NCBI GenBank assembly: GCA_904419875.1
Contig: CAJFTG010000004.1
Location: 1-64,000 of the forward strand
Direction: 5' to 3'
DNA length: 64,000 nt
Origin: Candidatus Avimonas caecicola
GTDB taxonomy: Bacteria > Bacillota > Clostridia > Oscillospirales > Acutalibacteraceae
Part shown: positions 1 to 64,000 of the stretch, piece after piece
Layout: every line of letters starts with the position of its first letter
Position numbering within the stretch: the first letter of the stretch is position 1
Notes under the pieces: generated by a model
Told to the model about the DNA's origin: nothing
Databases searched by the model: none
What the model saw: the letters and a program-made list of their open reading frames with translations, nothing else
Position numbers and translations under genes: made by a program

Positions 1-7
1 GATCAGG

Positions 8-1303
8 TTAATTGTTGCCGGCAATCCGGTCGTTGGCTCTGTCCACATCGGTCTGATATTGGTCGGTAAACGCCTGGATGGATTTTGTGATATCCTCGCC
101 GTTGAACACATCGTTCAGCAGATAGAAGGAACCGTTGCCCGCGCTTAAAATGCCTTCGGTATACTCGCAACTGGCCGGATGCTCCCTCAGCTTCTCATAC
201 AGCTCCAGGCTGCCGGGCATGTGCTCCTCGGTCTTTTCGCTGTCCACCGTTTCGGTCAGAATACATTCGATCAGACGACCGGCGGAATAGGGCGCCTTGG
301 CGCCGTTGGAGATGCAGTAGCCCGAAGCATGAACCATATTGACCCCTTCGCTGTTGCTGGGTCCCACGGGAAAAGCGGTGACGCCAAAATCGAATTTGAT
401 ATCGCCCCGGTCCTTGGCTTTCAGGAATGCATCCTCATCATAGGCATAAGTTCCATGGAAAGCGGCCTTGCCTTTGATAAAATTGGCCTGTCCATCAACC
501 CATCCGTTGCCGGCGATCCGGTTTTTAAAGAAGATGTCCTGAATCATTTCCAGAGATTCCTTCAGCTTGGGATTGTTCATCTGCAGGGTGTATCTGTTGT
601 TGTCAAAGGACACCACGCTGATATCGTTGCTGGAGAGGAAGGCGGAATTGTACATATTTTCAAAGCCGCTGATGCCCGCGCTGTCGTCGTGACACTCCTC
701 TGCGATGCGTTTGAATTCGTCCCAAGTCCATTTGTTCTCTTCATATAGTGTGCGGGGCTCGTCCGGTTCGAAGCCGTTTGCCTCCAGGAGCTTTTTATTG
801 TAAAAAAGGACATAGGGTACGCTGGGGGCACCGGCGCTGTAATATTTTCCGTTGAATTTGGCGAATTGATCCATCATGGGCTTGTCGAAAATATCCGCTT
901 CCGAGGTGAGGTACTCATCCAGGGGCAGGATGTAATTCCCCTGATAGAAGGTCAGAAAAAACTGCACGTAGGAATTAAATACGTCGATCGGCTGCCCGGC
1001 GCCGATGCTGGCAATCACCTTATCCTGCCATGCCTGATCGCCGCTCTGAACCACCTTGACCGTTTTCCCGGTTTCCTTCTGGAACAGCTCGATGCCCTTA
1101 TACACCGGATCCTCCGGGTCGGAATTGGTATAGCCGTTCATCAAAAAGGTGATCTCCGACGGCTCGGATTGAATCTTGTCCGGGTCTTTCTGCTCCACAT
1201 CGATGGAGGGGGGTGGATTGCGTGTGCTGGCGCAGCCGGGCGAGACCACCAGCAGCAATGTCAGAAGAGCGGACAGCCCGGCCATAAGCTTTTTACTTTT
1301 CAT
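8..1303 (-). CDS. ABC transporter extracellular solute-binding lipoprotein (sugar type)
   Basis: 431 aa; signal peptide with lipobox-like LLLVVSPGCAS; SBP family 1-like motifs (FLTFYQGNYILPLDEY, GKYYSAGAPSVPYVLFYNKKLLEANG). Confidence 0.9.
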   Translation of the reverse strand: MKSKKLMAGLSALLTLLLVVSPGCASTRNPPPSIDVEQKDPDKIQSEPSEITFLMNGYTNSDPEDPVYKGIELFQKETGKTVKVVQSGDQAWQDKVIASIGAGQPIDVFNSYVQFFLTFYQGNYILPLDEYLTSEADIFDKPMMDQFAKFNGKYYSAGAPSVPYVLFYNKKLLEANGFEPDEPRTLYEENKWTWDEFKRIAEECHDDSAGISGFENMYNSAFLSSNDISVVSFDNNRYTLQMNNPKLKESLEMIQDIFFKNRIAGNGWVDGQANFIKGKAAFHGTYAYDEDAFLKAKDRGDIKFDFGVTAFPVGPSNSEGVNMVHASGYCISNGAKAPYSAGRLIECILTETVDSEKTEEHMPGSLELYEKLREHPASCEYTEGILSAGNGSFYLLNDVFNGEDITKSIQAFTDQYQTDVDRANDRIAGNN

Positions 1304-1308
1304 TGTAT

Positions 1309-1338
1309 ATACCCCTTTCGTTTATACCCCTTTCGTTT
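1309..1338 (-). repeat. Perfect 15-bp tandem duplication (ATACCCCTTTCGTTT x2) carrying the Shine-Dalgarno region of the SBP gene
   Basis: Read directly; minus strand is AAACGAAAGGGGTATAAACGAAAGGGGTATATACAATG. Confidence 0.9.
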
Positions 1339-1711
1339 GTGATCAACTGCGTGTGCATGAGGTTGTATCCGCCGCTTATATCGTAAATCACCCCGGAGGG
1401 GAAAGCTATATATTTTCGGACGTAATCTGTCAAGAATCGGTGCTTGTGGGCAAAGAACATTGAAAAAGTCCTGAAACATCGTTATGATGAGGTAAAGCGA
1501 ATCAGAAACGAAAAAGTACGGGGTTCCCCGGATTCAATGGGTAAAATCCACCAAAAACAGAGGGTTTCCACGCAAGAATCGTCTGCCGCCGCCTGGCGCC
1601 GGGTTGAAAGAATGAGCCCGCGCTTCGGCGATTTTATATTGTATTTCGGTGATTTGCTCAAGATATACCCAGCGGATTTTCACAGGCGCTCCTATCATTG
1701 AACGGAAAGGG

Positions 1712-4621
1712 ATGGCTCACTCCATGCGGAATTCTGCGCTTTCACGCCGCCGGTTTAGGCGGCTGACCAGCCGGACCGGAGCGGCGGCTCTGGCCCTCTG
1801 CCTGCTGTCGGCGAACATCTCCGGGACTCCCCTGCGCGCCCGTGCTCAGGACGTTCCCACCGCTGTACAGGATATGGCATCCCGGGACAATTTTTATGCT
1901 TATTTGCAGCCGTATGCCGACGCACCGGAGTTTTCCGGGGAAATTGCCTTATCGGCGGCGGAGGCGGTGCTGGAAAAGGCGGAAAGCCTGCCGCCCTCTC
2001 AGGGCCGGGAATGGGAGGTGTTGCTGGAGGAAAAGGGCTATATCACCCTCGCCTTCAACGTACCCGACGAAGCCTTATACTGCCTGGAACTGGACTATCT
2101 GTACGAGGATAACCAGGGCGAGGAAGTGCAGATGTATTTTCAGGTGGACGGGGAGCATCCCTATCTGGAGAGCAAGGCCCTCGCCTTGAAAAGTGTGTGG
2201 AGGGACGTGGGCGGCATCCGGTCCGACGCCCAGGGCAACGACCGGATTCCCCAGCAGGAAGAGGTTTTTCGCTGGCAAACCTTTCTCGTGCGGGATTTTG
2301 CCGGTATGAGCAGCAGTCCCCTGAAGGTCTATCTGACGGCCGGGCGGCACGAGCTGACGGTCGGCTCCGCCGAAGGCCGGTTCCGCATCGGCGGCATCCG
2401 TCTGCGCGGGGAACCGGCCATTCCCACCTACGCGGAGAAAAAGGCGGAATATGACGAGTTGGAGCTCAAGCCGGTGGAGGATATCTGTCTGGTCTATCAG
2501 GCGGAGGCTCCCGCAGAAAAAACCGACCAGATCCTGTACCCTACCTATGACCGAAGCAGCCCAGCCACCCAGCCCTACGAGGTTGGCAAGATCAAGAGAA
2601 ACACCATTGGTCAGGAGAACTGGGCCTCTGCCGGTATGGCCGTCACCTATGAGGTGACGGCGCCCGCCGACGGGCTGTATCTGCTGACGCTGAAATACAA
2701 GCAAAGCCTGCAGACCGACATGACCTCCTTCCGCAGTATCAGCGTCAATGGAGAGATTCCCTTCAAGGAAGGGGAATGTGTTTCCTTCCCCTTCGGCTTC
2801 GGTTGGGAGAATAAAACCCTGTCGGACGCGCACGGCAATCCCTGTTATATCCATCTGGCCAAGGGTCCGAATACAATCCGCATCGAGGCCACCGTGGGAT
2901 CCATGTCCGCCGTTCTCGACAAGGTAGACCAGATCGTTTACCGGATGAACGAGATTTACCGCCGCATCATGATGATCACCGGCACCGACCCGGACACCAA
3001 CCGCGACTACTATCTGGACCGGGAGATTCCTCAACTGGCCGACTGGCTGAAAGAACAGGCGGCGGAGCTGGAGGAGGCCGCAGACATGGTGCAGGAGGAA
3101 TATGGGCGGCGGACCAGTGAAGCGGAAAAGTTTATCCGGGTCGCCGACATGCTCCGGGATTTTGCCGATGAGCCGGCGGACATCGCCATGCGCTTCTCTG
3201 AAATGCGCAATGAGATCAGCACTCTGACCAACTGGCTGATTGATGCACAGGATCAGCCGCTGGAGCTGGATTATTTTATCCTCCACTCTGCGGACGCGGA
3301 ACTGCCCTCCGCCAAGGCTACTTTCTGGGAGCGGTTAAAAAACGGTTTCCTCAACTTTATTCATTCCTACATGGAGGACTATACCGGCCGTCAGTCGGAG
3401 GGGGAACGGACCATCACGGTGTGGTCCAGCGACGGGCGGGAGCAGGTGCAGCTCCTCAAGGATTTGATCAACGACCGCTTCACCCCGGAAACCGGTATCG
3501 CGGTGAATCTGAGCCTGGTGCAGGGCGGCTTCATCGAGGCGACGCTGGCGGGTAAGGGCCCCGATGTGGCCCTGGGTGTAGCCCGGGGCCAGCCGGTCAA
3601 TCTGGCGTGCCGGGGGGCGCTGTTGGACCTGAGCGGCTTTGACAGCTATACATCCGTTACCCAGCGCTTTCTCCCCGAGGCGATGCTTCCCTATGAATAC
3701 AACGGGGGCTGCTACGCCCTGCCCACCACCCAACAGTTTTTCATGATGTTCTATCGCACCGATATATTGGAAGCCCTGGGGCTGGAGCCGCCCCAGACCT
3801 GGAAGGAGCTGAACTCCCTGCTGCCGGTGCTGGATCGGCACCACATGACGGTGGGACTACCCTATGCCTCTGTTTCAGCGCTGAGCGCCGTGGACGGCGG
3901 GCTGGGTTCCAAGGATATGTTCCCCCTGCTACTGATGCAAATGGGCGGCCAATTCTACAACGAGGACCAGAGCGCTACCGGCTTCGACAGCCCGGAGGCA
4001 GTGGAGGCCTTCAAGATGTGGGTGGATTTCTATGTCAAGCGCGGCTTTGACCTGACCTTTGACTTCAACTCCCGGTTTCGCAGCGGCGAGATGCCTCTAG
4101 GCATTGCAACCTACCAGACCTACAACCTTTTGAGTGTGGCAGCGCCCGAAATCCGCAACCAGTGGGCAATGCTGCCGGTGCCCGGAATCGAAAAGGAAGA
4201 CGGGACCATCGACCGCACGGTGGGCACCTCCGGAACAGGCTCGGTCATCTTCAAAAAGGCCGCCGATCCGGACGCCTGTTGGGAATTCTTGGATTGGTGG
4301 TCCAGCACCGAAATCCAATACCAGTACGGCATTGGCATCGAGAACCTGTTAGGCCCGGCGGGACGCTATACCCCCTCCAATGTGGAAGCCATGAAGCGGC
4401 TGCCCTGGTCCTCCGATGAATGGAGGGTGCTGGAGGAGCAAATGTCTTTTATCCGGGAGATTCCTGAGGTTCCCGGCAGCTATTATGTGTCCCGCTCCCT
4501 GGACAACGCGTTCCGCGACGCCACCTACAACATGGCCAACCCCCGGGAGGCTCTGGAAAGAGAAAACGAAAAAATCAACCGGGAACTGGAGAGAAAACGG
4601 CAGGAGCTGGGGATCAAATAG
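1712..4621 (+). CDS. Giant extracellular solute-binding protein with N-terminal jelly-roll-like domains and a helical linker (cassette 1)
   Basis: About 969 aa; signal peptide; two N-terminal beta-rich repeats; SBP domain in the C-terminal ~380 aa (ALPTTQQFFMMFYRTDILEALGLEPPQTWKEL); paralogue at 34562-37381. Start chosen among ATG 1649/1712/1724. Confidence 0.85.
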   Translation: MAHSMRNSALSRRRFRRLTSRTGAAALALCLLSANISGTPLRARAQDVPTAVQDMASRDNFYAYLQPYADAPEFSGEIALSAAEAVLEKAESLPPSQGREWEVLLEEKGYITLAFNVPDEALYCLELDYLYEDNQGEEVQMYFQVDGEHPYLESKALALKSVWRDVGGIRSDAQGNDRIPQQEEVFRWQTFLVRDFAGMSSSPLKVYLTAGRHELTVGSAEGRFRIGGIRLRGEPAIPTYAEKKAEYDELELKPVEDICLVYQAEAPAEKTDQILYPTYDRSSPATQPYEVGKIKRNTIGQENWASAGMAVTYEVTAPADGLYLLTLKYKQSLQTDMTSFRSISVNGEIPFKEGECVSFPFGFGWENKTLSDAHGNPCYIHLAKGPNTIRIEATVGSMSAVLDKVDQIVYRMNEIYRRIMMITGTDPDTNRDYYLDREIPQLADWLKEQAAELEEAADMVQEEYGRRTSEAEKFIRVADMLRDFADEPADIAMRFSEMRNEISTLTNWLIDAQDQPLELDYFILHSADAELPSAKATFWERLKNGFLNFIHSYMEDYTGRQSEGERTITVWSSDGREQVQLLKDLINDRFTPETGIAVNLSLVQGGFIEATLAGKGPDVALGVARGQPVNLACRGALLDLSGFDSYTSVTQRFLPEAMLPYEYNGGCYALPTTQQFFMMFYRTDILEALGLEPPQTWKELNSLLPVLDRHHMTVGLPYASVSALSAVDGGLGSKDMFPLLLMQMGGQFYNEDQSATGFDSPEAVEAFKMWVDFYVKRGFDLTFDFNSRFRSGEMPLGIATYQTYNLLSVAAPEIRNQWAMLPVPGIEKEDGTIDRTVGTSGTGSVIFKKAADPDACWEFLDWWSSTEIQYQYGIGIENLLGPAGRYTPSNVEAMKRLPWSSDEWRVLEEQMSFIREIPEVPGSYYVSRSLDNAFRDATYNMANPREALERENEKINRELERKRQELGIK

Positions 4622-4686
4622 AACGTTATCCCGGCGCTGACACCAGTATCCAAGCGGCAAATACCCAGGAAAGGACCGGATAAGGT

Positions 4687-5637
4687 ATGGCGATACAGAA
4701 AGCCAAAATAAAGCCCCGAACGGCATCCGCCGCGGGCAAGGGGAAGTCCGTGGGACGTTACTTGCTAGATCACCGGGCCAGCTACATACTGATGCTCCCC
4801 TTTATGTCCCTTTTCTTCATTTTTACCGTTATCCCCGTGGTATCCTCCATGGGACTGGGATTGACCTATTTCAATATGCTGGAACCTCCCCGATTCGTTG
4901 GCTTCATGAATTTTGAGCGGATGCTGCTGGACGATGAGGTGTTCCTGATCGTATTGAAAAACACCCTGATCTTTGCGGTGATCACCGGGCCCATCGGGTA
5001 TATCATCTCCTTCTTCTCCGCCTGGCTAATCAATGAACTGGGAAACACCCTGCGCACGGTGATGACCTTTATTTTCTATGCTCCGGCGCTGTCCGGCAAT
5101 ATGTATTTCATCTGGGGCATCCTGTTCAGCGGCGACCGCTACGGCCTGATCAACTCCCTGCTGCTGCAGCTAGGTCTGACCAGCCAGCCCATGCAGTGGT
5201 TCAGCGACACTTCCCTCATTATGCCTGCCCTGATCGTGATTCAGCTCTGGCTCAGCCTGGGCACCGGGTTCCTGGCCTTTATCGCCGGGTTTCAGGGGAT
5301 GGACAAGAGCCTGTTTGAGGCCGGGGCCATCGACGGCATCCGCAACCGCTGGCAGGAGCTGTGGTACATCACCATCCCGTCTATGTCCCAGATCATGCTG
5401 TTCAGCGCCGTGATGCAGATCGGCGTCTCCTTCGGGGTGGGCAGCATCGTCCAGGCGCTGGCGGGCTTCCCCACCACCGAGTACTGCGCCGATACCATCA
5501 TCACCTATATCGCGGATGTCGGCACCGTCCGCTTTGAAATGGGATATGCCTCGGCAATCGCCGTGTTCCTGTTCCTGATGATGCTGCTGACCAACTTTCT
5601 CATCAGCCACGTACTGAAGCGCTTCAGCCAAGACTGA
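4687..5637 (+). CDS. ABC transporter permease, MalF/LplB-type (F, cassette 1)
   Basis: 316 aa, about 6 TM segments, EAA-loop EAGAIDGIRNRWQELWYITIPSM. Confidence 0.92.
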   Translation: MAIQKAKIKPRTASAAGKGKSVGRYLLDHRASYILMLPFMSLFFIFTVIPVVSSMGLGLTYFNMLEPPRFVGFMNFERMLLDDEVFLIVLKNTLIFAVITGPIGYIISFFSAWLINELGNTLRTVMTFIFYAPALSGNMYFIWGILFSGDRYGLINSLLLQLGLTSQPMQWFSDTSLIMPALIVIQLWLSLGTGFLAFIAGFQGMDKSLFEAGAIDGIRNRWQELWYITIPSMSQIMLFSAVMQIGVSFGVGSIVQALAGFPTTEYCADTIITYIADVGTVRFEMGYASAIAVFLFLMMLLTNFLISHVLKRFSQD

Positions 5638-5652
5638 GAAAGGACGGACCGA

Positions 5653-6507
5653 ATGAGCGTATTATTCAAGAAAAAGGTGAACCGCTCCCTGGGCGGCAAT
5701 CTTCTGATCTTTCTCCTCCTGCTGCTGATGGGCGGCTTTCTGATCATCCCGCTGATATATGCTGCCTCTTCGGCGTTCAAGCCCCTGGATGAAATTTTTA
5801 TCTTCCCGCCCCTGATTTTCGCGAAAAAACCCACCTGGAACAATTTTATCTGGCTGGGGCAGATCGTCAACGATTTTTGGGTCCCTCTGTCCCGATACAT
5901 CGTGAACAGCGTGTTGGTGAGCGTGGTGGCCACTGTCGGCCACATCCTGTTTGCCAGTATGGCGGCCTATCCCCTGGCCAAGCACCAGTTTGCCGGAAAG
6001 TGGCTGCTGAACACTCTGGTCCGCCTGGCGCTGCTGTTTACCTCCACCGTCACCTATATTCCGCAATACATCGTTATGGCCCAGTTAGGGCTCATCAACA
6101 ACCAGCTGGCCCTGATTCTGCCCGCTCTCCAATCCTCTCTGGGCCTGTATCTGATGCAGAGCTTCATGGCCGGGATTCCGGGCGAGATGCTGGAGGCGGC
6201 CAGAATCGACGCGGCGTCGGAATACCGGATCTGGTTCTCCATCGTCATGCCCAATGTGAAGCCCGCGTGGCTGACGCTGATGATCTTTTCCTTTCAGGGA
6301 ATATGGAACAATACCGGCGGTACCCTGGTGTATCAGGAGAACCTCAAGGTATTGCCCTCCATTCTCGGACAGATCAGCGCGGGGGGCATCGCACTGTCCG
6401 GCGTCACCGCCGCCGCAACACTGGTGATGCTGATCCCGCCGATCATCCTGTTTTTGGTGTCTCAGAACCGGGTAATCGAAACCATGAGCACATCCGGCAT
6501 GAAATAG
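5653..6507 (+). CDS. ABC transporter permease, MalG/YtcP-type (G, cassette 1)
   Basis: 284 aa, multi-TM, EAA-loop EAARIDAASEYRIWFSIVMPNVKPAW. Confidence 0.92.
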   Translation: MSVLFKKKVNRSLGGNLLIFLLLLLMGGFLIIPLIYAASSAFKPLDEIFIFPPLIFAKKPTWNNFIWLGQIVNDFWVPLSRYIVNSVLVSVVATVGHILFASMAAYPLAKHQFAGKWLLNTLVRLALLFTSTVTYIPQYIVMAQLGLINNQLALILPALQSSLGLYLMQSFMAGIPGEMLEAARIDAASEYRIWFSIVMPNVKPAWLTLMIFSFQGIWNNTGGTLVYQENLKVLPSILGQISAGGIALSGVTAAATLVMLIPPIILFLVSQNRVIETMSTSGMK

Positions 6508-6523
6508 ACGGGAAGGGAGCACG

Positions 6524-8641
6524 ATGATGGGCATGAGGAAGGAAATAGCGGGAGGAAACCGGAAAGGCCGCCGATTTCTCGCCGTTTTCTTGGCGGCGCT
6601 TCTGGCTGCGGGCTGTGCCCTTTCCGCGGAAGCGGCGCAGACATCTTTCAGCTATGTTTACAACTCCAAGGACGAATCGGTCCCCACCGCCCTGGCCTAT
6701 GAGCCTGTGGCAACGGTCTCCGGGCTGGAGATGGGCGCCGGGGCGCTGAACAAGCCTCAGGACATGGTGGTATATGACGATGAGGTCTATATCCTGGACG
6801 CAGACAATCAGCGGATTGTGGTGCTGGACCGAGAACTGAGGCTCCGCCGAATTGTGGAGCCTCATAATCCGGACGGCTCCCGGCTGGAGCTTCAGACCGC
6901 TCTGGGGGTCTATGTCAGCGGCCAGACGGTGTATGTGGCCGACCGGGGCGCTCAAACCGTCTACCTGATGGATCAGGAGGGAACGGTGACGGGTGCCATC
7001 CCCTCGCCCGACCCGGCCGTCCTGCCGCCGGATTTTCAATATGAGCCCTCCAAGGTGCTGGTATCCTCCAGCGGATATGTCTATGTGGTATCGGTGGGCT
7101 CCACCTCCGGGGCCCTGATGTTTGATCCCCGGTTGGATTTCATCGGCTTTTTCGGCAGTTGGGACGTAGACGTCACCGAAAGCCTGATTTTCGACAATTT
7201 CTGGCGGAAGATCATGAATTCCCAACAGGTCCTCAGCGCACTCAACCGCCGGCTTCCCGATCCCATGGTGAATTTCGTCATCGATGATGAGGATTACATT
7301 TACGCCATCCGGGGCACCGCCGGAGGGCGGCAACAGGTACGCCGTCTGAATTCCCAGGGTGCCAATATTTTGTATACTCCCTCCGGCCAATGGGGGATGT
7401 TCTCTGAACGGGAAACCTGGTTTGATGAGCAGAACAACGTATATGTGGACTCCCTCCTCTGCGATATCACGGTGGACGAGGAGGGGTTTATTACCGTGCT
7501 GGACAGCACCCGGGGACGGATTTTCCAGTACGATCCCCAGTCCAATAATCTGTTCGCTTTCGGCGGAATGGCCTCCCAGGCGGGGACCTTTCAGTCCCCC
7601 GTCGCCATCGACCGGCTGGGCGAGAGCTTGCTGGTGTTGGACCAGAAGGCCGGGACCGTCACAGTGTTCCGACCCACCAAATTTGCCGACGACGTGCATA
7701 CCGCCTCGGTGCTGTACCAGGACGGGAAATACATCGAGGCCAAGCCCTACTGGGAACAGGTGCTGAAAATGGATCCCAACTATGAGCTGGCCAACATCGG
7801 CATGGCCAAGGCCTGTTCCAAGCTGGGAATGCACCAAGAGGCGCTGGAATACTATCGCCGGGGCAACGACAAGGAAGGCTACTCCGCAGCAGCCAAGCTG
7901 CTGCGGGACGATACCCTGCGCCGATGGTTTCCGTGCGTGCTCACCGGCTTTGTTCTCCTGCTGGGCGGCCTGATATTCTGGCTGCTCTACAGCGAAAGGC
8001 ACCGGAAAAACGACTATATCGTCCAGATCAGCCGGGGCCGGTTCCCCATGTACTGCATGGCCCATCCCTTCAAGGGATATACCGAGCTAAAATTTGAAAA
8101 AAAGGGTTCCGTGGCCATCGCCAACGGTATACTGGCGGTTTTCTTCATCGTCTCGGTACTGAACCGGCAGCTGACCAGCTTCGCCTTCAGTACCAGCGAC
8201 GGGGTCCCCTTCAACCTGCTGCTGGAGCTGGGCAAGACCGTCGGCCTGTTCGCCGCCTGGGTGGTGTGTAACTGGGCGGTCAGCACCTTCACCGACGGCG
8301 AGGGAAAGCTGCGGGAAATCTGGATCTTTACCGCCTACGCCCTGCTGCCCTACATCCTAACGCTGGGCGCTCTGACCCTATCCAGCCATATTTTCTCCCT
8401 GCAGGAGCGGGCGTTCTACGATATTTTCCAGAATATCGGGATGCTCTGGTTCCTAGTCAGCGTGCTGATGTCGGTGAAAGAGGTCCATCAGTATACCATG
8501 AAGCAGACAATTTTCCATCTGATACTGACCTTTGTGGGAATCGCCTTTATCATCCTGATCATCACGGCGGTATACAGCATGCTTGTGCAGCTGTTCGGCT
8601 TCCTGATCACCTTGGGCAATGAGCTGCGGATGCGGTCCTAG
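6524..8641 (+). CDS. NHL-repeat/TPR-like exported protein fused to C-terminal Yip1-like membrane domain (cassette 1)
   Basis: 705 aa: signal peptide, NHL-type repeats (LNKPQDMVVYDDEVYILDADNQRIVVLD), TPR-like KYIEAKPYWEQVLKMDPNYELANIGMAKA, TM, then multi-TM domain with DGEGKLREIWIFTAYALLPY. Confidence 0.85.
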   Translation: MMGMRKEIAGGNRKGRRFLAVFLAALLAAGCALSAEAAQTSFSYVYNSKDESVPTALAYEPVATVSGLEMGAGALNKPQDMVVYDDEVYILDADNQRIVVLDRELRLRRIVEPHNPDGSRLELQTALGVYVSGQTVYVADRGAQTVYLMDQEGTVTGAIPSPDPAVLPPDFQYEPSKVLVSSSGYVYVVSVGSTSGALMFDPRLDFIGFFGSWDVDVTESLIFDNFWRKIMNSQQVLSALNRRLPDPMVNFVIDDEDYIYAIRGTAGGRQQVRRLNSQGANILYTPSGQWGMFSERETWFDEQNNVYVDSLLCDITVDEEGFITVLDSTRGRIFQYDPQSNNLFAFGGMASQAGTFQSPVAIDRLGESLLVLDQKAGTVTVFRPTKFADDVHTASVLYQDGKYIEAKPYWEQVLKMDPNYELANIGMAKACSKLGMHQEALEYYRRGNDKEGYSAAAKLLRDDTLRRWFPCVLTGFVLLLGGLIFWLLYSERHRKNDYIVQISRGRFPMYCMAHPFKGYTELKFEKKGSVAIANGILAVFFIVSVLNRQLTSFAFSTSDGVPFNLLLELGKTVGLFAAWVVCNWAVSTFTDGEGKLREIWIFTAYALLPYILTLGALTLSSHIFSLQERAFYDIFQNIGMLWFLVSVLMSVKEVHQYTMKQTIFHLILTFVGIAFIILIITAVYSMLVQLFGFLITLGNELRMRS

Positions 8642-8677
8642 GAAATTCAACGGTTACCACAAGAGAAAGGCTGAGAG

Positions 8678-10936
8678 GTGCGTATGATACAGGCAATTTG
8701 GCGACGCCGCATCGCGGCGGGAATCGCGGCTTTCACCCTGCTGATTTCCATGACCTCCGCCGCGGGGAACGCGGAAAGGGAGAAGGTCGCGGCTGCGCCG
8801 CCTACAGCAGTCACCCCCGCCGGCCCTTTTAGCGGGCGGGTGGAAAACAGCCGGTTCCGCCTGGAGCTGAAGCATTTTCAGGACGAGGACGGCGAATCGG
8901 AGGCGGCGTATCTGGTCCTATCCGACAAGGAGACCGGCATGGTGTGGAACAGTTCCCCGCCCGACGCCGGAGAGGATCCTCTGGCGAAAAACAGTATGAA
9001 AACGGCGTTAAAATCCTTGCTGCAGATCCGCTATGCGGATCAGGATTCCAACCTTTCCCTGGCGAACAGCGCCGTAAACGCCAGGCGGACCACCTTCCTG
9101 GAGATTCCCGACGGGGTACGGGTGACCGTCCGGTTCGAAAGCGAAGGCATTACGGTCTCCATGGACATCTCATTGACCGAGGAGTATCTGAAAATTACCA
9201 TTCCCGTCCTGGAGATCGACGAGGAAGAAGACTCCGGCATGAAGCTGGTCTCGGTCATCCCCCTGCCCTATTTCGGCGCCCTGCATATGGATGAGGAAGG
9301 CTACATGCTGGTCCCGGACGGCAGCGGCGCCCTGATCGACAGCAGCCGGATGGGCAACGGGGCTAAGACGTATAAGCAGTATATCTATGGCCGGGATCCC
9401 GCCATTGAGCAAAAAACCAGCCAGTTGGTCACCGCAAACGCCCGTCTGCCCGTTTATGGGACGAAAAAAGGGGACGCAGGGGTTCTGGGTATAATCCATA
9501 CAGGGGCCTCCCGCGCCTGCGTCAACGCTTCCCTTGGCGGGGACACCCAATCCTATCACAGCCTGAACGCGGAGCTGATTTACCGGGATTTTGCCACGGT
9601 GGACGTGGGAAAAAAGACTTACCAGTCCATCAAGGTGAACCTGTTTGAGGATAAGCCGGTACAGGAAGAAAACTTTGAAATCCGTCTGTATCCCCTTACA
9701 GGCGAGGACACGGGCTATGTGGGGATGGCCCGGCAGTACCGAGACTATCTGCTGGAAAACGGCGTATCCCCCTCCGCTTCCGCCGGGACGGCGCCCCTGT
9801 ATGTGGAGCTGTTTGGCGGGGTGAAGCGGCAGACCAGCGTACTGGGCATCCCCATGGACCGAGTGGTACCCATCACCTCCTATGAGGATGTCCGGACTAT
9901 TGTGACCGCCCTGCAGGACAACGGAGTGGAGGAGCTGGTGGTAGGCTACACCGCCTGGGGAAAGGGCGGTTCCTCCAGCCGGATTCCGCTAAAAATGCAG
10001 CACGAGGGGGCTCTGGGGAGCAAAAAGGACTGGCTGTCCCTTCAGGAGGAGCTGGCCTCCCGGCAGATCGCCCTGTATCCCGATCTCAATTTCACCGATA
10101 TCTATCAGGGCGGCGGATTCAGCGGCAAAACCGACGGGATCAAAACTATGCAAAAAAATCCTCTGGTGGAATACCGCTACAAGCTCAGCACCTATCAGCC
10201 CAATCCCCTGCTGGAAAACACCTTCCTGCTGACGCCCGGCAAGGTGAGGTCGGCGGCGGATACCTTCGCCGCCTCCCTGAAGGAGGTGCAGGCCGCGGGC
10301 TTCTCCGCCCGCACCCTGGGGCAGAAACTGTATTCCGATTTCGGCCCCGAATCCGTCAACCGTATGCAGAGCCAGCGGATCTGGGAGGAAGCTATGGAGA
10401 CTCTGTGCGGCGCGGCGGGCAAGCTGCTGTTCAGCGACCCCAACGCCTACGCCTTCCCCTATGCGGCCCACCTGACCGACGTTCCAGCGGATTCCAGTGA
10501 ATTTCTCATTGAAAGCCGTTCGGTTCCCTTTTACCAGATCGCCCTGCATGGGATTCTGCCTATAACCCTGCCTGCGCTCAACAGCTGCAGCGATGTACGG
10601 CAGGCCAAGCTGAAAGCCCTGGAAACCGGGTGCCTGCTGAAATACACCTGGGGCGCGGAAAACTTCGACAGCCTGCTGGGCACCGAAATGGACGGCCTGC
10701 TGGGGCTGGACTATTCCCGCTGGCTGACGGAAGCGGCACAGGCTTATAGAGAGGTGCGCCCCCTCCTCCAGTCGGTGTCCGGGGTATGCATCCGCTCCCA
10801 CCGGCAACTGGCTCACGAGGTCTATGAAACCGTCTATGAAAACGGCGTCCGGGTGATTGTCAATTATAACGAAGCGCAGGTGGATGCCCACGGCGAAACG
10901 GTGCCCGGAATGGGATATCTTATCCTAGAGGAATAA
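8678..10936 (+). CDS. DUF5696-like exported protein (cassette 1)
   Basis: 752 aa; signal peptide; VPDGSGALI motif and C-terminal YENGVRVIVNY shared with paralogues at 28265-30514 and 59285-61891. Confidence 0.75.
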   Translation: MRMIQAIWRRRIAAGIAAFTLLISMTSAAGNAEREKVAAAPPTAVTPAGPFSGRVENSRFRLELKHFQDEDGESEAAYLVLSDKETGMVWNSSPPDAGEDPLAKNSMKTALKSLLQIRYADQDSNLSLANSAVNARRTTFLEIPDGVRVTVRFESEGITVSMDISLTEEYLKITIPVLEIDEEEDSGMKLVSVIPLPYFGALHMDEEGYMLVPDGSGALIDSSRMGNGAKTYKQYIYGRDPAIEQKTSQLVTANARLPVYGTKKGDAGVLGIIHTGASRACVNASLGGDTQSYHSLNAELIYRDFATVDVGKKTYQSIKVNLFEDKPVQEENFEIRLYPLTGEDTGYVGMARQYRDYLLENGVSPSASAGTAPLYVELFGGVKRQTSVLGIPMDRVVPITSYEDVRTIVTALQDNGVEELVVGYTAWGKGGSSSRIPLKMQHEGALGSKKDWLSLQEELASRQIALYPDLNFTDIYQGGGFSGKTDGIKTMQKNPLVEYRYKLSTYQPNPLLENTFLLTPGKVRSAADTFAASLKEVQAAGFSARTLGQKLYSDFGPESVNRMQSQRIWEEAMETLCGAAGKLLFSDPNAYAFPYAAHLTDVPADSSEFLIESRSVPFYQIALHGILPITLPALNSCSDVRQAKLKALETGCLLKYTWGAENFDSLLGTEMDGLLGLDYSRWLTEAAQAYREVRPLLQSVSGVCIRSHRQLAHEVYETVYENGVRVIVNYNEAQVDAHGETVPGMGYLILEE

Positions 10937-11081
10937 ACCAGACTATCAAAAAGGTCAAAGGGAAGGCGTGGCGGGGCAAGGCCTCTTGCCGCCGGAACCG
11001 GCAGGGCTTTCCATCTTCCCGCCACCGGCTCGCAGCCCTTGCTCGTCAACGCAGCCCGGCTTTGCCGGATTCCGTTGGCAG

Positions 11082-11110
11082 GCTATCTCATCCCTCCAGA
11101 ATGAGATAGC
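11082..11110 (+). promoter_or_regulatory. Stem-loop GCTATCTCAT-N9-ATGAGATAGC in the intergenic region upstream of F'
   Basis: Perfect 10-bp inverted repeat, no T-tract; could modulate expression of F'/G'. Confidence 0.5.
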
Positions 11111-11151
11111 GGTTTCACCGCCATTTTCCGCGAGAAAGGAAGAATTGCACC

Positions 11152-12072
11152 ATGACTGCCAAAGCTAAGACGCGCGCTCCCCGCGCCGGACTGAATATGC
11201 GCCGCCGGAAAACCGTGGCGGGCATACTTTTCCTCCTCCCCTGGATGATCGGCACCCTCTACTTTTTCATCATCCCTTTTCTGACCGCTTTCGCCTATTC
11301 GGTCAGCGATATCGGGATCACCCCCCATGGATTTGATCTTCATTTCGCGGGCTTTAAATATTTCCGCAGCTTTTTCACAGAGGACGGCGTTTTCCTGAAA
11401 AGCATGGTGGAATCGGTTGCCGGGGTGTTGCCCAAGGCGTTTTTCATCCTGTCCTTCAGTATCGTGATCGCGATCATTCTGCGGGGAAAATTCATCGGGC
11501 GGACCCTGGCCCGGGCGGTCTTTTTCTTTCCGGTGGTGATTTCCGCCGGGGTGGTGATCGTGGTACTCAAGGAATCGGTGATGACCTCCGGAACAGAGGC
11601 GGCCGCCATGGCGCCCTCCTACATGTTCCAGGCCCCCTCCATGACCGACCTGTTCGCCAAGCTGGGGCTGCCCTCCGTCATACTGGATAAGCTCACCCCC
11701 CTGGTCAACCAGATGTTTGATCTGACCTGGAAATCCGGGGTGCAGATTCTCCTGATGCTGGCCGCCATCAACAACATTCCCTCGTCCTCCTATGAGGCAG
11801 CTAACATCGAGGGTGCCACCGAATGGGAGAGATTCTGGAAAATCACCTTCCCCATGATCACCCCTACCCTGGTGGTGGCGGCGATCTACACCATTATCGA
11901 TACCTTTACCGACTATGCCAACCCCATGATACGTTTGATTCAGAATTATTACAAGCAGGGGTTGTACCCGGAAAGCTCCGCCGCGGGAATCAGCTATTTT
12001 ATCGGGATATTCGCGTTGATTGCGGTGTTTTACGCCATCGTTTCCCGGGGTGTGTTCCATGCCAATAATTAA
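11152..12072 (+). CDS. ABC transporter permease, second pair (F', cassette 1)
   Basis: 306 aa; EAANIEGATEWERFWKITFPM; ARAVFFFPVVISAGV and WKSGVQIL motifs shared with 38335-39243 and 58374-59288. Confidence 0.92.
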   Translation: MTAKAKTRAPRAGLNMRRRKTVAGILFLLPWMIGTLYFFIIPFLTAFAYSVSDIGITPHGFDLHFAGFKYFRSFFTEDGVFLKSMVESVAGVLPKAFFILSFSIVIAIILRGKFIGRTLARAVFFFPVVISAGVVIVVLKESVMTSGTEAAAMAPSYMFQAPSMTDLFAKLGLPSVILDKLTPLVNQMFDLTWKSGVQILLMLAAINNIPSSSYEAANIEGATEWERFWKITFPMITPTLVVAAIYTIIDTFTDYANPMIRLIQNYYKQGLYPESSAAGISYFIGIFALIAVFYAIVSRGVFHANN

Positions 12073-12085
12073 GGGGGATGCCGCC

Positions 12086-13096
12086 ATGTCCAAGGGCGCA
12101 GCCGGAACCAAATTACGTAACCGTTTTTTCCCGCGGGGCCGTTCCGTCAAGCGGACGGTGGAAACCGCGCTGAAAATCGTGGTGCGCACATTGTTTCTCG
12201 TCAGCGTGGGCTTCGTCATGCTCTACCCGGTGATTTTCATGCTGACCTCCGCGCTTAAGTCAGCCAGCGACGCCTATGATCCCACCGTGATCTGGCTGCC
12301 GAAGGCCCCCACCTTCGACAGCCTTAAGATCGCGTATGATAATCTCCAGTTTACCAAATCCCTGCTGGTCACGCTGAAGCTGACCGTTCCCTGCCTGGTG
12401 TTCCAGCTGCTGTCATCGGTGACCGCCGCCTATGGGTTCGCCCGCTTCCACTTCAAGGGCAAAAACCTCCTGTTCGGCATCCTCCTCTTTTCCATGATCG
12501 TTCCTGTCCAGACCTATATCGTTCCCTTATACGCCTCTTTCAGCAACTTCAATTTCTTCGGGGTCGGCTCCCTGGTCGGGTTGTTCACGGGCGGTACGCT
12601 GAAAGCCAATCTGCTGGACAGCATGGCGCCCTTCTACCTGATGGCGCTGCTGGGGACAGGCGTCCGCTCCGGGTTATACATCTTTATCCTGCGGCAGTTT
12701 ATGATCAATCTTCCCAAGGAGCTGGAGGACGCCGCCTTCATCGACGGCTGCGGGGAATGGACTACCTTTACGCGGGTCATCCTTCCCAACGTGGTGCCCG
12801 CTATCGTCACGGTGGCGGTGTTCTCGGTGGTATGGTACTGGAACGAATACCAGTTCTCCGGCCTGTTCCTCAGCGGGGATTTCCCGTTGTCGGTGATGGT
12901 CACCACCGTAAGCACCAAAATCGATGCGGCCGGTCAGACCATGATCGGCAGTATGGACGGCCTGACCCTGAAGTTGATGAAGGATTCCATCATGTCCAGC
13001 GCTTGCTTCCTCGTCATCCTTCCCCTGATCGTCATGTACATATTCGCCCAGCGCTATTTTACCGAAAGCATGGAGCGCACCGGCCTGGTGGGCTGA
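12086..13096 (+). CDS. ABC transporter permease, second pair (G', cassette 1)
   Basis: Multi-TM; EDAAFIDGCGEWTTFTRVILPN; ATG at 12086 preceded by AAGGGGG. Confidence 0.92.
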   Translation: MSKGAAGTKLRNRFFPRGRSVKRTVETALKIVVRTLFLVSVGFVMLYPVIFMLTSALKSASDAYDPTVIWLPKAPTFDSLKIAYDNLQFTKSLLVTLKLTVPCLVFQLLSSVTAAYGFARFHFKGKNLLFGILLFSMIVPVQTYIVPLYASFSNFNFFGVGSLVGLFTGGTLKANLLDSMAPFYLMALLGTGVRSGLYIFILRQFMINLPKELEDAAFIDGCGEWTTFTRVILPNVVPAIVTVAVFSVVWYWNEYQFSGLFLSGDFPLSVMVTTVSTKIDAAGQTMIGSMDGLTLKLMKDSIMSSACFLVILPLIVMYIFAQRYFTESMERTGLVG

Positions 13097-13317
13097 CACC
13101 CCTCTGGGAAAAGCCCCGGCTTTTCCGCGATTCGCGCCGATGCGCTTTCTGAAACGGCTCGGGGATATGGTAAGATTTATGTATTTACAGGGGCCGGAAC
13201 CTATGATATGCTATGATTGCTATAAATCATATTTCCATATTATAGGATTACAGGACGTGACATTCAATTTGATATACAGGTAGTCTTCTATGCACTGTGT
13301 GAAAACACTGCGCATAG

Positions 13318-13350
13318 AAAAAGCGCTCAGGATCATACTGAGCGCTTTTT
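13318..13350. terminator. Bidirectional intrinsic terminator AAAAAGCGCTCAG-N7-CTGAGCGCTTTTT
   Basis: Perfect stem with A- and T-tracts, between convergent genes. Confidence 0.9.
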
Positions 13351-13372
13351 GAAAAACGTACCTTTTAGAAAA

Positions 13373-14719
13373 TTACTGGTGCAGCTCCCGGTACACCTGG
13401 CAGGTTTGCCGGGCCAGCTCGCTGATGGCCACGGGATGGGTTTCAGCCAGTCCGGAATACAGGGTATCCCCCAGAGGGGCCTTCCATTTCTCCGGGATGC
13501 GCTCGGCTCCGCAGAAGGCGCCCATCACCGAACCTACCGTGGCCCCATTGCAGTCGGCATCCATCCCCCCCATGACCGACAGGGTCAGCGCCGTTTCAAA
13601 ATCCCCCCCGGAAAACCGGATCGCCGCCAGGCAAAGGGCCGCGTTGTTGATGGTATGCACCGTATTGTACGCCTTGTATTCCTCCAGCACATTGGTGAGC
13701 AGCTCCTCCCCATCGGCGGCGGCGTCGGCAATCTCTATCGCCCGGACCATGGCCTCATAAAACCGGGAGGTGCCGGGGACTTCCCGCAGCGCGCATTCGA
13801 TGGCCCGGTTGATGTCGGTTTCGGTGAAGGCGGCGGCGATCAGGGCCGCGAAGAACATGGCGCCGTAGACGCCGTTTTTCACATGGGAGAAATAGGCGTC
13901 GGTATACGCCAGTTTAGCCGCCCGATGGGGATCTCCGGCACAGGCGTAGCCATAGGCATCAATGCGGATCTGCGCTCCAATCCATTCCCGATAGGGATTC
14001 AGATAAGTGTTCACCTTATTCCGCTTGAGCAGTTCCATAGCGTGCTCCGGCTTCCCCCACGGTCCGTTCTCATCCACGTTGATGAAATTGAGATACGCCT
14101 GATTTTCCGCCGTGCAGAGCTGGCGGAAGGGCAGCCCATAGACCCATGCTCCGCCCACGTCCCAAGAATCCCAGGAATCCCCGTGGGATTTCATCAGGTT
14201 CAGGCCGATAATGGTATACCGGATATCGTCGTCGGTGGGCATATGCCGCAAATTGTCCCGGGTGCTGTATGTATTGTTGAGCTTCACGCCCTTCTCCTCC
14301 GCGCGGGAATGGGCGGGGAGGTAATTGTCCAGGGGCCAGGCATCCGCCAATTCGCACCATTCCCGAATCGCCTCCCGGGACCAGAGTTCCACCGGCTGGC
14401 CCAGGGCACAGCCCACGCAGCGGCCAAGCCAGGCGCCGTACATCCTGTCGAACAGCTCCACCTCCTCCACCAGCCGGGCGGTATTGCCCAACCGGCACAG
14501 GGGAAGGATCTCCTCGTATTCACTGGGTTCGGTATAGGCGTAATCCTCCCGCACAGGCAGGCGGCCCATCTCCTCATACAGGCGCATCAGCGCCTGACGG
14601 TCCTGTCCGGCTTTCTGGATTCTGTCCTCCATTTCCTTCCGGTCAAACACGCGGCCCTCCTCGGCCAATTGATCCAGCTCTTCTTTCAATAAAATATTGA
14701 GCGTTTGATATCCAGCCAT
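13373..14719 (-). CDS. ADP-ribosylglycohydrolase family protein, predicted cytosolic
   Basis: 448 aa; metal-site-like TDDDIRYT and DADCNGATVGSVMGAFCG motifs; no signal peptide; paralogue at 17946-19439. Confidence 0.88.
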   Translation of the reverse strand: MAGYQTLNILLKEELDQLAEEGRVFDRKEMEDRIQKAGQDRQALMRLYEEMGRLPVREDYAYTEPSEYEEILPLCRLGNTARLVEEVELFDRMYGAWLGRCVGCALGQPVELWSREAIREWCELADAWPLDNYLPAHSRAEEKGVKLNNTYSTRDNLRHMPTDDDIRYTIIGLNLMKSHGDSWDSWDVGGAWVYGLPFRQLCTAENQAYLNFINVDENGPWGKPEHAMELLKRNKVNTYLNPYREWIGAQIRIDAYGYACAGDPHRAAKLAYTDAYFSHVKNGVYGAMFFAALIAAAFTETDINRAIECALREVPGTSRFYEAMVRAIEIADAAADGEELLTNVLEEYKAYNTVHTINNAALCLAAIRFSGGDFETALTLSVMGGMDADCNGATVGSVMGAFCGAERIPEKWKAPLGDTLYSGLAETHPVAISELARQTCQVYRELHQ

Positions 14720-14903
14720 GTCTTTCAGTCTCCTTTATTTATCGCATTGGGCTCATTCTGAAAATATTATAAGTGGTTTATTTTCGCTATTATACAGGGA
14801 AACGGCACTGTTTGGACTGATTTAGGAGATTGTGAGAAATGAAAAAAATTAGCAGCCCAGCGCCCGGTACGGGTAATCGAAGATCAGAAGGTGGTATTGC
14901 GTC

Positions 14904-15656
14904 ATGCCATTCAAGCTCGACCTGTATTATGCCCTATTTCGCGAGGAAAACACCGAGGGAAAATTGCATCAACACAATTTCTATGAAGTGGTATACTACG
15001 AATCCGGGGTCGGCTATACCAACATCGAAGGGGTAAAGTACCGGTACACGCCCGGGACCTTTGCCTTTTTGCCCCCTCGCAGCGCCCACGATGAATTCTG
15101 CAAGAAGAATACCAGTATCCGGATTCTGACCTTTTTCGCCACCGGACCCTGCGAGCAGCAGATACCCGCCGGGCTGTATGCCGACAGGGACGGCACCATT
15201 TTCCGCTGTATTGATAAAATACGGGAGGAATACGCCTTTGCCATGCCCTACATGACCCAGTTCAACAACGTATACTGCACGGAGCTGTACTATACCATCT
15301 TGCGGAACAACGACAACAGCCATGTCTCCGGCAGTATCAATTACGTGATATCCTACATCAACCGCTTTTTCAGCGAGGAGCTGAATGTGGTGAAGCTGGC
15401 GGATATGTGCGGGTATTCGGAACGGCATTTCCGGCAGATTTTCAAGAAGAAAACCGGGTATTCCCCATCCGAATACATCATCAGACGGCGGATTGACAAC
15501 GCCAAGGGGCTGCTGGTTTTCACAAGCGAAAGCATCGTCAATGTGGCCAGCCTGTGCGGCTTCTGCTCCTCCTCTCAATTTTCCCAGCTGTTTAAAAAGG
15601 AAGTGGGGATTTCCCCAAAGGAGTACCGGAAGCAGAACAACGGCCAGGAACTGTAG
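14904..15656 (+). CDS. AraC family transcriptional regulator
   Basis: 250 aa; cupin-like N-terminus; C-terminal double HTH VKLADMCGYSERHFRQIFKKKTGYSPSEYI...FKKEVGISPKEYRKQ. Confidence 0.93.
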   Translation: MPFKLDLYYALFREENTEGKLHQHNFYEVVYYESGVGYTNIEGVKYRYTPGTFAFLPPRSAHDEFCKKNTSIRILTFFATGPCEQQIPAGLYADRDGTIFRCIDKIREEYAFAMPYMTQFNNVYCTELYYTILRNNDNSHVSGSINYVISYINRFFSEELNVVKLADMCGYSERHFRQIFKKKTGYSPSEYIIRRRIDNAKGLLVFTSESIVNVASLCGFCSSSQFSQLFKKEVGISPKEYRKQNNGQEL

Positions 15657-15675
15657 CGATAGTATTTCATTACTT

Positions 15676-15710
15676 GAGGGGGGATTCAAAATCCCCCCTC
15701 TTTTATATAT
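15676..15710 (+). terminator. Intrinsic terminator downstream of araC-type gene
   Basis: GAGGGGGGATT-CAAA-ATCCCCCCTC followed by TTTTATATAT. Confidence 0.88.
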
Positions 15711-15943
15711 AAAGGTAAGGATATGGGGGCCGTCGGAACCATTCCCAGCAATAGATCGCCTATTTTATATACGAAACGTCCGAATTTGTGTAGAACCCGT
15801 TTTTATTATTTAGTATTTTATTTGTAAAGGACTGTTACAGTTTCCACTCCCTGTGAAAAAGACGGCGAAGGGCCCTATCCTGTAAAGGTCCCCAACATTA
15901 CCGGCTATCTGGCGGCCGGCATAGGAAAGGATGATGATGGCGT

Positions 15944-17890
15944 ATGAATCAAAGGAAATCCAAATGGCTGCGGGCGGTCTGTCTATCCCTGGCTGTGGTA
16001 ATGGCGCTGGGCTGCCTGACCTCTTGTAATAAGGGGGGAGAGAGTTCCCTGCCGTCCTCCGCCCCCGAATCCAGCGCCCCGGAATCGGAGGCTTCCGGCA
16101 ATGAGGCGCTGGACAGCGACACCCAACTGGCCTTCCCTGTCGGTACCGAAAAACCGGAAACGGTGGAGGAAAAGACGATCGGCTCCATCGACAAGGAACG
16201 GCAGCTCAAGCTGTTCAAGGAGACGATGGACGCGGAGCTGGAATGGCTGGCCAGCCTGCAGGCGCCTAACGGCGCTATCCCCCAGACACTGCCCGACGCC
16301 AACCGGCAGGCCAGGGTGATCACCTGCTTTTCGGCCCAGACCTGTATGGCCTTGCTGCTCGAGCCGGAAAAATATGGTGAAAACGTGCGGAAATATCTGG
16401 ACTGGTACCTTTCCCATCTGAACACCGCGGAGACTGACGTGTCCGGTGTGGACGGCACTATGTACGATTATGATCTGACCTTCAGTGCCGACGGCAAGGA
16501 GGTCACCGAGGCGCCTGTGGTGGACGATACTACAAAGGAGTATCATTACGATTCCACCGACGCCTACGCCGCCATCACCCTGAAAATTCTGTGGGATTAT
16601 GCCGAGGCCTGCGACGACAGGCAATACCTATTGGACCACAAATCCGAAATCGACCGGCTGGCCAACGCCATCTACGCCACCATGGACGACGGCCTGACCT
16701 GGGCCACGCCCAAATACTTCATCAAATACGTCATGGATAATTTTGAGGTCTGGCGTGGTCTGTCCTCCCTGTCCAAGATATACCAGGAGGTATTTATCCC
16801 GGCCGCCGGTGAGGACAAGGATGCCTGCGAAGCCGAGTTTAAAAAACATACCAAAGCGGCCAACACCGTGCTGAAACAAATCGAAGAAAAGCTGTGGAAC
16901 GACGAATACGGCTATTATAATGTGGGCCTGGACAAAATGGGCAACGTGTATATGGAATTTGATCCCACCATCAACTACCCCTGCGCCATGGCGCAGGTGG
17001 AGTCCATCGCCATGGGGATCATTCATCCCGATTCCCCTCGCGCCAAAAAGCTGTATGAGGGCTTCAACAGCTATTGGTCCACCGGCAACGCCAAAACCAC
17101 ATGGGAAAAGCTGGACATTGGCAGTCTGTTTGTCTCCGCCAACAACGCCCTGTGCGGCGCCACCATGGGGGATATGGAGCGCACCGAGACCTTTATGGTC
17201 TATTACAACTACCGCATTCAGGGCGGTCGCCTCTGGCCGGTATACAATGCCGACGTAGCCATGGTGGCGCTGGCCTGCGCCAAAGGCATCGAATACATCA
17301 ATTCCTGCACCGTAGTGGAGCAGACCGAAGCGGAGGCCTTTGTCCCGCCGGATCCCGCCGTCGTGGAGGGCGCGCCGGTTCTGGGCGGTGAAAACGACAT
17401 CACCAAAAATGGCTCCATCATCTGTTCTGTAATGCCGTCGGAGGTCACCGGCACCGGCAGCAAGGATATTGAGATCATCCGGTCGGGGACCTGGGTAAAC
17501 GCGCTGTCCGCGGTCAATACCTCCCAATACGACACCTTCACCGGCAAGCGGCAGAAGGAAGGCTATGTCGGCATCGATTTTGGTGAAGAGACCTACAAAT
17601 TCACCTCCTTTGCTTTCCAGGAGGGTATGCACTTCGGCAACGGCGGATGGTTCGCTGAACAGCCGAAAATCCAAGTCAAGGTCAACGGCGAATGGGTGGA
17701 CGTGCAGAATCAGAAGTGCGGCAAGGACTATCCTGAGGGAGAAGGCATGGGAGATTTCGGCGACTATTTTGAAATCTATCCCTTCACCTTTGATCCCATC
17801 GAAGGCACCGCCATCCGGCTGTACGCCACCCCCGGCGGCTTCCCCGCTTTCTTCAGCGTGGGACAGATTCAGGTGTGCGGGACCAAATAG
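15944..17890 (+). CDS. Putative secreted alpha/alpha-barrel-like glycan-active lipoprotein with C-terminal discoidin (F5/8)-like domain
   Basis: 648 aa; lipobox LGCLTSC; helical N-terminal region homologous to 21090-22187; C-terminal NTSQYDTFTGKRQKEGYVGIDFGEETYKFTSFAFQEG region resembles F5/8 domains. Confidence 0.6.
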   Translation: MNQRKSKWLRAVCLSLAVVMALGCLTSCNKGGESSLPSSAPESSAPESEASGNEALDSDTQLAFPVGTEKPETVEEKTIGSIDKERQLKLFKETMDAELEWLASLQAPNGAIPQTLPDANRQARVITCFSAQTCMALLLEPEKYGENVRKYLDWYLSHLNTAETDVSGVDGTMYDYDLTFSADGKEVTEAPVVDDTTKEYHYDSTDAYAAITLKILWDYAEACDDRQYLLDHKSEIDRLANAIYATMDDGLTWATPKYFIKYVMDNFEVWRGLSSLSKIYQEVFIPAAGEDKDACEAEFKKHTKAANTVLKQIEEKLWNDEYGYYNVGLDKMGNVYMEFDPTINYPCAMAQVESIAMGIIHPDSPRAKKLYEGFNSYWSTGNAKTTWEKLDIGSLFVSANNALCGATMGDMERTETFMVYYNYRIQGGRLWPVYNADVAMVALACAKGIEYINSCTVVEQTEAEAFVPPDPAVVEGAPVLGGENDITKNGSIICSVMPSEVTGTGSKDIEIIRSGTWVNALSAVNTSQYDTFTGKRQKEGYVGIDFGEETYKFTSFAFQEGMHFGNGGWFAEQPKIQVKVNGEWVDVQNQKCGKDYPEGEGMGDFGDYFEIYPFTFDPIEGTAIRLYATPGGFPAFFSVGQIQVCGTK

Positions 17891-17945
17891 AGGCGATATA
17901 TCCAGGTTTCCCGCGCCGCATGTATTTATGAAGGGATGAACTGCA

Positions 17946-19439
17946 TTGAACATCAAACACCCCATTGCCCTGGCGGCCTGCTGCTGTCTGCTGCTGGCCC
18001 TGACCGCCTGCAATACCAAAGGCGGCGACGCCTCCGGGGGAGATTCCTCGCAAACCAGCGCCCCCACCGATGAGGCGGAAACCATTATCCAGCGGGACCC
18101 CGATATTTCCCGGAACGCCTGGCTGGAGGAAGAAATCGAGCAGCTCTGGCAGGAAGGATACGACATCGACGTAACCGCCTATAAATCCAAAGCAGCGATG
18201 GCCAACGGGGACAAAACAGAGGAAGAAAAGCTGTATTACGAAATGCTGGCCCTCCCCATGCGGGCCGACTACCCGTACAAAGAGCCCTCCGACTATGAAA
18301 GCATCATGGAGCAGGTCTCCCCCAGCATGGGATTTGTGGAAAACCCCTCCAACAGCGAAATGGACGACCGGTTCTACGGCGCCTGGCTGGGCCGGTTTAT
18401 CGGCTCCGCCCTGGGGATGCCCATTGAAATGTGGATGCCGGAGAAAATCAGGACCTGGTATGAGAAGGCGGATGCCTGGCCTCTGGACAACTATGTCCCC
18501 ACCACCTCCAGGGCGGCGCAGGAGGACGGTATTCAGCTCAACAGCCTGACCACTACCCTGGATAATATCCATGAGGTGCCCAGCGACGACGACACCCGCT
18601 ACACCGTGCTCAACCTGCAGGTGCTGCGGCTGTACAACATCACTTGGGACACTTGGGACCTGGGCTCCATCTGGCTGTGGTCCCTGCCCTTCCGGATGCT
18701 GTGTACGGCAGAACGAACCGCCTACCTGAACTTTGCGTGTCTGGACGACAACTACATGGGCGGAAAACCCGCCAATTATGAAACAATCGTCCAGAAATCT
18801 GCCACCTACATGAATCCCTACCGGGAATGGATCGGGGCGCAGATCCGGGCGGATATATGGGGCTACGCCTTTGCGGGGGATCCCCGCGGCGCTGCCAAAA
18901 TCGCCTACAAGGACGCGGCTCTCACCCATGTGAAGAACGGTATCTACGGCGAAATGTATATCGCCGCCATGATTGCCGCTTCCTTCGGTGAGAAGGATGT
19001 GGAAAAGCTGGTGGAGCGGGCGATGGCGGAGATTCCCCAGCAGACCCGCCTGTATGAGGCGGTGACCAAAACCCGGGATTTTGTCAAGGAAAACAAGAAT
19101 CCTGACGAGATCATCTCCTTCATACGGGAGAATTGGGGAAACTATAATGTGATCCATACCATCCCCAATGCGGCGATCTGCACCGCCGCTGTGCTTTACG
19201 GGGAGGGAGATTTTGAGAAAGCCCTCACCTTTACCGCCATGGCCGGCCACGACACCGACTGCAACTGCGCCACGGTGGGCTCGATAATGGGCGCTTACTG
19301 CGGCGCGGAAAAAATCCCAGGTAAATGGAAAAATGTGATCAGCGATCATTTCAATGCCCAGATTTCCGGATTTGAGGATACCTCTATCACCGCCCTCGCC
19401 CGGGAAACCAAGCTGCAATGGGAAATTTACGGGGAATGA
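17946..19439 (+). CDS. ADP-ribosylglycohydrolase family lipoprotein, predicted exported
   Basis: 497 aa, TTG start with GAAGGG upstream; lipoprotein signal LLLALTACN; SDDDTRYT and DTDCNCATVGSIMGAYCG motifs. Confidence 0.85.
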   Translation: MNIKHPIALAACCCLLLALTACNTKGGDASGGDSSQTSAPTDEAETIIQRDPDISRNAWLEEEIEQLWQEGYDIDVTAYKSKAAMANGDKTEEEKLYYEMLALPMRADYPYKEPSDYESIMEQVSPSMGFVENPSNSEMDDRFYGAWLGRFIGSALGMPIEMWMPEKIRTWYEKADAWPLDNYVPTTSRAAQEDGIQLNSLTTTLDNIHEVPSDDDTRYTVLNLQVLRLYNITWDTWDLGSIWLWSLPFRMLCTAERTAYLNFACLDDNYMGGKPANYETIVQKSATYMNPYREWIGAQIRADIWGYAFAGDPRGAAKIAYKDAALTHVKNGIYGEMYIAAMIAASFGEKDVEKLVERAMAEIPQQTRLYEAVTKTRDFVKENKNPDEIISFIRENWGNYNVIHTIPNAAICTAAVLYGEGDFEKALTFTAMAGHDTDCNCATVGSIMGAYCGAEKIPGKWKNVISDHFNAQISGFEDTSITALARETKLQWEIYGE

Positions 19440-19465
19440 GCCCCGGGACATTACCAGGGTTGCTT

Positions 19466-19492
19466 CTCTGCCGCCCTCCCGGGTCGGCAGAG
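19466..19492 (+). promoter_or_regulatory. Intergenic stem-loop CTCTGCCG-N11-CGGCAGAG
   Basis: Perfect 8-bp stem, no T-tract, upstream of the surface-protein gene. Confidence 0.4.
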
Positions 19493-19556
19493 GCTTCCAA
19501 TTTGCCGGTATACCCTATTTGGGTTTATTCAAAAGAAAAAAAGGAGTTGCTAAAGT

Positions 19557-20849
19557 ATGTTCAGAAAACGCAGCAAAAAAGTAACCGCAGCCCTTCTAGC
19601 AGCCGTGCTCTGTTCCGGCGCCGGCGTATTATCCGCCTCTGCCGCCGCTAAGGTGACTGTCGTGGACGAATGCAACGATTTCAGCAAGATTGTCGCCACC
19701 AACGCCAGCGAGGGCGCGTGGTATGATTTCGCCGTGCCCGGGATGGGACAGGTAGAGCAATCGGCCTGGGAAGTGGTGGACTGCCCCTATGTCGAGGGCG
19801 AAAAATTCCTCCAGCGGAAAAACTTGACCGGCGACGGGCAGGTGGGCGGCGGCTGGGTGGTATACGGCGATACCAACATCGCCTCCACCGATCCGTTCGA
19901 AATCGAAGATTTCACCTTTACCATGAACAGCGTGAAATACGATTACAGCCCCCAGGTGAATATTTACGTCAGCGACTCGCTGAACCCGGTGGACCGGGGT
20001 TTGCCCATCGAAATTGAAATCAGCGACCTGGTGGAAATTGGCACCACCGGCGCCGACAAGACTTGGACCTTTACCATTACCCCTGCCGGCAAGCTGCCTG
20101 CAGGTACAAAATACGTGATGGTGGAATGTTTACGGGAATATTGGGGACTGGGTATCCGCAAGGCGGAGATTAACCCCGACAGAAGCGTCACCACCACAAC
20201 CAAACCGGCTGCCACCACAACCAAGCCGGCTACTACCACCACGTCCACGCCGGCGGCTTCCGGTAGCAGTGCCCCCTCCTCGGCTCCCGGCACCGTGACC
20301 AGCACCCGGTTCGAGGACAATTTTTCCAGCGGCTTTGACAAAACCTTCGCTCATACAGAAGGCTTGGCCCTTACTCCCAACCCGGATCTGAAGTTGGACG
20401 CCCTGCTGGGCAAAACCGACGCCGCCGTGCAGTCCATCACCTATCGGCTGTCCGACTGCCTGAACGTGACCGACGGCCTGTCCATCAGGCTGGAAGCCTA
20501 TTGCGTGACAGGGGTGGACGAAGCGGTCAACAATCTGTTCGCCTATGTTTCGGAAGACGGCGAACAGTGGACTAAGGTGACCCTGAAATCCAGCCAGCAG
20601 ACCCTGGTTTCCGGACAGGAATACTGGGATAGCTGCACCCTGAGCGGGTCCGTCCAGGGCACGCCCAAATTCCTTAAGATCGAATTTAAGGAAAACATGG
20701 ATCCCAACTGGCTCACCTGCCTAGGCAGCGTATCCGTCTCCAGCGGCAACCCCTCCACCGGCGGCTCCATTCCGGCGGCGGCGATTTCTCTGGCGGTGTT
20801 TGCCGCCGCGGCCCTGGTCCTGGTCAGAAAGTCCTACGCCGCCAAATAA
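19557..20849 (+). CDS. Cell-surface protein: signal peptide, beta-rich domains, Thr/Pro/Ala linker, C-terminal TM with NPSTG motif
   Basis: 430 aa; TTTTKPAATTTKPATTTT linker; GNPSTGGS-hydrophobic-RKSYAAK C-terminus. Confidence 0.75.
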   Translation: MFRKRSKKVTAALLAAVLCSGAGVLSASAAAKVTVVDECNDFSKIVATNASEGAWYDFAVPGMGQVEQSAWEVVDCPYVEGEKFLQRKNLTGDGQVGGGWVVYGDTNIASTDPFEIEDFTFTMNSVKYDYSPQVNIYVSDSLNPVDRGLPIEIEISDLVEIGTTGADKTWTFTITPAGKLPAGTKYVMVECLREYWGLGIRKAEINPDRSVTTTTKPAATTTKPATTTTSTPAASGSSAPSSAPGTVTSTRFEDNFSSGFDKTFAHTEGLALTPNPDLKLDALLGKTDAAVQSITYRLSDCLNVTDGLSIRLEAYCVTGVDEAVNNLFAYVSEDGEQWTKVTLKSSQQTLVSGQEYWDSCTLSGSVQGTPKFLKIEFKENMDPNWLTCLGSVSVSSGNPSTGGSIPAAAISLAVFAAAALVLVRKSYAAK

Positions 20850-20935
20850 TCTCACGAACCGCGCGCTTGCACACCGTCACCCACACCCAGATTGTTTGAC
20901 CGGGCGGTATATACGGGAATAACACTTCCGGCAGG

Positions 20936-20981
20936 GCCGGACAGTCCGGCGAGGCTGTCCGGCTCTTGCGCCCATTTTTTC
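20936..20981 (+). terminator. Possible terminator or attenuator hairpin after surface-protein gene
   Basis: GCCGGACAG-N10-CTGTCCGGC; a T6 run begins about 12 nt later, so spacing is imperfect. Confidence 0.4.
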
Positions 20982-21089
20982 AGAGGATGTAAGCGGCCAA
21001 GCGCCCCGGTCTCCTGGGTTCTCCGTCGGCCTACGGCGCAGCGATGACGGAATCCACAGCACCATGTCCATAAGGAGGACGATAACCTG

Positions 21090-22187
21090 ATGCAATCCTA
21101 TACAACCGATACAAGCTATGATGGTTTTCGGCTTTCCGCATTCATTCAGGAGGAAGCGGACAGGCTGGCGTCGATGCAGCTTTCCAACGGCGCACTGCCC
21201 CTGAACCCTCTCGTTTTAGGAAAATCCGTGCGGATCTGCCCCTATTTTTCTTCATTCGCGGCGCTGGCCCTTTTGTCCGCTTCTCCCAGCTATAACGGAA
21301 ATGTCCGACGGTATATCGAGTGGTATTTTGCCCATCTGAATACGGCCGGGAGCGACTATAACGGGTTGGACGGCACCATCTACGACTACACCATTAAGGA
21401 GTCCGATGCAGGGTTGGCGGAGGCCCCCCTATGTGACGAAACGGAAACCCCCGTATATGATTCCACCGATTCCTATGCCGCCCTGTTCCTGACCGTGCTC
21501 GCGGAATATGGAGAGAAAACCGGCGATCTGGAAACCCTGCGCCGGTATCAGGAGGAGATTGGGCGGGTGATTCGCGCCATGCTGGGCACTCTGGACAAAG
21601 GTCTCACCTATGCCCGGCCAGATTATCCCGTGAAATACACCATGGATAACTGTGAAACGGCCCGGGGACTCTCCAGCGCGTTTCGCCTAAGCCGCTTTAT
21701 TCCCGGCCTGGACGGAGAAGCTCTCCACCGGGCGTACCGCAAGGTGACCCAGGCAATCGAGCGGTGCCTTTGGAACCGGAACCTGGGGTATTACGAGGTG
21801 GGGCTGGACGGCCGGAACACCCCTGTCACCCAGACCTTCGACTGGAAGCGCTTTTATCCGGACGCCATGGCTCAGGCGTTTCCCATCCTGATGGAGGTGC
21901 AGCCGCCGGGTTCCGGCCGGGCGCAGTATCTGTACCGGGAGCTGACCGGACAGTTTCCTCCGGCGGCCATGGAGGGAGACCTGCTGCTCAATGCGGGAAT
22001 GCTGGCTTTGCTAGCCGCCCAGATGGGAGACGCGGACACCGCCCGGAAGTATCTGGATATACACCGGCAGGCTTTCTGCCAGAGCGGCCAGGGCGGCCGG
22101 ATCAGCTGCCAGGTCTATGCCTTGGGGCTTTTGGCCGCCTCTATCCTTCAAGCCCAAAGCGCGGGCACGGCCGCGTGTACAGCCTGA
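21090..22187 (+). CDS. Signal-less alpha/alpha-barrel-like protein, paralogue of 15944-17890 N-terminal region
   Basis: 365 aa; shared WYFAHLNTAGSDYNGLDGTIYDY, YDSTDSYAALFL, YTMDNCETARGLSS; AGGAGG RBS. Confidence 0.7.
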   Translation: MQSYTTDTSYDGFRLSAFIQEEADRLASMQLSNGALPLNPLVLGKSVRICPYFSSFAALALLSASPSYNGNVRRYIEWYFAHLNTAGSDYNGLDGTIYDYTIKESDAGLAEAPLCDETETPVYDSTDSYAALFLTVLAEYGEKTGDLETLRRYQEEIGRVIRAMLGTLDKGLTYARPDYPVKYTMDNCETARGLSSAFRLSRFIPGLDGEALHRAYRKVTQAIERCLWNRNLGYYEVGLDGRNTPVTQTFDWKRFYPDAMAQAFPILMEVQPPGSGRAQYLYRELTGQFPPAAMEGDLLLNAGMLALLAAQMGDADTARKYLDIHRQAFCQSGQGGRISCQVYALGLLAASILQAQSAGTAACTA

Positions 22188-22807
22188 TATTCCCTTCCGG
22201 GCCGTTCCCCGTTAGACATGAAGGCCAAAAATAGATAAGGTGACCAAATGGAAAAATCGGAATTTGAGAAATAAAAGGGGGTTGCCAGCATTAGCTCCCG
22301 GACAATATTGTCCCCTCGTGGATAGTTCTCAGATCACCTCTATCGGGTTCCGGCGTCGGCTCCCTTCAAATCATATCCAAGGCAAACGCTCAGGTCCGCT
22401 GCCTGCATTCCAACGCCAATCCCACGGTGCTGGCCGGCCAGACGCCGCGGCGCACCGCTCCCAGACGGGCGTATTTCAGCGATATCATCGCGGGATAATA
22501 TGGCGGATATGATCAATACGCCGTCATTTCCGTCACCGGCGGCGCCGGCGGGTTACTCTGCGGCGGGACGCCGGCGGCAGTCCCGGCAGCATGAAGCAGG
22601 GGCCTTCAAAATATGCCGGGGAAAGCGCTGTCCATTCCTTTGGATAGATCTGTACGGGCCGCCTTTAGGTATAAGGGAAACCTGCCGAACGTATTCCGCC
22701 TGGAACAATCCGGTTTCCGGAACTTTGGACAATTCTCTTTTGCCAGGCCGGCCGGCAGGAAAGACCGAAAAAGCCGAAAAAACAGAAAAAAGCCGGAAAA
22801 CCCGAAA

Positions 22808-22840
22808 GACCCGGAGGCCGGCCGCGCCGGTCTCCGGGTC
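22808..22840 (-). terminator. Intrinsic terminator for the 23.0-43.6 kb minus-strand gene set
   Basis: 15-bp stem GACCCGGAGGCCGGC/GCCGGTCTCCGGGTC with 3-nt loop; T-rich tract follows on the minus strand. Confidence 0.75.
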
Positions 22841-22870
22841 TGATCCGTTTACGGGCAGCAAGAATACAAA

Positions 22871-22970
22871 GGCATAAAAAGAGCGCCCCTTCAGGGGCCC
22901 GACATGGGCCGGCAATGCAGTTGGCCGACCCATTCGTGGCGCCCTTGAGGGGCGTTGTCCGTATTATGCC
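22871..22970. repeat. About 100-nt imperfect inverted repeat (long hairpin)
   Basis: GGCATAA...TTATGCC outer arms, GCGCCCCTT/GAGGGGCG middle, ATGGGCCGGC/GGCCGACCCAT inner. Confidence 0.7.
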
Positions 22971-23019
22971 CTTCCAGGGCTTTCCCATGCCTCAGGCTTT
23001 GCCGGGAGAGCATGACTTT

Positions 23020-23976
23020 TCAGGAAGAGCGCACAGCCTGCGCGACAGCCGACGGGTGGAAATCCAGCAGCTGGTCGATCCGCTCGGCGACGGCTTCAGA
23101 AGGCAGCAGGCTTTGCAGATAACAATGCCGGCCATCCGGCAGAGGGGTAAAGATCGTGCGGCCGTCATTGGTCACGGTCACCCTGCCGGGCGCGCTTTCC
23201 GCCCAGCAGCCGTCCAGCCCCCGCACCGCGTACAAAACGGTGATCGGGTCCCAGCTGGAACGCCGGGGGCTTCCGTGTACCGTGTAAATGAACGTAATGG
23301 GGTGGCTCATATCCCCGGCCGCGGTGAGCCGACCGCCGGTTTTGACGTCTTCACCCAAGTAAAAATCTATAAAGGTGACCGGCACCGGGCAGCCGTGGAT
23401 AAACCGCTGCGCGGCTTGGATGTCCCCCAAAATGTTGTATTCCCGCGTGTAAATCTGCTGTGTGCCGGGCGGCGGGCTGTTGAGCACGCCGCCCATGACC
23501 GCCACCCTCTCCACCTTTTCCTGCAGAAGCGCCATGCCGTCGAGGGGTGAGAATTCATCCGGGGGGGAATCCATCAAGCGGCTGAGGTTGCGCAGCGGGC
23601 CGATGGCCGCGATGCGGATTTTCTCCCGGGCGGCCGCCAGCGTCCGCCGCATCAGGCGTACGGCCCCTTCCACCTCAGGCGGGGACTGCGCAAGCCCGAA
23701 GCGGCGGGCCGTCTTCTCAGCGTAGATGTCCTCGCCGGGACCGTCCAGGAAGCCCGGCGTCTCCATCATGCCGATCGGCACGTCCCCTGCTCCGTAGTAA
23801 CGGTTTACCGCCGCGATGCAGGCGGGCGCCCACCGGCGGGAAGTGGCGCTGGTAACCGCCAGCAGCTCCGCCTCCCCCCGTAAGGCGAGGATGTTCAGCA
23901 GGGCCAGGGCGCCCGCATCGTCGCAGTCGCCGCCGATATCCGTGTCCAGCAATATGTGTGGGCTCACCTCGTTCAC
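23020..23976 (-). CDS. Nucleoside hydrolase (inosine-uridine preferring type) family protein
   Basis: 318 aa, GTG start; DTDIGGDCDDAGAL motif; IRIAAIGPLRNLS and VERVAVMGGV motifs. Confidence 0.88.
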   Translation of the reverse strand: MNEVSPHILLDTDIGGDCDDAGALALLNILALRGEAELLAVTSATSRRWAPACIAAVNRYYGAGDVPIGMMETPGFLDGPGEDIYAEKTARRFGLAQSPPEVEGAVRLMRRTLAAAREKIRIAAIGPLRNLSRLMDSPPDEFSPLDGMALLQEKVERVAVMGGVLNSPPPGTQQIYTREYNILGDIQAAQRFIHGCPVPVTFIDFYLGEDVKTGGRLTAAGDMSHPITFIYTVHGSPRRSSWDPITVLYAVRGLDGCWAESAPGRVTVTNDGRTIFTPLPDGRHCYLQSLLPSEAVAERIDQLLDFHPSAVAQAVRSS

Positions 23977-24968
23977 TTCTCTTCCTTTTCCTCCTGCGCC
24001 GCCTTGTCTTTCTTCTTAAGGACAAGCAGACGGATCCCCACTGCCGCGCCGGCGGCAATCACCAGCACCACTACCACAATGACGGCGATGACAGCCGGGG
24101 AAATCCCGCCTTCGGAACCGTCTTTCCCGTCCGCGTCCTGCGGCGCGGTCGTCCGGGTCTCCGTTTTGGACGTTGTGGTGGTTTTCTCCGTCGGGGCTAC
24201 CGTCGGGCTTTCCGTCGGCCCGGTTTCCGTGGGTTCATTCGAAGGCGCGGTCGTTTCCGGGGTGCTCGGCCCGGCCACCTCCAGATTGACTTCCTTGAGC
24301 AGGGTGATGTCGTCAATATAGAAGGGGGTGTCCGGTCCCAGGCCGTCTACCTCCAGGCAGAAGCAGTACACGTTGCTCAGGTCGAACTGGAAATCGCCGT
24401 TCTGCGAAGCCCAGACGAAATCCTTCAGCGGGAGCTGGATATAACCCTTGAAATCGGTGGGAAGCCAGAAGGAATATCCCTCGCCTATGGCTGTTTCGGT
24501 CCACTTAGTGTCGCCGTCCGCGCGGTAATACACCGGCGAGAACTGGGAGACCAGGAACCACTCCCACTCCGGCCCCCCTTCTTCAAAGGTGGGCTTGAGG
24601 TTAAACCCTTCGGTGCCTTCCGGCGAGGTGGTTTCAATATAGCACTGCACCACCCCGTACTGGCTCCAGTCCCACACCGCCGGCAGGAGGCCGATGCCGA
24701 CATGGGAATATACCTGGTCGCCGGTCACCTTGAGGCTGACCCCGTCGTCCCCGGTGATGGACGGCACAAATTCGCCGAGGGTCTGGTCGGGGCTGTACAG
24801 CAGGGTGCCGTCCGCCTTCTCCCCGACCGTAAAGCCCTCAAAGTCCTCCACCACCAGGGTGTCCTCCTCCGCATACGCCGGGATCACCAGGCCAAGGGAC
24901 AGGGCGCAGGCCGCGGTAAACAGTCGTGCCGCCCGCCCTGCTTTGCGTCTGTTCTGCTTTTTCATCAA
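23973..24968 (-). CDS. Cell-surface binding-module protein (signal peptide, single beta-rich module, Thr/Pro linker, C-terminal TM)
   Basis: 331 aa; WLPTDFKGYIQLPLKDFVWASQNGDFQFDLSNVYCFCLEV resembles modules in 39320-42163; GISPAVIAVIVVVVLVIAAGAA TM. Confidence 0.72.
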   Translation of the reverse strand: MMKKQNRRKAGRAARLFTAACALSLGLVIPAYAEEDTLVVEDFEGFTVGEKADGTLLYSPDQTLGEFVPSITGDDGVSLKVTGDQVYSHVGIGLLPAVWDWSQYGVVQCYIETTSPEGTEGFNLKPTFEEGGPEWEWFLVSQFSPVYYRADGDTKWTETAIGEGYSFWLPTDFKGYIQLPLKDFVWASQNGDFQFDLSNVYCFCLEVDGLGPDTPFYIDDITLLKEVNLEVAGPSTPETTAPSNEPTETGPTESPTVAPTEKTTTTSKTETRTTAPQDADGKDGSEGGISPAVIAVIVVVVLVIAAGAAVGIRLLVLKKKDKAAQEEKEEK

Positions 24969-25025
24969 TCAATCATCCTTTCCAGCCGTTGTGCTTGTTT
25001 ATCCGGAGCCGGGCCTTTCCCGGCA

Positions 25026-28000
25026 CTACTGGCAATCCAGCAGGACGTTTTCATAGGGTTCCAAAATCAGGGTAAACTGCGTCTGCTCGCCGACGTCCTG
25101 CCCTATATACACTGTGCCGGTGAGCGTATCGGCCGCCTTGCGGCCCTGTCCGTCAAAGCGGAAGGTTACGGTGATGGCCTGCGAACTGTTGTTGGTCAGG
25201 AAAAGCGCCGGGGCTCCTTCCTTGGTCAAATGCAGGTACTCCAGGCCTGTGGTATAATCGACCGCGGCCTCATACGCGTCCCCCTTGCCCAGCATGGCGG
25301 CCAGGAGGTCGTCGTAATAGGGCAGCAGGGCGGGCTCGTCGGGGGAAACGAGGTCATACTGGGTAGACAGGGTGAGGGTAACGCTTCCCTGACCAACCGC
25401 GTTGGTCACCGCAAGCGGACCGGCCGAAGTCCCGATCAGCGTCTCCGCCGCCCCTTTATAAGAGAAGATTTCGGCAGACAGCGGGTATGAGCCGTCCCCC
25501 ATCTCCGCCTCGCTCACCGCGGACGTTTCCGGGGAAACCGTACCGCCCCAAAAGGCCGCGTCGTCCCAGTAATCCTGCGCCTGGCAGGCGTTCAGCAGCA
25601 GGTGGCCGCCCTGCTCGACATATTGCTTGAGGACGCCAAACTCCTCCTGCGTGGGTTGGAAATACCCGCTGACGATAATCCGGTCGTATTCCTGGAGCGC
25701 CTCAAGCGAGGCGTCGCTCTGCACCACGTTGACCGGGCCGCAAGGCGTGTCGGTATAGGTGGCAGGGTACAGGGCTATCCCGCTGTTGGAACTGCCGGGA
25801 TACAGGGTTTCAAAAATTGCCATTTCCTGAAGCTCCGGCGTTTCGGCCTTGAGCTTGCCCCAGATATGGCCGTATTTGCTGCCGTTGTCAAAGGGCTCCG
25901 TCGTCCAGGACGGCCAGCCGCCCCAGAGGGAGCTGGGCGTCCAGCCCGCATCCTTGTCAAGCATCAGCGCCGTGCGCACGTCGGGGGAGTAGGCGTCCAG
26001 GGTATCGGCCAGGCCGGTCATATCCTTGACCACCTGCCCCCAGTCGGACAGGCCCAGATCCCCCATGCTGTCCCCGACGAACATGGGCAGCGTATCCTCC
26101 GGCACCACTACCTTGGCGCCGGACAGGTAGGACAGCAGCATGGTCTGGCGCAGCCGGGCCGCCGAATGTCCGGTGTTCTCTGTCATGCCGGGGTAGCTGC
26201 CCGCCACCGGGCTTTCGTCGGGCATGGGGAATTGCACGTTGTGCCACAGGGAAACCCACACCCCGAAGTCCTTGTCAAACTGGCGGGAGGCTCCCCGGAG
26301 CATCGCCAGCTGCACGCCGTAGGCGACATGCTGGGCGCCGAACTCGCCGATGACCATGTCCGCCCCGGCGCGATACCCGGAATGCTGGTACGTTGTGCCG
26401 AAATTCACGATGGAAGGCAGCCCCCAGCCGGCATACCGGTCGATGTATTTCTTCAGCTCCGCTTCGATGGAAGCCCGCCCCTCCGCTCGGGTATCAAAGT
26501 CGTACAGGTCCGCCAAGCCCTCCCGGGTGGCGCTGCCCAGGCCGTTTTGCACAATCGTGGTGTCCATTTCCTCCAGCAGTACGCCGGAAAAGTAGCCGCC
26601 GCCCAGGAGCTGGAGGGCTTCCAGCTCCTGCTGCGTGTAGATGTCGGGATAGGTCAGGCCCGCCCAATCGCCGTCCTTCAGCAGGTAAACCGGGCAGACA
26701 TAGTCTCCGAAGCCGTGGCGCATGCTGATCATAAAGCTGTTCCCGGCTTCCCTCATGGTCGCTGCATTGATAAAGATGTCGATTTTTTTCACGCGGCTCC
26801 ACGCATCGACCGAGTTTGCCCCCGGCCGGGGGAACCAGGCAAAGTTCCCCACCCCGTTGAGGAGCATCTGCTTCCCCTCTTTGATGGTGCCGGGCTCAAA
26901 ACCAACATACCGGCCCTCCGGGTCGGCCTGTTCCTCCGCGGCGCTGACCACGCAGAGGCTCTCTATGTAGGGAGCGCGGTCGTACCCCTGCGTTTCAAAG
27001 GTAATCCGCAGCCGGGCGGCCTCCCCCTCCTGGCCTATGGACAGGAACCATTCCTCCCCTTCGGCCAGCTTGTTGCCATCCTTGTCAAACGCCTCCATGC
27101 GCAGCGCCGTATTCGAAAAGGAATAGCTGTCCAGCAGCACGACGCCGGCGCGGTAGCCCTCCCACTCCTGGTTCAGCGTCAGCTCTACGAAGGCGCCCTC
27201 CGGGTATTGGGCGTTTTGCAGCACGATGTCTCCCAGCGTGACGCTGCCCTCGAGGCATTCCACCCGGTAGGTATGCATCCGCTGGATGTCCCGGTCTCCC
27301 CGGAACAGTCCCTCTGTCTCGTACACGGCCGCCATCTCTGCCGCGGGCTGCACCTCCCGCCGGTCGGTGTCCACCTGAACCTTCAGCCGGCCGCCGCCCT
27401 GGGCGTTCAGGCAAAAGGCGTCCCCCATAAATACGCCGGTGACGACGCCGCCCTCCTGCAGCAGCAAGCCGTCCTCGGTTTGCTCGGCGCCGGAGACCTG
27501 CGCTTGTTGCAGCGGCTCCGCAACGATGCCGCCGCCCTCCACAATGGCAAAGTCGAGGAACAGCCGGAATTCGGCTTCCCAGGGGTTGTTCTTCTTATAG
27601 CCTTCCGCCACGTCGGAGAGAACCAGGGTATGCTCCCCCTGGGGCAGGCCGGAGAGGGACAGCAGGCAGTCCTGGTATTTGTAGCCGTCCGCGTAATAGA
27701 TATCCTCTATGCCGCTCTGCTCGCCGCCGTCCAGCGACCAGGCCAGCTGTGAACTGGCCGTGCAGCTTACGCCATATACCGCGATTCCGGTGCCTGTAAA
27801 GGTCAGCGTCAGGCTCCCGTTATGCCCTTCCTTGGAAGTCAGGGACAGCGCCGCGCCGCCCGACTGCTGGTAATTGGTGTCCTGCGCCCATTCGCCGGTC
27901 AGGTACTCGGTGCCCAAAAAATCTTCCAGCTCCACGAACCGGATCTGCCCGGCCGGGAACGAAGTCTCCACCGTTTCCTCGCCCAGCAAAGGATAAAAGG

Positions 28001-28220
28001 GGCCGATTTTCCCATCCCAGGACATTGCCTGTTGTATATCGACGTTTTGGGAATCGCTGATTACCCAGTCCATCAGGACCTCGCCGTCCGAAGGCTGCAC
28101 AGGTTCTCCCCCCTCGCTGCTTTCCGAAGATTCCGGCCCCGGATTTGGTTTGTTGCAGGAAACCAGCATCAGGAAGCACAGTCCCAGACAAACCGTCTTG
28201 ACAACTCGTCTTTTCCTCAA
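25026..28220 (-). CDS. Large exported lipoprotein, putative glycoside hydrolase-like
   Basis: 1064 aa; lipobox CFLMLVSCN; jelly-roll-like N-terminal region; central barrel-like region; GATase-like segment YDRIIVSGYFQPTQEEFGVLKQYVEQGGHLLLNA. Confidence 0.6.
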   Translation of the reverse strand: MRKRRVVKTVCLGLCFLMLVSCNKPNPGPESSESSEGGEPVQPSDGEVLMDWVISDSQNVDIQQAMSWDGKIGPFYPLLGEETVETSFPAGQIRFVELEDFLGTEYLTGEWAQDTNYQQSGGAALSLTSKEGHNGSLTLTFTGTGIAVYGVSCTASSQLAWSLDGGEQSGIEDIYYADGYKYQDCLLSLSGLPQGEHTLVLSDVAEGYKKNNPWEAEFRLFLDFAIVEGGGIVAEPLQQAQVSGAEQTEDGLLLQEGGVVTGVFMGDAFCLNAQGGGRLKVQVDTDRREVQPAAEMAAVYETEGLFRGDRDIQRMHTYRVECLEGSVTLGDIVLQNAQYPEGAFVELTLNQEWEGYRAGVVLLDSYSFSNTALRMEAFDKDGNKLAEGEEWFLSIGQEGEAARLRITFETQGYDRAPYIESLCVVSAAEEQADPEGRYVGFEPGTIKEGKQMLLNGVGNFAWFPRPGANSVDAWSRVKKIDIFINAATMREAGNSFMISMRHGFGDYVCPVYLLKDGDWAGLTYPDIYTQQELEALQLLGGGYFSGVLLEEMDTTIVQNGLGSATREGLADLYDFDTRAEGRASIEAELKKYIDRYAGWGLPSIVNFGTTYQHSGYRAGADMVIGEFGAQHVAYGVQLAMLRGASRQFDKDFGVWVSLWHNVQFPMPDESPVAGSYPGMTENTGHSAARLRQTMLLSYLSGAKVVVPEDTLPMFVGDSMGDLGLSDWGQVVKDMTGLADTLDAYSPDVRTALMLDKDAGWTPSSLWGGWPSWTTEPFDNGSKYGHIWGKLKAETPELQEMAIFETLYPGSSNSGIALYPATYTDTPCGPVNVVQSDASLEALQEYDRIIVSGYFQPTQEEFGVLKQYVEQGGHLLLNACQAQDYWDDAAFWGGTVSPETSAVSEAEMGDGSYPLSAEIFSYKGAAETLIGTSAGPLAVTNAVGQGSVTLTLSTQYDLVSPDEPALLPYYDDLLAAMLGKGDAYEAAVDYTTGLEYLHLTKEGAPALFLTNNSSQAITVTFRFDGQGRKAADTLTGTVYIGQDVGEQTQFTLILEPYENVLLDCQ

Positions 28221-28264
28221 CGGATTTTCCTCCTTTTCCTTTTTGAACCCGCTTAAGCCCCAAC

Positions 28265-30514
28265 TCAGGCCGCCGTAACGGCGCGGCTGCTGCGGGCGGG
28301 GACCGGCACCCCCTGGTACGAATATTCCTCCCCGGTGTAGTTGGTAACGATCGTCACGCCGTTTTCATATTCGGTGACGCCCACGCCGCCGACCCGGGAA
28401 TGGCGGACAATCGCCTGATCCCAAACCGGTTCCAGCAGCGGCTCCAGCCATTCCATAAGCTCCTTCGCCTGCTGGAGCACATCCTCGTAATAGGACGCGT
28501 ACAAATCATTCAGCTGGGTGTTCAGGAAATCCGCCGACGGGCAGCCGGTCACCTCAAACTGCGGCATCACGCCGCTTTCCGCCAGCCGCAGGCCCCAGTC
28601 CTCAAAATCGCTTTTGCCGGTCAGGGATTCGCTGTACAGGGGCAGCAGCCCATGGACCGCCATGGCATAAAAGGGGACCGCCTCGCTCTGCAGGTCAAAG
28701 GCGCTGCTGTCCACCGGTATGTCCCGCAGGCCGGATGCGTACTTCAGCAGGTAGGCGTTGGCGCCGCCCAGAAGCAGGCGGGCTTCCCCGTCCCCGGTCA
28801 TATACGCGGCCAGCTCGGTCATGGCGGCCTTCATATCGTCCCGGTCTTTCTCCTGCCCGTTGGTCTGATCGGCATACAGGAATTCTCCCAACCCGGCCGG
28901 CGCGAACGAGTCCAGGCCAAGCTGCGACGGGATGCGAACCATCCCCTGCCAGTCCGAAAGCCAGTTTTCCGGCCTGGTAAGGTAGCGGAAAAGCCCTTCC
29001 TCCGCCAGGTTGGTGGCCGGGGAATAGGTATACACTTTCACCGGCTCATCATTGATGCGCCGGGCGAAGCGGGACGGGAACAGCGCGTTCTTTTTGGTAT
29101 AGTGGGAAAAGACGTCGATCTCCGGCGTCAGTTCCACCCCCTGCCGGGCGCAGAATTCGGCCAGCGCCTGGAGTCCGTCCGTCCCGCCCAGAACGCCGTC
29201 CGGCTGAAAGCTCCCGGCCTGGGAACGGTACTGCCCCTTTTTGTTCAGGGAGCTGTAAACGACGGTAAGATGGGATAATCCCTCCTGTGAAAAGGCTTCG
29301 ATTATCTCCTGTGCCTGTTCAAAGGTGGTGGCCGCGTGAGAACGTTCCACCGTAAAGCCGAGCAGCGACTCCTGCCGCACATAGGCGCCGACCATGTCCA
29401 GCAGGAGGGTCGGGCTTCCGGCCGCCCCGCCTACCCCCTGCTCCTGCGTCAGATACTGCCGGTACCGGCGGGCCATACCGCTGTAATCCGCATCCTCGGC
29501 GGAAAGCAGGCAATACCGCACGCAGGGAGATTCCGTAAACCGCCGTTCCGCCTTCACGGTCACTTCCCGCGAGTTCCAATCCTTGTCGGCCAGGATGGAG
29601 GTATCCGACTGGCGGTAAACGAAGCTGGGGTAGACCCGCCCGTACTCCCCGGACTCCTTGGCCGGCGTGCAGTGAACGGCCGCGCCGGCGTCCCCGGCGG
29701 CAATGATGCCCAGAAAGGCGGCGTCCCCCGCCTTGGCCCCGAACACCGGCAGCCGGATTTCCTGCCGCACCTCCGTCTGCATTACCAGCGAAAGCGAAGG
29801 GTCGCGGCCGTAAACGTCCCCGTAATAATTCGCCGGGTTCCCGGCCGCCGCATCGTAGCTTACCAGCGCGCCGCTCCCGTCCGGGATGAACATGTATCCC
29901 TCGGTCCCTGCCGGCTGCGCCCAGAAGGACGGAAGCAGAGCGATACGGATGACCTGCATTTCCCCCCATTCCCGCACGCCGTCAAACAGGATTTCGGCGG
30001 TAAAGCCGTCCTCGGTAAGGCGGATGCGCACAGGGATGGCGTAAAGGTCGCTTTCCCGCTCAAAGCGGTAATCAAGGATGACGCCGTCCTCGCAGCCATA
30101 GATGGTGAAGGTGCCGCGGTTGACACTGCCGACACGGCTGTTAACCACGAATTCCTTGCCTACCGAGTCCATAGCCGTAACCTGCAGCATGGACTGGAGC
30201 AGCATTTTCTGCGCCCCGTCCAGCGTCTCCGGCAGCGCCTGTTCCGGAGCCGAGAGAGGGTAGCGCGCGCCTGTTTCGCGATCCTCTATGCACACCGACG
30301 CGTCCGCCGCGTTCACCAGCAGCCGCAGGCTTTCGTTTTCGGTCACGGCAATTTCCCCGGACTGCCCCGTCCCGTCGGCAATCACCGTAAGCCCCTCAAA
30401 ATCCATCCCGCCCGGCTCCTCGCCGGCCGGCGCGCTGCCGCAGGACAGCAGGGGCAGCATCAGGGCCGCAGCACAGGCCGCCAGCAGCCATCGTTTTACA
30501 CCAGTCCGTTTCAT
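28265..30514 (-). CDS. DUF5696-like lipoprotein (cassette 2)
   Basis: Starts MKRTGVKRWLLAACAAALMLPLLSCGS; IPDGSGALV and YENGVTIVTNY motifs; ATGA overlap with upstream Yip1-like gene. Confidence 0.75.
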   Translation of the reverse strand: MKRTGVKRWLLAACAAALMLPLLSCGSAPAGEEPGGMDFEGLTVIADGTGQSGEIAVTENESLRLLVNAADASVCIEDRETGARYPLSAPEQALPETLDGAQKMLLQSMLQVTAMDSVGKEFVVNSRVGSVNRGTFTIYGCEDGVILDYRFERESDLYAIPVRIRLTEDGFTAEILFDGVREWGEMQVIRIALLPSFWAQPAGTEGYMFIPDGSGALVSYDAAAGNPANYYGDVYGRDPSLSLVMQTEVRQEIRLPVFGAKAGDAAFLGIIAAGDAGAAVHCTPAKESGEYGRVYPSFVYRQSDTSILADKDWNSREVTVKAERRFTESPCVRYCLLSAEDADYSGMARRYRQYLTQEQGVGGAAGSPTLLLDMVGAYVRQESLLGFTVERSHAATTFEQAQEIIEAFSQEGLSHLTVVYSSLNKKGQYRSQAGSFQPDGVLGGTDGLQALAEFCARQGVELTPEIDVFSHYTKKNALFPSRFARRINDEPVKVYTYSPATNLAEEGLFRYLTRPENWLSDWQGMVRIPSQLGLDSFAPAGLGEFLYADQTNGQEKDRDDMKAAMTELAAYMTGDGEARLLLGGANAYLLKYASGLRDIPVDSSAFDLQSEAVPFYAMAVHGLLPLYSESLTGKSDFEDWGLRLAESGVMPQFEVTGCPSADFLNTQLNDLYASYYEDVLQQAKELMEWLEPLLEPVWDQAIVRHSRVGGVGVTEYENGVTIVTNYTGEEYSYQGVPVPARSSRAVTAA

Positions 30515-31203
30515 CGAAACAAAATCTCCTTCAGAACGGTTTGTATAAACCCGAACATCTGCTGAAGAAAGTTGAACAGCAGCACGCCGATGAAAACAAT
30601 CAGCAGCAGAAAGCCCAGCGCCGTCAGCATACAGGCAATCGTCCTTTTCAGGGTAAACTGTTCCACCACCAAGGTATTGATGACAAACAGCAGCAGCGTC
30701 CACAGCACGCCCACCGTCATCAGCAGGTTGAGGAAAACGCTCTCCTCAAGCAGCAGCACATTGGACAGCAGCATTTCCGGGAGCGAAAACACCAGGATGG
30801 GCACCAGCGCGTAGGCGCTGGTGATATACAGCTCGCGGAACCGCCCTTCCCCGTCGAACAGCGCCGACGCCGCCCAGAGCGAGATGCACCAAAGAAGGAC
30901 CGGCAGAAAAGAGACGGCCAGCTGCAGAAGGAGGCTGAACTCTTCCGGCAGGTTGGTGTTGAACAGAAAGCCCCGGGCGGAGTAGCGGAGTACGTTGTTC
31001 AGAAAGAACAGGAGCAGCAGGGCATGGGCCAAACCCAGGGAACCCATCCCCTCGTATTTGATTTCGTACAGCGCCGCAAACGGATGCCGCATCAGCCGGA
31101 ACGGCCAGCGGAGCTTGCGCTTGTCCAGGCGGCTGTAGGAATACCGGGAAAAATCCACGTTGCGCAGGGATATGCCCAGGTTTCGGATCAGCGCTTTAAC
31201 CAC
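30511..31203 (-). CDS. Yip1-like integral membrane protein (cassette 2)
   Basis: 230 aa multi-TM; FDGEGRFRELYITSAYALVPI; aligns by eye with C-terminus of 6524-8641. Confidence 0.75.
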   Translation of the reverse strand: MVKALIRNLGISLRNVDFSRYSYSRLDKRKLRWPFRLMRHPFAALYEIKYEGMGSLGLAHALLLLFFLNNVLRYSARGFLFNTNLPEEFSLLLQLAVSFLPVLLWCISLWAASALFDGEGRFRELYITSAYALVPILVFSLPEMLLSNVLLLEESVFLNLLMTVGVLWTLLLFVINTLVVEQFTLKRTIACMLTALGFLLLIVFIGVLLFNFLQQMFGFIQTVLKEILFR

Positions 31204-32722
31204 GGCGTCCTCTCCTCCTTTCGCGGCGGGGACGGGCCCCGGTATAAATCAGGAACCAGTGGATCAGCCGGTTTAAAACCACCACGGCGGCCAGCACGCC
31301 GGCCAGGAGCCAAAGCAGGTTTTCCCTCACGAAGGTCTTGCGCACCTCACGGTAAGCCTGCGAATAGCTGTCCCGGTCTTCACAGAGCCGGAACTGCTCC
31401 ATGGCCTGCATGTATTCCCCGCTCATATAATAGATCTTTCCGATGCTGCGGTAGGCCATGGGAAGGTTGGCGTTCCGGCGGGCCACCTCCTGCCAAAGGG
31501 AAAGGCTCTCGTCGTAATGCCCCACTTGGTAAAGCGAGCGGGCTTCCAGCAGCAGCCGGCCGTAGTCGGTCAGGGAATAGAGGGTAAGAACCCCCTTGTC
31601 GCTGTCCAGCACCAGCAGGCTGTCCCCGCATTTTTCTACCGCGGAGGGCTGGCGGGTTGTGCCCTGCTGCTCCCCTTCCCCGCCTACCACGCCAAACAGG
31701 TTGCACTCGTCGTCATAGATGAATACCCGGCACCGTTCGGCGTCAAGCGCGTAAAGCAGACCGCTGTCGTCCGCCAGAACGTCCTCAAAACGGCTGTCGA
31801 TCGTATTGCCCCGCAGCCGGCCTTTCTGAAGGTCGCCAAAATCATTTTTATGATAAAACACGCCGCTGTCGTCAAACCGGAGCACGTCTTCGCCCAGCGC
31901 GTTCATCTTCTTGATCTCATCCAGAGAATTCTGGGTAGAGCGGGTGGCGGTATACAGGAAATTGTCGGTCCCGATATACACGTTGGCATATTCCACCGGC
32001 AGGGCCTGCTGCATGGCGGCATTCTGCTCCTCGGTAAACAGGTTGCGCCAAAGCCGGGCAATCTGCTGGTTGAGGGTCAGCTCCACCGGGTTGCTGCCGA
32101 AAAAACCGGTAAACTCCCCCTCCGCATCAAAGGAAACCAAGCCCTGGAACACGTTGGAACAGACCACATACAGGCTGCCGGCCCGGTCCACGGCAAGCTT
32201 GCTGGGACTGAAGGCCGTCTGCTGGGGATAAATCGCCGCTTCCGGCTTGGTATAAACACGAAATACCGTACCGTCCGCCCGAAGGGCGAGCACCCGTTCA
32301 TTGCCGGTGTCCGCAATGTAGAGATCCCCCTGAGCCGTCACGAACACACCCTGCGGGTTGTTGAGCGCCTCCTGGCTGCCTTCCACCGTTACGGTGTCAA
32401 TCACCCGGTCCAGCTCAAACCGCTCATTCATGACCAAAATACGGTTGTTGCCGCTGTCTGCCAGATACACCCGCCCCTCCCGGTCGGTGAAAAGGTCCGC
32501 CGGCTTGTTGAAGGCGGAAAGGCCCAGTGACTGCCCGGAAACCGTCCGGTCAAAGGTATACAGCTCTGGAGCCGCCACCGGCGTCCCTCGCTGGTCATAG
32601 ATGTAGCTTTTATAGCTCTCGGCCGCGGAGGCCGGGACAACAAGGCCCAGGAGGGCCGCCAGCACGAGCCCGGCGGCAGCAAGCCCCCGCTTCCTGCCCT
32701 TGCCCGAATATGACAAGTTCAC
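31196..32722 (-). CDS. NHL-repeat/TPR-like exported membrane protein (cassette 2)
   Basis: 508 aa; signal peptide, FNKPADLFTDREGRVYLADSGNNRILVMNE, TPR-like segment, C-terminal TM and basic tail. Confidence 0.85.
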   Translation of the reverse strand: MNLSYSGKGRKRGLAAAGLVLAALLGLVVPASAAESYKSYIYDQRGTPVAAPELYTFDRTVSGQSLGLSAFNKPADLFTDREGRVYLADSGNNRILVMNERFELDRVIDTVTVEGSQEALNNPQGVFVTAQGDLYIADTGNERVLALRADGTVFRVYTKPEAAIYPQQTAFSPSKLAVDRAGSLYVVCSNVFQGLVSFDAEGEFTGFFGSNPVELTLNQQIARLWRNLFTEEQNAAMQQALPVEYANVYIGTDNFLYTATRSTQNSLDEIKKMNALGEDVLRFDDSGVFYHKNDFGDLQKGRLRGNTIDSRFEDVLADDSGLLYALDAERCRVFIYDDECNLFGVVGGEGEQQGTTRQPSAVEKCGDSLLVLDSDKGVLTLYSLTDYGRLLLEARSLYQVGHYDESLSLWQEVARRNANLPMAYRSIGKIYYMSGEYMQAMEQFRLCEDRDSYSQAYREVRKTFVRENLLWLLAGVLAAVVVLNRLIHWFLIYTGARPRRERRRGRRG

Positions 32723-32735
32723 GTAAGGCCCTCCT

Positions 32736-33599
32736 TTACATCTTCACACCGGAATACGCCATCGTTTCAATGACCGCCCGCTGGCTGAAGAAAAACAGCA
32801 GGATCGGCGGCAGCATCAGGACCACGGCAATCACTGCCGCGACGCCCGCCCGTTCAAAGCCGGAGGTGCTGATCTGCTGCAGGGCGGTCGGCAGCAGCTT
32901 GAGGTTTTCGTTGTAAATCACCTGGACGCCGTTGTTGTTCCACAGGCTCTGGAAGGTGAAGATCACCAGCGTCAGCATGGCCGGACGGACCATGGGAATG
33001 ACAATCCGCCAAAAAACGCCCCATTCGTTCAGCCCGTCCACCCGGGCGGCCTCAAGGATATCGCCGGGGATCCCTTCCATAAACTGCCGCATCAGGAACA
33101 CGCCGAAGGTAGTGCCCATAATGGGCAGAATGATCGCCCCCAGGGTATCGATCAGGTGCAGCTTGGCCATGACCACATATTGGGGAATGGCCGTGACCTC
33201 CGTGCGGAACAGGATGCAGAGCACCACCAATTGAAATAAGATCTTCTTGCCGGTAAAATCGAAACGGGCAAGCGGGTAAGCGGCCAGGCTGGCGACCAGC
33301 ACATACAGCCCCGTCCCGACTACTGTGACAAACAGGCTGTTGAGCAGGTACCTCTCAATCGGCACCAGCATATCCTGCTGCAGCCGGAACAACTCGCTGA
33401 AATTCTGCAAAGTCGGCCGCTGTACAAAAAAGCGCGGCGGGTAGGTAAAAAGTTCCGGCAGCGGCTTGAAGGCGTTGATCACGGAATACACGATGGGCAG
33501 GGCCGTAAAGGCGCCCAGCAGCAGCAGGAACAAAAACGCCAGCACATTTCCCCCGGCGGAACGGTTGATCGCCTTGTGCTTCTTATGCCTCGTATGCAT
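32736..33599 (-). CDS. ABC transporter permease, MalG-type (G, cassette 2)
   Basis: Starts MHTRHKKHKAINRSAGGN; EAARVDGLNEWGVFWRIVIPM. Confidence 0.92.
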   Translation of the reverse strand: MHTRHKKHKAINRSAGGNVLAFLFLLLLGAFTALPIVYSVINAFKPLPELFTYPPRFFVQRPTLQNFSELFRLQQDMLVPIERYLLNSLFVTVVGTGLYVLVASLAAYPLARFDFTGKKILFQLVVLCILFRTEVTAIPQYVVMAKLHLIDTLGAIILPIMGTTFGVFLMRQFMEGIPGDILEAARVDGLNEWGVFWRIVIPMVRPAMLTLVIFTFQSLWNNNGVQVIYNENLKLLPTALQQISTSGFERAGVAAVIAVVLMLPPILLFFFSQRAVIETMAYSGVKM

Positions 33600-33637
33600 C
33601 ACGCACTCCTCTTTTTCTTGAATCGGAAAGGGCTGGG

Positions 33638-34534
33638 TCAGCTCCCTCTTTTGGCAAAGGCCCGCTGCACCGCAAGCCACGTGACAATCATGATTGCAAA
33701 AAGGACGGTGGCCACGGCGGAAGCATAGCCGATCTCAAAGCGAGTATAACCGTAATCAATCATATGGAGCAGCAGGGTATGGGTGGAATAGTCCGTGCTG
33801 GGCAACCCGGTCAGGGCGGCGTTCTGATAACCGACCGCGAAAGCCCCGGAGATCGACATCACCGCGCCGAACAGGAGCTGAGGGAGCATCTGCGGTATGG
33901 TGATATACCACAGCTCCTGCCAGCGGTTATGGATCCCGTCAATCGCCCCTGCCTCGCGCAGGGTGGGGTTGAGCTGCTGCAGGCCGGCCACAAAGGCCAG
34001 GAATCCCGCCCCCATGCTCATCCAGAGGATGACGATGATCACAACGATGGAGTTGTAGGCGGGATCGTTGAGCCAGTTAACCGTCTCCCGAATCACTCCC
34101 AGCCGGATGAGCCAGCTGTTAAGCAGGCCGTAGCTGTCCCCGCTGAAAATAAACGTCCATATGACGTAGATGTTGCTGGCCAGCGAAGGCGCATAAAACA
34201 GCAGCGTCAGCGCCGAACGGAGATTCCTCCCCAGGTCGTTGATCAGCCAGGCGATCAGAAAGCTCAGCACATACCCCAGCGGGCCGGTGATGACCGCGTA
34301 CAGCAGCGTATTGCGCAGCGCGATCAAAAAGACGTCGTCGTCCAGCAGAAGCCGGATATAGTTGCCGAGGCCCACCCAGCTCATGCGCGGTCCCATGTTG
34401 AAGCTCGTAAAGCTCAGGCCGATGGAGGCCGCGATCGGGATTAAGGTGAAGATGAGGAATGCAATCAGCCACGGGGCCATAAAGGCATAGCTGAGACGAT
34501 TGATCCTCCGCCTTTGCCCGGATTTTCCGCCCAT
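33638..34534 (-). CDS. ABC transporter permease, MalF-type (F, cassette 2)
   Basis: 298 aa; EAGAIDGIHNRWQELWYITIPQM. Confidence 0.92.
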   Translation of the reverse strand: MGGKSGQRRRINRLSYAFMAPWLIAFLIFTLIPIAASIGLSFTSFNMGPRMSWVGLGNYIRLLLDDDVFLIALRNTLLYAVITGPLGYVLSFLIAWLINDLGRNLRSALTLLFYAPSLASNIYVIWTFIFSGDSYGLLNSWLIRLGVIRETVNWLNDPAYNSIVVIIVILWMSMGAGFLAFVAGLQQLNPTLREAGAIDGIHNRWQELWYITIPQMLPQLLFGAVMSISGAFAVGYQNAALTGLPSTDYSTHTLLLHMIDYGYTRFEIGYASAVATVLFAIMIVTWLAVQRAFAKRGS

Positions 34535-34561
34535 ACGGACACCTCCTCGTTCCCTGCCGGG

Positions 34562-37381
34562 TCAGGCGTTCCCGGCGGATAACCCAAACTCTTCGTTTTT
34601 GCGTTCCAGTTCCTTTTGCATGTCGGTGTTGTACCGCAGCATCGTCTCCCGGGGGTTCCGCTGGTTGTACAGGACGGCGCGGAAGGCGTTGGTCAGGCTG
34701 CGGCTGATATAGTAGGAGGCGGGGCTCTGCGGGATGTCGGTGGTCTGCTCCCACTGGCGGGTGATGACCTCCCGTTCCTCCTGCGTCCACGCAATTTTTT
34801 CAAAAGCTTCCCGGTTGGCGGTGTGGTATCGGGCGGCCGTGCCCATGAGCAGCTCCAGCTCCTGTCCAAAAGCATACTGCGTCTCGGCGCCCACCCACCA
34901 GCGGGCAAACCGATAGGCGTCGTCCTCCCGCTGCCCTTTAAGGACGACCACACCCGTACCGCTGGCGCTCTGGGCGCGGTTGACGCCGCCTTCCCCGGCC
35001 GTGCCGGGGACCGGCGCCATGCGCCACAGTCCCCGCAGCTCCGGCGCGGCGATCGCTACCTGGTTATAGAAGGACAGGGCGGCGATCCCCATCGGCATTT
35101 CTCCGGAGCGGAAGCGGTTGAAAAAGTCGAAATACAGCGGCAGGCCGTACTGGCTGTACAGGTCGGTCCATTGGGTAAAGGCCGCGATGGACTCCGGCGT
35201 CGTCAGGGTGACCTCGGTGACGCTGTCGTTGAATACGGCGCCGCCGTGCTGCAAAAGCAGCATCTCAAAAACCGCCTGGTTTTCCGGGACGCCGACCTCA
35301 AGGTTGTTTTTCTGCAAAGCGGCGGTTACGTCCAGAAAGTCCTCCCACGTTTCGGGCGGCGCCAGCCCCATCTCCTCAAAAATGTCGGTGCGGTAAAACA
35401 GCATATAAAAGCTCTGCGTTTCAGGCAGGGCGTATACCCCGCCGCCAAGGGTGTACGGGATCAGCGCGGAGGGATAGAACCACTCCCGTATCTCCTCAAA
35501 GCCTTCTTTGCCGGACAGGTCCGCCGCCACCTCCCGCAGCGCCAGATTAACCGGCGTCGCCTCCGGTACGAACACGGCGGCATCCGGTCCCACCCCGCTT
35601 AAGGAGGCCTGCATCAGCGAATCCCCCACACTGGTCAAGGTGAGCTCGACCGGGATGCCGGTGGAAACCGAAAAATCCTCGTCGATCTGATCTTTGAGGA
35701 TCTGCGCCTGGTCGCGGCCCGACGCCACGCCGGTGGAAAGGATGTCCCCCGTATTGATCCACACCTGCAGGGGTTCCCCGTCGCCGTACACGCTGCCGAT
35801 GGCCGAGTAATCCTGTACGAAGGAATACGCCACGATCTGCATACGGAACCACAGCTTTTCCAGCAGACCGGAACGGCGCTCCACCGGTTCGGCCGCGTTG
35901 CCGGCCAGGACGATCAAATCCAGCTCGAGCGGCTGCTCCTGCATGTCGGCAAAGATGTCCGACAGGGTGCTGATGTTGGTACGGAACCGGTCCAGCCGCT
36001 CGGGGATTCGGGAGGGGCGTTTCAGAAACTCGTCAATCTGGCGGATGATGTCCCCCAGGACGCTTGACGCCTGGTCCCCGCCGTCCGACTGGAGCTGGCC
36101 GAGCCTTTCCCGCGTCGCGGTAAGCTGCTCCCGCAGCGCTTCCAGGTCCGGCAGGAGGCTGGGCAGCTCTTCCTCAAAGTCGAAATCGCGGTTGATATCA
36201 ATATTAACCCCGGTCACCATGATGATGTCCCGGTAGATTTCGTTCATAAACTGGATGGATTCCTCCATCGCGGGCAGGAAATCCCCTTTATCCCCCAGAG
36301 TCACCGCCAGCGTCAGGGCATGCTCTCCCTGCTCCAAATAAAACTGGTACGGCTCCCCCTGCCCATCCGCCAGGGTCAGCGTACGCCAGCTCGACGAATA
36401 GGGGAAGGCGACGGCCTGCATCTCCGCAAACGGGAGCTCCCCGTCAATCAGCAGCCGGCGGAAGGACGGCAGACCGGCCACCAGGTCCTGCCGGTAACGG
36501 AAGGAGAGGGTATACAGCCCGTCCTCCGGCACCTCAAGCCGCCAGGTGATGGACTGCCCCGGCTGCTTCCAGCTGGAGCCTCCCACCGTATTCAGCAGCA
36601 GGCTGCGGGGGCTGTTGGGCGACACGGAAGGATCCGACTGATCGTTTTGGCGGCGGATCGCCGCGTCCGACCTTTCCGCCAGGTCCTCCGCCTCCTTTTC
36701 CAGCACGGCGTCGGTCCGCACCGACGGATAGGCGGCGGAAACCTCCGCATAAGCGGGCGTCCCGGCGGAAGGCAGCAGGCGGACCTCATACAAAATCAGG
36801 GGCTGAACAGCCTCAACCGCCAGCGCGGTCTCCCCGGCGGGTAAGGCGAGGAACAGCTCTCCGTCATGCACCGTGCTGTTATCCCGCAGCACCATGGTGT
36901 GAGAGCCGGCCTCCTCCCATGCGTCCGGCTGGAGCTGGTTGCCCCGGTTATCCGTCTGGGTGACGCCGTCATCCATCCACACGGTGTCCAGTTCAAGCCC
37001 GCCCGACTGCTCAAACGGCGCTTCCCCGTTGAGCAAAACCGTCACGGCGGGAGCCTGCCCATCCCTGCTTTGGGCAAGATAGGTCAGAGAAAGCCGGTAG
37101 CGGCCTGCCTGGGGAAGAGAGACGGTCCACTCCGCCCTCTCGCCCGCCTCCAGCGCCCATTCCCCGCCCGGCGCCGGCAGGATGATTTCCTCCGTGCCGT
37201 CCGGTACGCCGGCGGCCTGCGCCGCATAATCAAGGTACGCCGTCGCCGCCGTGGACGGCAGGGCCGGTTCCGCCGGCGCTTCGGCCGCGCCGGCCCCTTC
37301 CGCCCCGGCAGCCGGCGCCCCGGCCAGCAGGAGCGCCGCCGCCGCACCGGCGGCGGTGGTTCTCAGACAAAACGGATTCAT
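34562..37381 (-). CDS. Giant extracellular solute-binding protein with N-terminal jelly-roll-like domains (cassette 2)
   Basis: 939 aa; paralogue of 1712-4621; shared MNEIYR-I-M-TG, QPLELD and ALP-TQ-F-M-FYRTDI. Confidence 0.87.
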   Translation of the reverse strand: MNPFCLRTTAAGAAAALLLAGAPAAGAEGAGAAEAPAEPALPSTAATAYLDYAAQAAGVPDGTEEIILPAPGGEWALEAGERAEWTVSLPQAGRYRLSLTYLAQSRDGQAPAVTVLLNGEAPFEQSGGLELDTVWMDDGVTQTDNRGNQLQPDAWEEAGSHTMVLRDNSTVHDGELFLALPAGETALAVEAVQPLILYEVRLLPSAGTPAYAEVSAAYPSVRTDAVLEKEAEDLAERSDAAIRRQNDQSDPSVSPNSPRSLLLNTVGGSSWKQPGQSITWRLEVPEDGLYTLSFRYRQDLVAGLPSFRRLLIDGELPFAEMQAVAFPYSSSWRTLTLADGQGEPYQFYLEQGEHALTLAVTLGDKGDFLPAMEESIQFMNEIYRDIIMVTGVNIDINRDFDFEEELPSLLPDLEALREQLTATRERLGQLQSDGGDQASSVLGDIIRQIDEFLKRPSRIPERLDRFRTNISTLSDIFADMQEQPLELDLIVLAGNAAEPVERRSGLLEKLWFRMQIVAYSFVQDYSAIGSVYGDGEPLQVWINTGDILSTGVASGRDQAQILKDQIDEDFSVSTGIPVELTLTSVGDSLMQASLSGVGPDAAVFVPEATPVNLALREVAADLSGKEGFEEIREWFYPSALIPYTLGGGVYALPETQSFYMLFYRTDIFEEMGLAPPETWEDFLDVTAALQKNNLEVGVPENQAVFEMLLLQHGGAVFNDSVTEVTLTTPESIAAFTQWTDLYSQYGLPLYFDFFNRFRSGEMPMGIAALSFYNQVAIAAPELRGLWRMAPVPGTAGEGGVNRAQSASGTGVVVLKGQREDDAYRFARWWVGAETQYAFGQELELLMGTAARYHTANREAFEKIAWTQEEREVITRQWEQTTDIPQSPASYYISRSLTNAFRAVLYNQRNPRETMLRYNTDMQKELERKNEEFGLSAGNA

Positions 37382-37415
37382 GACGGACCGCCCTCCTTAC
37401 AGACAGCGTCGGCGT

Positions 37416-38345
37416 TCACCCGACAATGCCGCTGCGCTCCACGCTTTCGGCGAAGAAACGCTGCAGCGCCAGGTACACGATCAGCAGGGGAGCCACCGTC
37501 AGCAAAGCGCCGGCCTGCTGCATGGTAATAATCTGGTAGGTGTCCCATGTTGTACCCATGGTTTTCTCGAGATTTTGCCGCATGTTTGCCAGCATCGTCG
37601 ACAGGGTTGGCATATCTGAGGCAAAAATAGTCGTCAAATAATAATCGCTGCAATACCACACAAAGGAAAACAGGAACACAATCAGCATGGCATTGCGCAG
37701 GTTGGGAAGCATGATTCGCCCATAGGTGCGGAAAAAGCCGCAGCCGTCGATATAGGCGGCGTCTTCCAGGTCTTTTGGAAGGTTTCGGAAAAACTGCATA
37801 AAGATCAGGATAAAAATCCCGGAACGCAGCCCCACGCCAAACAGAGCCGGCAGGTAAAACACCGCCGGGGTGTCCAGGATGGACAGGCTCCGGTACAGCG
37901 TAAAGGTGGGCATGGAAATCGTCTGTGTCGGAATGACCACCATCAGGAACAGGGCCATCAGGCACACCTTTTTCAGCGGAAAACGGAACCGTGCAAAGCC
38001 GTAAGCGATAAAGGAGCAGACCGCCATCTGGATCCCGGACGACACCAGCGAAATCATCAGCGTGTTCGCCAGCGCCTGAGGGTATTCCATGGCGTTCGCC
38101 GCATTTTTGAAATTTTCAAGGGTAAAGTGGCGGGGCACCCAGACGATCGTGGGGTCATACACATCGTTCGGTTCCCGGATCGCCATGCTTACCATATAGA
38201 GCAGCGGATACAGGATGACAAAGGACAGCGCCACCAGCAGAACCGTGCGGAAAACGCACCAGGCCAGCTGGGCCACATACCGCAGGAGCGCGCTGTCACG
38301 CGGAGCATCCGGGTTACCCGTTTTCGGCTTTGTATCATGTCTCAT
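37416..38345 (-). CDS. ABC transporter permease (G', cassette 2)
   Basis: 309 aa; EDAAYIDGCGFFRTYGRIMLPN. Confidence 0.92.
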   Translation of the reverse strand: MRHDTKPKTGNPDAPRDSALLRYVAQLAWCVFRTVLLVALSFVILYPLLYMVSMAIREPNDVYDPTIVWVPRHFTLENFKNAANAMEYPQALANTLMISLVSSGIQMAVCSFIAYGFARFRFPLKKVCLMALFLMVVIPTQTISMPTFTLYRSLSILDTPAVFYLPALFGVGLRSGIFILIFMQFFRNLPKDLEDAAYIDGCGFFRTYGRIMLPNLRNAMLIVFLFSFVWYCSDYYLTTIFASDMPTLSTMLANMRQNLEKTMGTTWDTYQIITMQQAGALLTVAPLLIVYLALQRFFAESVERSGIVG

Positions 38346-39243
38346 AATGTATCTTCCGATTCAATAAAAAGTAAAGAAGGCTGACTACGCCGACCGTGAT
38401 GATGAAGTACACAATGGAAAGCGCACTCCCATAGGAGTAGCTGGCCTGGGTGTAGGAAACGTCCGATATGTACAGCAGCGTCTCATTTTCATAGCTGGCG
38501 CTGTAGTCAATGACGGTGTAAATCAGCGCCAGCACCATATGCGGCGCAATGCTGGGGAAGGTGACTTTGACAAACGTCTCCCAGCCGGTAGCCCCCTCCA
38601 CCTGCGCGACCTCGTAATGGCTTTTGGGAATGGCCAGCAGCCCGGCGATAAAGATCAGTATCTGCACGCCCGAACGCCAGACCAGGTCGACAATTCCGTT
38701 GACAATCTGCATAGCCGTGTCGGTGATATTATCCGGTATATCCAGGTTCACCAAAATCTCATACAGGAAATAGCTGTTAAACAGGTTGCTTTGGGTGCCG
38801 TCCCCCATCGCCACGTCGCGCAGCCCCATCTTGATGATGTTGATGATTACCCCGGAAGTGACGATAATGGGCAGGAAAAAGACGGCCCTGGCCGCCAGTC
38901 TCCCCCGGAACGGCTGCGAAAGCACGATGGCCATAAACAGACTAAAGGCGACGATAATCGGCGTCTGATAGGCTATGTTGCGAAGCGTGCCCACCAGCAG
39001 CTGCGGGAATTCCGCGTCCTTGGTAAAGGCATTGACGTAATGGGAAAAGGCCCCGCCGCCAAGCGGCCGCAGCGCGTATCCGCCGCCTGTCTCAATAACC
39101 ATTTCATGCAGCGAATACACTACGGTCATAATGACCGGCTGCAGAATAAAAACAGCGAACCCGATGATGAACGGAAGGATAAACAGCAGCCCGGCGTACC
39201 GCCTGCGTTGTTCCAGCGATATCCGTTTGCGGCTCCGTGCCAT
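38335..39243 (-). CDS. ABC transporter permease (F', cassette 2)
   Basis: Starts MARSRKRISLEQ; ARAVFFLPIIVTSGV; WRSGVQIL; VEGATGWETFVKVTFPS. Confidence 0.92.
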   Translation of the reverse strand: MARSRKRISLEQRRRYAGLLFILPFIIGFAVFILQPVIMTVVYSLHEMVIETGGGYALRPLGGGAFSHYVNAFTKDAEFPQLLVGTLRNIAYQTPIIVAFSLFMAIVLSQPFRGRLAARAVFFLPIIVTSGVIINIIKMGLRDVAMGDGTQSNLFNSYFLYEILVNLDIPDNITDTAMQIVNGIVDLVWRSGVQILIFIAGLLAIPKSHYEVAQVEGATGWETFVKVTFPSIAPHMVLALIYTVIDYSASYENETLLYISDVSYTQASYSYGSALSIVYFIITVGVVSLLYFLLNRKIHYET

Positions 39244-39263
39244 GAAACGCCCTCCTTCGGGGA

Positions 39264-39295
39264 GGAGGCCGCTCCGCGTAATGGAAGCGGCCTCC
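39264..39295 (-). promoter_or_regulatory. Stem-loop between surface SGNH gene and F' gene
   Basis: GGAGGCCGCT-N12-AGCGGCCTCC perfect stem, no T-tract on the minus strand. Confidence 0.5.
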
Positions 39296-39319
39296 CTCCT
39301 CTCATCCAAACCTTGTACG

Positions 39320-42163
39320 TTACTTCTTCCTGCGTTTAAAGCCGACCAGCGCAACTCCGGACGCGGCCATGGCCAGAACCGCTATGTTGACGTAGGAGAC
39401 GACCCCGGTGCCCGGGTTGCCGCCCGGAACAGGATCCTCGGTCGACACATCGTCGCCGGTATACATCATGTTGGTGATCGCGCTGACCTCGTCAACCACG
39501 AGATACTGGCTGCTGGCGTTGACATCGGTTGTGATAATGATGTTGAACAGGTTATCCAGGTTGAGCTGGCGGTTGCCGCCGGCCGTCCCGCCGTACCAGT
39601 ACTCAAGCTGGTCAAGCGGCAGGCGGACGACGCCCTCAAAGCCGGAGGGAAGGACGCAGCTGCCGTCCTCAAGAACCAGGGCTTCTTTCAGGGTTGTGCC
39701 GTCTTTTTCCATGTAGTAGACCTTGGCATCCTTCTTGAGGCGGAAGATTTCCCAGTGGCTGGTGCCGCCGGCCTCGCCGATCGCAAAGCGGTACGCGCCG
39801 TTGTCGGATTCCGCGTCGGCCGCGACCTTGCGGATATACAGCTCGATGGCTTCCGGCTTGATGGTCCCGCCGTTGGTCGCGTCATAGTTGGTGACCGGCT
39901 TTAAGCTGGAAGCGTTCCAGGTCATTTCGTCCCGCGCGGCAACCAGCTTGAGCGAAGCGCCCTCGCCGCCGCGGATGCTGGGAATATAGCTCGCCTTGCC
40001 CTGCGAGTCGGTCTGCAGCGCTTCGGACGCGTCGCCCGACGGGGCCTTGTCGCCATAGTCGGCCAGGACGACCCTCTGCTGAGCGCTGGGCTTATCGGGA
40101 TCGGTGTCGGCGCCCGGGCCGGGATCGGTGCCCGGCTGGCTGCCGGAACCGGAAGCGGCGGCATCTGCGGCCTCCCAGATCGCCTGGGCCACATCCGCGT
40201 CAAATCCGCCGTCGTACACGTCGGCCGGGGATTCGTCGAACAGGGTGGCGAAGCAGACGCAGGCTACCAGGAAACTGCCCTGCTCGTTGGGATGCGCGTC
40301 GTCCGCGCCCCAGATTTCAATATCCGGGTAATTTTCCATCATGTAGGCGAAGGCTTCGTTGGCGTACGCGCGGGGCGCGCCGATTTCTTTACCGACTTCG
40401 TCAAACAGCTTGGTATACTCTTCCACCTGCTGCAGGGGGGTGTAGCCGGCGTTGTTGTAGCTCACCGGCGGACGCACATACAGATAGGTCTCGCCGCCGG
40501 CTTCCTTCACCAGCTCGTCGATGGTTTTCACGGCAGCCTTGCTGGCCGCGCGCCGCTCCTCGCTGCCGATGCACTGGGTGTTGTCCTGCAGGAAAACGAT
40601 GTCGTAGCCGTTGCCAAGCTCCGTGCGCAGCGCCTTACCGGCGTTCTGGTCGGGGTCGGCGAACTGGGACAGGAAAGCGCCGTCCACCGTCAGGCTTCTC
40701 ACGGTCACGTCATGGCCGGCCTCCTGGCACAGCCGCTCAAACATCTTGGGCATATCGTTGACATACGTGGCGCTGTTGCCCACGAACAGGACCTTGAGCG
40801 CCTCTTCGTCCTCTCCCCCGCCGCCCAGGCTCGGGTCAAGGGCTTCCGCATCCCGGATGCCGCGCACCTCATCCACAGCCAGGTAGGTGTCCTGGTTGAC
40901 GTCCACCGCGATCTGGATGTTGAAGATGTCGTCCACGTCGAGCTGCTTGTCGCCGTTGCCGCCCCAGTCATAAATCAGGTCGGCGAGCGGGAGGCGGACG
41001 ACCCCTTCAAAGCCGGTCGGCAGATGAACCGTCTTGTTGGCGACGACCGCCTTTTGCAACGTGCCGTCTCCCTTGGCAATATAGTAGAGCGCCTTCCCGT
41101 CCTCCAGCCGGAAATACTCGCCGTCGCCGTCGGCAAGGGAGAAGCGGTATGCGCCGGAATCCGTGCCCTCGCCCGGCACCTTTTTGATATACAGCTCAAC
41201 GGCTTCCATGCCGGTCACATCCTGGCCCACGGTCGGCTTCAGGGCAAAGTTGGCCCAGGTCAGCGTGCTGCCCGACCCCGCGGCCATCAGCTTGAGGGAG
41301 ACGCCTTCGCCGCCCCGGACGCTGGGGATGTATTCCACGGTCCCCGTCGTCTGGCCGCCGATATGCACCGCCTCGTCCGCGTCGTCCGCGGTGGTCTTAT
41401 CCGCATAGCTGGCCAGGATAACGCTGTCCGCCGGCTCCGGGGGCAGCAGGGACGGGTCGATATACTCGATATCGCTGAGCCCGCGCACCTCGTCCACGGC
41501 CACGTAGGTATCGGCGCTGACCCGCGTGTAAAGGGCGATGCTGTTGATGGCGTCCAGGTCAAGCTCCTTATTGCCGCTGCCGCCAAAGCCATACACCACA
41601 TCGGCCACCGGCAGGCGGATGACCCCTTCAAAACCGGACGGCAGCTGAATGTCATAGTTGGCCGCGACGGTGGTTTTCTGAATGGCGCCGTCTCCCTTGA
41701 CGATATAGGAGATCTCGGTTCCGGGTTTCATCCGGAAGCTTTCATACTCGCCGTCGGCGATGACAAACCGGTATATGCCGTTGTCAACAGGACTCCCCTT
41801 CCATTCATCTCCGCCGTCTACCTTCTTGATATAGAGTTCAATGGCTTCCATACCGGTGATATCCCGGCCTGCGATGGTCTGCATCGCAAAGTTGCCATAG
41901 AACGGATCGCCGGAAGAGGATGTCAGCTTCAGGGAAGCGCCGGCGCCGCCCCGGACGCTGGACATAAAGGACACGGCGTAGCCGGCTGTCGAACTGCCGG
42001 TATGCATGACCTGCTGCGCATCGTCCTCGGCGGTTTTATCCGCGTAATTGATCAGCGCCTTAGTCTCCAGCGCACCGGCATCCCCGTCGTCCGCGATGAC
42101 TGCCGGGACAAAGGATGTCAAAAGGAATCCCGCTGCCAATAAACTTGCCAGAATTCTTTTCAT
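39320..42163 (-). CDS. Surface SGNH-hydrolase-like protein with three homologous beta-rich modules and C-terminal NPGTG/TM anchor
   Basis: 947 aa; VLFVGNSATYVNDM and DDAHPNEQGSF for SGNH blocks; three modules with LPSGFEGVVRLP-type motif; GNPGTGVVSY-TM-KRRKK. Confidence 0.75.
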   Translation of the reverse strand: MKRILASLLAAGFLLTSFVPAVIADDGDAGALETKALINYADKTAEDDAQQVMHTGSSTAGYAVSFMSSVRGGAGASLKLTSSSGDPFYGNFAMQTIAGRDITGMEAIELYIKKVDGGDEWKGSPVDNGIYRFVIADGEYESFRMKPGTEISYIVKGDGAIQKTTVAANYDIQLPSGFEGVIRLPVADVVYGFGGSGNKELDLDAINSIALYTRVSADTYVAVDEVRGLSDIEYIDPSLLPPEPADSVILASYADKTTADDADEAVHIGGQTTGTVEYIPSVRGGEGVSLKLMAAGSGSTLTWANFALKPTVGQDVTGMEAVELYIKKVPGEGTDSGAYRFSLADGDGEYFRLEDGKALYYIAKGDGTLQKAVVANKTVHLPTGFEGVVRLPLADLIYDWGGNGDKQLDVDDIFNIQIAVDVNQDTYLAVDEVRGIRDAEALDPSLGGGGEDEEALKVLFVGNSATYVNDMPKMFERLCQEAGHDVTVRSLTVDGAFLSQFADPDQNAGKALRTELGNGYDIVFLQDNTQCIGSEERRAASKAAVKTIDELVKEAGGETYLYVRPPVSYNNAGYTPLQQVEEYTKLFDEVGKEIGAPRAYANEAFAYMMENYPDIEIWGADDAHPNEQGSFLVACVCFATLFDESPADVYDGGFDADVAQAIWEAADAAASGSGSQPGTDPGPGADTDPDKPSAQQRVVLADYGDKAPSGDASEALQTDSQGKASYIPSIRGGEGASLKLVAARDEMTWNASSLKPVTNYDATNGGTIKPEAIELYIRKVAADAESDNGAYRFAIGEAGGTSHWEIFRLKKDAKVYYMEKDGTTLKEALVLEDGSCVLPSGFEGVVRLPLDQLEYWYGGTAGGNRQLNLDNLFNIIITTDVNASSQYLVVDEVSAITNMMYTGDDVSTEDPVPGGNPGTGVVSYVNIAVLAMAASGVALVGFKRRKK

Positions 42164-42255
42164 CTCTGCTTTCTTCCTTTCTCAATAGTATGCTTACCTG
42201 CCTGTGCAGGAGAGTCGCCCATCGGAAAGCGCCCGCGCGGGACAGCCGCAGGGGA

Positions 42256-43578
42256 TCAGGATTCCTTCCCCTCAAGCAGCTCGGTCAGGCTGTCGATCTT
42301 GCCCTGGATAAAGGAACGATGGGACGCTACGGCCGTTGCCGGGGGGACCATATTGTTGAAGATGTCCTCCCAAAGGACCCAGCGCTGGCTCCACCAATCC
42401 GCCAGGCCGTACATGAAGGAGCCGTTCGGCGTATGGGTGCGGTTGAACTCCTTCACCCACTCGTAGGTTTCATCATCCTTATAGGTGCGCTCGCGATCCG
42501 CCGCAATCAGCGGGTCGTCGGCGTGCGCTTCCTTGTACACGGACTGGAAACGGTACCATGCAAGCGCCCCTTTGGGGTTGTCGGCCCCGGTGGGAACGCC
42601 CCAGGAATACAGCATGGCGGGAGAGATGCCCTCCGGCGCGTCCGGACCGGTGGGGAACGGCGCGATGCCGATTTCAAAATTCGTGTTGTTATACACGTCG
42701 TAGCTGCCCACCGCCTGCCACGGACGCTCCGCGATCATCGCCACGTTGCCGGCCATGAAATCCTCCCGCCAGTAGGGCTGCCCATGGTCAAAGGAGCGGT
42801 ATATGTTCTGCAGATCCTGCATGATCTGCAGCCCTTTGAGTTCCTCGGGGTGGTCAAGCGTCAGGCTGATGGACCCGTCGTCGGCAATTTCAATGCCGTG
42901 CCCGCCGTTGGCGAAGACAAACAGATCCCAGTACCAGGTGCCGTAACCCCGCTGGTTGGAAATGCCGTCGTTGTCCGTATCCTGGACGAACTTGGCCGCG
43001 ACCTCGGTAAAGGTATCGAAGTCCCAGGCGCCTTCCTCGGCGTATTCCGCAGGCGTTTTTTCACCGGCATTTTCAAACATGGTTTTGTTGAAATAGATAA
43101 AGAATATGTAGTCTTCATCCTGCCGGGCCGCGCCGTAAGCCTTGCCCTTGTAGGTGAACTGATCCATGATGCTGGTGTTCCAGACCGGATCCTCCGGGTC
43201 GTACAGCCCGTCGATCGGCTGGATCATATTGCGGGACAGATAGGTGAGGTACGTGTTGTCCGTCACGATCATGGTGTCGGGCGGGTCGCCGCTGTTGATC
43301 AGCTGATAGATTTTTGTGGACCATTCCCCGCCGTAGTTCTCATATTGGACGGTACAGCCGTAGGTGTTTTCGAATTCATCAATCATCTTCTCGGTCAGCT
43401 CGTCCAGCGCCACTTCCATTGCCACCCGGAGGGTTGTCCCCTCGATGTCGCTGTAAAAATCGTCCGCCTCCAGCGCGGACGCTCCCCCGCCGGAGGGCGT
43501 CTCCGACGGCGAGCAGGCCGTCAGGCCCATGACCACGGTCATGGCCAGGGCCATCAGCCCGGCTATTCTGCGCTTCAT
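42256..43578 (-). CDS. ABC transporter extracellular solute-binding lipoprotein
   Basis: Starts MKRRIAGLMALAMTVVMGLTACS; typical sugar SBP. Confidence 0.9.
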   Translation of the reverse strand: MKRRIAGLMALAMTVVMGLTACSPSETPSGGGASALEADDFYSDIEGTTLRVAMEVALDELTEKMIDEFENTYGCTVQYENYGGEWSTKIYQLINSGDPPDTMIVTDNTYLTYLSRNMIQPIDGLYDPEDPVWNTSIMDQFTYKGKAYGAARQDEDYIFFIYFNKTMFENAGEKTPAEYAEEGAWDFDTFTEVAAKFVQDTDNDGISNQRGYGTWYWDLFVFANGGHGIEIADDGSISLTLDHPEELKGLQIMQDLQNIYRSFDHGQPYWREDFMAGNVAMIAERPWQAVGSYDVYNNTNFEIGIAPFPTGPDAPEGISPAMLYSWGVPTGADNPKGALAWYRFQSVYKEAHADDPLIAADRERTYKDDETYEWVKEFNRTHTPNGSFMYGLADWWSQRWVLWEDIFNNMVPPATAVASHRSFIQGKIDSLTELLEGKES

Positions 43579-43737
43579 AGCAATCTCCTCCCTTTCTTTT
43601 ATTCTGCTGTCCTGTGCCGGCATGGCAGTGCCCTCTGTTTTTCGCCTGCTTTGCCGTGACGCGGCGGATTGAACTTCATGAATCCTGCTGCTCCACCCCC
43701 CCTTATGGGCCGTGCCGCCTGCTTTCACGTTTGTCCA

Positions 43738-44538
43738 TCATTCGGTGTCTTTACTGAAAATTACCACATCCTGCTCGCCCTCTCCCGGATTGAGCCGCAT
43801 ACGGTATTGATGCGGCGTGATCCCAAAGCGCCGATTGAACATTGTGACAAAATTGCTCTCTTTATAGCCGCATCGGCGGGCGATTTCCCGTACGGACAGG
43901 GACGTAGACTTCAGATACCGCTTCGCCTCGTTCATGCGGACGTTAATCAAATACTGGTATATCGAAATATTCTTTTCCTGCCGGAAAATGTGCCGCACCC
44001 GGCTGAGGGAATACCCATAGCTTTCACTGAGCCGCTCAAAATCAATGTTTTCCCCATACGCGTTCTGGATGTATTCCGTAATGCGCGCCACCACGTCCAG
44101 GCACTTCTTCTTGTCCGAAACGCGGTCGATCTCCAAAAGGATCTGCCTGACCAACAGGTCGATGTACTCTTCATACCGGGGCGGCCGGCTGATATTTTCC
44201 TCGATGATGCGGTTCAGGATGCCGTAAATGTCCTGGCTGTATCGGTTTTTTGTCAAAAATACATAACCGCTCAGCGGAACGGAACCATCGCTGCTGGAAA
44301 ATCGGCAGTATAAAACCCGCTTGGACCAATACAGCAGCTCGTCATGCTCCACATTGGGAGGAATCACCGCCAGGCAGTCGGAAGCAATCTCGTAGGTATC
44401 CTGGTTGATCGTGGTAACCCCTTCCGCTTCCCGGTAATACACAATTTCAAAATCGCTGTGCTTTTGGGGGAGCACATAATGCATAGGGGCATAGGCGCTG
44501 TTTCCCGACGCCGTCAAATAATAGGTTATTTCGCTCAG
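43738..44538 (-). CDS. AraC family transcriptional regulator
   Basis: C-terminal RYLKSTSLSVREIARRCGYKESNFVTMFNRRFGITPHQYRMRL. ORF track start is TTG 44517; extended CTG (44538) or ATT (44541) start preferred because of GGGGGAG upstream. Confidence 0.88.
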   Translation of the reverse strand: MSEITYYLTASGNSAYAPMHYVLPQKHSDFEIVYYREAEGVTTINQDTYEIASDCLAVIPPNVEHDELLYWSKRVLYCRFSSSDGSVPLSGYVFLTKNRYSQDIYGILNRIIEENISRPPRYEEYIDLLVRQILLEIDRVSDKKKCLDVVARITEYIQNAYGENIDFERLSESYGYSLSRVRHIFRQEKNISIYQYLINVRMNEAKRYLKSTSLSVREIARRCGYKESNFVTMFNRRFGITPHQYRMRLNPGEGEQDVVIFSKDTE

Positions 44539-44659
44539 AATGTTCTCCCCCTAATTTCTGCTTTTCTTCCGTACCAAAAGGGCCGAGCCCGGTCGGCAGC
44601 GGGCTTGCAGCTTTCTCATCCATCCCCTCCGGCCGTATTCGCCGCAGCGTTATTATGTT

Positions 44660-44673
44660 CTAATTTGTACAAA
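44660..44673. promoter_or_regulatory. Palindrome AATTTGTACAAATT in an AT-rich island upstream of araC-type gene
   Basis: Perfect 14-bp palindrome read directly. Confidence 0.4.
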
Positions 44674-44940
44674 TTATATCATAATTAAATTTTGGTTTGT
44701 GGCTAATTTTTGGGATATGCCCACACTGTCGTTTGCGGTCGGCTCAGCCAGCCTCTTTGGCAACGTGCGACTTTATTTTTCTTTTCCTTCGCAGTATAAA
44801 GTTTTGATTTCCTGCTATTTCCCGCTTCTTTTCGCCTGGCCCCGGCCTCGAAAAACATGGAAAATAGCGGAATTCCCCCTGTGCCCGCCCCCGCGGATAG
44901 CAGGAAAACAGTTCGCATTCCGCTCTCTGTTCCCTACGCA

Positions 44941-45020
44941 TTCCCCACCCTTTTCCCACCCTCTCCAACCCTCTTCTACCCCCTCCTACCCTCTCCTACC
45001 CTCTCCTACCCTTTCCGCAC
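44941..45020. repeat. Degenerate 10-bp pyrimidine tandem array (CTCTCCTACC-like)
   Basis: Consecutive decamers CTCTCCAACC CTCTTCTACC CCCTCCTACC CTCTCCTACC CTCTCCTACC CTTTCCGCAC. Confidence 0.85.
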
Positions 45021-45153
45021 TCTCTCGGCACCCTTTCCCCGGCCCCGGCCGCCGGCTGAGAAAACCGGAACGGCGGCAGGCGTTTTAAACCCCTTGCGGC
45101 GATGCCGGAAAGTCATCGGCAAATCCGAACCGGCACATCCGGTTCAACGGCAG

Positions 45154-45188
45154 GCAAAAAAAGCCGCCGTACGCGGCTGCGTACGGCG
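45154..45188 (-). terminator. Intrinsic terminator for 45232-46890
   Basis: CGCCGTACGC-GGCT-GCGTACGGCG perfect stem; T7 on the minus strand. Confidence 0.8.
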
Positions 45189-45231
45189 ACCGAACTGGCG
45201 GTTATGCGCCTTATTTTTCTGCCCGGTAAGG

Positions 45232-46890
45232 CTATCGGTTCCTTTCCGCAATCTTGCGGTTGAGCTTCTCGCGGGTGTCCAGAATCCAGTGGGCGGAGCG
45301 GGGATACTCCCGGAAGGTCAGCGTCCCCCCCGCTTCCCGTTCCAGCCACTCCTCCGCCGCTGCCCGGCCGAGGAGGGATTCCAGCAGCTGCAGCGCCCTC
45401 ATGTCCTGCAGCGACTCATTAAAAACCATCTGCCGAATGGACGGCACCGGCTCGCCGTTTTCTCCGGGATACACAAGAAACGGGTCGCCGGAAGGAAACG
45501 CTTCCCCTCCGTCGGTCACGGCATAAGGGTCGACCGCCTTCCGGGAAAGAGCGGTAAACCAAAAATTATAGCCCCAATGGAGGAAGCCCTCGATCTGGTG
45601 GGGATAGAGCTGCCAGCCCAGAATCCGATTGCGGGCGGAGGGCATGGCCATCATCCGGTTGCTGACTTCCACCGTCTGGCCGCAGCAGTAATAGGTCCAC
45701 AGGCGGGGCACCTTTTCTTCCAGAAAAGCCTCGATATGGTCGTTGGCGGGAATGGGATGGGGGACCAGCCCCTCCTTATAGAAGGCGACCTCCGATAAAG
45801 CATCCATGGTATGGCAGCCGGCCAGGACCTCCCGAATGCTGTCCCGGGCCCGGCGGTAGCTTTCCAGGGCGTCGCGGGAGGGTTCGTCGGAAATGTGGAA
45901 CCAGCACTGTTCCAGCCGGTTTTCCCGGCGCAGGTATCCCTTGAGCGCGGACAGAAAACAATTCAAAAAGTCCACATATTCCGGAGAGGAAGCGTCGGTG
46001 TGCCAGCCGAACCGCTTTTCCTCCCGCCCATCCACGGTTACCACAATTTTGGGCGCGTGTTCCGCCCCCCACTGGGTAAAGAGATGGGAGATCTCAAAAT
46101 AGCGGATGCCGCAGGCCTCGGCCAAATCCATATAGCGTTTCAAACGGTCGAAGCCGAAGCGGTATTCCCCTTTTTCCCACACCACGTCCACCAGCTGCAC
46201 GGTGGGCCGTTCCCCGCCCACAGCGGTGTCCAGGGGCGGGGTAAAAACCGGGGTCAGCAGCATATTGACGCCGTATTTCACGGCGTTTTTCATATAGTTC
46301 TCCATTATGCGCCAGTGTTCTTCGCTGAATACCGGCACCTGATACTGCAGCGCCAGGCAGTCGCAGTGAAACCATTCGGTGTGGATCAGGGTCTGTTCCG
46401 GCAGCCGTGCGCCGATCACCTCCAGGGTAAAGGCAGCTTCCGCCAGGGTTTCCCCGGGGTTCCCCGCGGCAGCGAGCGTGAGCCGGATGGGATAGCTCCC
46501 CGCGGGCTGGTTCGGCGGCAGAGCCACCTCCACCCACAGGCTGCGCCACTGGTTCCCCATCAGGGAGATCTCCCCGCCCGTGGGGGCGAGAACATCCGGA
46601 AACAGCCCCGGCTTTCGGCGCAGGAAATCCGTATCGCTGCCTTCGTAAGCAGGAAGCAGAGAAGGGACGCAGCCCACCGCATACAGGCATACGGCGTCCG
46701 CCAAAGGGGAATCCACCCGAACCACGGCGTCCAGCCGGTCCCCCTGATCGGGACTGAGCGCCCACTGAAAGCCGAACCTCTCCCCCTGCAGGGCGGAGGC
46801 GGTTGTGAATGGCGGCGCTCCCGGCGCCTCATCGGGGAAGACCTTTTCCAGGGAACTGAGAAGCTTGTGCGAAATGAACACTGAAATCAT
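45232..46890 (-). CDS. DUF4091-like putative glycoside hydrolase-related protein, predicted cytosolic
   Basis: Starts MISVFISHKLL after AGGAAGG; WFHCDCLA, WFHISDEP and ILGWQLYPHQIEGFLHWGYNFW typical of this family. Confidence 0.7.
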   Translation of the reverse strand: MISVFISHKLLSSLEKVFPDEAPGAPPFTTASALQGERFGFQWALSPDQGDRLDAVVRVDSPLADAVCLYAVGCVPSLLPAYEGSDTDFLRRKPGLFPDVLAPTGGEISLMGNQWRSLWVEVALPPNQPAGSYPIRLTLAAAGNPGETLAEAAFTLEVIGARLPEQTLIHTEWFHCDCLALQYQVPVFSEEHWRIMENYMKNAVKYGVNMLLTPVFTPPLDTAVGGERPTVQLVDVVWEKGEYRFGFDRLKRYMDLAEACGIRYFEISHLFTQWGAEHAPKIVVTVDGREEKRFGWHTDASSPEYVDFLNCFLSALKGYLRRENRLEQCWFHISDEPSRDALESYRRARDSIREVLAGCHTMDALSEVAFYKEGLVPHPIPANDHIEAFLEEKVPRLWTYYCCGQTVEVSNRMMAMPSARNRILGWQLYPHQIEGFLHWGYNFWFTALSRKAVDPYAVTDGGEAFPSGDPFLVYPGENGEPVPSIRQMVFNESLQDMRALQLLESLLGRAAAEEWLEREAGGTLTFREYPRSAHWILDTREKLNRKIAERNR

Positions 46891-47665
46891 ATCCTTCCTA
46901 AATCCTGACCGTTTGTCCTTGGCAATCCGGACAGCGTGCCGCCGCATGCCGTTCCCGGCCGGTCAGCCATGTCGATATATAAAGCCCGAAGACCAGTCGC
47001 CTTTTCCCGGGGAGAATCACCGTTTGCCGACCGCCACAGGCTTTCCATTGACAGCGGCCATCCCCCCGCTCAATGGAAAGGAAGCTTCCATTCATCAAGA
47101 GGCTATCCCTTTTTCAGCGCCGGCCCGGCGTGCCCCCTGAGGCTTTTGCTCCGGAAGGACCGCCGCTCCGGCTATGTACTCTTCCTCATTCAACCGATTC
47201 AGTCAAAATTGCAGCCTGCATTGAAGCCCTTTGCTCCTGACCGTTTTCCCCTTCACAATAGCAGAACAGGGGCAGACCGGCACGATTGCCGCTTTCTTAC
47301 CACTTTCATTATTCTATACACATATGTGCGCCCCACCTTGCCATTTATTATGAAATAACATCGCCATCATAGCAGTTTCTTCCGGGAGTGTCAAGGCGGT
47401 TTTTGAAAGGGGCAGAGCTCCGGGATTTCCTCGTCATCCCCGGTGAAATCGTTTCGGCCGGCCGTCATAAGCATGGACTTGGCCGCCTGGGAAGGGCTTT
47501 CTTCCGTTTTTGCCGGACGAAAAAGCCGCCGCCTTCGGGGCCTCTCTCAAAGCGCCGGTGAGCATCAAGCAAGCTGTTCTATCCGATTTGAAGTTGACGG
47601 ATTACCGAACAACCGCATACGCCGTAAACGGTCGGGTTGCCGGGAAGCCAAATGCGGGGCAAATA

Positions 47666-47703
47666 GCAGGAAATGTACAGGAAATATGCAGGAAATACGC
47701 AGG
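47666..47703. repeat. Degenerate 11-bp tandem array (GCAGGAAATAT-like, about 3.5 copies)
   Basis: GCAGGAAATGT ACAGGAAATAT GCAGGAAATAC GCAGG. Confidence 0.85.
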
Positions 47704-48002
47704 CGGAAAAACATACAAAGCGGACGATATTATGCGCGGAGCCAAAGCCGCCGACAACTCCCCTACAGTTTGGTTATTCCGATGACCGGCTTCCAAAGCG
47801 GAATGGTTAAAAGGACAGGGGGAGGACGGGAAAGGATCTGCGGCCCGGTTCTCATATGGCGCCGCGATTTCTCCGCGCTTGAGCCTGCCGTCTCAACGAG
47901 GAGCCGCGTACGTAGCCGCCCGGTCGTCCCTGCGTATCCGCGACCGCAGGCCCGCTCCCGCAGCGGTTTCTTTGAAAGCGGCTCCTCCCCGGTACGGCCG
48001 TT

Positions 48003-48042
48003 TTCTTCCACATTCTTACATATTCTTTCACATTCTTCCACA
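48003..48042. repeat. 10-bp tandem array (TTCTTCCACA-like, 4 copies)
   Basis: TTCTTCCACA TTCTTACATA TTCTTTCACA TTCTTCCACA. Confidence 0.85.
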
Positions 48043-48283
48043 TGCCCATATGCCCTTTTGGGAGACGGCAGTATCCCCCCAAAGGCCGGGCATTCCCAAA
48101 GGACACCGTGCCGCCGCCCTGCACGATTTCTCGCAGCCCATGGCCTCTCCTGCCGGTACCGCGAAACCGGCCCGCGCCAGGGATACGGACAAACGCCCGG
48201 AAAAGCGGCGCTTTCCGGACGTTTACAGGGAATTTTTGGGTATTTTTCAGGCATTTCTGGGGATCTATTCGGGATCTTCAGAA

Positions 48284-48316
48284 ATCTTCCAGAGATTTTC
48301 CAGATATTTTCCAGGG
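48284..48316. repeat. 11-bp tandem array (ATTTTCCAGAT-like, 3 copies)
   Basis: ATCTTCCAGAG ATTTTCCAGAT ATTTTCCAGGG. Confidence 0.8.
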
Positions 48317-48379
48317 AATCGTCATGGCGCCTCAGCCGTTAAAGGCCGCCGCTTCCCCGCATGCAGGGAAGCCGGTCGT

Positions 48380-48760
48380 TTACAGGTCGGTCCGCCACAG
48401 GCCGTGCAGGTTGCAGTAGGCATAAGCGGCGAGCGCCTTGTCATCCTCCAGCAGAAAGACCGCTTCCGGCTTTTCGTCGGGAAGCAGGGTCTTGCGCTGG
48501 CCGCCCCGCTCGGTCTCCAGATAAATCCACTCGATGGAGTGCTCCTCGGTCATGGGGTGAAGGTTCTCGCTCACGGTCACCGTCACGCGGCCCCCCTCCT
48601 GTGATACGACGGGAAGGTGTTTTTCCTGCACGCCGTTGGAATTGGGGACCAGTTCCTCCATCGGCTCGCCGCAGCAAAGCATGGTGACCCCCGCGTTGCG
48701 GACCATCCCCGCCAGATTGCCGCAGTGGCGGCAGATAAAAAACTGCTGTTCCTTGCGCAT
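48380..48760 (-). CDS. dfx: Desulfoferrodoxin (superoxide reductase)
   Basis: 126 aa; desulforedoxin CRHCGN...CCGEPM; SOR motifs ENLHPMTEEHSIEWI and CNLHGLW. Confidence 0.93.
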   Translation of the reverse strand: MRKEQQFFICRHCGNLAGMVRNAGVTMLCCGEPMEELVPNSNGVQEKHLPVVSQEGGRVTVTVSENLHPMTEEHSIEWIYLETERGGQRKTLLPDEKPEAVFLLEDDKALAAYAYCNLHGLWRTDL

Positions 48761-48982
48761 GTTGATTTTCTCCTTTCCTTAGCCGCTGTTCCTTTACTAT
48801 GCCCCAAATGGGGAAGGCTATCCCCCCTTTTGTGCCGCGGGCCTCTTCCCCGCCGATTTCATTATACGCCTGTCCTTCCGGTTTGTAAAACGGGTTGGGA
48901 AAATCTCCGGCTTTTTCTTTCTTTTTCCCCTCCCGTCTGGTATACTGGAGGGGACAATGCAGAACAGACGGAGGCGAAGGGT

Positions 48983-51754
48983 ATGACCGCTTCAATATCC
49001 CCCCTCGGCAGGCCCCGCGAGCGGACCGGGCAGGCGTTTCTGCTCGCGCTGGCCGCGGCGGCGCTGCTATTCCTCCCCTTTCTGATCTGGGACAGGGGAT
49101 ATTTCATTTATTACGGCGATTTCAACGTGCAGCAGATCCCCTTTTACCGGATGGCGCACGATGCGGTGCGGGAGGGGAACATTTTCTGGAGCTGGACCAC
49201 CGACCTGGGCGCCAATTTCATCGGCTCCTACTCCTTCTACCTGCTCGGCAGCCCTTTTTTCTGGATCACGCTGCTCTTCCCCAGCGCGGCGGTTCCCTAT
49301 CTGATGGCCCCGCTGCTGATGCTCAAGCTCGCCCTCTCCTCCCTGACGGCATACCTGTTTCTGCGCCGCTTTGTGCGGCCGGATTACGCGGTGCTGGGCG
49401 GGCTGCTCTACGCCTTTTCGGGTTTTTCCATCTACAACATCTTTTTCAACCATTTTCATGAGGCGATCGTCTATTTCCCGCTGATGCTGCTGGGGATGGA
49501 GCTGTACATGAAGGAAGGGCGGCGCGGACTTTTCGCCGTGACCGTCTTTCTCAGCGCGCTGTCCAACTACTATTTCTTTATCGGCCAGGCGTTTTTCCTG
49601 ATGATCTACTGGGTGATTCGCGCCCTGTCCGGCGAGTGGCGGTGCACCTTCGGCAAATTTTTCTGGCTGGCGGCGGAGGCGCTCCTCGGCACGGCGATGG
49701 CCGGCGTGCTGCTGCTTCCTTCCTTTTATTCGGTGGTTCAAAACCCCCGCACCGAAAGCCTGCTGAGCGGCTGGGATCTGCTGATCTACAACAAGCCGCA
49801 GCGGCTGTTCGATATCCTGCACTCCTTCTTTTTCCCGCAGGACATCCCGGCCCGGGCCAGCTTTTTCCCGAATTCGGACAACAAATGGGCCTCCATGTCG
49901 GCCTGGCTGCCGGTGTTCGGCTGCTCGGGCGTAATCGCCTATTTCCAGTCCCGCCGGCATACGGACTGGCTCCGCCGGCTGCTGATCGTGCTCTTCTTCT
50001 GCGCGGTGATCCCCGGGCTGAACGCGCTGTTCCAGCTGTTCAACTGGATTTATTACGCCCGCTGGTATTATATGATGGTCCTCATCCTCGCCCTGGCCAC
50101 CGTCAAAACCCTGGACGAAGCGGACGCCGTCCCGGTCAACTGGGCGCGCGCCTTCGGGTGGACGGGCGGCATCACCGCCTTTTTTGCCCTGTTCATCGGC
50201 CTGGTCCCGGAGTCCTGGGAGCCGGACGAGGAAACCGGAAAGATCACGCCCGGCCTGTACGACCATCCGGAGCTGTTCTGGGCGGCGGTTGCCTTCGCCG
50301 TGGTCTGTCTGATCTTAGCCATCCTGCTGACCCGCCTGCACGACAGGGAACGCGCCATTTTCTACCGCTGGTCGGTCGGGGTCACCGGCTGTATTATCCT
50401 GATCTTCGGCTGGTACAGCCTGGGGATGGGCAAGGCGCAGGGGAACTTCACCTCCTCTTTTGTGATTGAGCGGGCGATCGAAGGCGCGGACAAGATCGAC
50501 CTGCCCGACGATGCGCAGGAATACCGCATCGATTTCAACGAGGGCATGGACAACCTCGGCATGTTCTGGCAGACGCCGACCATCCAGGCGTTCCAGAGCG
50601 TGGTGCCCGGCTCGATCATGGAGTTCTATCCCACCGTGGGGGTGGAGCGGAGCGTCGGCTCCCGGCCGGATATCACCCATTACGCCCTGCGGGGCCTGCT
50701 TTCGGTCCGCTACCTCTTCGATTACGGCAACGAAGACAACGGGCAATACAAGGACGAAGAGGACTTTTTCGAACAGACGGATGTCAACGGCCGGACCACG
50801 TATCGGATGCCGGGCTGGAGCTTCCACAGCGAACAGAACGGGTTCCGCGTTTACGAAAACGACTATTATGTTCCCTTCGGCTTCACTTACGATTATTACC
50901 TGACCCGTTCCCAATACGACGAGTACGCCCAGAGCACCCGGGAGCTGGTTCTGATGAAGGCCCTGGTGGTGGAGGACGACCAGGCGGAAGCGGCCGCCGC
51001 CCTGCTTCCCTCCTTTGAGGAGGTCCGCTACCTCGCCGATTTCAGCCAGCAGGGATATCTGGAGGACTGCGAAGCGCGCCGGGAAACGGCCGCCGCCTCC
51101 TTCACGCGGGACAACCGCGGCTTTACCGCCGTCACCACCCTGCCGGAGGCGAATTATGTTTTCTTCAGCGTCCCCTATGAGGAGGGCTGGACGGCGACGG
51201 TGAACGGGGAACCGGCCGCAATCGTCAAGGCCAACGTCGGCTTCATGGCGGTGGCCTGCCCGGCCGGCGAGGACATCGTCATCCGGTTCGAATACTTCAC
51301 CCCCGGGCTGAAGGGCGGCGCGCTGATCTCGCTGGGTGCGCTGGTCCTGTTCGCGCTCTACCTTTTGTGCCTGCGGCAGTGGGACCGCCGCACGGCCCGG
51401 CGCCGGGCCGTGCCGGGGGCGGCCGCCGGCACGGCGTATCCCTCCCTCCCGGCGGAGGAGGCGGCCGTTCCGCCGCCGGTGCCCGGGCGAAGCCCCGACG
51501 GGCAGGCGCGCGCGGACGGGACGGACCCGTCCCCCGCCCCTCTTCCCGGCGGCATACCGGAAGAGGACGGGCCGGAGGACGGCGGCTTCAGCCTGTACCG
51601 GTATTATCCCGGCGCTCATCCGGGAACAAACGACAAACCGGAAAGCGGGGCGGACGGCGGTTCACCCCGCCCGGCGAATCCACCAGGCGGGGACGGCAAT
51701 TTGAGGGACGGTGATTCGGGGGACGGCCGGACCGGACCTGCGAGGCTCCCGTAA
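48983..51754 (+). CDS. YfhO family integral membrane protein
   Basis: Start MTASISPLGRP; many TM segments; YGDFNVQQIPFYRMAHDAVREGNIFWSWTTDLGANFIGSYSFYLLGSPFFW; C-terminal YEEGWTATVNGEPAAIVKANVGFMAV. Confidence 0.88.
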   Translation: MTASISPLGRPRERTGQAFLLALAAAALLFLPFLIWDRGYFIYYGDFNVQQIPFYRMAHDAVREGNIFWSWTTDLGANFIGSYSFYLLGSPFFWITLLFPSAAVPYLMAPLLMLKLALSSLTAYLFLRRFVRPDYAVLGGLLYAFSGFSIYNIFFNHFHEAIVYFPLMLLGMELYMKEGRRGLFAVTVFLSALSNYYFFIGQAFFLMIYWVIRALSGEWRCTFGKFFWLAAEALLGTAMAGVLLLPSFYSVVQNPRTESLLSGWDLLIYNKPQRLFDILHSFFFPQDIPARASFFPNSDNKWASMSAWLPVFGCSGVIAYFQSRRHTDWLRRLLIVLFFCAVIPGLNALFQLFNWIYYARWYYMMVLILALATVKTLDEADAVPVNWARAFGWTGGITAFFALFIGLVPESWEPDEETGKITPGLYDHPELFWAAVAFAVVCLILAILLTRLHDRERAIFYRWSVGVTGCIILIFGWYSLGMGKAQGNFTSSFVIERAIEGADKIDLPDDAQEYRIDFNEGMDNLGMFWQTPTIQAFQSVVPGSIMEFYPTVGVERSVGSRPDITHYALRGLLSVRYLFDYGNEDNGQYKDEEDFFEQTDVNGRTTYRMPGWSFHSEQNGFRVYENDYYVPFGFTYDYYLTRSQYDEYAQSTRELVLMKALVVEDDQAEAAAALLPSFEEVRYLADFSQQGYLEDCEARRETAAASFTRDNRGFTAVTTLPEANYVFFSVPYEEGWTATVNGEPAAIVKANVGFMAVACPAGEDIVIRFEYFTPGLKGGALISLGALVLFALYLLCLRQWDRRTARRRAVPGAAAGTAYPSLPAEEAAVPPPVPGRSPDGQARADGTDPSPAPLPGGIPEEDGPEDGGFSLYRYYPGAHPGTNDKPESGADGGSPRPANPPGGDGNLRDGDSGDGRTGPARLP

Positions 51755-52073
51755 AGCCTGCCCGCCCATGCCGCGCATCCGGAACGCGGACGGGGCGCGC
51801 CGTCGGCACAGCCATCCGGGCAAAAAGCCGCCGCCCCTTTATCCGCGCTTCCGTAACCCGCCGCTTTCGGCGGACGCAACGGACACGGTTGGGGGAAGGG
51901 CCCGCCATGGGGCCTTCCGCCCTGCGGGCGCGGGCTTTCCGCTGTTTCGCCCGGTTGCTCAACCGGCCGGCCGGAATCTTATCGAAATTGGGGCGGGCCC
52001 TTCCGGGACGCGGCTCGCGCGGCCTGCCAAAAGCGGCGCCCGTCCATCGCGCGCAGGGATCACAGAGGTAAGA

Positions 52074-52100
52074 GGGGCAGCAGGGGCAGCAGAGGCAGCG
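52074..52100. repeat. 9-bp tandem array (GGGGCAGCA, 3 copies)
   Basis: GGGGCAGCA GGGGCAGCA GAGGCAGCG in an intergenic region. Confidence 0.8.
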
Positions 52101-52130
52101 GGAAAACAGGGGTAACGCAAAAAATACGCC

Positions 52131-52167
52131 AAAGCCGCCGGGATTCTTTGATCCCGGCGGCTTTTTT
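52131..52167. terminator. Intrinsic terminator between 48983-51754 (+) and 52294 (-)
   Basis: AAAGCCGCCGGGAT-TCTTTG-ATCCCGGCGGCTTTTTT. Confidence 0.9.
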
Positions 52168-52293
52168 CCGCGCGGACGGCGGCCGTGCTTTTCGGCGCCC
52201 TTTCGGTCAATCGCCGGGAATGCCCTCCCGGCCGTCCAGGCGCTTCGCCGGCACGTCCGCGGCTCCTGCCGCAGAACCGCCCGTTTCCTCCGG

Positions 52294-54201
52294 CTACCCC
52301 AGGCAGTTGGGGGTAACCATCCAATGGTATTGGTTGAAGTGGCCCATCCACAGGTCCTCCACCCGTTCCCGTCCGTCAAAAGTCAGGCGTTCCGCTTCCA
52401 GCTCTTCAATCCGGTCAAGCGCATCGTCCAGATAAGCACGAATACGCATGGACGCCGTCTTCAGCCGGGCCTCCAGCCCGCCGTACCGCAGGTCAAGCAC
52501 TTCCCATCCAAACGCCTTGTACAGCTTTCCCCATTCCCTGGCATGAAGCGCGTGCAGCCGGACGACCATATCCAAAAGCTCCGGAAGCTCTCCCTCCGCC
52601 AAACGGCGCAGCGCCTGGCGGTCGCCGGCGTCGTATGCCGCCTTCAGCCTGAGCCCCAGCTTGGATTTTACCTTGAGCACTTTGCAGAGCTGTATAATCT
52701 GCTCAAACAACCCGCGGATCTCCTCCGGAACAGGCGCCCGGCAGCACGACTCCATTGCGGCGCATACCGCCGCGTAATGCTCCTCCAATGCAATCGGTTC
52801 GGCATGGCGGTCAAACAGCCCGAGCAGCGGGTCCTGCCACAAGAGGTATTTCGAGGGGTTTTGCGGTTCCAGCGGAGCCAGGTTCGGGTCCAGGCAGTCC
52901 AGCGCGCACAGCGCCGCCCATTTGTCCTCTTCCAGCCCGGTGAACAGCCGAATGCAGGCCGCCATATGGGGTTCATCCGGCGCGGCATGATACATGTGCT
53001 CCGCATACCGCACCAGCCCGGGCAGCACGGACAGATAGTTGCATTCGCCGCCGTTGTCGTTCCAGATGCAGGCAAACACATGGCGTATTCCTTCCGATTT
53101 GCACGCCCGCATGGCCGCGTTGGTCGCCTTGACGGTATGGTTGTAATTCTGCACTATGGCGCCGGTCCAGGTGCAGATACCGCCGCCGAACGCCGGAAGG
53201 GTTCCGAACTTTTTATACCATCCGATATAGCGGTGATAAAACGCCTCGTCCTGATGGTAATAATCCCAGTAGATCTGCTCAATGCCTTCCGGAATCATGC
53301 CGGCGGCTTCATCGGGGATTTGAACATCCGGATCATAATAGCCCCCGCCGTCGACATGCAGGCGGAAGAGCATATCCCCCCACATCATCGGCTGCAGCCC
53401 GAAGCGGTCGGTAATGGCCTTCACCTCGGCGACATGCTTCTGCATCAGCTCCGAACGGGTATGGTAGCCGCACTTGTCCAGATATCGGCCAAGGCCCAGC
53501 GTATGCGCTTCATCCATGCCAATGTGGATTTTCCTGGTGCGCACGGCGGAAGAGACAGACCGGATCATTCGCTCCAGCAGCGCATAGGTTTCGTCCTGCC
53601 CCACCATGAGGACCTCAGGAGTGTCGCGGTAAGGCTCCGCGGCCGGCCATTTGAGGAACTGCTCCATATGCGCCAGCGTCTGTATACAGGGTATGAGTTC
53701 CACCCCGAGAGAATCGGCATAATCGTCCATCTCCCGGATTTGTTCCAGGGAATACCGTCCCCGCATATAGCCGAAATACGGCTGTCCCTCCACCTCATAG
53801 GTATCCTCCGTGTACAGCATGAATACATTGAGGCCCATCACCGCCATCTGCCGTAAAAAATACTTTACCGATTCCACCTTCAGCACGGCATTGCGCGAAC
53901 AATCGAACATGGCGCCGCTTGCATCAAACTGACGGGTTTCCTCCGTTTCAAAGCGGCGTTCTCCCTGCTGCAAAGAGGAAACAAGCTGCCGCATGGCGCG
54001 AAGCAGCGCGGGTATGTCCCGGTATTCTACAACCGCCATGCCTTCCGTCGCCTGCACACGAAGCGTATAGGGCTGCTGCGAAAGCTTTTGAAGGCGCACC
54101 GGGATCCCTGCTTCTATGGAATCCAGCCCGAGCTCCCGGGCAGTCAGGCGGATGGCGTCCCTTTCTTTTTCTTCCGCGCCGATCAATCGCACAGATACCA
54201 T
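52294..54201 (-). CDS. GH20-like beta-N-acetylhexosaminidase family protein, predicted cytosolic
   Basis: About 635 aa; MFDCSRNAVLKVESVKYFLRQMAVMGLNVFMLYTEDTYEVEGQPYFGYMRGRYS, HIGMDEAHTLGLGRY; no signal peptide. Confidence 0.8.
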   Translation of the reverse strand: MVSVRLIGAEEKERDAIRLTARELGLDSIEAGIPVRLQKLSQQPYTLRVQATEGMAVVEYRDIPALLRAMRQLVSSLQQGERRFETEETRQFDASGAMFDCSRNAVLKVESVKYFLRQMAVMGLNVFMLYTEDTYEVEGQPYFGYMRGRYSLEQIREMDDYADSLGVELIPCIQTLAHMEQFLKWPAAEPYRDTPEVLMVGQDETYALLERMIRSVSSAVRTRKIHIGMDEAHTLGLGRYLDKCGYHTRSELMQKHVAEVKAITDRFGLQPMMWGDMLFRLHVDGGGYYDPDVQIPDEAAGMIPEGIEQIYWDYYHQDEAFYHRYIGWYKKFGTLPAFGGGICTWTGAIVQNYNHTVKATNAAMRACKSEGIRHVFACIWNDNGGECNYLSVLPGLVRYAEHMYHAAPDEPHMAACIRLFTGLEEDKWAALCALDCLDPNLAPLEPQNPSKYLLWQDPLLGLFDRHAEPIALEEHYAAVCAAMESCCRAPVPEEIRGLFEQIIQLCKVLKVKSKLGLRLKAAYDAGDRQALRRLAEGELPELLDMVVRLHALHAREWGKLYKAFGWEVLDLRYGGLEARLKTASMRIRAYLDDALDRIEELEAERLTFDGRERVEDLWMGHFNQYHWMVTPNCLG

Positions 54202-54249
54202 CAAACGTTCCATTCCTTTCAAGTCGGCCGCCATCAAGACGCCGGTCTG

Positions 54250-55200
54250 TCAGCCGGCAGTCTGCATGTTCATCGCATACCAGGAATTCACCCAGTGAAC
54301 CGCCAGCCCAAAGCCGGCGGGCAGATCTTTTTCCTCCAAGGCGTCGCGAAGAATGCGCTGTTCGGCGGCCCGGATTTTCGGGGGGAAATTGGCGTAGGTA
54401 ATAAACGCCTCTTCCCCCAGCGATTCCGGAGAGCTGGTTTCGCAGCCAATGTTGATGGCGCAGTTGTTGCGCCGTGCCGCTTCAATCAAATAATCGGCGA
54501 TATCCAGCTGGTCTGCCGCATTGGCCCGGTAGGCCATCACCGTGATCGCATGGCACGCGGTGGTCACCACATCCCCCATCATCACTTCCCGGCCGTTTTC
54601 ATCGATCGCCACCTGGCTGTCGTCATACCAGGCGTTGACATCCAGCTCCAGCCGCAGGGAATGGCGGTCGCACAGCTCCCTGGCGTGAAGGAGGAAACGC
54701 CGCATCTGGCTGCGGTATTTCAGATAGTCGTCGGACATATCCGGCTCCAGGTCCAGATGCACGCCATAAAACCGCTGTTCCGCAGGCACATGGGCGTTGT
54801 AGGCGGCGACGCCTTCAATATAGGCGGTGATTTCGGGATACCCGGACCCATCCGCGAACCAGGCCAGCGCCTCTTTTCCGCCGCGGCCCAGCAAAGCGGC
54901 CACCCGCATGTCGGTGGCTGTACAGCGGCCGATAAACGCCGCCATCTGTTCAAGCGTCGCCTCGTCCCTGACCGGGGCGCTTCCCCATGGCGCCATCTGC
55001 GCCGGATCCGCCTCCAAATATATTTCGCTGATATGCTCCTTGACAAGCATATCGAAAGCCATCCGCGCCGTTAATCCGGTCTTTTTGTCCGGCCGTGCAA
55101 GCAGGTTCAAATCCCACCACCAGGTTCCCAGCGTCATCGCGTCGCCGGCATTGCGAACCCCCAGAAGCGGACCAACGTATTCTTCGTACATATCATTCAC
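54250..55200 (-). CDS. Signal-less TIM-barrel-like protein, paralogue of 55222-56484
   Basis: 316 aa; FYGVHLDLEPDMSDDYLKYRSQMRRFL and ITVMAYRANAADQLDIADYLIEAARRNNCAINIGCET shared with downstream-numbered paralogue. Confidence 0.65.
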   Translation of the reverse strand: MNDMYEEYVGPLLGVRNAGDAMTLGTWWWDLNLLARPDKKTGLTARMAFDMLVKEHISEIYLEADPAQMAPWGSAPVRDEATLEQMAAFIGRCTATDMRVAALLGRGGKEALAWFADGSGYPEITAYIEGVAAYNAHVPAEQRFYGVHLDLEPDMSDDYLKYRSQMRRFLLHARELCDRHSLRLELDVNAWYDDSQVAIDENGREVMMGDVVTTACHAITVMAYRANAADQLDIADYLIEAARRNNCAINIGCETSSPESLGEEAFITYANFPPKIRAAEQRILRDALEEKDLPAGFGLAVHWVNSWYAMNMQTAG

Positions 55201-55221
55201 TCTTTCTTCTCTGAATTGGTT

Positions 55222-56484
55222 TCAAGGCATGGTGGTCATCACCGTATAAAAGGGGGCCGCATGATGCAGCGCTATGCCGAATGATTCACAGCCGGAGGCA
55301 TCCAGCATCTCCCGCAGCCTGTTCTGCTGGTCGATCAGATAGGCGGCGCCCATCGGGAAATAGGTAACGCTGCGTTCCCCGGCCGGCATTTCGCTGGCGT
55401 CGCCCGTTTCCGCGCCCAGAATCAGCTGGCAGCCGTTTTTCGCCGCGTAGCCCAGCTCCAGTTCCCCCAGCTCGTACTGCCCCTTGGCGGTACGCCGATA
55501 CGACATCAGCGTCAGCTGCCGGCACTGCTTGGTGAAAATGTCGAGGATACAGACATACGCGCCGGTTTCGTCATAGGCTTTCCAATCTTCCTCCAAAAAG
55601 GCGCTGATATCGAAGGTAAGCTCCACGCCGTAATAATCGCAGTACTTCCGCATCCGAATCAAATAATCGGCGCAGTTCTGCAGATTCGTTTCCAGGCCGT
55701 CCCCGCCGTTCTCCCAGTCCGGCTCAAGGTCGATATGCACGCCGTACAGCTTTTCATCGTCGCCCGAAGCCCGCGAATTGAAGTCGGCGACCAGGCGGAC
55801 CCAGCGCTTTGTGGCACGGTATTCCTGTTCCTCGTCGTCTTTACGCTCCCATTGGGTATAGGCGTTATCGACCATGGTGGTGAGCATGGCCACCCGGATG
55901 CCGTACTTCGAGCATTTTTTGATAAACCCGCGCAGCTCCATCTCACTGACAAAGCCGTCCTTGAGCTCCCCCTTGTTGGCGATCTGGGTTTCCAGATCCA
56001 TGTAATACTGCATCCCCAGATAAATCTCGGTAACCCCGTTTTGAATCAGCATGTCCAGAAGCATGTCGCTGCTCATGTCGCTGTCCGGCGAGATCCCCTT
56101 GATCATCCGGCAGTCCCATACCCACATGCCGACGGCGGGATGGTCCTCCGTGTCGCCGTCCTTGCGGAAGGTGAGCCTTTCGCCTTTATACAGGCTGCCC
56201 GGCACGAAATCGGGATCCCCTGACGGAACCGGCGCGATGGAGAAGCCGTCCGGAATAACCAGCTTGTCGAGAGGCGGCGTCTCGATGTCATACGAGGGCT
56301 GTCCTCCCGGGCGGGACGGCGGCGCGGTTGACGCATTGGTTATGGTGCTTTCCGGCAGGTTCGAGGCATCCCCGGACGCCTCGCTGGATTCCCCCTCCTG
56401 CCGACAGCCCGGGGCGACCAGCAGCATCCCGGCCGTCATCAGCGCCAGAAAGCGGATAAACACGGTTTTGTGATGTGGATTCAT
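55222..56484 (-). CDS. Exported TIM-barrel-like lipoprotein
   Basis: About 420 aa; signal LLVAPGCRQ; LYGVHIDLEPDWENG, LTLMSYRRTAKGQYELGELELGYAAKNGCQLILGAET. Confidence 0.65.
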   Translation of the reverse strand: MNPHHKTVFIRFLALMTAGMLLVAPGCRQEGESSEASGDASNLPESTITNASTAPPSRPGGQPSYDIETPPLDKLVIPDGFSIAPVPSGDPDFVPGSLYKGERLTFRKDGDTEDHPAVGMWVWDCRMIKGISPDSDMSSDMLLDMLIQNGVTEIYLGMQYYMDLETQIANKGELKDGFVSEMELRGFIKKCSKYGIRVAMLTTMVDNAYTQWERKDDEEQEYRATKRWVRLVADFNSRASGDDEKLYGVHIDLEPDWENGGDGLETNLQNCADYLIRMRKYCDYYGVELTFDISAFLEEDWKAYDETGAYVCILDIFTKQCRQLTLMSYRRTAKGQYELGELELGYAAKNGCQLILGAETGDASEMPAGERSVTYFPMGAAYLIDQQNRLREMLDASGCESFGIALHHAAPFYTVMTTMP

Positions 56485-56545
56485 ATGGCGCATTCCTTTC
56501 TCGAAGAATCATATTTCGTCCGAACCGTTGCCGGCAAGACTTCGG

Positions 56546-57379
56546 TTACCTGTTTTTCTTCTTTTTGGCCAGCATAACCGCCATCACGACAACCGCCGTC
56601 AGCAGCCCTGCAACCACCACGCCGGCCGCGATGAAGCCCGCCGCGACAAAGCCGGCGGTTTCGTTCGGGCTTTCCGCGCCCGAAGGCGGCGTGCTGCTGT
56701 TCCCGTCCGCCGGAGAGGTCGCCTCCTCTTGGTCCGCAGAGGCATCCGGCGCGTCCGTAGCATTCGATTCGGTCGGAGGGGCCGTAGTGGTCGGCTCTTT
56801 GGTGGGATAGGTTTCCGCGCCGGCTTCCACACCGGAAACAAAGGCGAATTCCCGTATAATTGCTTCTTCTCCGCCTACGTAAAACGCCACATGCTGAAAC
56901 TTGTCAAAGCCTTCGAAAAAGAAATCGCCCGGGTCAAGCACCCCTTTATATGTACCGCCCGGAAGCGTTTCGTTGTTTTCGCCGCTGGCCTCGATTCCCA
57001 GGGCCTCCGCCAAATGCTGCGTAAAGAGGAATTCGCGGTTGCCGTTCGGATATTCGCTTTCCTCGAGGCCACGCACGAAGCCGATGTTGATGGTGACGTT
57101 CGCCTCCTCGCCGCCCACAATCGTGAAGTCGTAGGCGATCATCTGGCCCTTGTGATAGGTCATGTCAAAATAGCTCACCGCATTTCCGCCGTCCATGGTC
57201 GGCGACGTTTTCAGCTTCCATCCGCCTTCGATCTGAACCGGAATCATCGTGCTCTCGCTCGACCATTCTTCCTGCGGGAGCATATCCCTCACGACCGTTT
57301 TTGCCGACGCGGGCAGCGCGCACATTGCCCCGGCCAATACGATGCAACATGCGGCGCTGACCAATTTTCTGCTTTTCAT
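56546..57379 (-). CDS. Cell-surface protein: signal peptide, single beta-rich domain, Thr/Pro/Asp linker, C-terminal TM
   Basis: 277 aa; YPTKEPTTTAPPTESNATDAPDAS linker; GFVAAGFIAAGVVVAGLLTAVVVMAVMLAKKKKNR. Confidence 0.75.
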   Translation of the reverse strand: MKSRKLVSAACCIVLAGAMCALPASAKTVVRDMLPQEEWSSESTMIPVQIEGGWKLKTSPTMDGGNAVSYFDMTYHKGQMIAYDFTIVGGEEANVTINIGFVRGLEESEYPNGNREFLFTQHLAEALGIEASGENNETLPGGTYKGVLDPGDFFFEGFDKFQHVAFYVGGEEAIIREFAFVSGVEAGAETYPTKEPTTTAPPTESNATDAPDASADQEEATSPADGNSSTPPSGAESPNETAGFVAAGFIAAGVVVAGLLTAVVVMAVMLAKKKKNR

Positions 57380-57457
57380 ATGTCTCTCCCTTTCTCTCGG
57401 CCGGGCACGGCCTATCCGGCCGGCCGGCTGTCACTGTAGCGGAATGCGACGACGGCT

Positions 57458-58381
57458 TTACCCGACAATGCCGGTTTGCTCAATGGATTGGACAAAAAAA
57501 CGCTGGCACAGCACATACACAAGCAGCAGCGGCAGGATCACCAGCAGGGTGGAGGCGGCGAAGATGATGGACTGATACGCCTCAAAATCCGCCGGGGAAA
57601 CAAAGCTGTATCCTCCTCCTCCCACCTTGGTCTGCACATCGTAGCCGAGCGACTGCAAGGTGCGTGCAAGGGTGGGGTAGCTGCCGGCAAACAGCGGCGT
57701 ATACGAATTTTCCGCCCACTGCCACACAAAAGAAAACAGAAAGATCGTCACCATGGTGGGCAGGCCGCTGCGCAGCATGATCCTGGTAAACACCTGAAGC
57801 GGTCCGGCGCCGTCGATGGCGGCCGCTTCGTCGATCTCCCGCGGGATGCCGCGGTAATATTGACGGGCGAGAAAAATATACAGGCCGCACCGGGGGGCGG
57901 TGGCCGTCATCCCCAGCAGTACAAACGGCGTCAGTCCGTTAATCAGGCCAAAACTTTTGAAGTTCAGATATTGCGGCGTGAGCAGGATCTGCGTGGGTAC
58001 GACCATGAAGATCACCACAAGCACAAACAGCACCTTGTTCCCCCGGAAACGAAACCGCGCAAAGCCATACCCCACCACCGCGCAGGACAGCGCCTGCAGC
58101 AGGCCCGTCATCGTGCATAGCAGCGTGGTGGTGCCGATGGAACGGAAATAGTCCAGGTATTTCACCGCATCGGCATAGTTGGCCAGGGTGAAGTGCTTGG
58201 GAATGGTTTTTACGGTGCGGTCATACAGGTCGGTGGGCGTCATGAAGGACATGGAGATTTTATTGAGCAGCGGGCTGATGATGATATAGCAGATGCTCAG
58301 GATAAAAACAAACCGGAAAATCTTCAGCAGCGCCTGCACCAGACGGCGCCGGGTAAGGAGCCGACGCATACGCTCATTCAC
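57458..58381 (-). CDS. ABC transporter permease (G', cassette 3)
   Basis: 307 aa; DEAAAIDGAGPLQVFTRIMLRSGLP. Confidence 0.92.
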   Translation of the reverse strand: MNERMRRLLTRRRLVQALLKIFRFVFILSICYIIISPLLNKISMSFMTPTDLYDRTVKTIPKHFTLANYADAVKYLDYFRSIGTTTLLCTMTGLLQALSCAVVGYGFARFRFRGNKVLFVLVVIFMVVPTQILLTPQYLNFKSFGLINGLTPFVLLGMTATAPRCGLYIFLARQYYRGIPREIDEAAAIDGAGPLQVFTRIMLRSGLPTMVTIFLFSFVWQWAENSYTPLFAGSYPTLARTLQSLGYDVQTKVGGGGYSFVSPADFEAYQSIIFAASTLLVILPLLLVYVLCQRFFVQSIEQTGIVG

Positions 58382-59288
58382 GATAATACACCTTCCTCGA
58401 AAACAGGGCGAAGGTCACGCCCAGCACCGCAAAGATCATGATGAAATACACCCAGGCGGTTGCGGATGCGACGCCAAAGTTTTTCAGCCCGGTCAGGTCA
58501 TTCCATATGGACTGGATCAGCGGATTGTTGATATTGGTGAACGAGTCAATCACGGTGTACACCACATTGAGCAGAATATAAGGGCCGCTCATGGGGAACG
58601 TGATTTTCCAGAAATTAACCCACGCTGTCGCCCCCTCTATGTTGGAGGACTCGTAAATCGACGGTGAAATGGTGTTCAGGCCGCCCAGAAAGATAAGGAT
58701 TTGTATGCCGGACTTGGATACGATCCCGCTGATGTTGGAGGTTGCGGCCGCGACAAATTGGGTGATCTCATCCGGCAGACTGCCGGCAAACAGCGCATTG
58801 ACAAAAGCCAGCGCCGAGTCGGTCGCCTCCATCGCTCCGGCGCCTGCCGCCGGATCCCGGCTCAGCACCATGTTCATAATCGAATTCGAATCCATCACGG
58901 CAAACACACCCGAAGATACGATCACCGGCAGGAAAAAAACCGCGCGGGCCAGCGTCCGCCCATGAAACGACCGGTGGAGGATGAGCGCCGAGAAAAAGCT
59001 GAACGGCACGACGATCAGGGTATCCCGTATCGTCATTTGAAAGGATTCGAGCATCTTTTGACGGAATGCCGTGTTTACCAGGAGAATATACCGGTAATTC
59101 TCGGCTCCTCTGGGCACCAGCGTATAGCCGCTTTCCACGATCTGAATATTGTGGAAACTGAAAACAATCGACTGGATGATGGGGATGCCGACAAACAGCA
59201 GAAAGCCCACAAGAAACGGCGCAATGAATGCATAGCCAATCCGGTCCCGCCGAACCATCAGGTCGTGTTTCTTCCCTTTGCCGCTCAT
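58374..59288 (-). CDS. ABC transporter permease (F', cassette 3)
   Basis: Starts MSGKGKKHDL; ARAVFFLPVIVSSGV, KSGIQIL, IEGATAWVNFWKITFPM; ATGA overlap with upstream gene. Confidence 0.92.
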   Translation of the reverse strand: MSGKGKKHDLMVRRDRIGYAFIAPFLVGFLLFVGIPIIQSIVFSFHNIQIVESGYTLVPRGAENYRYILLVNTAFRQKMLESFQMTIRDTLIVVPFSFFSALILHRSFHGRTLARAVFFLPVIVSSGVFAVMDSNSIMNMVLSRDPAAGAGAMEATDSALAFVNALFAGSLPDEITQFVAAATSNISGIVSKSGIQILIFLGGLNTISPSIYESSNIEGATAWVNFWKITFPMSGPYILLNVVYTVIDSFTNINNPLIQSIWNDLTGLKNFGVASATAWVYFIMIFAVLGVTFALFSRKVYYRE

Positions 59289-61891
59289 TCGTCCACCCCC
59301 TGTATCTGCACATAGCTTCGCGCATCCACCCAAACGCCCTCCGGCAGGCGGACCGCCGTCCCGGTATAATTCACCACAATGGTCACGCCGTTGTCATAGG
59401 CGACCCTGACGACCCCGCCGTCGGATGCATACGCGGTCATCCGGCTGCCGTATACCGGTGCGAGCGCCTGGGCGACCTCGCGAGAAATCCGGCAGACCCT
59501 TTCCATCTGGCTTGCGGCGCTGACCGAACCGTAGGTGTCGTATGCGGTATCCTTGAGCAGCGCATCATCCGCCGCCATCAGCGTCGCATACGGCGCCGAA
59601 CCGGTCTCTATGCATTTAAGCAGATAAAGCTCCAGGTCGGTAGCCCGGTTGAGCGGGGAGGCGGCGTATCGCACGCTGCCCGATAAAACCGCCTGGACGA
59701 AGGGAACCGTTTCGGTGACCAGCGGATGACCGTTCGCCTGCATCGGCACGCCGTAAGCATAGTCTATATATGGCAGCACATAGGCATTGGCGCCGCCGGC
59801 CATCAGGTCCAGCTCCGCCTCCCGCAGCGTTTTCAGCATATCCTGCACCGCCGTCAGGGCGGCATTCCGGGATATGTACCGTTCTTCGGTAAAATCTCCC
59901 GACAGCTCCCGCCCTATATACGGCAGGGCCGCCCCGTTCAGCCCATACCCTCCGGCCCGGCCGGCGACGCTGTCCGCCATCCCGGCCATCGCCGTGGGAC
60001 TGACCACAAATCCAAACAGCCGGTCGGCATCCGCGTTGAAATTCGCGGGACTATAGGTGGGTTTGTATGCCTTTTCACTCACCACCGTCCGGGCGGCGTC
60101 ACGCGAAGCGCTGAACCCGTCAAACGCGGAATCCCGATACACATATTGGAAATCCGTGTCCGGATAGATCTCAACGCCTTTAGAGGAGCCGTCCTCCAGC
60201 ATGGATTGAAATGCCTTGTCCCCGCCGAGCTGTTTTTCCGCCTTGAGCAAGGAGGCCGGGCCGGATTTCACGCCGCCCTTCTGCCAGCCCGAATACTGTA
60301 TCACCAGCTGGTTTTCCGGCAGAGAGGCGGCGAGACGGTCAATCAGCTCCCCCGCCTGCTCATAGGTGGTCAGTGCACGGAGCTTCTCTTTCGGAATACC
60401 TAAAAAAGGCTCAAGATCGTCCACCGCCCCGAGTATCTGGACAACGGCCGGCACGGCCGTTTCCGTGAACGCCGACAGCTTGCCGTCGGCAGCAAGCTGT
60501 CCGCGGTAGGCGGCGGCAATATCCATGAAATCCCGGCAGGCCGCCGGAAACGTAAAGGTTACCTCGATCGGGCTTAAATCCGCGTTGTCCGGATAGCTGC
60601 GCACCGTATCCGTATCGGTGGAAAGCAGTTTGGTGGTCGCGTAATCCAGCAGCTTGAAACGGAATCCAACCGTACCGACCGGTTTGTCCGCCGTGTGCGG
60701 AGTCACCAGCACGCTGGCGCTGGCCGCCCCCTCCGTCGCCTCGGCAAAAAATCCTCCGTCCGCATTGATCAGCCCATACAGCGGGAAAAACACGGGCTCT
60801 TTGACCGAGGTGCGGGAGGTGCGGTAAAGCGAATAGTCCTCCCCAAACACCCGCTCTTCATAATCAGGCACAGAAGAAGAGACAGTTCTCCCCAGATCCA
60901 TAATGGCGCCGGAACCGTCCGGGACGATCACCGTCGTTGAGGACATGCCGCCTTCGGTGTTCCAAAAGGGGAGCAGAACAAGGCTTTCCACCTTCAGCAA
61001 TCCCAAGGCGCTCATCTCATCGACGCGGGCCCGCACCCGCAGCCGGCCGTCCTCCAGCGTGTATTCCACCGGCAGGAGAAAATGGCTGTTGTCCGACCCG
61101 CCTGCCTGATAGCCGGTCCGTTCGTTATCCGCATCCCGATCCGCGGCAGTATAGCCGATCTTCTCGAAATAGGACAGGAGGCGGTTTACTTCGAGAACCG
61201 ACGGGTTATTCTTCAGGACATAGATCCGCTGGAGCTGCTCCAGCCTTGTGTAGGTTTCTTTCAGCGTATCCAGCACCTGCTGGTCTTCTATCCGGGAAAT
61301 ATCCGCCAGGGTGTAATAGCGGCTGAAATACAACACCTCGTCGGCAGACAGCTGCTTTGCAATCTCCTCATACCGCTCTTCCGTGAGGGCCTGGGGATAC
61401 AGGCCCTGCTTTGTGGTGCGGCCGAAAAGATATTCCACCCGCAGCCCGTTTTCCATAGGAACCGTCTTTGCCTGCCCGTACTGCATACAGTCGTCGAAGG
61501 AGTACATGGTCTTCTCCGACTCGTTGGCCGTGATGACGTTGGCATACAGCAGCGAGGTATAATGTCCCTGGGAAAGCAGGTCAAAATCCAGCCGGTTCTG
61601 CGGATTGGAATACCAGACCTCTCCCGACGCCGTTTTCACAGCCAGCTCGCCGGTCGTTTCGTGGTAATACAGCTCCGTGCCGTTGCTCTCGGCAATGCGG
61701 CGCATTTTGTCCAGTCCGAGCAGTTCGGCGGATTGCTCCAGGGCGTCGGCGCTGGTCGGCCACCCGGCGATTACGTCCTGGGTCAGCTCCGGGAACAGCC
61801 GCACCTCCGCCGTGCCCCCCGCCAGCAGCAGGGCCGCCAGCCCGCCGGCAACCAGCACAAACGCCAGCAGGCGGTATAACCATTTGCGCAT
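59285..61891 (-). CDS. DUF5696-like exported protein (cassette 3)
   Basis: 868 aa; VPDGSGAIM and YDNGVTIVVNY motifs. Confidence 0.75.
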   Translation of the reverse strand: MRKWLYRLLAFVLVAGGLAALLLAGGTAEVRLFPELTQDVIAGWPTSADALEQSAELLGLDKMRRIAESNGTELYYHETTGELAVKTASGEVWYSNPQNRLDFDLLSQGHYTSLLYANVITANESEKTMYSFDDCMQYGQAKTVPMENGLRVEYLFGRTTKQGLYPQALTEERYEEIAKQLSADEVLYFSRYYTLADISRIEDQQVLDTLKETYTRLEQLQRIYVLKNNPSVLEVNRLLSYFEKIGYTAADRDADNERTGYQAGGSDNSHFLLPVEYTLEDGRLRVRARVDEMSALGLLKVESLVLLPFWNTEGGMSSTTVIVPDGSGAIMDLGRTVSSSVPDYEERVFGEDYSLYRTSRTSVKEPVFFPLYGLINADGGFFAEATEGAASASVLVTPHTADKPVGTVGFRFKLLDYATTKLLSTDTDTVRSYPDNADLSPIEVTFTFPAACRDFMDIAAAYRGQLAADGKLSAFTETAVPAVVQILGAVDDLEPFLGIPKEKLRALTTYEQAGELIDRLAASLPENQLVIQYSGWQKGGVKSGPASLLKAEKQLGGDKAFQSMLEDGSSKGVEIYPDTDFQYVYRDSAFDGFSASRDAARTVVSEKAYKPTYSPANFNADADRLFGFVVSPTAMAGMADSVAGRAGGYGLNGAALPYIGRELSGDFTEERYISRNAALTAVQDMLKTLREAELDLMAGGANAYVLPYIDYAYGVPMQANGHPLVTETVPFVQAVLSGSVRYAASPLNRATDLELYLLKCIETGSAPYATLMAADDALLKDTAYDTYGSVSAASQMERVCRISREVAQALAPVYGSRMTAYASDGGVVRVAYDNGVTIVVNYTGTAVRLPEGVWVDARSYVQIQGVDE

Positions 61892-61895
61892 GCAC

Positions 61896-62534
61896 TCACC
61901 TCCTCAGCTGCAGCTCGATGTATACGCCGCGGATATACGACAGCATGTCGTCCACAACGCTCAGGAAAAGCACCGCCAAAAAGGCGATGAACACCATTGC
62001 GGCGACAGTCATAATCAGAGCGAATATGGCCTGCCGGACCGAGAACTGATGAATGGTCACCATCCCGGTAAACAGCAGCAGCAGCGACAAGACGACCCCC
62101 GCCGTCGTGACGATGCCAAGGAATGTGGCCTCCTCCGCCGTCAGCACCCGGCTGAGCAGCACGCCGATCAGGGCGGTGACGGAGTACGGCATAGTGGCGT
62201 AACAGGTAGCCATGAAAATATCCCGGAACCGCCCTTCCCCGTCCATCAGGACCGTGATCGACCAGTTGGCCACACACCACAGCAGCACCGGAATCAGCAC
62301 GTTTGCGGTGGTACGGAGAATATGGAACTCCTTGATGTTGACGACCGCGAAACTGAGGCCGGTATATACGCTCTGACACACCGCCGCCGCCAGCATCAGC
62401 AAAAGCAAAAGGAGGCAGGAAACCAGGTTTCCCTTGTTTTCAAAGCGCAGTTCATAGAAACCGCGTATGGGATGGGACAGAATGGTAAAGGAATAGCGGA
62501 GCCCGCCAAGCACGTTTTTCATTTCCGAATCCAT
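61896..62534 (-). CDS. Yip1-like integral membrane protein (cassette 3)
   Basis: Multi-TM; HPIRGFYELRFENKGN, LMDGEGRFRDIFMATCYATMPY; start MDSEMKNV assumed. Confidence 0.75.
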   Translation of the reverse strand: MDSEMKNVLGGLRYSFTILSHPIRGFYELRFENKGNLVSCLLLLLLMLAAAVCQSVYTGLSFAVVNIKEFHILRTTANVLIPVLLWCVANWSITVLMDGEGRFRDIFMATCYATMPYSVTALIGVLLSRVLTAEEATFLGIVTTAGVVLSLLLLFTGMVTIHQFSVRQAIFALIMTVAAMVFIAFLAVLFLSVVDDMLSYIRGVYIELQLRR

Positions 62535-62642
62535 TCCTTTCTGATCGGGAGAGGGTGGGCGGTATCGCCGCCGCATAGGGCGAGTGCCGGCATGGGAAGC
62601 TTTTGGGAGCGCCGCCCGCCGGGCCGGCATCTTCCCGTTCCC

Positions 62643-64000
62643 CTACAGGCTTTCCCGCCGTTCCCGCTGTTCCCGCCGTCTCCGGCGCCGTATGTACCGC
62701 CAGGTCAACGGCACAGCGGCAAGCACAGCCGTTGCCGCCAGCAGGACAACCGCCGGCACAAAATACCGCTGCATCTGCTGCGCGCGATATTGCTTGAACG
62801 CTTTTGAGTACCATGTGCTGTTCTGGCTTTCTTCAAACAGCCGCATGGCCGTTTCGTACTCGCCGCTTTGATAGGCGATTTTGCCCAGCCCCACATAAGC
62901 CAGCGCGTACTCCGCGCTCTGCTCGAGGACCGCTTCCCAGGCCGCCTCGGCTTCCTGAAGGTCCCCGGTGTATTCGGCGCTGAGCGCCTGCTGCACCGAC
63001 CGTGCGAAAGCGGTCTGCCGATATACGCACACACTGCGCGTGCCGGTATCGGCCACATAGAGATATTCCTCCTGCTGCGTCACCGCCACCGGCATACGCA
63101 GCCCTCCCGCCGTCACGTCCGGGCCGGCAAACGCATACAGCAAATAACCGTCCTGGGAATAGGTAAATATGTGGCTTCGGTTATTGTCCAAAAGGGTGAA
63201 GGTCCCGTTTTCGCCGCAGGACACGTCCGTGATCTGGGAAATGCCGGTATACCCGCTCAGGTCGCTGTCCAGCACGTCGAGGTCCCCCACCACCGGCCCA
63301 TAGCCGTTGCGGTCCATAATATCGGAGCCGAGATAGTTGAGGCGGCGCACCACCATCCCCTGGTCGCTGCTGCTTCCGGACTGGATATCGCCGCGCACGG
63401 CGTTTTCATCCATGGCGGCCAGCGTGGCGAACAGATAACCGTCTTCGTCAAGCTCGATGTTGTTGTACTCCACCGGTACAAAGTCCTTCATGCGTTCCCG
63501 CTGCGCGGCGGTGGACAGGCGGCGCCAAAGCAGCTCGATGGTGCTGTATTTCACCTTGCCGGCGGCGAGAAATCCGGTAAAGGTGCCGTCCGGTTCGAAT
63601 TCCACGATCCCCTCGTTAATGTTGATCGCCACAACGTGAATCCGGCCGGTCGGGTCCACCGCCAGCTTGGACGGACGGTACCGTTCGGTGAATTCCTCAT
63701 TAATAATGGCGCTGGCTTCCGCCGTGGGCGCCGGGATGATGAGCTTTTCCCGAAACTGCCCGTCGAGATGCAGAACCTCTTTTGTTTTACCGTCGCAGAT
63801 GTAAATATCCGAATCGGCGTCCACAAATATGCCGAGAGGCTCGCCAAACCGGACAAAGGCGCCGTCGGCAGCCGTGTAGCCTTCCGCCGTTTCCAGAAGG
63901 CTCAGCTGTTCATCCAGCACGATAATGCGGTTATCCTCCTCTTCCGGGCCGCTCACCGCCACATACACGCGGCCGTTCGCCGCCGCAAACAGGTCGTTGA
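62643..64000 (-). CDS. NHL-repeat/TPR-like exported membrane protein, truncated by window edge (cassette 3)
   Basis: Frame stays open to 64000 (NDLFAAANGRVYVAVSGPEEEDNRIIVLDE); TPR-like segment and C-terminal TM plus basic tail. Confidence 0.82.
   Translation of the reverse strand, partial: NDLFAAANGRVYVAVSGPEEEDNRIIVLDEQLSLLETAEGYTAADGAFVRFGEPLGIFVDADSDIYICDGKTKEVLHLDGQFREKLIIPAPTAEASAIINEEFTERYRPSKLAVDPTGRIHVVAININEGIVEFEPDGTFTGFLAAGKVKYSTIELLWRRLSTAAQRERMKDFVPVEYNNIELDEDGYLFATLAAMDENAVRGDIQSGSSSDQGMVVRRLNYLGSDIMDRNGYGPVVGDLDVLDSDLSGYTGISQITDVSCGENGTFTLLDNNRSHIFTYSQDGYLLYAFAGPDVTAGGLRMPVAVTQQEEYLYVADTGTRSVCVYRQTAFARSVQQALSAEYTGDLQEAEAAWEAVLEQSAEYALAYVGLGKIAYQSGEYETAMRLFEESQNSTWYSKAFKQYRAQQMQRYFVPAVVLLAATAVLAAVPLTWRYIRRRRRREQRERRESL

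Follow-up and report, generated by a model that had tools for sequence, protein, structure and literature searches.

Repeated fusion and separation of an NHL propeller-TPR protein and a Yip1 membrane domain point to a probable shared accessory unit in a CUT1-type importer cassette

A 64,000-nucleotide stretch of Candidatus Avimonas caecicola (hereafter the window; contig C4 begins with it, and the assembly totals 3.2 Mb in 127 contigs) carries three related transport cassettes that encode an NHL-TPR protein and a Yip1-like membrane protein in two different ways. The two are parts of one protein in cassette 1, and they are products of separate, adjacent genes in cassettes 2 and 3, an arrangement first noticed from the sequence and confirmed here by the open reading frames. 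The original prediction took this as fusion and fission of adjacent partners and, thus, as evidence for a physical or functional association. The question raised by the locus is whether the propeller and the Yip1 protein belong to one unit of the transporter or are operon neighbors whose genes joined by chance.

The fused gene of cassette 1 is a single open reading frame without interruption, and its 705-aa product contains Pfam matches to NHL, TPR and Yip1. From the N-terminus, the protein consists of a signal peptide, a six-bladed NHL propeller, TPR repeats, one TM helix (a hydrophobic helix at ~471-489), a basic linker and the Yip1 domain (residues ~506-704). The structure model (pLDDT 88, pTM 0.80) predicts the same order: a propeller of six blades leads into TPR helices, which are followed by a long helix at 450-493 that would cross the presumed membrane, a weakly predicted linker near 497-499, and then about five long Yip1 helices; a hydropathy scan of the Yip1 domain predicts 3-5. 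Pfam and the model agree with the proposal that an exported beta-propeller/TPR part is joined to a multi-TM Yip1-like domain. The fold search with the model returned NHL propellers (best E 1e-14), so that Pfam, model and fold search all place this part in the NHL repeat family (PF01436) as a six-bladed propeller, and PknD and BtuG-type propellers are among its fold or profile matches. All three Yip1 copies in the window exceed the gathering score of the Yip1 family (PF04893) across the multi-TM domain.

In cassette 2, the NHL and Yip1 genes share 8 nt, GTGGTTAA. In cassette 3, the Yip1 gene and the NHL stop codon at 62643 are 108 nt apart with the listed Yip1 start, and an alternative upstream ATG at 62630 would leave a gap of only 12 nt. 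The overlap and the ~108-nt separation that had been read from the window were both reproduced, the latter figure depending on the start chosen. Contig C38 carries a sister cassette in which Yip1 begins at the NHL stop codon, and aligning the two favors the short Yip1 form. The NHL gene of cassette 3 is cut by the end of the window and continues on the contig to give a 527-aa protein. The C-terminal part of the fusion proved homologous to the split Yip1 proteins of both cassette 2 (E 4e-28, 35% over 200 aa) and cassette 3 (E 1e-26, 29%), and the profile-profile comparison of the fused C-terminus with split Yip1 gave E 6e-59. The NHL-TPR halves are related as well (E 7e-70 between the fused N-terminus and the cassette 2 protein).

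These genes sit in a conserved eight-gene cassette (Table 1), whose usual order is SBP, permease A, permease B, NHL-TPR and Yip1 (fused or separate), DUF5696, permease C and permease D. All three cassettes of the window have the full gene set, counting the part of cassette 3 that lies beyond the window; the exception to the order is cassette 2, where the C/D permease pair sits upstream. Several other genes were observed around the cassettes: AraC regulators near cassettes 1 and 2, two ADP-ribosylglycohydrolase family genes (13373-14719, minus strand; 17946-19439, plus strand), a gene for a secreted protein of 947 aa that ends in an anchor-like tail (39320-42163, minus strand), a GH123 gene (45232-46947, minus strand) and a YfhO-type membrane protein gene (48617-51754, plus strand). 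An Rfam search of the 64-kb window gave no match.

Table 1 Cassette genes in the window (positions in the window; c1-c3, cassettes 1-3)
Feature	Positions	Strand	Basis or remark
SBP, CBM35-like modules at the N-terminus, MalE-type C-terminal half, c1	1649-4621	+	start uncertain
CUT1 permease A, c1	4687-5637	+	EAA-type loop
CUT1 permease B, c1	5653-6507	+	Pfam, EAA-type loop
Fused NHL propeller-TPR-TM-Yip1, c1	6524-8641	+	ORF, Pfam, model, homology to split Yip1s
DUF5696, GH129-like fold, c1	8678-10936	+	Pfam, profile, model
CUT1 permease C, c1	11152-12072	+	
CUT1 permease D, c1	12020-13096	+	start uncertain
DUF5696, c2	28265-30703	-	Pfam; start uncertain
Split Yip1, c2, 8-nt overlap with NHL gene	30511-31203	-	Pfam, homology
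Split NHL-TPR, C-terminal TM helix, c2	31196-32722	-	Pfam, homology
Permease B, c2	32736-33680	-	
Permease A, c2	33638-34534	-	
SBP, c2	34562-37381	-	
Permease D, c2 (C/D pair upstream)	37416-38345	-	
Permease C, c2	38335-39354	-	
Permease D, c3	57458-58381	-	
Permease C, c3	58374-59333	-	EAA-type loop
DUF5696, c3	59285-61891	-	
Split Yip1, c3, upstream ATG 62630 possible	61896-62534	-	Pfam, homology
Split NHL-TPR, c3, runs past window to 64226	62643-64000	-	Pfam

The three window copies belong to a much larger set. The genome contains 19 Yip1 domains above the Pfam score and 20 DUF5696 proteins, and we found 20 NHL/Yip1 pairs, of which 12 are fused and the other 8 split, in ~20 paralogous cassettes, some of which are interrupted by contig ends. 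One fused pair, on contig C2, was counted from reading the locus, its Yip1 part having been missed by the Pfam search. By our estimate, ~20 cassettes of ~12 kb make up perhaps 8% of the 3.2-Mb genome. A scan of GTDB genomes yielded 80 further loci in Paenibacillus, Bacillus, Lachnospiraceae, Oscillospiraceae, Ruminococcus, a Dictyoglomus MAG and other hosts, all of which hold the pair, 40 fused and 40 unfused; the query was the fused alignment, so this fused share may be inflated, a bias from which the count in the genome itself is free. Whether fused or adjacent, the two domains keep one order in 20/20 copies of the genome and in 80/80 GTDB loci, and the same neighbors are nearly always kept in the latter where the contig permits. 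These counts also make an assembly or sequencing error at the junction near 8000-8040 very unlikely, since 11 other paralogues in the genome are fused, as are 40 independently assembled loci at the same place, one of them (L045) on a complete Paenibacillus chromosome; we rejected this explanation.

Fusion is specific to this junction. It was found in 40 of 80 cases between NHL-TPR and Yip1 and in 0 of 452 at the six other cassette junctions (Fisher p 4e-38, which overstates independence because the loci are related). It has also recurred. In a 100-row tree, the fused or split state switches at least 8 times, 3 of these switches being forced by well-supported branches, and shuffled labels on the same tree need 33 changes; one clade of 26 rows is fused throughout. 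A single fusion or fission event was rejected (log-likelihood lower by 263, AU p 3e-65). The switches are counted on an unrooted tree, and each may be a gain or a loss of the fusion.

Most of the unfused pairs touch or overlap, by exactly 4 nt in 16 of the 40 and by 1, 8 or 11 nt in others. In three loci (L046, L051 and L055), a base-by-base check placed the Yip1 ATG directly after the NHL stop codon and in frame. Judged from the sequence, such junctions would permit translational coupling, and a small change would suffice for fusion. Fission by an in-frame stop, considered for the rows scored as having one TAA inside, was withdrawn because that TAA may simply be the stop codon at the end of the gene. 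One MAG copy counted as unfused (L107:4998-7139) is a disrupted fusion that now reads as two ORFs, and its close relative L108 is intact. The Yip1-DUF5696 junction, normally tight, is unusually wide in two loci (~800 nt at L070:7123-7930 and ~260 nt at L046:7166-7428).

The pair also travels with the rest of the cassette. Among 147 genomes of the order, with four genomes carrying weak generic NHL matches set aside, strong NHL-Yip1 and DUF5696 occur together in 71, DUF5696 alone in 2 and NHL-Yip1 alone in none, so that 71/73 positive genomes carry both. In 300 genomes of the phylum, both occur in 26 and an NHL fragment alone in 1 (26/27). The junction counts, the repeated switching, the adjacency in all 100 copies, the 4-nt overlaps and this near-perfect co-occurrence together bear out the association read into the fusion, and a functional association of propeller and Yip1 is well supported by comparison of the loci. 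The NHL-TPR protein probably binds Yip1 physically too. Fusion itself means that linkage is tolerated and has been repeatedly fixed; it is not proof that the separate proteins bind.

The remaining genes indicate what kind of transporter the pair accompanies. A MalE-type SBP and two permeases with an EAA-type loop fit a CUT1 ABC importer; the permeases are of the MalF/MalG type, and the ATPase-docking loop is kept in all four permease types. The SBP combines CBM35-like modules with a MalE-type domain, its nearest match being the Listeria protein Lin1841, and in cassettes 1 and 2 the N-terminal CBM35-like modules span ~500 aa, an unusual architecture. For the DUF5696 model (pLDDT 88.5, pTM 0.89), GH129 enzymes are the top fold matches (5opq, E 2e-30; NagBb, E 1e-23), and the profile search agrees (E 1.5e-12), indicating that DUF5696 has the overall GH129 fold. 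The model aligns with the GH129 glycosidases NagBb and ZgGH129 over nearly full length at TM 0.6-0.7, but identity is ~12%, Pfam treats DUF5696 as a family of its own, and a search for a GH129 Pfam match to it found none. D554, a candidate catalytic residue, is present in 37/41, and a DE pair near residues 613-614, found in most relatives, is SR in cassette 1; judging from this pair, DUF5696 copies may differ in activity. The cassette has no MalK-type ATPase. The genome encodes one, on contig C15, and the importers are, therefore, probably powered in trans by it. Multitask ATPases are known in Firmicutes (PMC7658222), and the cassette resembles CUT1 importers sharing MsmX or MsmK in its MalE-type SBP, its EAA permeases, the absence of an ATPase gene from the cassette and the single MalK-type ATPase of the genome, but it differs from them in having two permease pairs, an SBP that carries CBM35-like modules, and NHL-Yip1 and DUF5696 as conserved genes.

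The nearest known parallel for the Yip1 half, and the one characterized bacterial Yip1 protein that we found, is YknW of Bacillus subtilis, described as modulating assembly of YknWXYZ (PMC4887032, PMC4338810). There, too, the gene for a multi-TM Yip1 protein accompanies those for an ABC transporter and for an extracellular partner anchored in the membrane. However, YknWXYZ is a MacB-type exporter with a dedicated ATPase and a membrane fusion protein, whereas the cassette has CUT1 importer permeases, an SBP, a GH129-like protein, and, as the partner of Yip1, a propeller/TPR protein to which it is fused in roughly one copy out of two. With permeases of the MalF/MalG type and no gene for an ATPase or a membrane fusion protein in the conserved cassette, the likeness is one of mechanism only. 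Bacteriocin clusters, too, combine Yip1 genes and ABC genes (PMC10707071). The fused protein shares the six-bladed NHL fold with TRIM-NHL proteins and the PknD sensor domain; unlike them, it continues from the propeller into TPR and a membrane domain of the Yip1 family, and it is encoded in a transport cassette. In literature outside subscription journals and protein databases, we found neither a mention of DUF5696 nor an account of the cassette, the latter sought through Yip1 in combination with NHL or solute-binding proteins; protein databases may nevertheless already hold the domain architecture. We regard the cassette as a variation on the known CUT1-type importers, set apart by a proposed accessory unit of Yip1 and propeller.

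Could the two genes be mere operon neighbors, joined without functional meaning when a stop codon lay close to the next start? Overlapping genes need only single-step changes to fuse, and the mirror-tree partial correlation between NHL and Yip1 is low (0.16), showing no tie beyond the shared cassette history. Yet none of the other junctions is fused, even though 4-nt overlaps occur at 34/73 DUF5696/permease C junctions and 8/76 permease A/B junctions; topology may forbid some of these fusions, but not that of permeases A and B. We consider chance joining improbable. Also improbable is a reading in which a co-substrate would pass through the Yip1 half, acting as channel or transporter, with the propeller as its receptor and the ABC permeases separate. 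Transport of hydrophilic solutes has been suggested for prokaryotic Yip1 (PMC6682643), but we found no transporter similarity by sequence, and Yip1 is always encoded alongside two complete permease pairs. The main rival is a sensor, in which the propeller would bind glycan or the loaded SBP outside and Yip1 would relay the signal to the membrane or cell and control the cassette. Propellers of the NHL type can act as sensors or bind ligands, as the PknD and BtuG-type matches recall, AraC regulators are close to two cassettes, and a receptor role has been raised for prokaryotic Yip1 (PMC6682643). However, a domain search of the fused and split forms found no known signaling domain, whether kinase, anti-sigma or output domain, and we regard the sensor as rather unlikely.

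We favor, with a probability of roughly 55%, a reading in which a glycan importer is assisted by an accessory unit that contains propeller and Yip1 in a 1:1 ratio, with the Yip1 half acting like YknW. The 1:1 unit is suggested by the recurrent fusion, strict adjacency and gene overlap, and the assembly or docking role by what is reported of YknW in ABC transporter assembly. NHL-TPR and Yip1 would be halves of one membrane unit, kept 1:1 through fusion or through touching or overlapping genes. The propeller and TPR would lie outside the cell on one TM helix, with the Yip1 half adjacent in the membrane. Within a cassette that also supplies a CBM-bearing SBP, two CUT1 permease pairs and the exported GH129-like DUF5696, the Yip1 half may contact a permease and the propeller/TPR half may hold or position the extracellular parts, thus organizing the complex, while the one MalK-type ATPase would supply ATP hydrolysis in trans. 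Both the assembly role and glycan as the substrate class are inferred. The leading mirror-tree pairs by log distances (NHL-DUF5696, 0.49; Yip1-permease D, 0.48; permease A-B, 0.47) fit such docking, but are only suggestive, as the ranking shifts with other transforms. Against the accessory unit stand the higher values of NHL-DUF5696 and Yip1-permease D compared with NHL-Yip1, the exporter nature of YknWXYZ with its unrelated extracellular partner, and the split Yip1 profile, which found no relative among solved structures searched by sequence.

More tentatively, the cassette could represent an undescribed class of glycan importer, at ~20 copies per genome, in which propeller-TPR-Yip1 is an obligatory subunit that unites the two CUT1 permease pairs, the CBM-bearing SBP and the GH129-like enzyme in a single complex of the cell envelope. 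If true, this would be, to our knowledge, the first importer with a Yip1 subunit. The repeated fusion ties one Yip1 lineage to a definite partner and machine, giving it a role that can be tested directly. Cassettes of this kind occur across the Bacillota and are frequent in Paenibacillus, Lachnospiraceae and Ruminococcus, with species of the rumen and the gut among their hosts; being so widespread and occupying such a share of this genome, they probably matter for glycan uptake.

What the first reader, a model, noticed from the sequence alone, without database searches (positions are those of the whole stretch)
13373..22187. Two enzyme families each present as an exported plus a cytosolic paralogue in one locus
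ADP-ribosylglycohydrolase-like: lipoprotein at 17946-19439 and signal-less copy at 13373-14719. Alpha/alpha-barrel-like: lipoprotein at 15944-17890 and signal-less copy at 21090-22187. With 54250-56484 this makes three inside/outside pairs in the window. This suggests a substrate trimmed outside, imported as an oligomer, and cut at the same linkage inside.
Basis: partly seen in the sequence, partly recalled or inferred. Interest (0 to 1): 0.74.

Follow-up and report, generated by a model that had tools for sequence, protein, structure and literature searches.

The report
Paired surface and cytosolic glycosidase-fold enzymes
A gut bacterium's sugar-uptake gene cluster carries two hydrolase-fold families, each as one copy anchored outside the cell and one copy inside, and such pairs recur in other gut Clostridia, so the arrangement looks selected rather than accidental, although the substrate is unknown.

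Summary
13373-14719 and 17946-19439 are PF03747 (ADP-ribosylglycohydrolase-fold) paralogues, 47% identical. 15944-17890 and 21090-22187 are paralogues of a family absent from Pfam, 38% identical, whose AlphaFold model is an (alpha/alpha)6 barrel. One of each pair has a lipoprotein signal; the other has no room upstream for one. A third pair (54250-56493) is a GH18-like TIM barrel.

Comparative data partly support the inside/outside idea. The barrel family is mostly exported, so its cytosolic copy is the exception; long-form ADP-ribosylglycohydrolases are cytosolic, and the window lipoprotein arose inside that clade. A separate clade of exported PF03747 lipoproteins occurs in 18 of 63 genomes of another family in the order, in six of them next to a cytosolic copy. 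Its C-terminal domain is shared with the window's barrel lipoprotein. A goat-caecum genome has a lipoprotein plus cytosolic barrel pair in the same kind of transporter module. A congener carries a deletion scar joining the transporter gene to the cytosolic barrel gene.

Not shown: the substrate, hydrolysis, or 'same linkage'. The window's cytosolic barrel lacks a C-terminal motif (YPLYNAD) that its partner keeps.

The parts
13373..14719 (-). Cytosolic PF03747 ADP-ribosylglycohydrolase-fold protein (448 aa, 'MAGYQ' clade)
   Evidence: Pfam E 1.2e-48; only 5 codons upstream to a stop; up to 57% identical to cytosolic homologues in family f20
17946..19439 (+). Lipoprotein PF03747 paralogue (497 aa, signal MNIKHPIALAACCCLLLALTAC)
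   Evidence: nested in the cytosolic clade in the tree
15944..17890 (+). Lipoprotein (alpha/alpha)6-barrel protein (648 aa) with a C-terminal ~150-aa domain shared with exported ADP-ribosylglycohydrolases elsewhere
17429..17887 (+). C-terminal domain of the barrel lipoprotein (weak F5/F8 type C-like Pfam hit)
   Evidence: 42-46% identical to the C-terminal domain of exported PF03747 lipoproteins; E 0.019 to PF22633
21090..22187 (+). Cytosolic (alpha/alpha)6-barrel paralogue (365 aa); lacks the C-terminal YPLYNAD motif
14904..15656 (+). AraC-family regulator with cupin sensor
   Evidence: Pfam HTH_AraC, HTH_18, AraC_binding
19557..20849 (+). Exported protein with T/P-rich linker and C-terminal hydrophobic anchor
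   Evidence: sequence; no Pfam or NCBIfam match
1649..4621 (+). Large solute-binding protein with long N-terminal extension
   Evidence: PF01547 at residues 602-890
4687..6507 (+). Two ABC permeases (4687-5637, 5653-6507)
   Evidence: orthologues conserved in the L027/L028 modules; not run against Pfam
6524..8641 (+). NHL-TPR-Yip1 membrane protein
   Evidence: Pfam
8678..10936 (+). DUF5696 protein
   Evidence: PF18952 E 7.9e-174
11152..13096 (+). Two more ABC permeases (11152-12072, 12020-13096)
   Evidence: PF00528 (the first is below the curated cut-off)
54250..55200 (-). Cytosolic GH18-like TIM-barrel protein
55222..56493 (-). Lipoprotein paralogue of 54250-55200

Best explanation
This is a carbohydrate-uptake locus of a gut Clostridia bacterium. 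A DUF5696-type ABC module (solute-binding proteins, four permeases, NHL/Yip1 protein) and an AraC regulator come with two hydrolase-fold families, each split by duplication and gain or loss of a lipoprotein signal into a cell-surface and a cytosolic version. The surface copies act on an extracellular glycoconjugate that at least some of them hold through a C-terminal binding domain, the module imports the products, and the cytosolic copies finish the breakdown. Shown: the paralogy, the locations by sequence signal, the folds, the conserved metal or acidic motifs, and recurrence of pairs in other genomes. Inferred: that both families hydrolyse parts of one substrate, import of the product, and that pair members act on the same or closely related bonds.
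For: genes, domains, paralogy; folds; both ADP-ribosylglycohydrolase copies keep T/S-D-D-D, D-x-D-C, NPYREWIGAQIR; shared invariant residues of the barrel family: E22, D124, D127, D186, E189; barrel lipoprotein inside the same transporter operon in L027 and L028; L066: permease, barrel lipoprotein, barrel cytosolic, then a solute-binding-protein match; exported PF03747 lipoproteins in 18 of 63 genomes, adjacent to a cytosolic copy in six: G596, G554, G575, G565, G590, G671; overlap with the MAGYQ-type cytosolic enzyme in 12 genomes, Fisher p 0.004; operon L259: exported, cytosolic, HAD hydrolase, solute-binding lipoprotein; same C-terminal domain on the barrel lipoprotein and on exported PF03747 proteins; 65 (exported PF03747 proteins fall in two separate places); 81/83 (congener G275: deletion scar joins the large binding-protein gene to the cytosolic barrel gene, so the two ends of the locus lay in the same order and strand in an ancestor).
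Against: No substrate or activity is known. The cytosolic barrel copy lost a near-invariant C-terminal motif, and the remnant in the congener shows the same loss. Co-occurrence statistics are not corrected for phylogeny; four of the six genomes with adjacent pairs are close relatives. Six genomes have an exported PF03747 protein without the MAGYQ-type cytosolic one (five of these have a shorter cytosolic PF03747 protein). Most barrel homologues are single, exported and not beside this transporter module.
Confidence: 0.5

Rival explanations
1. The pairs are paralogues that have diverged in specificity: outside and inside copies cut different bonds (or one copy has become a binding or regulatory protein) of the same glycoconjugate.
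For: The cytosolic barrel copy lacks the YPLYNAD motif and has the longer branch of its pair; the L066 cytosolic copy also has the longer branch (1.16 against 0.38); pair identities are only 27-47%.
Against: Motifs expected at the metal site are the same in both ADP-ribosylglycohydrolase copies; most invariant barrel residues are shared; the L066 cytosolic copy keeps KPLYNAD.
Confidence: 0.3
2. The ADP-ribosylglycohydrolases are true ADP-ribose enzymes: the surface copy removes ADP-ribose from extracellular or surface molecules (nutrient scavenging or protection) and the cytosolic copy handles the imported or internal form; the barrel pair is a separate matter.
For: Metal motif of PF03747 retained; a nucleoside hydrolase-family gene lies nearby at 23020-23976.
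Against: Both window copies score far below the DRAG and Tri1 equivalog cut-offs (33 and 28 bits against 337; 24 and 23 against 490). The C-terminal domain of exported PF03747 proteins is shared with a barrel lipoprotein. The nucleoside hydrolase gene is on the other strand next to a different module.
Confidence: 0.15
3. Chance outcome of local duplication with drift of the export signal; no functional pairing.
For: The pair members in the window may be local duplicates; barrel pairs were seen in only two of about 85 loci.
Against: Export of PF03747 proteins arose in two separate places and adjacency with a cytosolic copy recurs; both families show the pattern in one locus.
Confidence: 0.1

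Closest known systems
PF03747 ADP-ribosylglycohydrolase family (DraG, ARH1/ARH3, Tri1)
   Same: Fold by profile match and both Asp-rich metal motifs in both window copies
   Different: About 90-residue N-terminal extension; Cys where DraG has Thr after the second Asp pair (alignment); far below DRAG and Tri1 equivalog cut-offs; one copy is a surface lipoprotein
(alpha/alpha)6-barrel glycosidases (PDB 5z3a-e and 7c24/7c25 'Glycosidase', MmpH 7qsj, GH78, Rex8A)
   Same: Overall fold, TM about 0.55-0.7; conserved acidic residues
   Different: 11-15% identity; no Pfam or significant PDB sequence match; catalytic residues not established
GH18 chitinases and endo-beta-N-acetylglucosaminidases (third pair)
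   Same: TIM-barrel fold (TM about 0.5-0.57) and an HxDxEP motif where GH18 has DxDxE (motif comparison from memory)
   Different: 10-16% identity and no Pfam match
Gram-positive gut glycan-utilisation loci: surface hydrolase, ABC importer, intracellular hydrolases (for example beta-mannan use by Faecalibacterium, PMC8262883, abstract only)
   Same: Gene layout: surface enzyme, solute-binding proteins, permeases, cytosolic enzymes, regulator
   Different: Same enzyme family used on both sides; DUF5696/NHL/Yip1 components, with no paper found for DUF5696; four permeases

Membership tests
PF03747 ADP-ribosylglycohydrolase fold | Profile match above the gathering score | tested here: met
   166.7 and 167.1 bits against 26.2
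PF03747 ADP-ribosylglycohydrolase fold | Two Asp-rich metal-binding motifs | tested here: met
   TDDD/SDDD and DADC/DTDC in the two window copies
DraG or Tri1 functional equivalogs | Score above NCBIfam equivalog cut-off | tested here: not met
   33.2 and 28.3 against 337; 23.7 and 22.6 against 490
ADP-ribosyl hydrolase by activity | Release of ADP-ribose from a substrate | not testable with these tools
   needs an assay
(alpha/alpha)6-barrel glycosidase | Six-hairpin fold | tested here: met
   AF2 model pLDDT 86, PDB matches E about 1e-7
(alpha/alpha)6-barrel glycosidase | Membership in a described glycosidase sequence family | tested here: not met
   no Pfam, NCBIfam or significant PDB sequence match for the barrel; CAZy was not available
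Inside/outside pair acting on one linkage | Conserved active-site residues in both members | tested here: inconclusive
   met for the ADP-ribosylglycohydrolase pair; the barrel pair shares most invariant residues but the cytosolic copy lacks YPLYNAD
Inside/outside pair acting on one linkage | Co-retention of both members across genomes | tested here: inconclusive
   ADP-ribosylglycohydrolase: 12 of 18 genomes with the exported form have the MAGYQ cytosolic form, p 0.004 without phylogenetic correction; barrel: pairs in only two loci
Lipoprotein | Signal peptide with lipobox | tested here: met
   sequence reading of 15944, 17946, 55222; no dedicated predictor run

The most novel reading that the evidence does not exclude
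Exported PF03747 lipoproteins of gut Clostridia are unrecognised glycan (or riboside) hydrolases on the cell surface, paired with cytosolic PF03747 partners and sharing a carbohydrate-binding-like domain with a second, undescribed (alpha/alpha)6-barrel glycosidase family. This would be a new catabolic use of the ADP-ribosylglycohydrolase fold.
Probability: 0.35. Interest if true: 0.68.

Novelty: new variant of a known kind. Interest (0 to 1): 0.5.

Why it matters
PF03747 enzymes are mostly discussed as intracellular ADP-ribose erasers. A recurrent surface-anchored form, next to a cytosolic form and sharing a domain with a glycosidase-fold lipoprotein, points to a catabolic role that a few assays could test. 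The barrel family has no Pfam model, although over 200 matching stretches were found in one genome collection.

Tried and rejected
An early reading that the L028 barrel copy is cytosolic was wrong: a start further upstream gives a lipoprotein. Whether cytosolic barrel copies arose independently in the window and in L066 could not be settled (AU p 0.28 for one clade). The exported PF03747 proteins of family f20 are not the ancestor of the window lipoprotein: it nests in the cytosolic clade. A second pair of TIM-barrel genes on contig C38 is not an inside/outside pair as read here: one copy is a lipoprotein, the other begins in a T-rich linker and has an in-frame TGA further up. Literature searches for DUF5696 gave no paper, and those for glycan-acting or exported ADP-ribosylglycohydrolases gave nothing relevant. 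The substrate could not be read from the neighbours: barrel homologues sit near BNR (sialidase-like) genes or a UxuA gene, or among housekeeping genes.

Full report
The four ORFs named in the finding are real and correctly placed. 13373-14719 and 17946-19439 match PF03747 with E about 1e-48 and are 47% identical over 436 residues. 15944-17890 and 21090-22187 have no Pfam or NCBIfam family apart from a sub-threshold F5/F8 hit at the C-terminus of the first and are 38% identical over 339 residues.

Locations were judged from sequence. 15944, 17946 and 55222 begin with a basic start, a hydrophobic stretch and a lipobox. The other members (21090, 13373, 54250) have 14, 5 and 7 codons between their start and the preceding stop, so a hidden signal does not fit. 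17946 uses TTG, and no other in-frame start precedes the lipobox.

The barrel family was modelled by AlphaFold from 13 homologues (pLDDT 86, pTM 0.87). The model matches (alpha/alpha)6 glycosidases and sugar epimerases in the PDB. The TIM pair model (pLDDT 88) is closest to GH18 chitinases and other TIM-barrel glycosidases.

Surroundings: 1649-13096 encodes a large solute-binding protein, two permeases, an NHL-TPR-Yip1 protein, a DUF5696 protein and two more permeases. The same order is found in ruminant-gut genomes L027 and L028, followed there by a barrel lipoprotein and a second solute-binding protein. In L066 (goat caecum) two permeases are followed by a barrel lipoprotein and then a barrel protein without signal, with a solute-binding-protein match after it. 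In the congener G275 a stretch matching residues 35-316 of the large binding protein, itself broken by stops and a frame change, is joined to one matching the cytosolic barrel protein from residue 189 on. This is best read as a deletion scar: the binding-protein gene and the cytosolic barrel gene bounded one stretch in an ancestor.

Direction of change differs between the families. Of 97 barrel homologue entries examined (duplicates included), 86 were called exported, and the window and L066 hold the only lipoprotein-plus-cytosolic pairs seen. A tree puts each cytosolic copy next to its own lipoprotein partner, but one joint origin of the two cytosolic copies is not rejected (AU p 0.28), and long branches make placement unsure. 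For PF03747 the reverse holds: of about 58 long-form homologues in the family and order none but 17946-19439 showed an export signal, and many appear to carry an N-terminal helix-turn-helix. The window lipoprotein nests within this cytosolic group (SH-aLRT 99), so it most likely gained its signal.

A second, separate group of exported PF03747 proteins turned up in family f20 of the same order: lipoproteins of about 660 aa with PF03747, PKD and a C-terminal domain. They occur in 18 of 63 genomes. In G596, G554, G575, G565, G590 and G671 a cytosolic PF03747 gene is adjacent. The MAGYQ-type cytosolic enzyme, the kin of 13373-14719, is in 24 genomes and overlaps in 12 (Fisher one-sided p 0.004); any cytosolic-type match is found in 17 of 18 against 25 of 45 (p 0.002). 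These tests ignore shared descent. In L259 the order is exported PF03747, cytosolic PF03747, HAD hydrolase, solute-binding lipoprotein.

The C-terminal domain of the window's barrel lipoprotein (17429-17887) is 42% identical to the C-terminal domain of those exported PF03747 proteins, and a related domain ends two DUF4185 lipoproteins on contig C2. In L088 and L092 an exported barrel gene lies beside a divergently oriented cytosolic PF03747 gene. So the two families are linked by genome context and by a shared domain outside this window too.

Active sites: both window PF03747 copies keep the (T/S)DDD and DxDC motifs and the NPYREWIGAQIR and HVKNGxYG blocks. Both barrel copies keep E22, D124, D127, D186 and E189 (numbering of 21090-22187). 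The cytosolic barrel copy lacks the YPLYNAD motif near the C-terminus, which the lipoprotein keeps as WPVYNAD; the remnant in G275 also lacks it, so the loss appears to predate the split of the two species. The L066 cytosolic copy keeps KPLYNAD.

Oligomer import and a shared linkage are plausible but untested. No paper on DUF5696, and none on exported PF03747 enzymes, was found in the held library.

Noticed in passing
window 1649-13096, 25026-43728, 57458-63998; L167, L172, L174, L039: Several related modules of solute-binding protein, large binding protein, permeases, NHL, Yip1 and DUF5696 in one genus, most in this one genome, each with different hydrolases. DUF5696 has no paper in the held library.
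   Followed up: partly
L128-L149, L192-L200 (for example L131, L137): Many cytosolic PF03747 proteins appear to carry an N-terminal XRE-like helix-turn-helix in the same frame, suggesting a regulator fused to an ADP-ribosylglycohydrolase.
   Followed up: no
L167 (contig C38): TIM-barrel lipoprotein and GH20-like gene beside genes resembling UxuA, a sugar kinase and a KDPG aldolase, hinting at a hexosamine-uronate substrate; one TIM gene has an in-frame TGA.
   Followed up: no
window 45232-46890 and 52294-54237: GH123 and GH20C enzymes, both typical of hexosamine-containing glycans.
   Followed up: partly
L040 (contig C2, 49-53 kb): Two tandem DUF4185 lipoproteins ending in the same kind of C-terminal domain as the barrel lipoprotein.
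   Followed up: partly
L102, L105 (Paenibacillus): Barrel domains in tandem, both exported; in L102 fused in one 1012-aa protein.
   Followed up: partly
L027 6789-8075: DUF4434 gene next to the solute-binding protein of the barrel-containing module.
   Followed up: no
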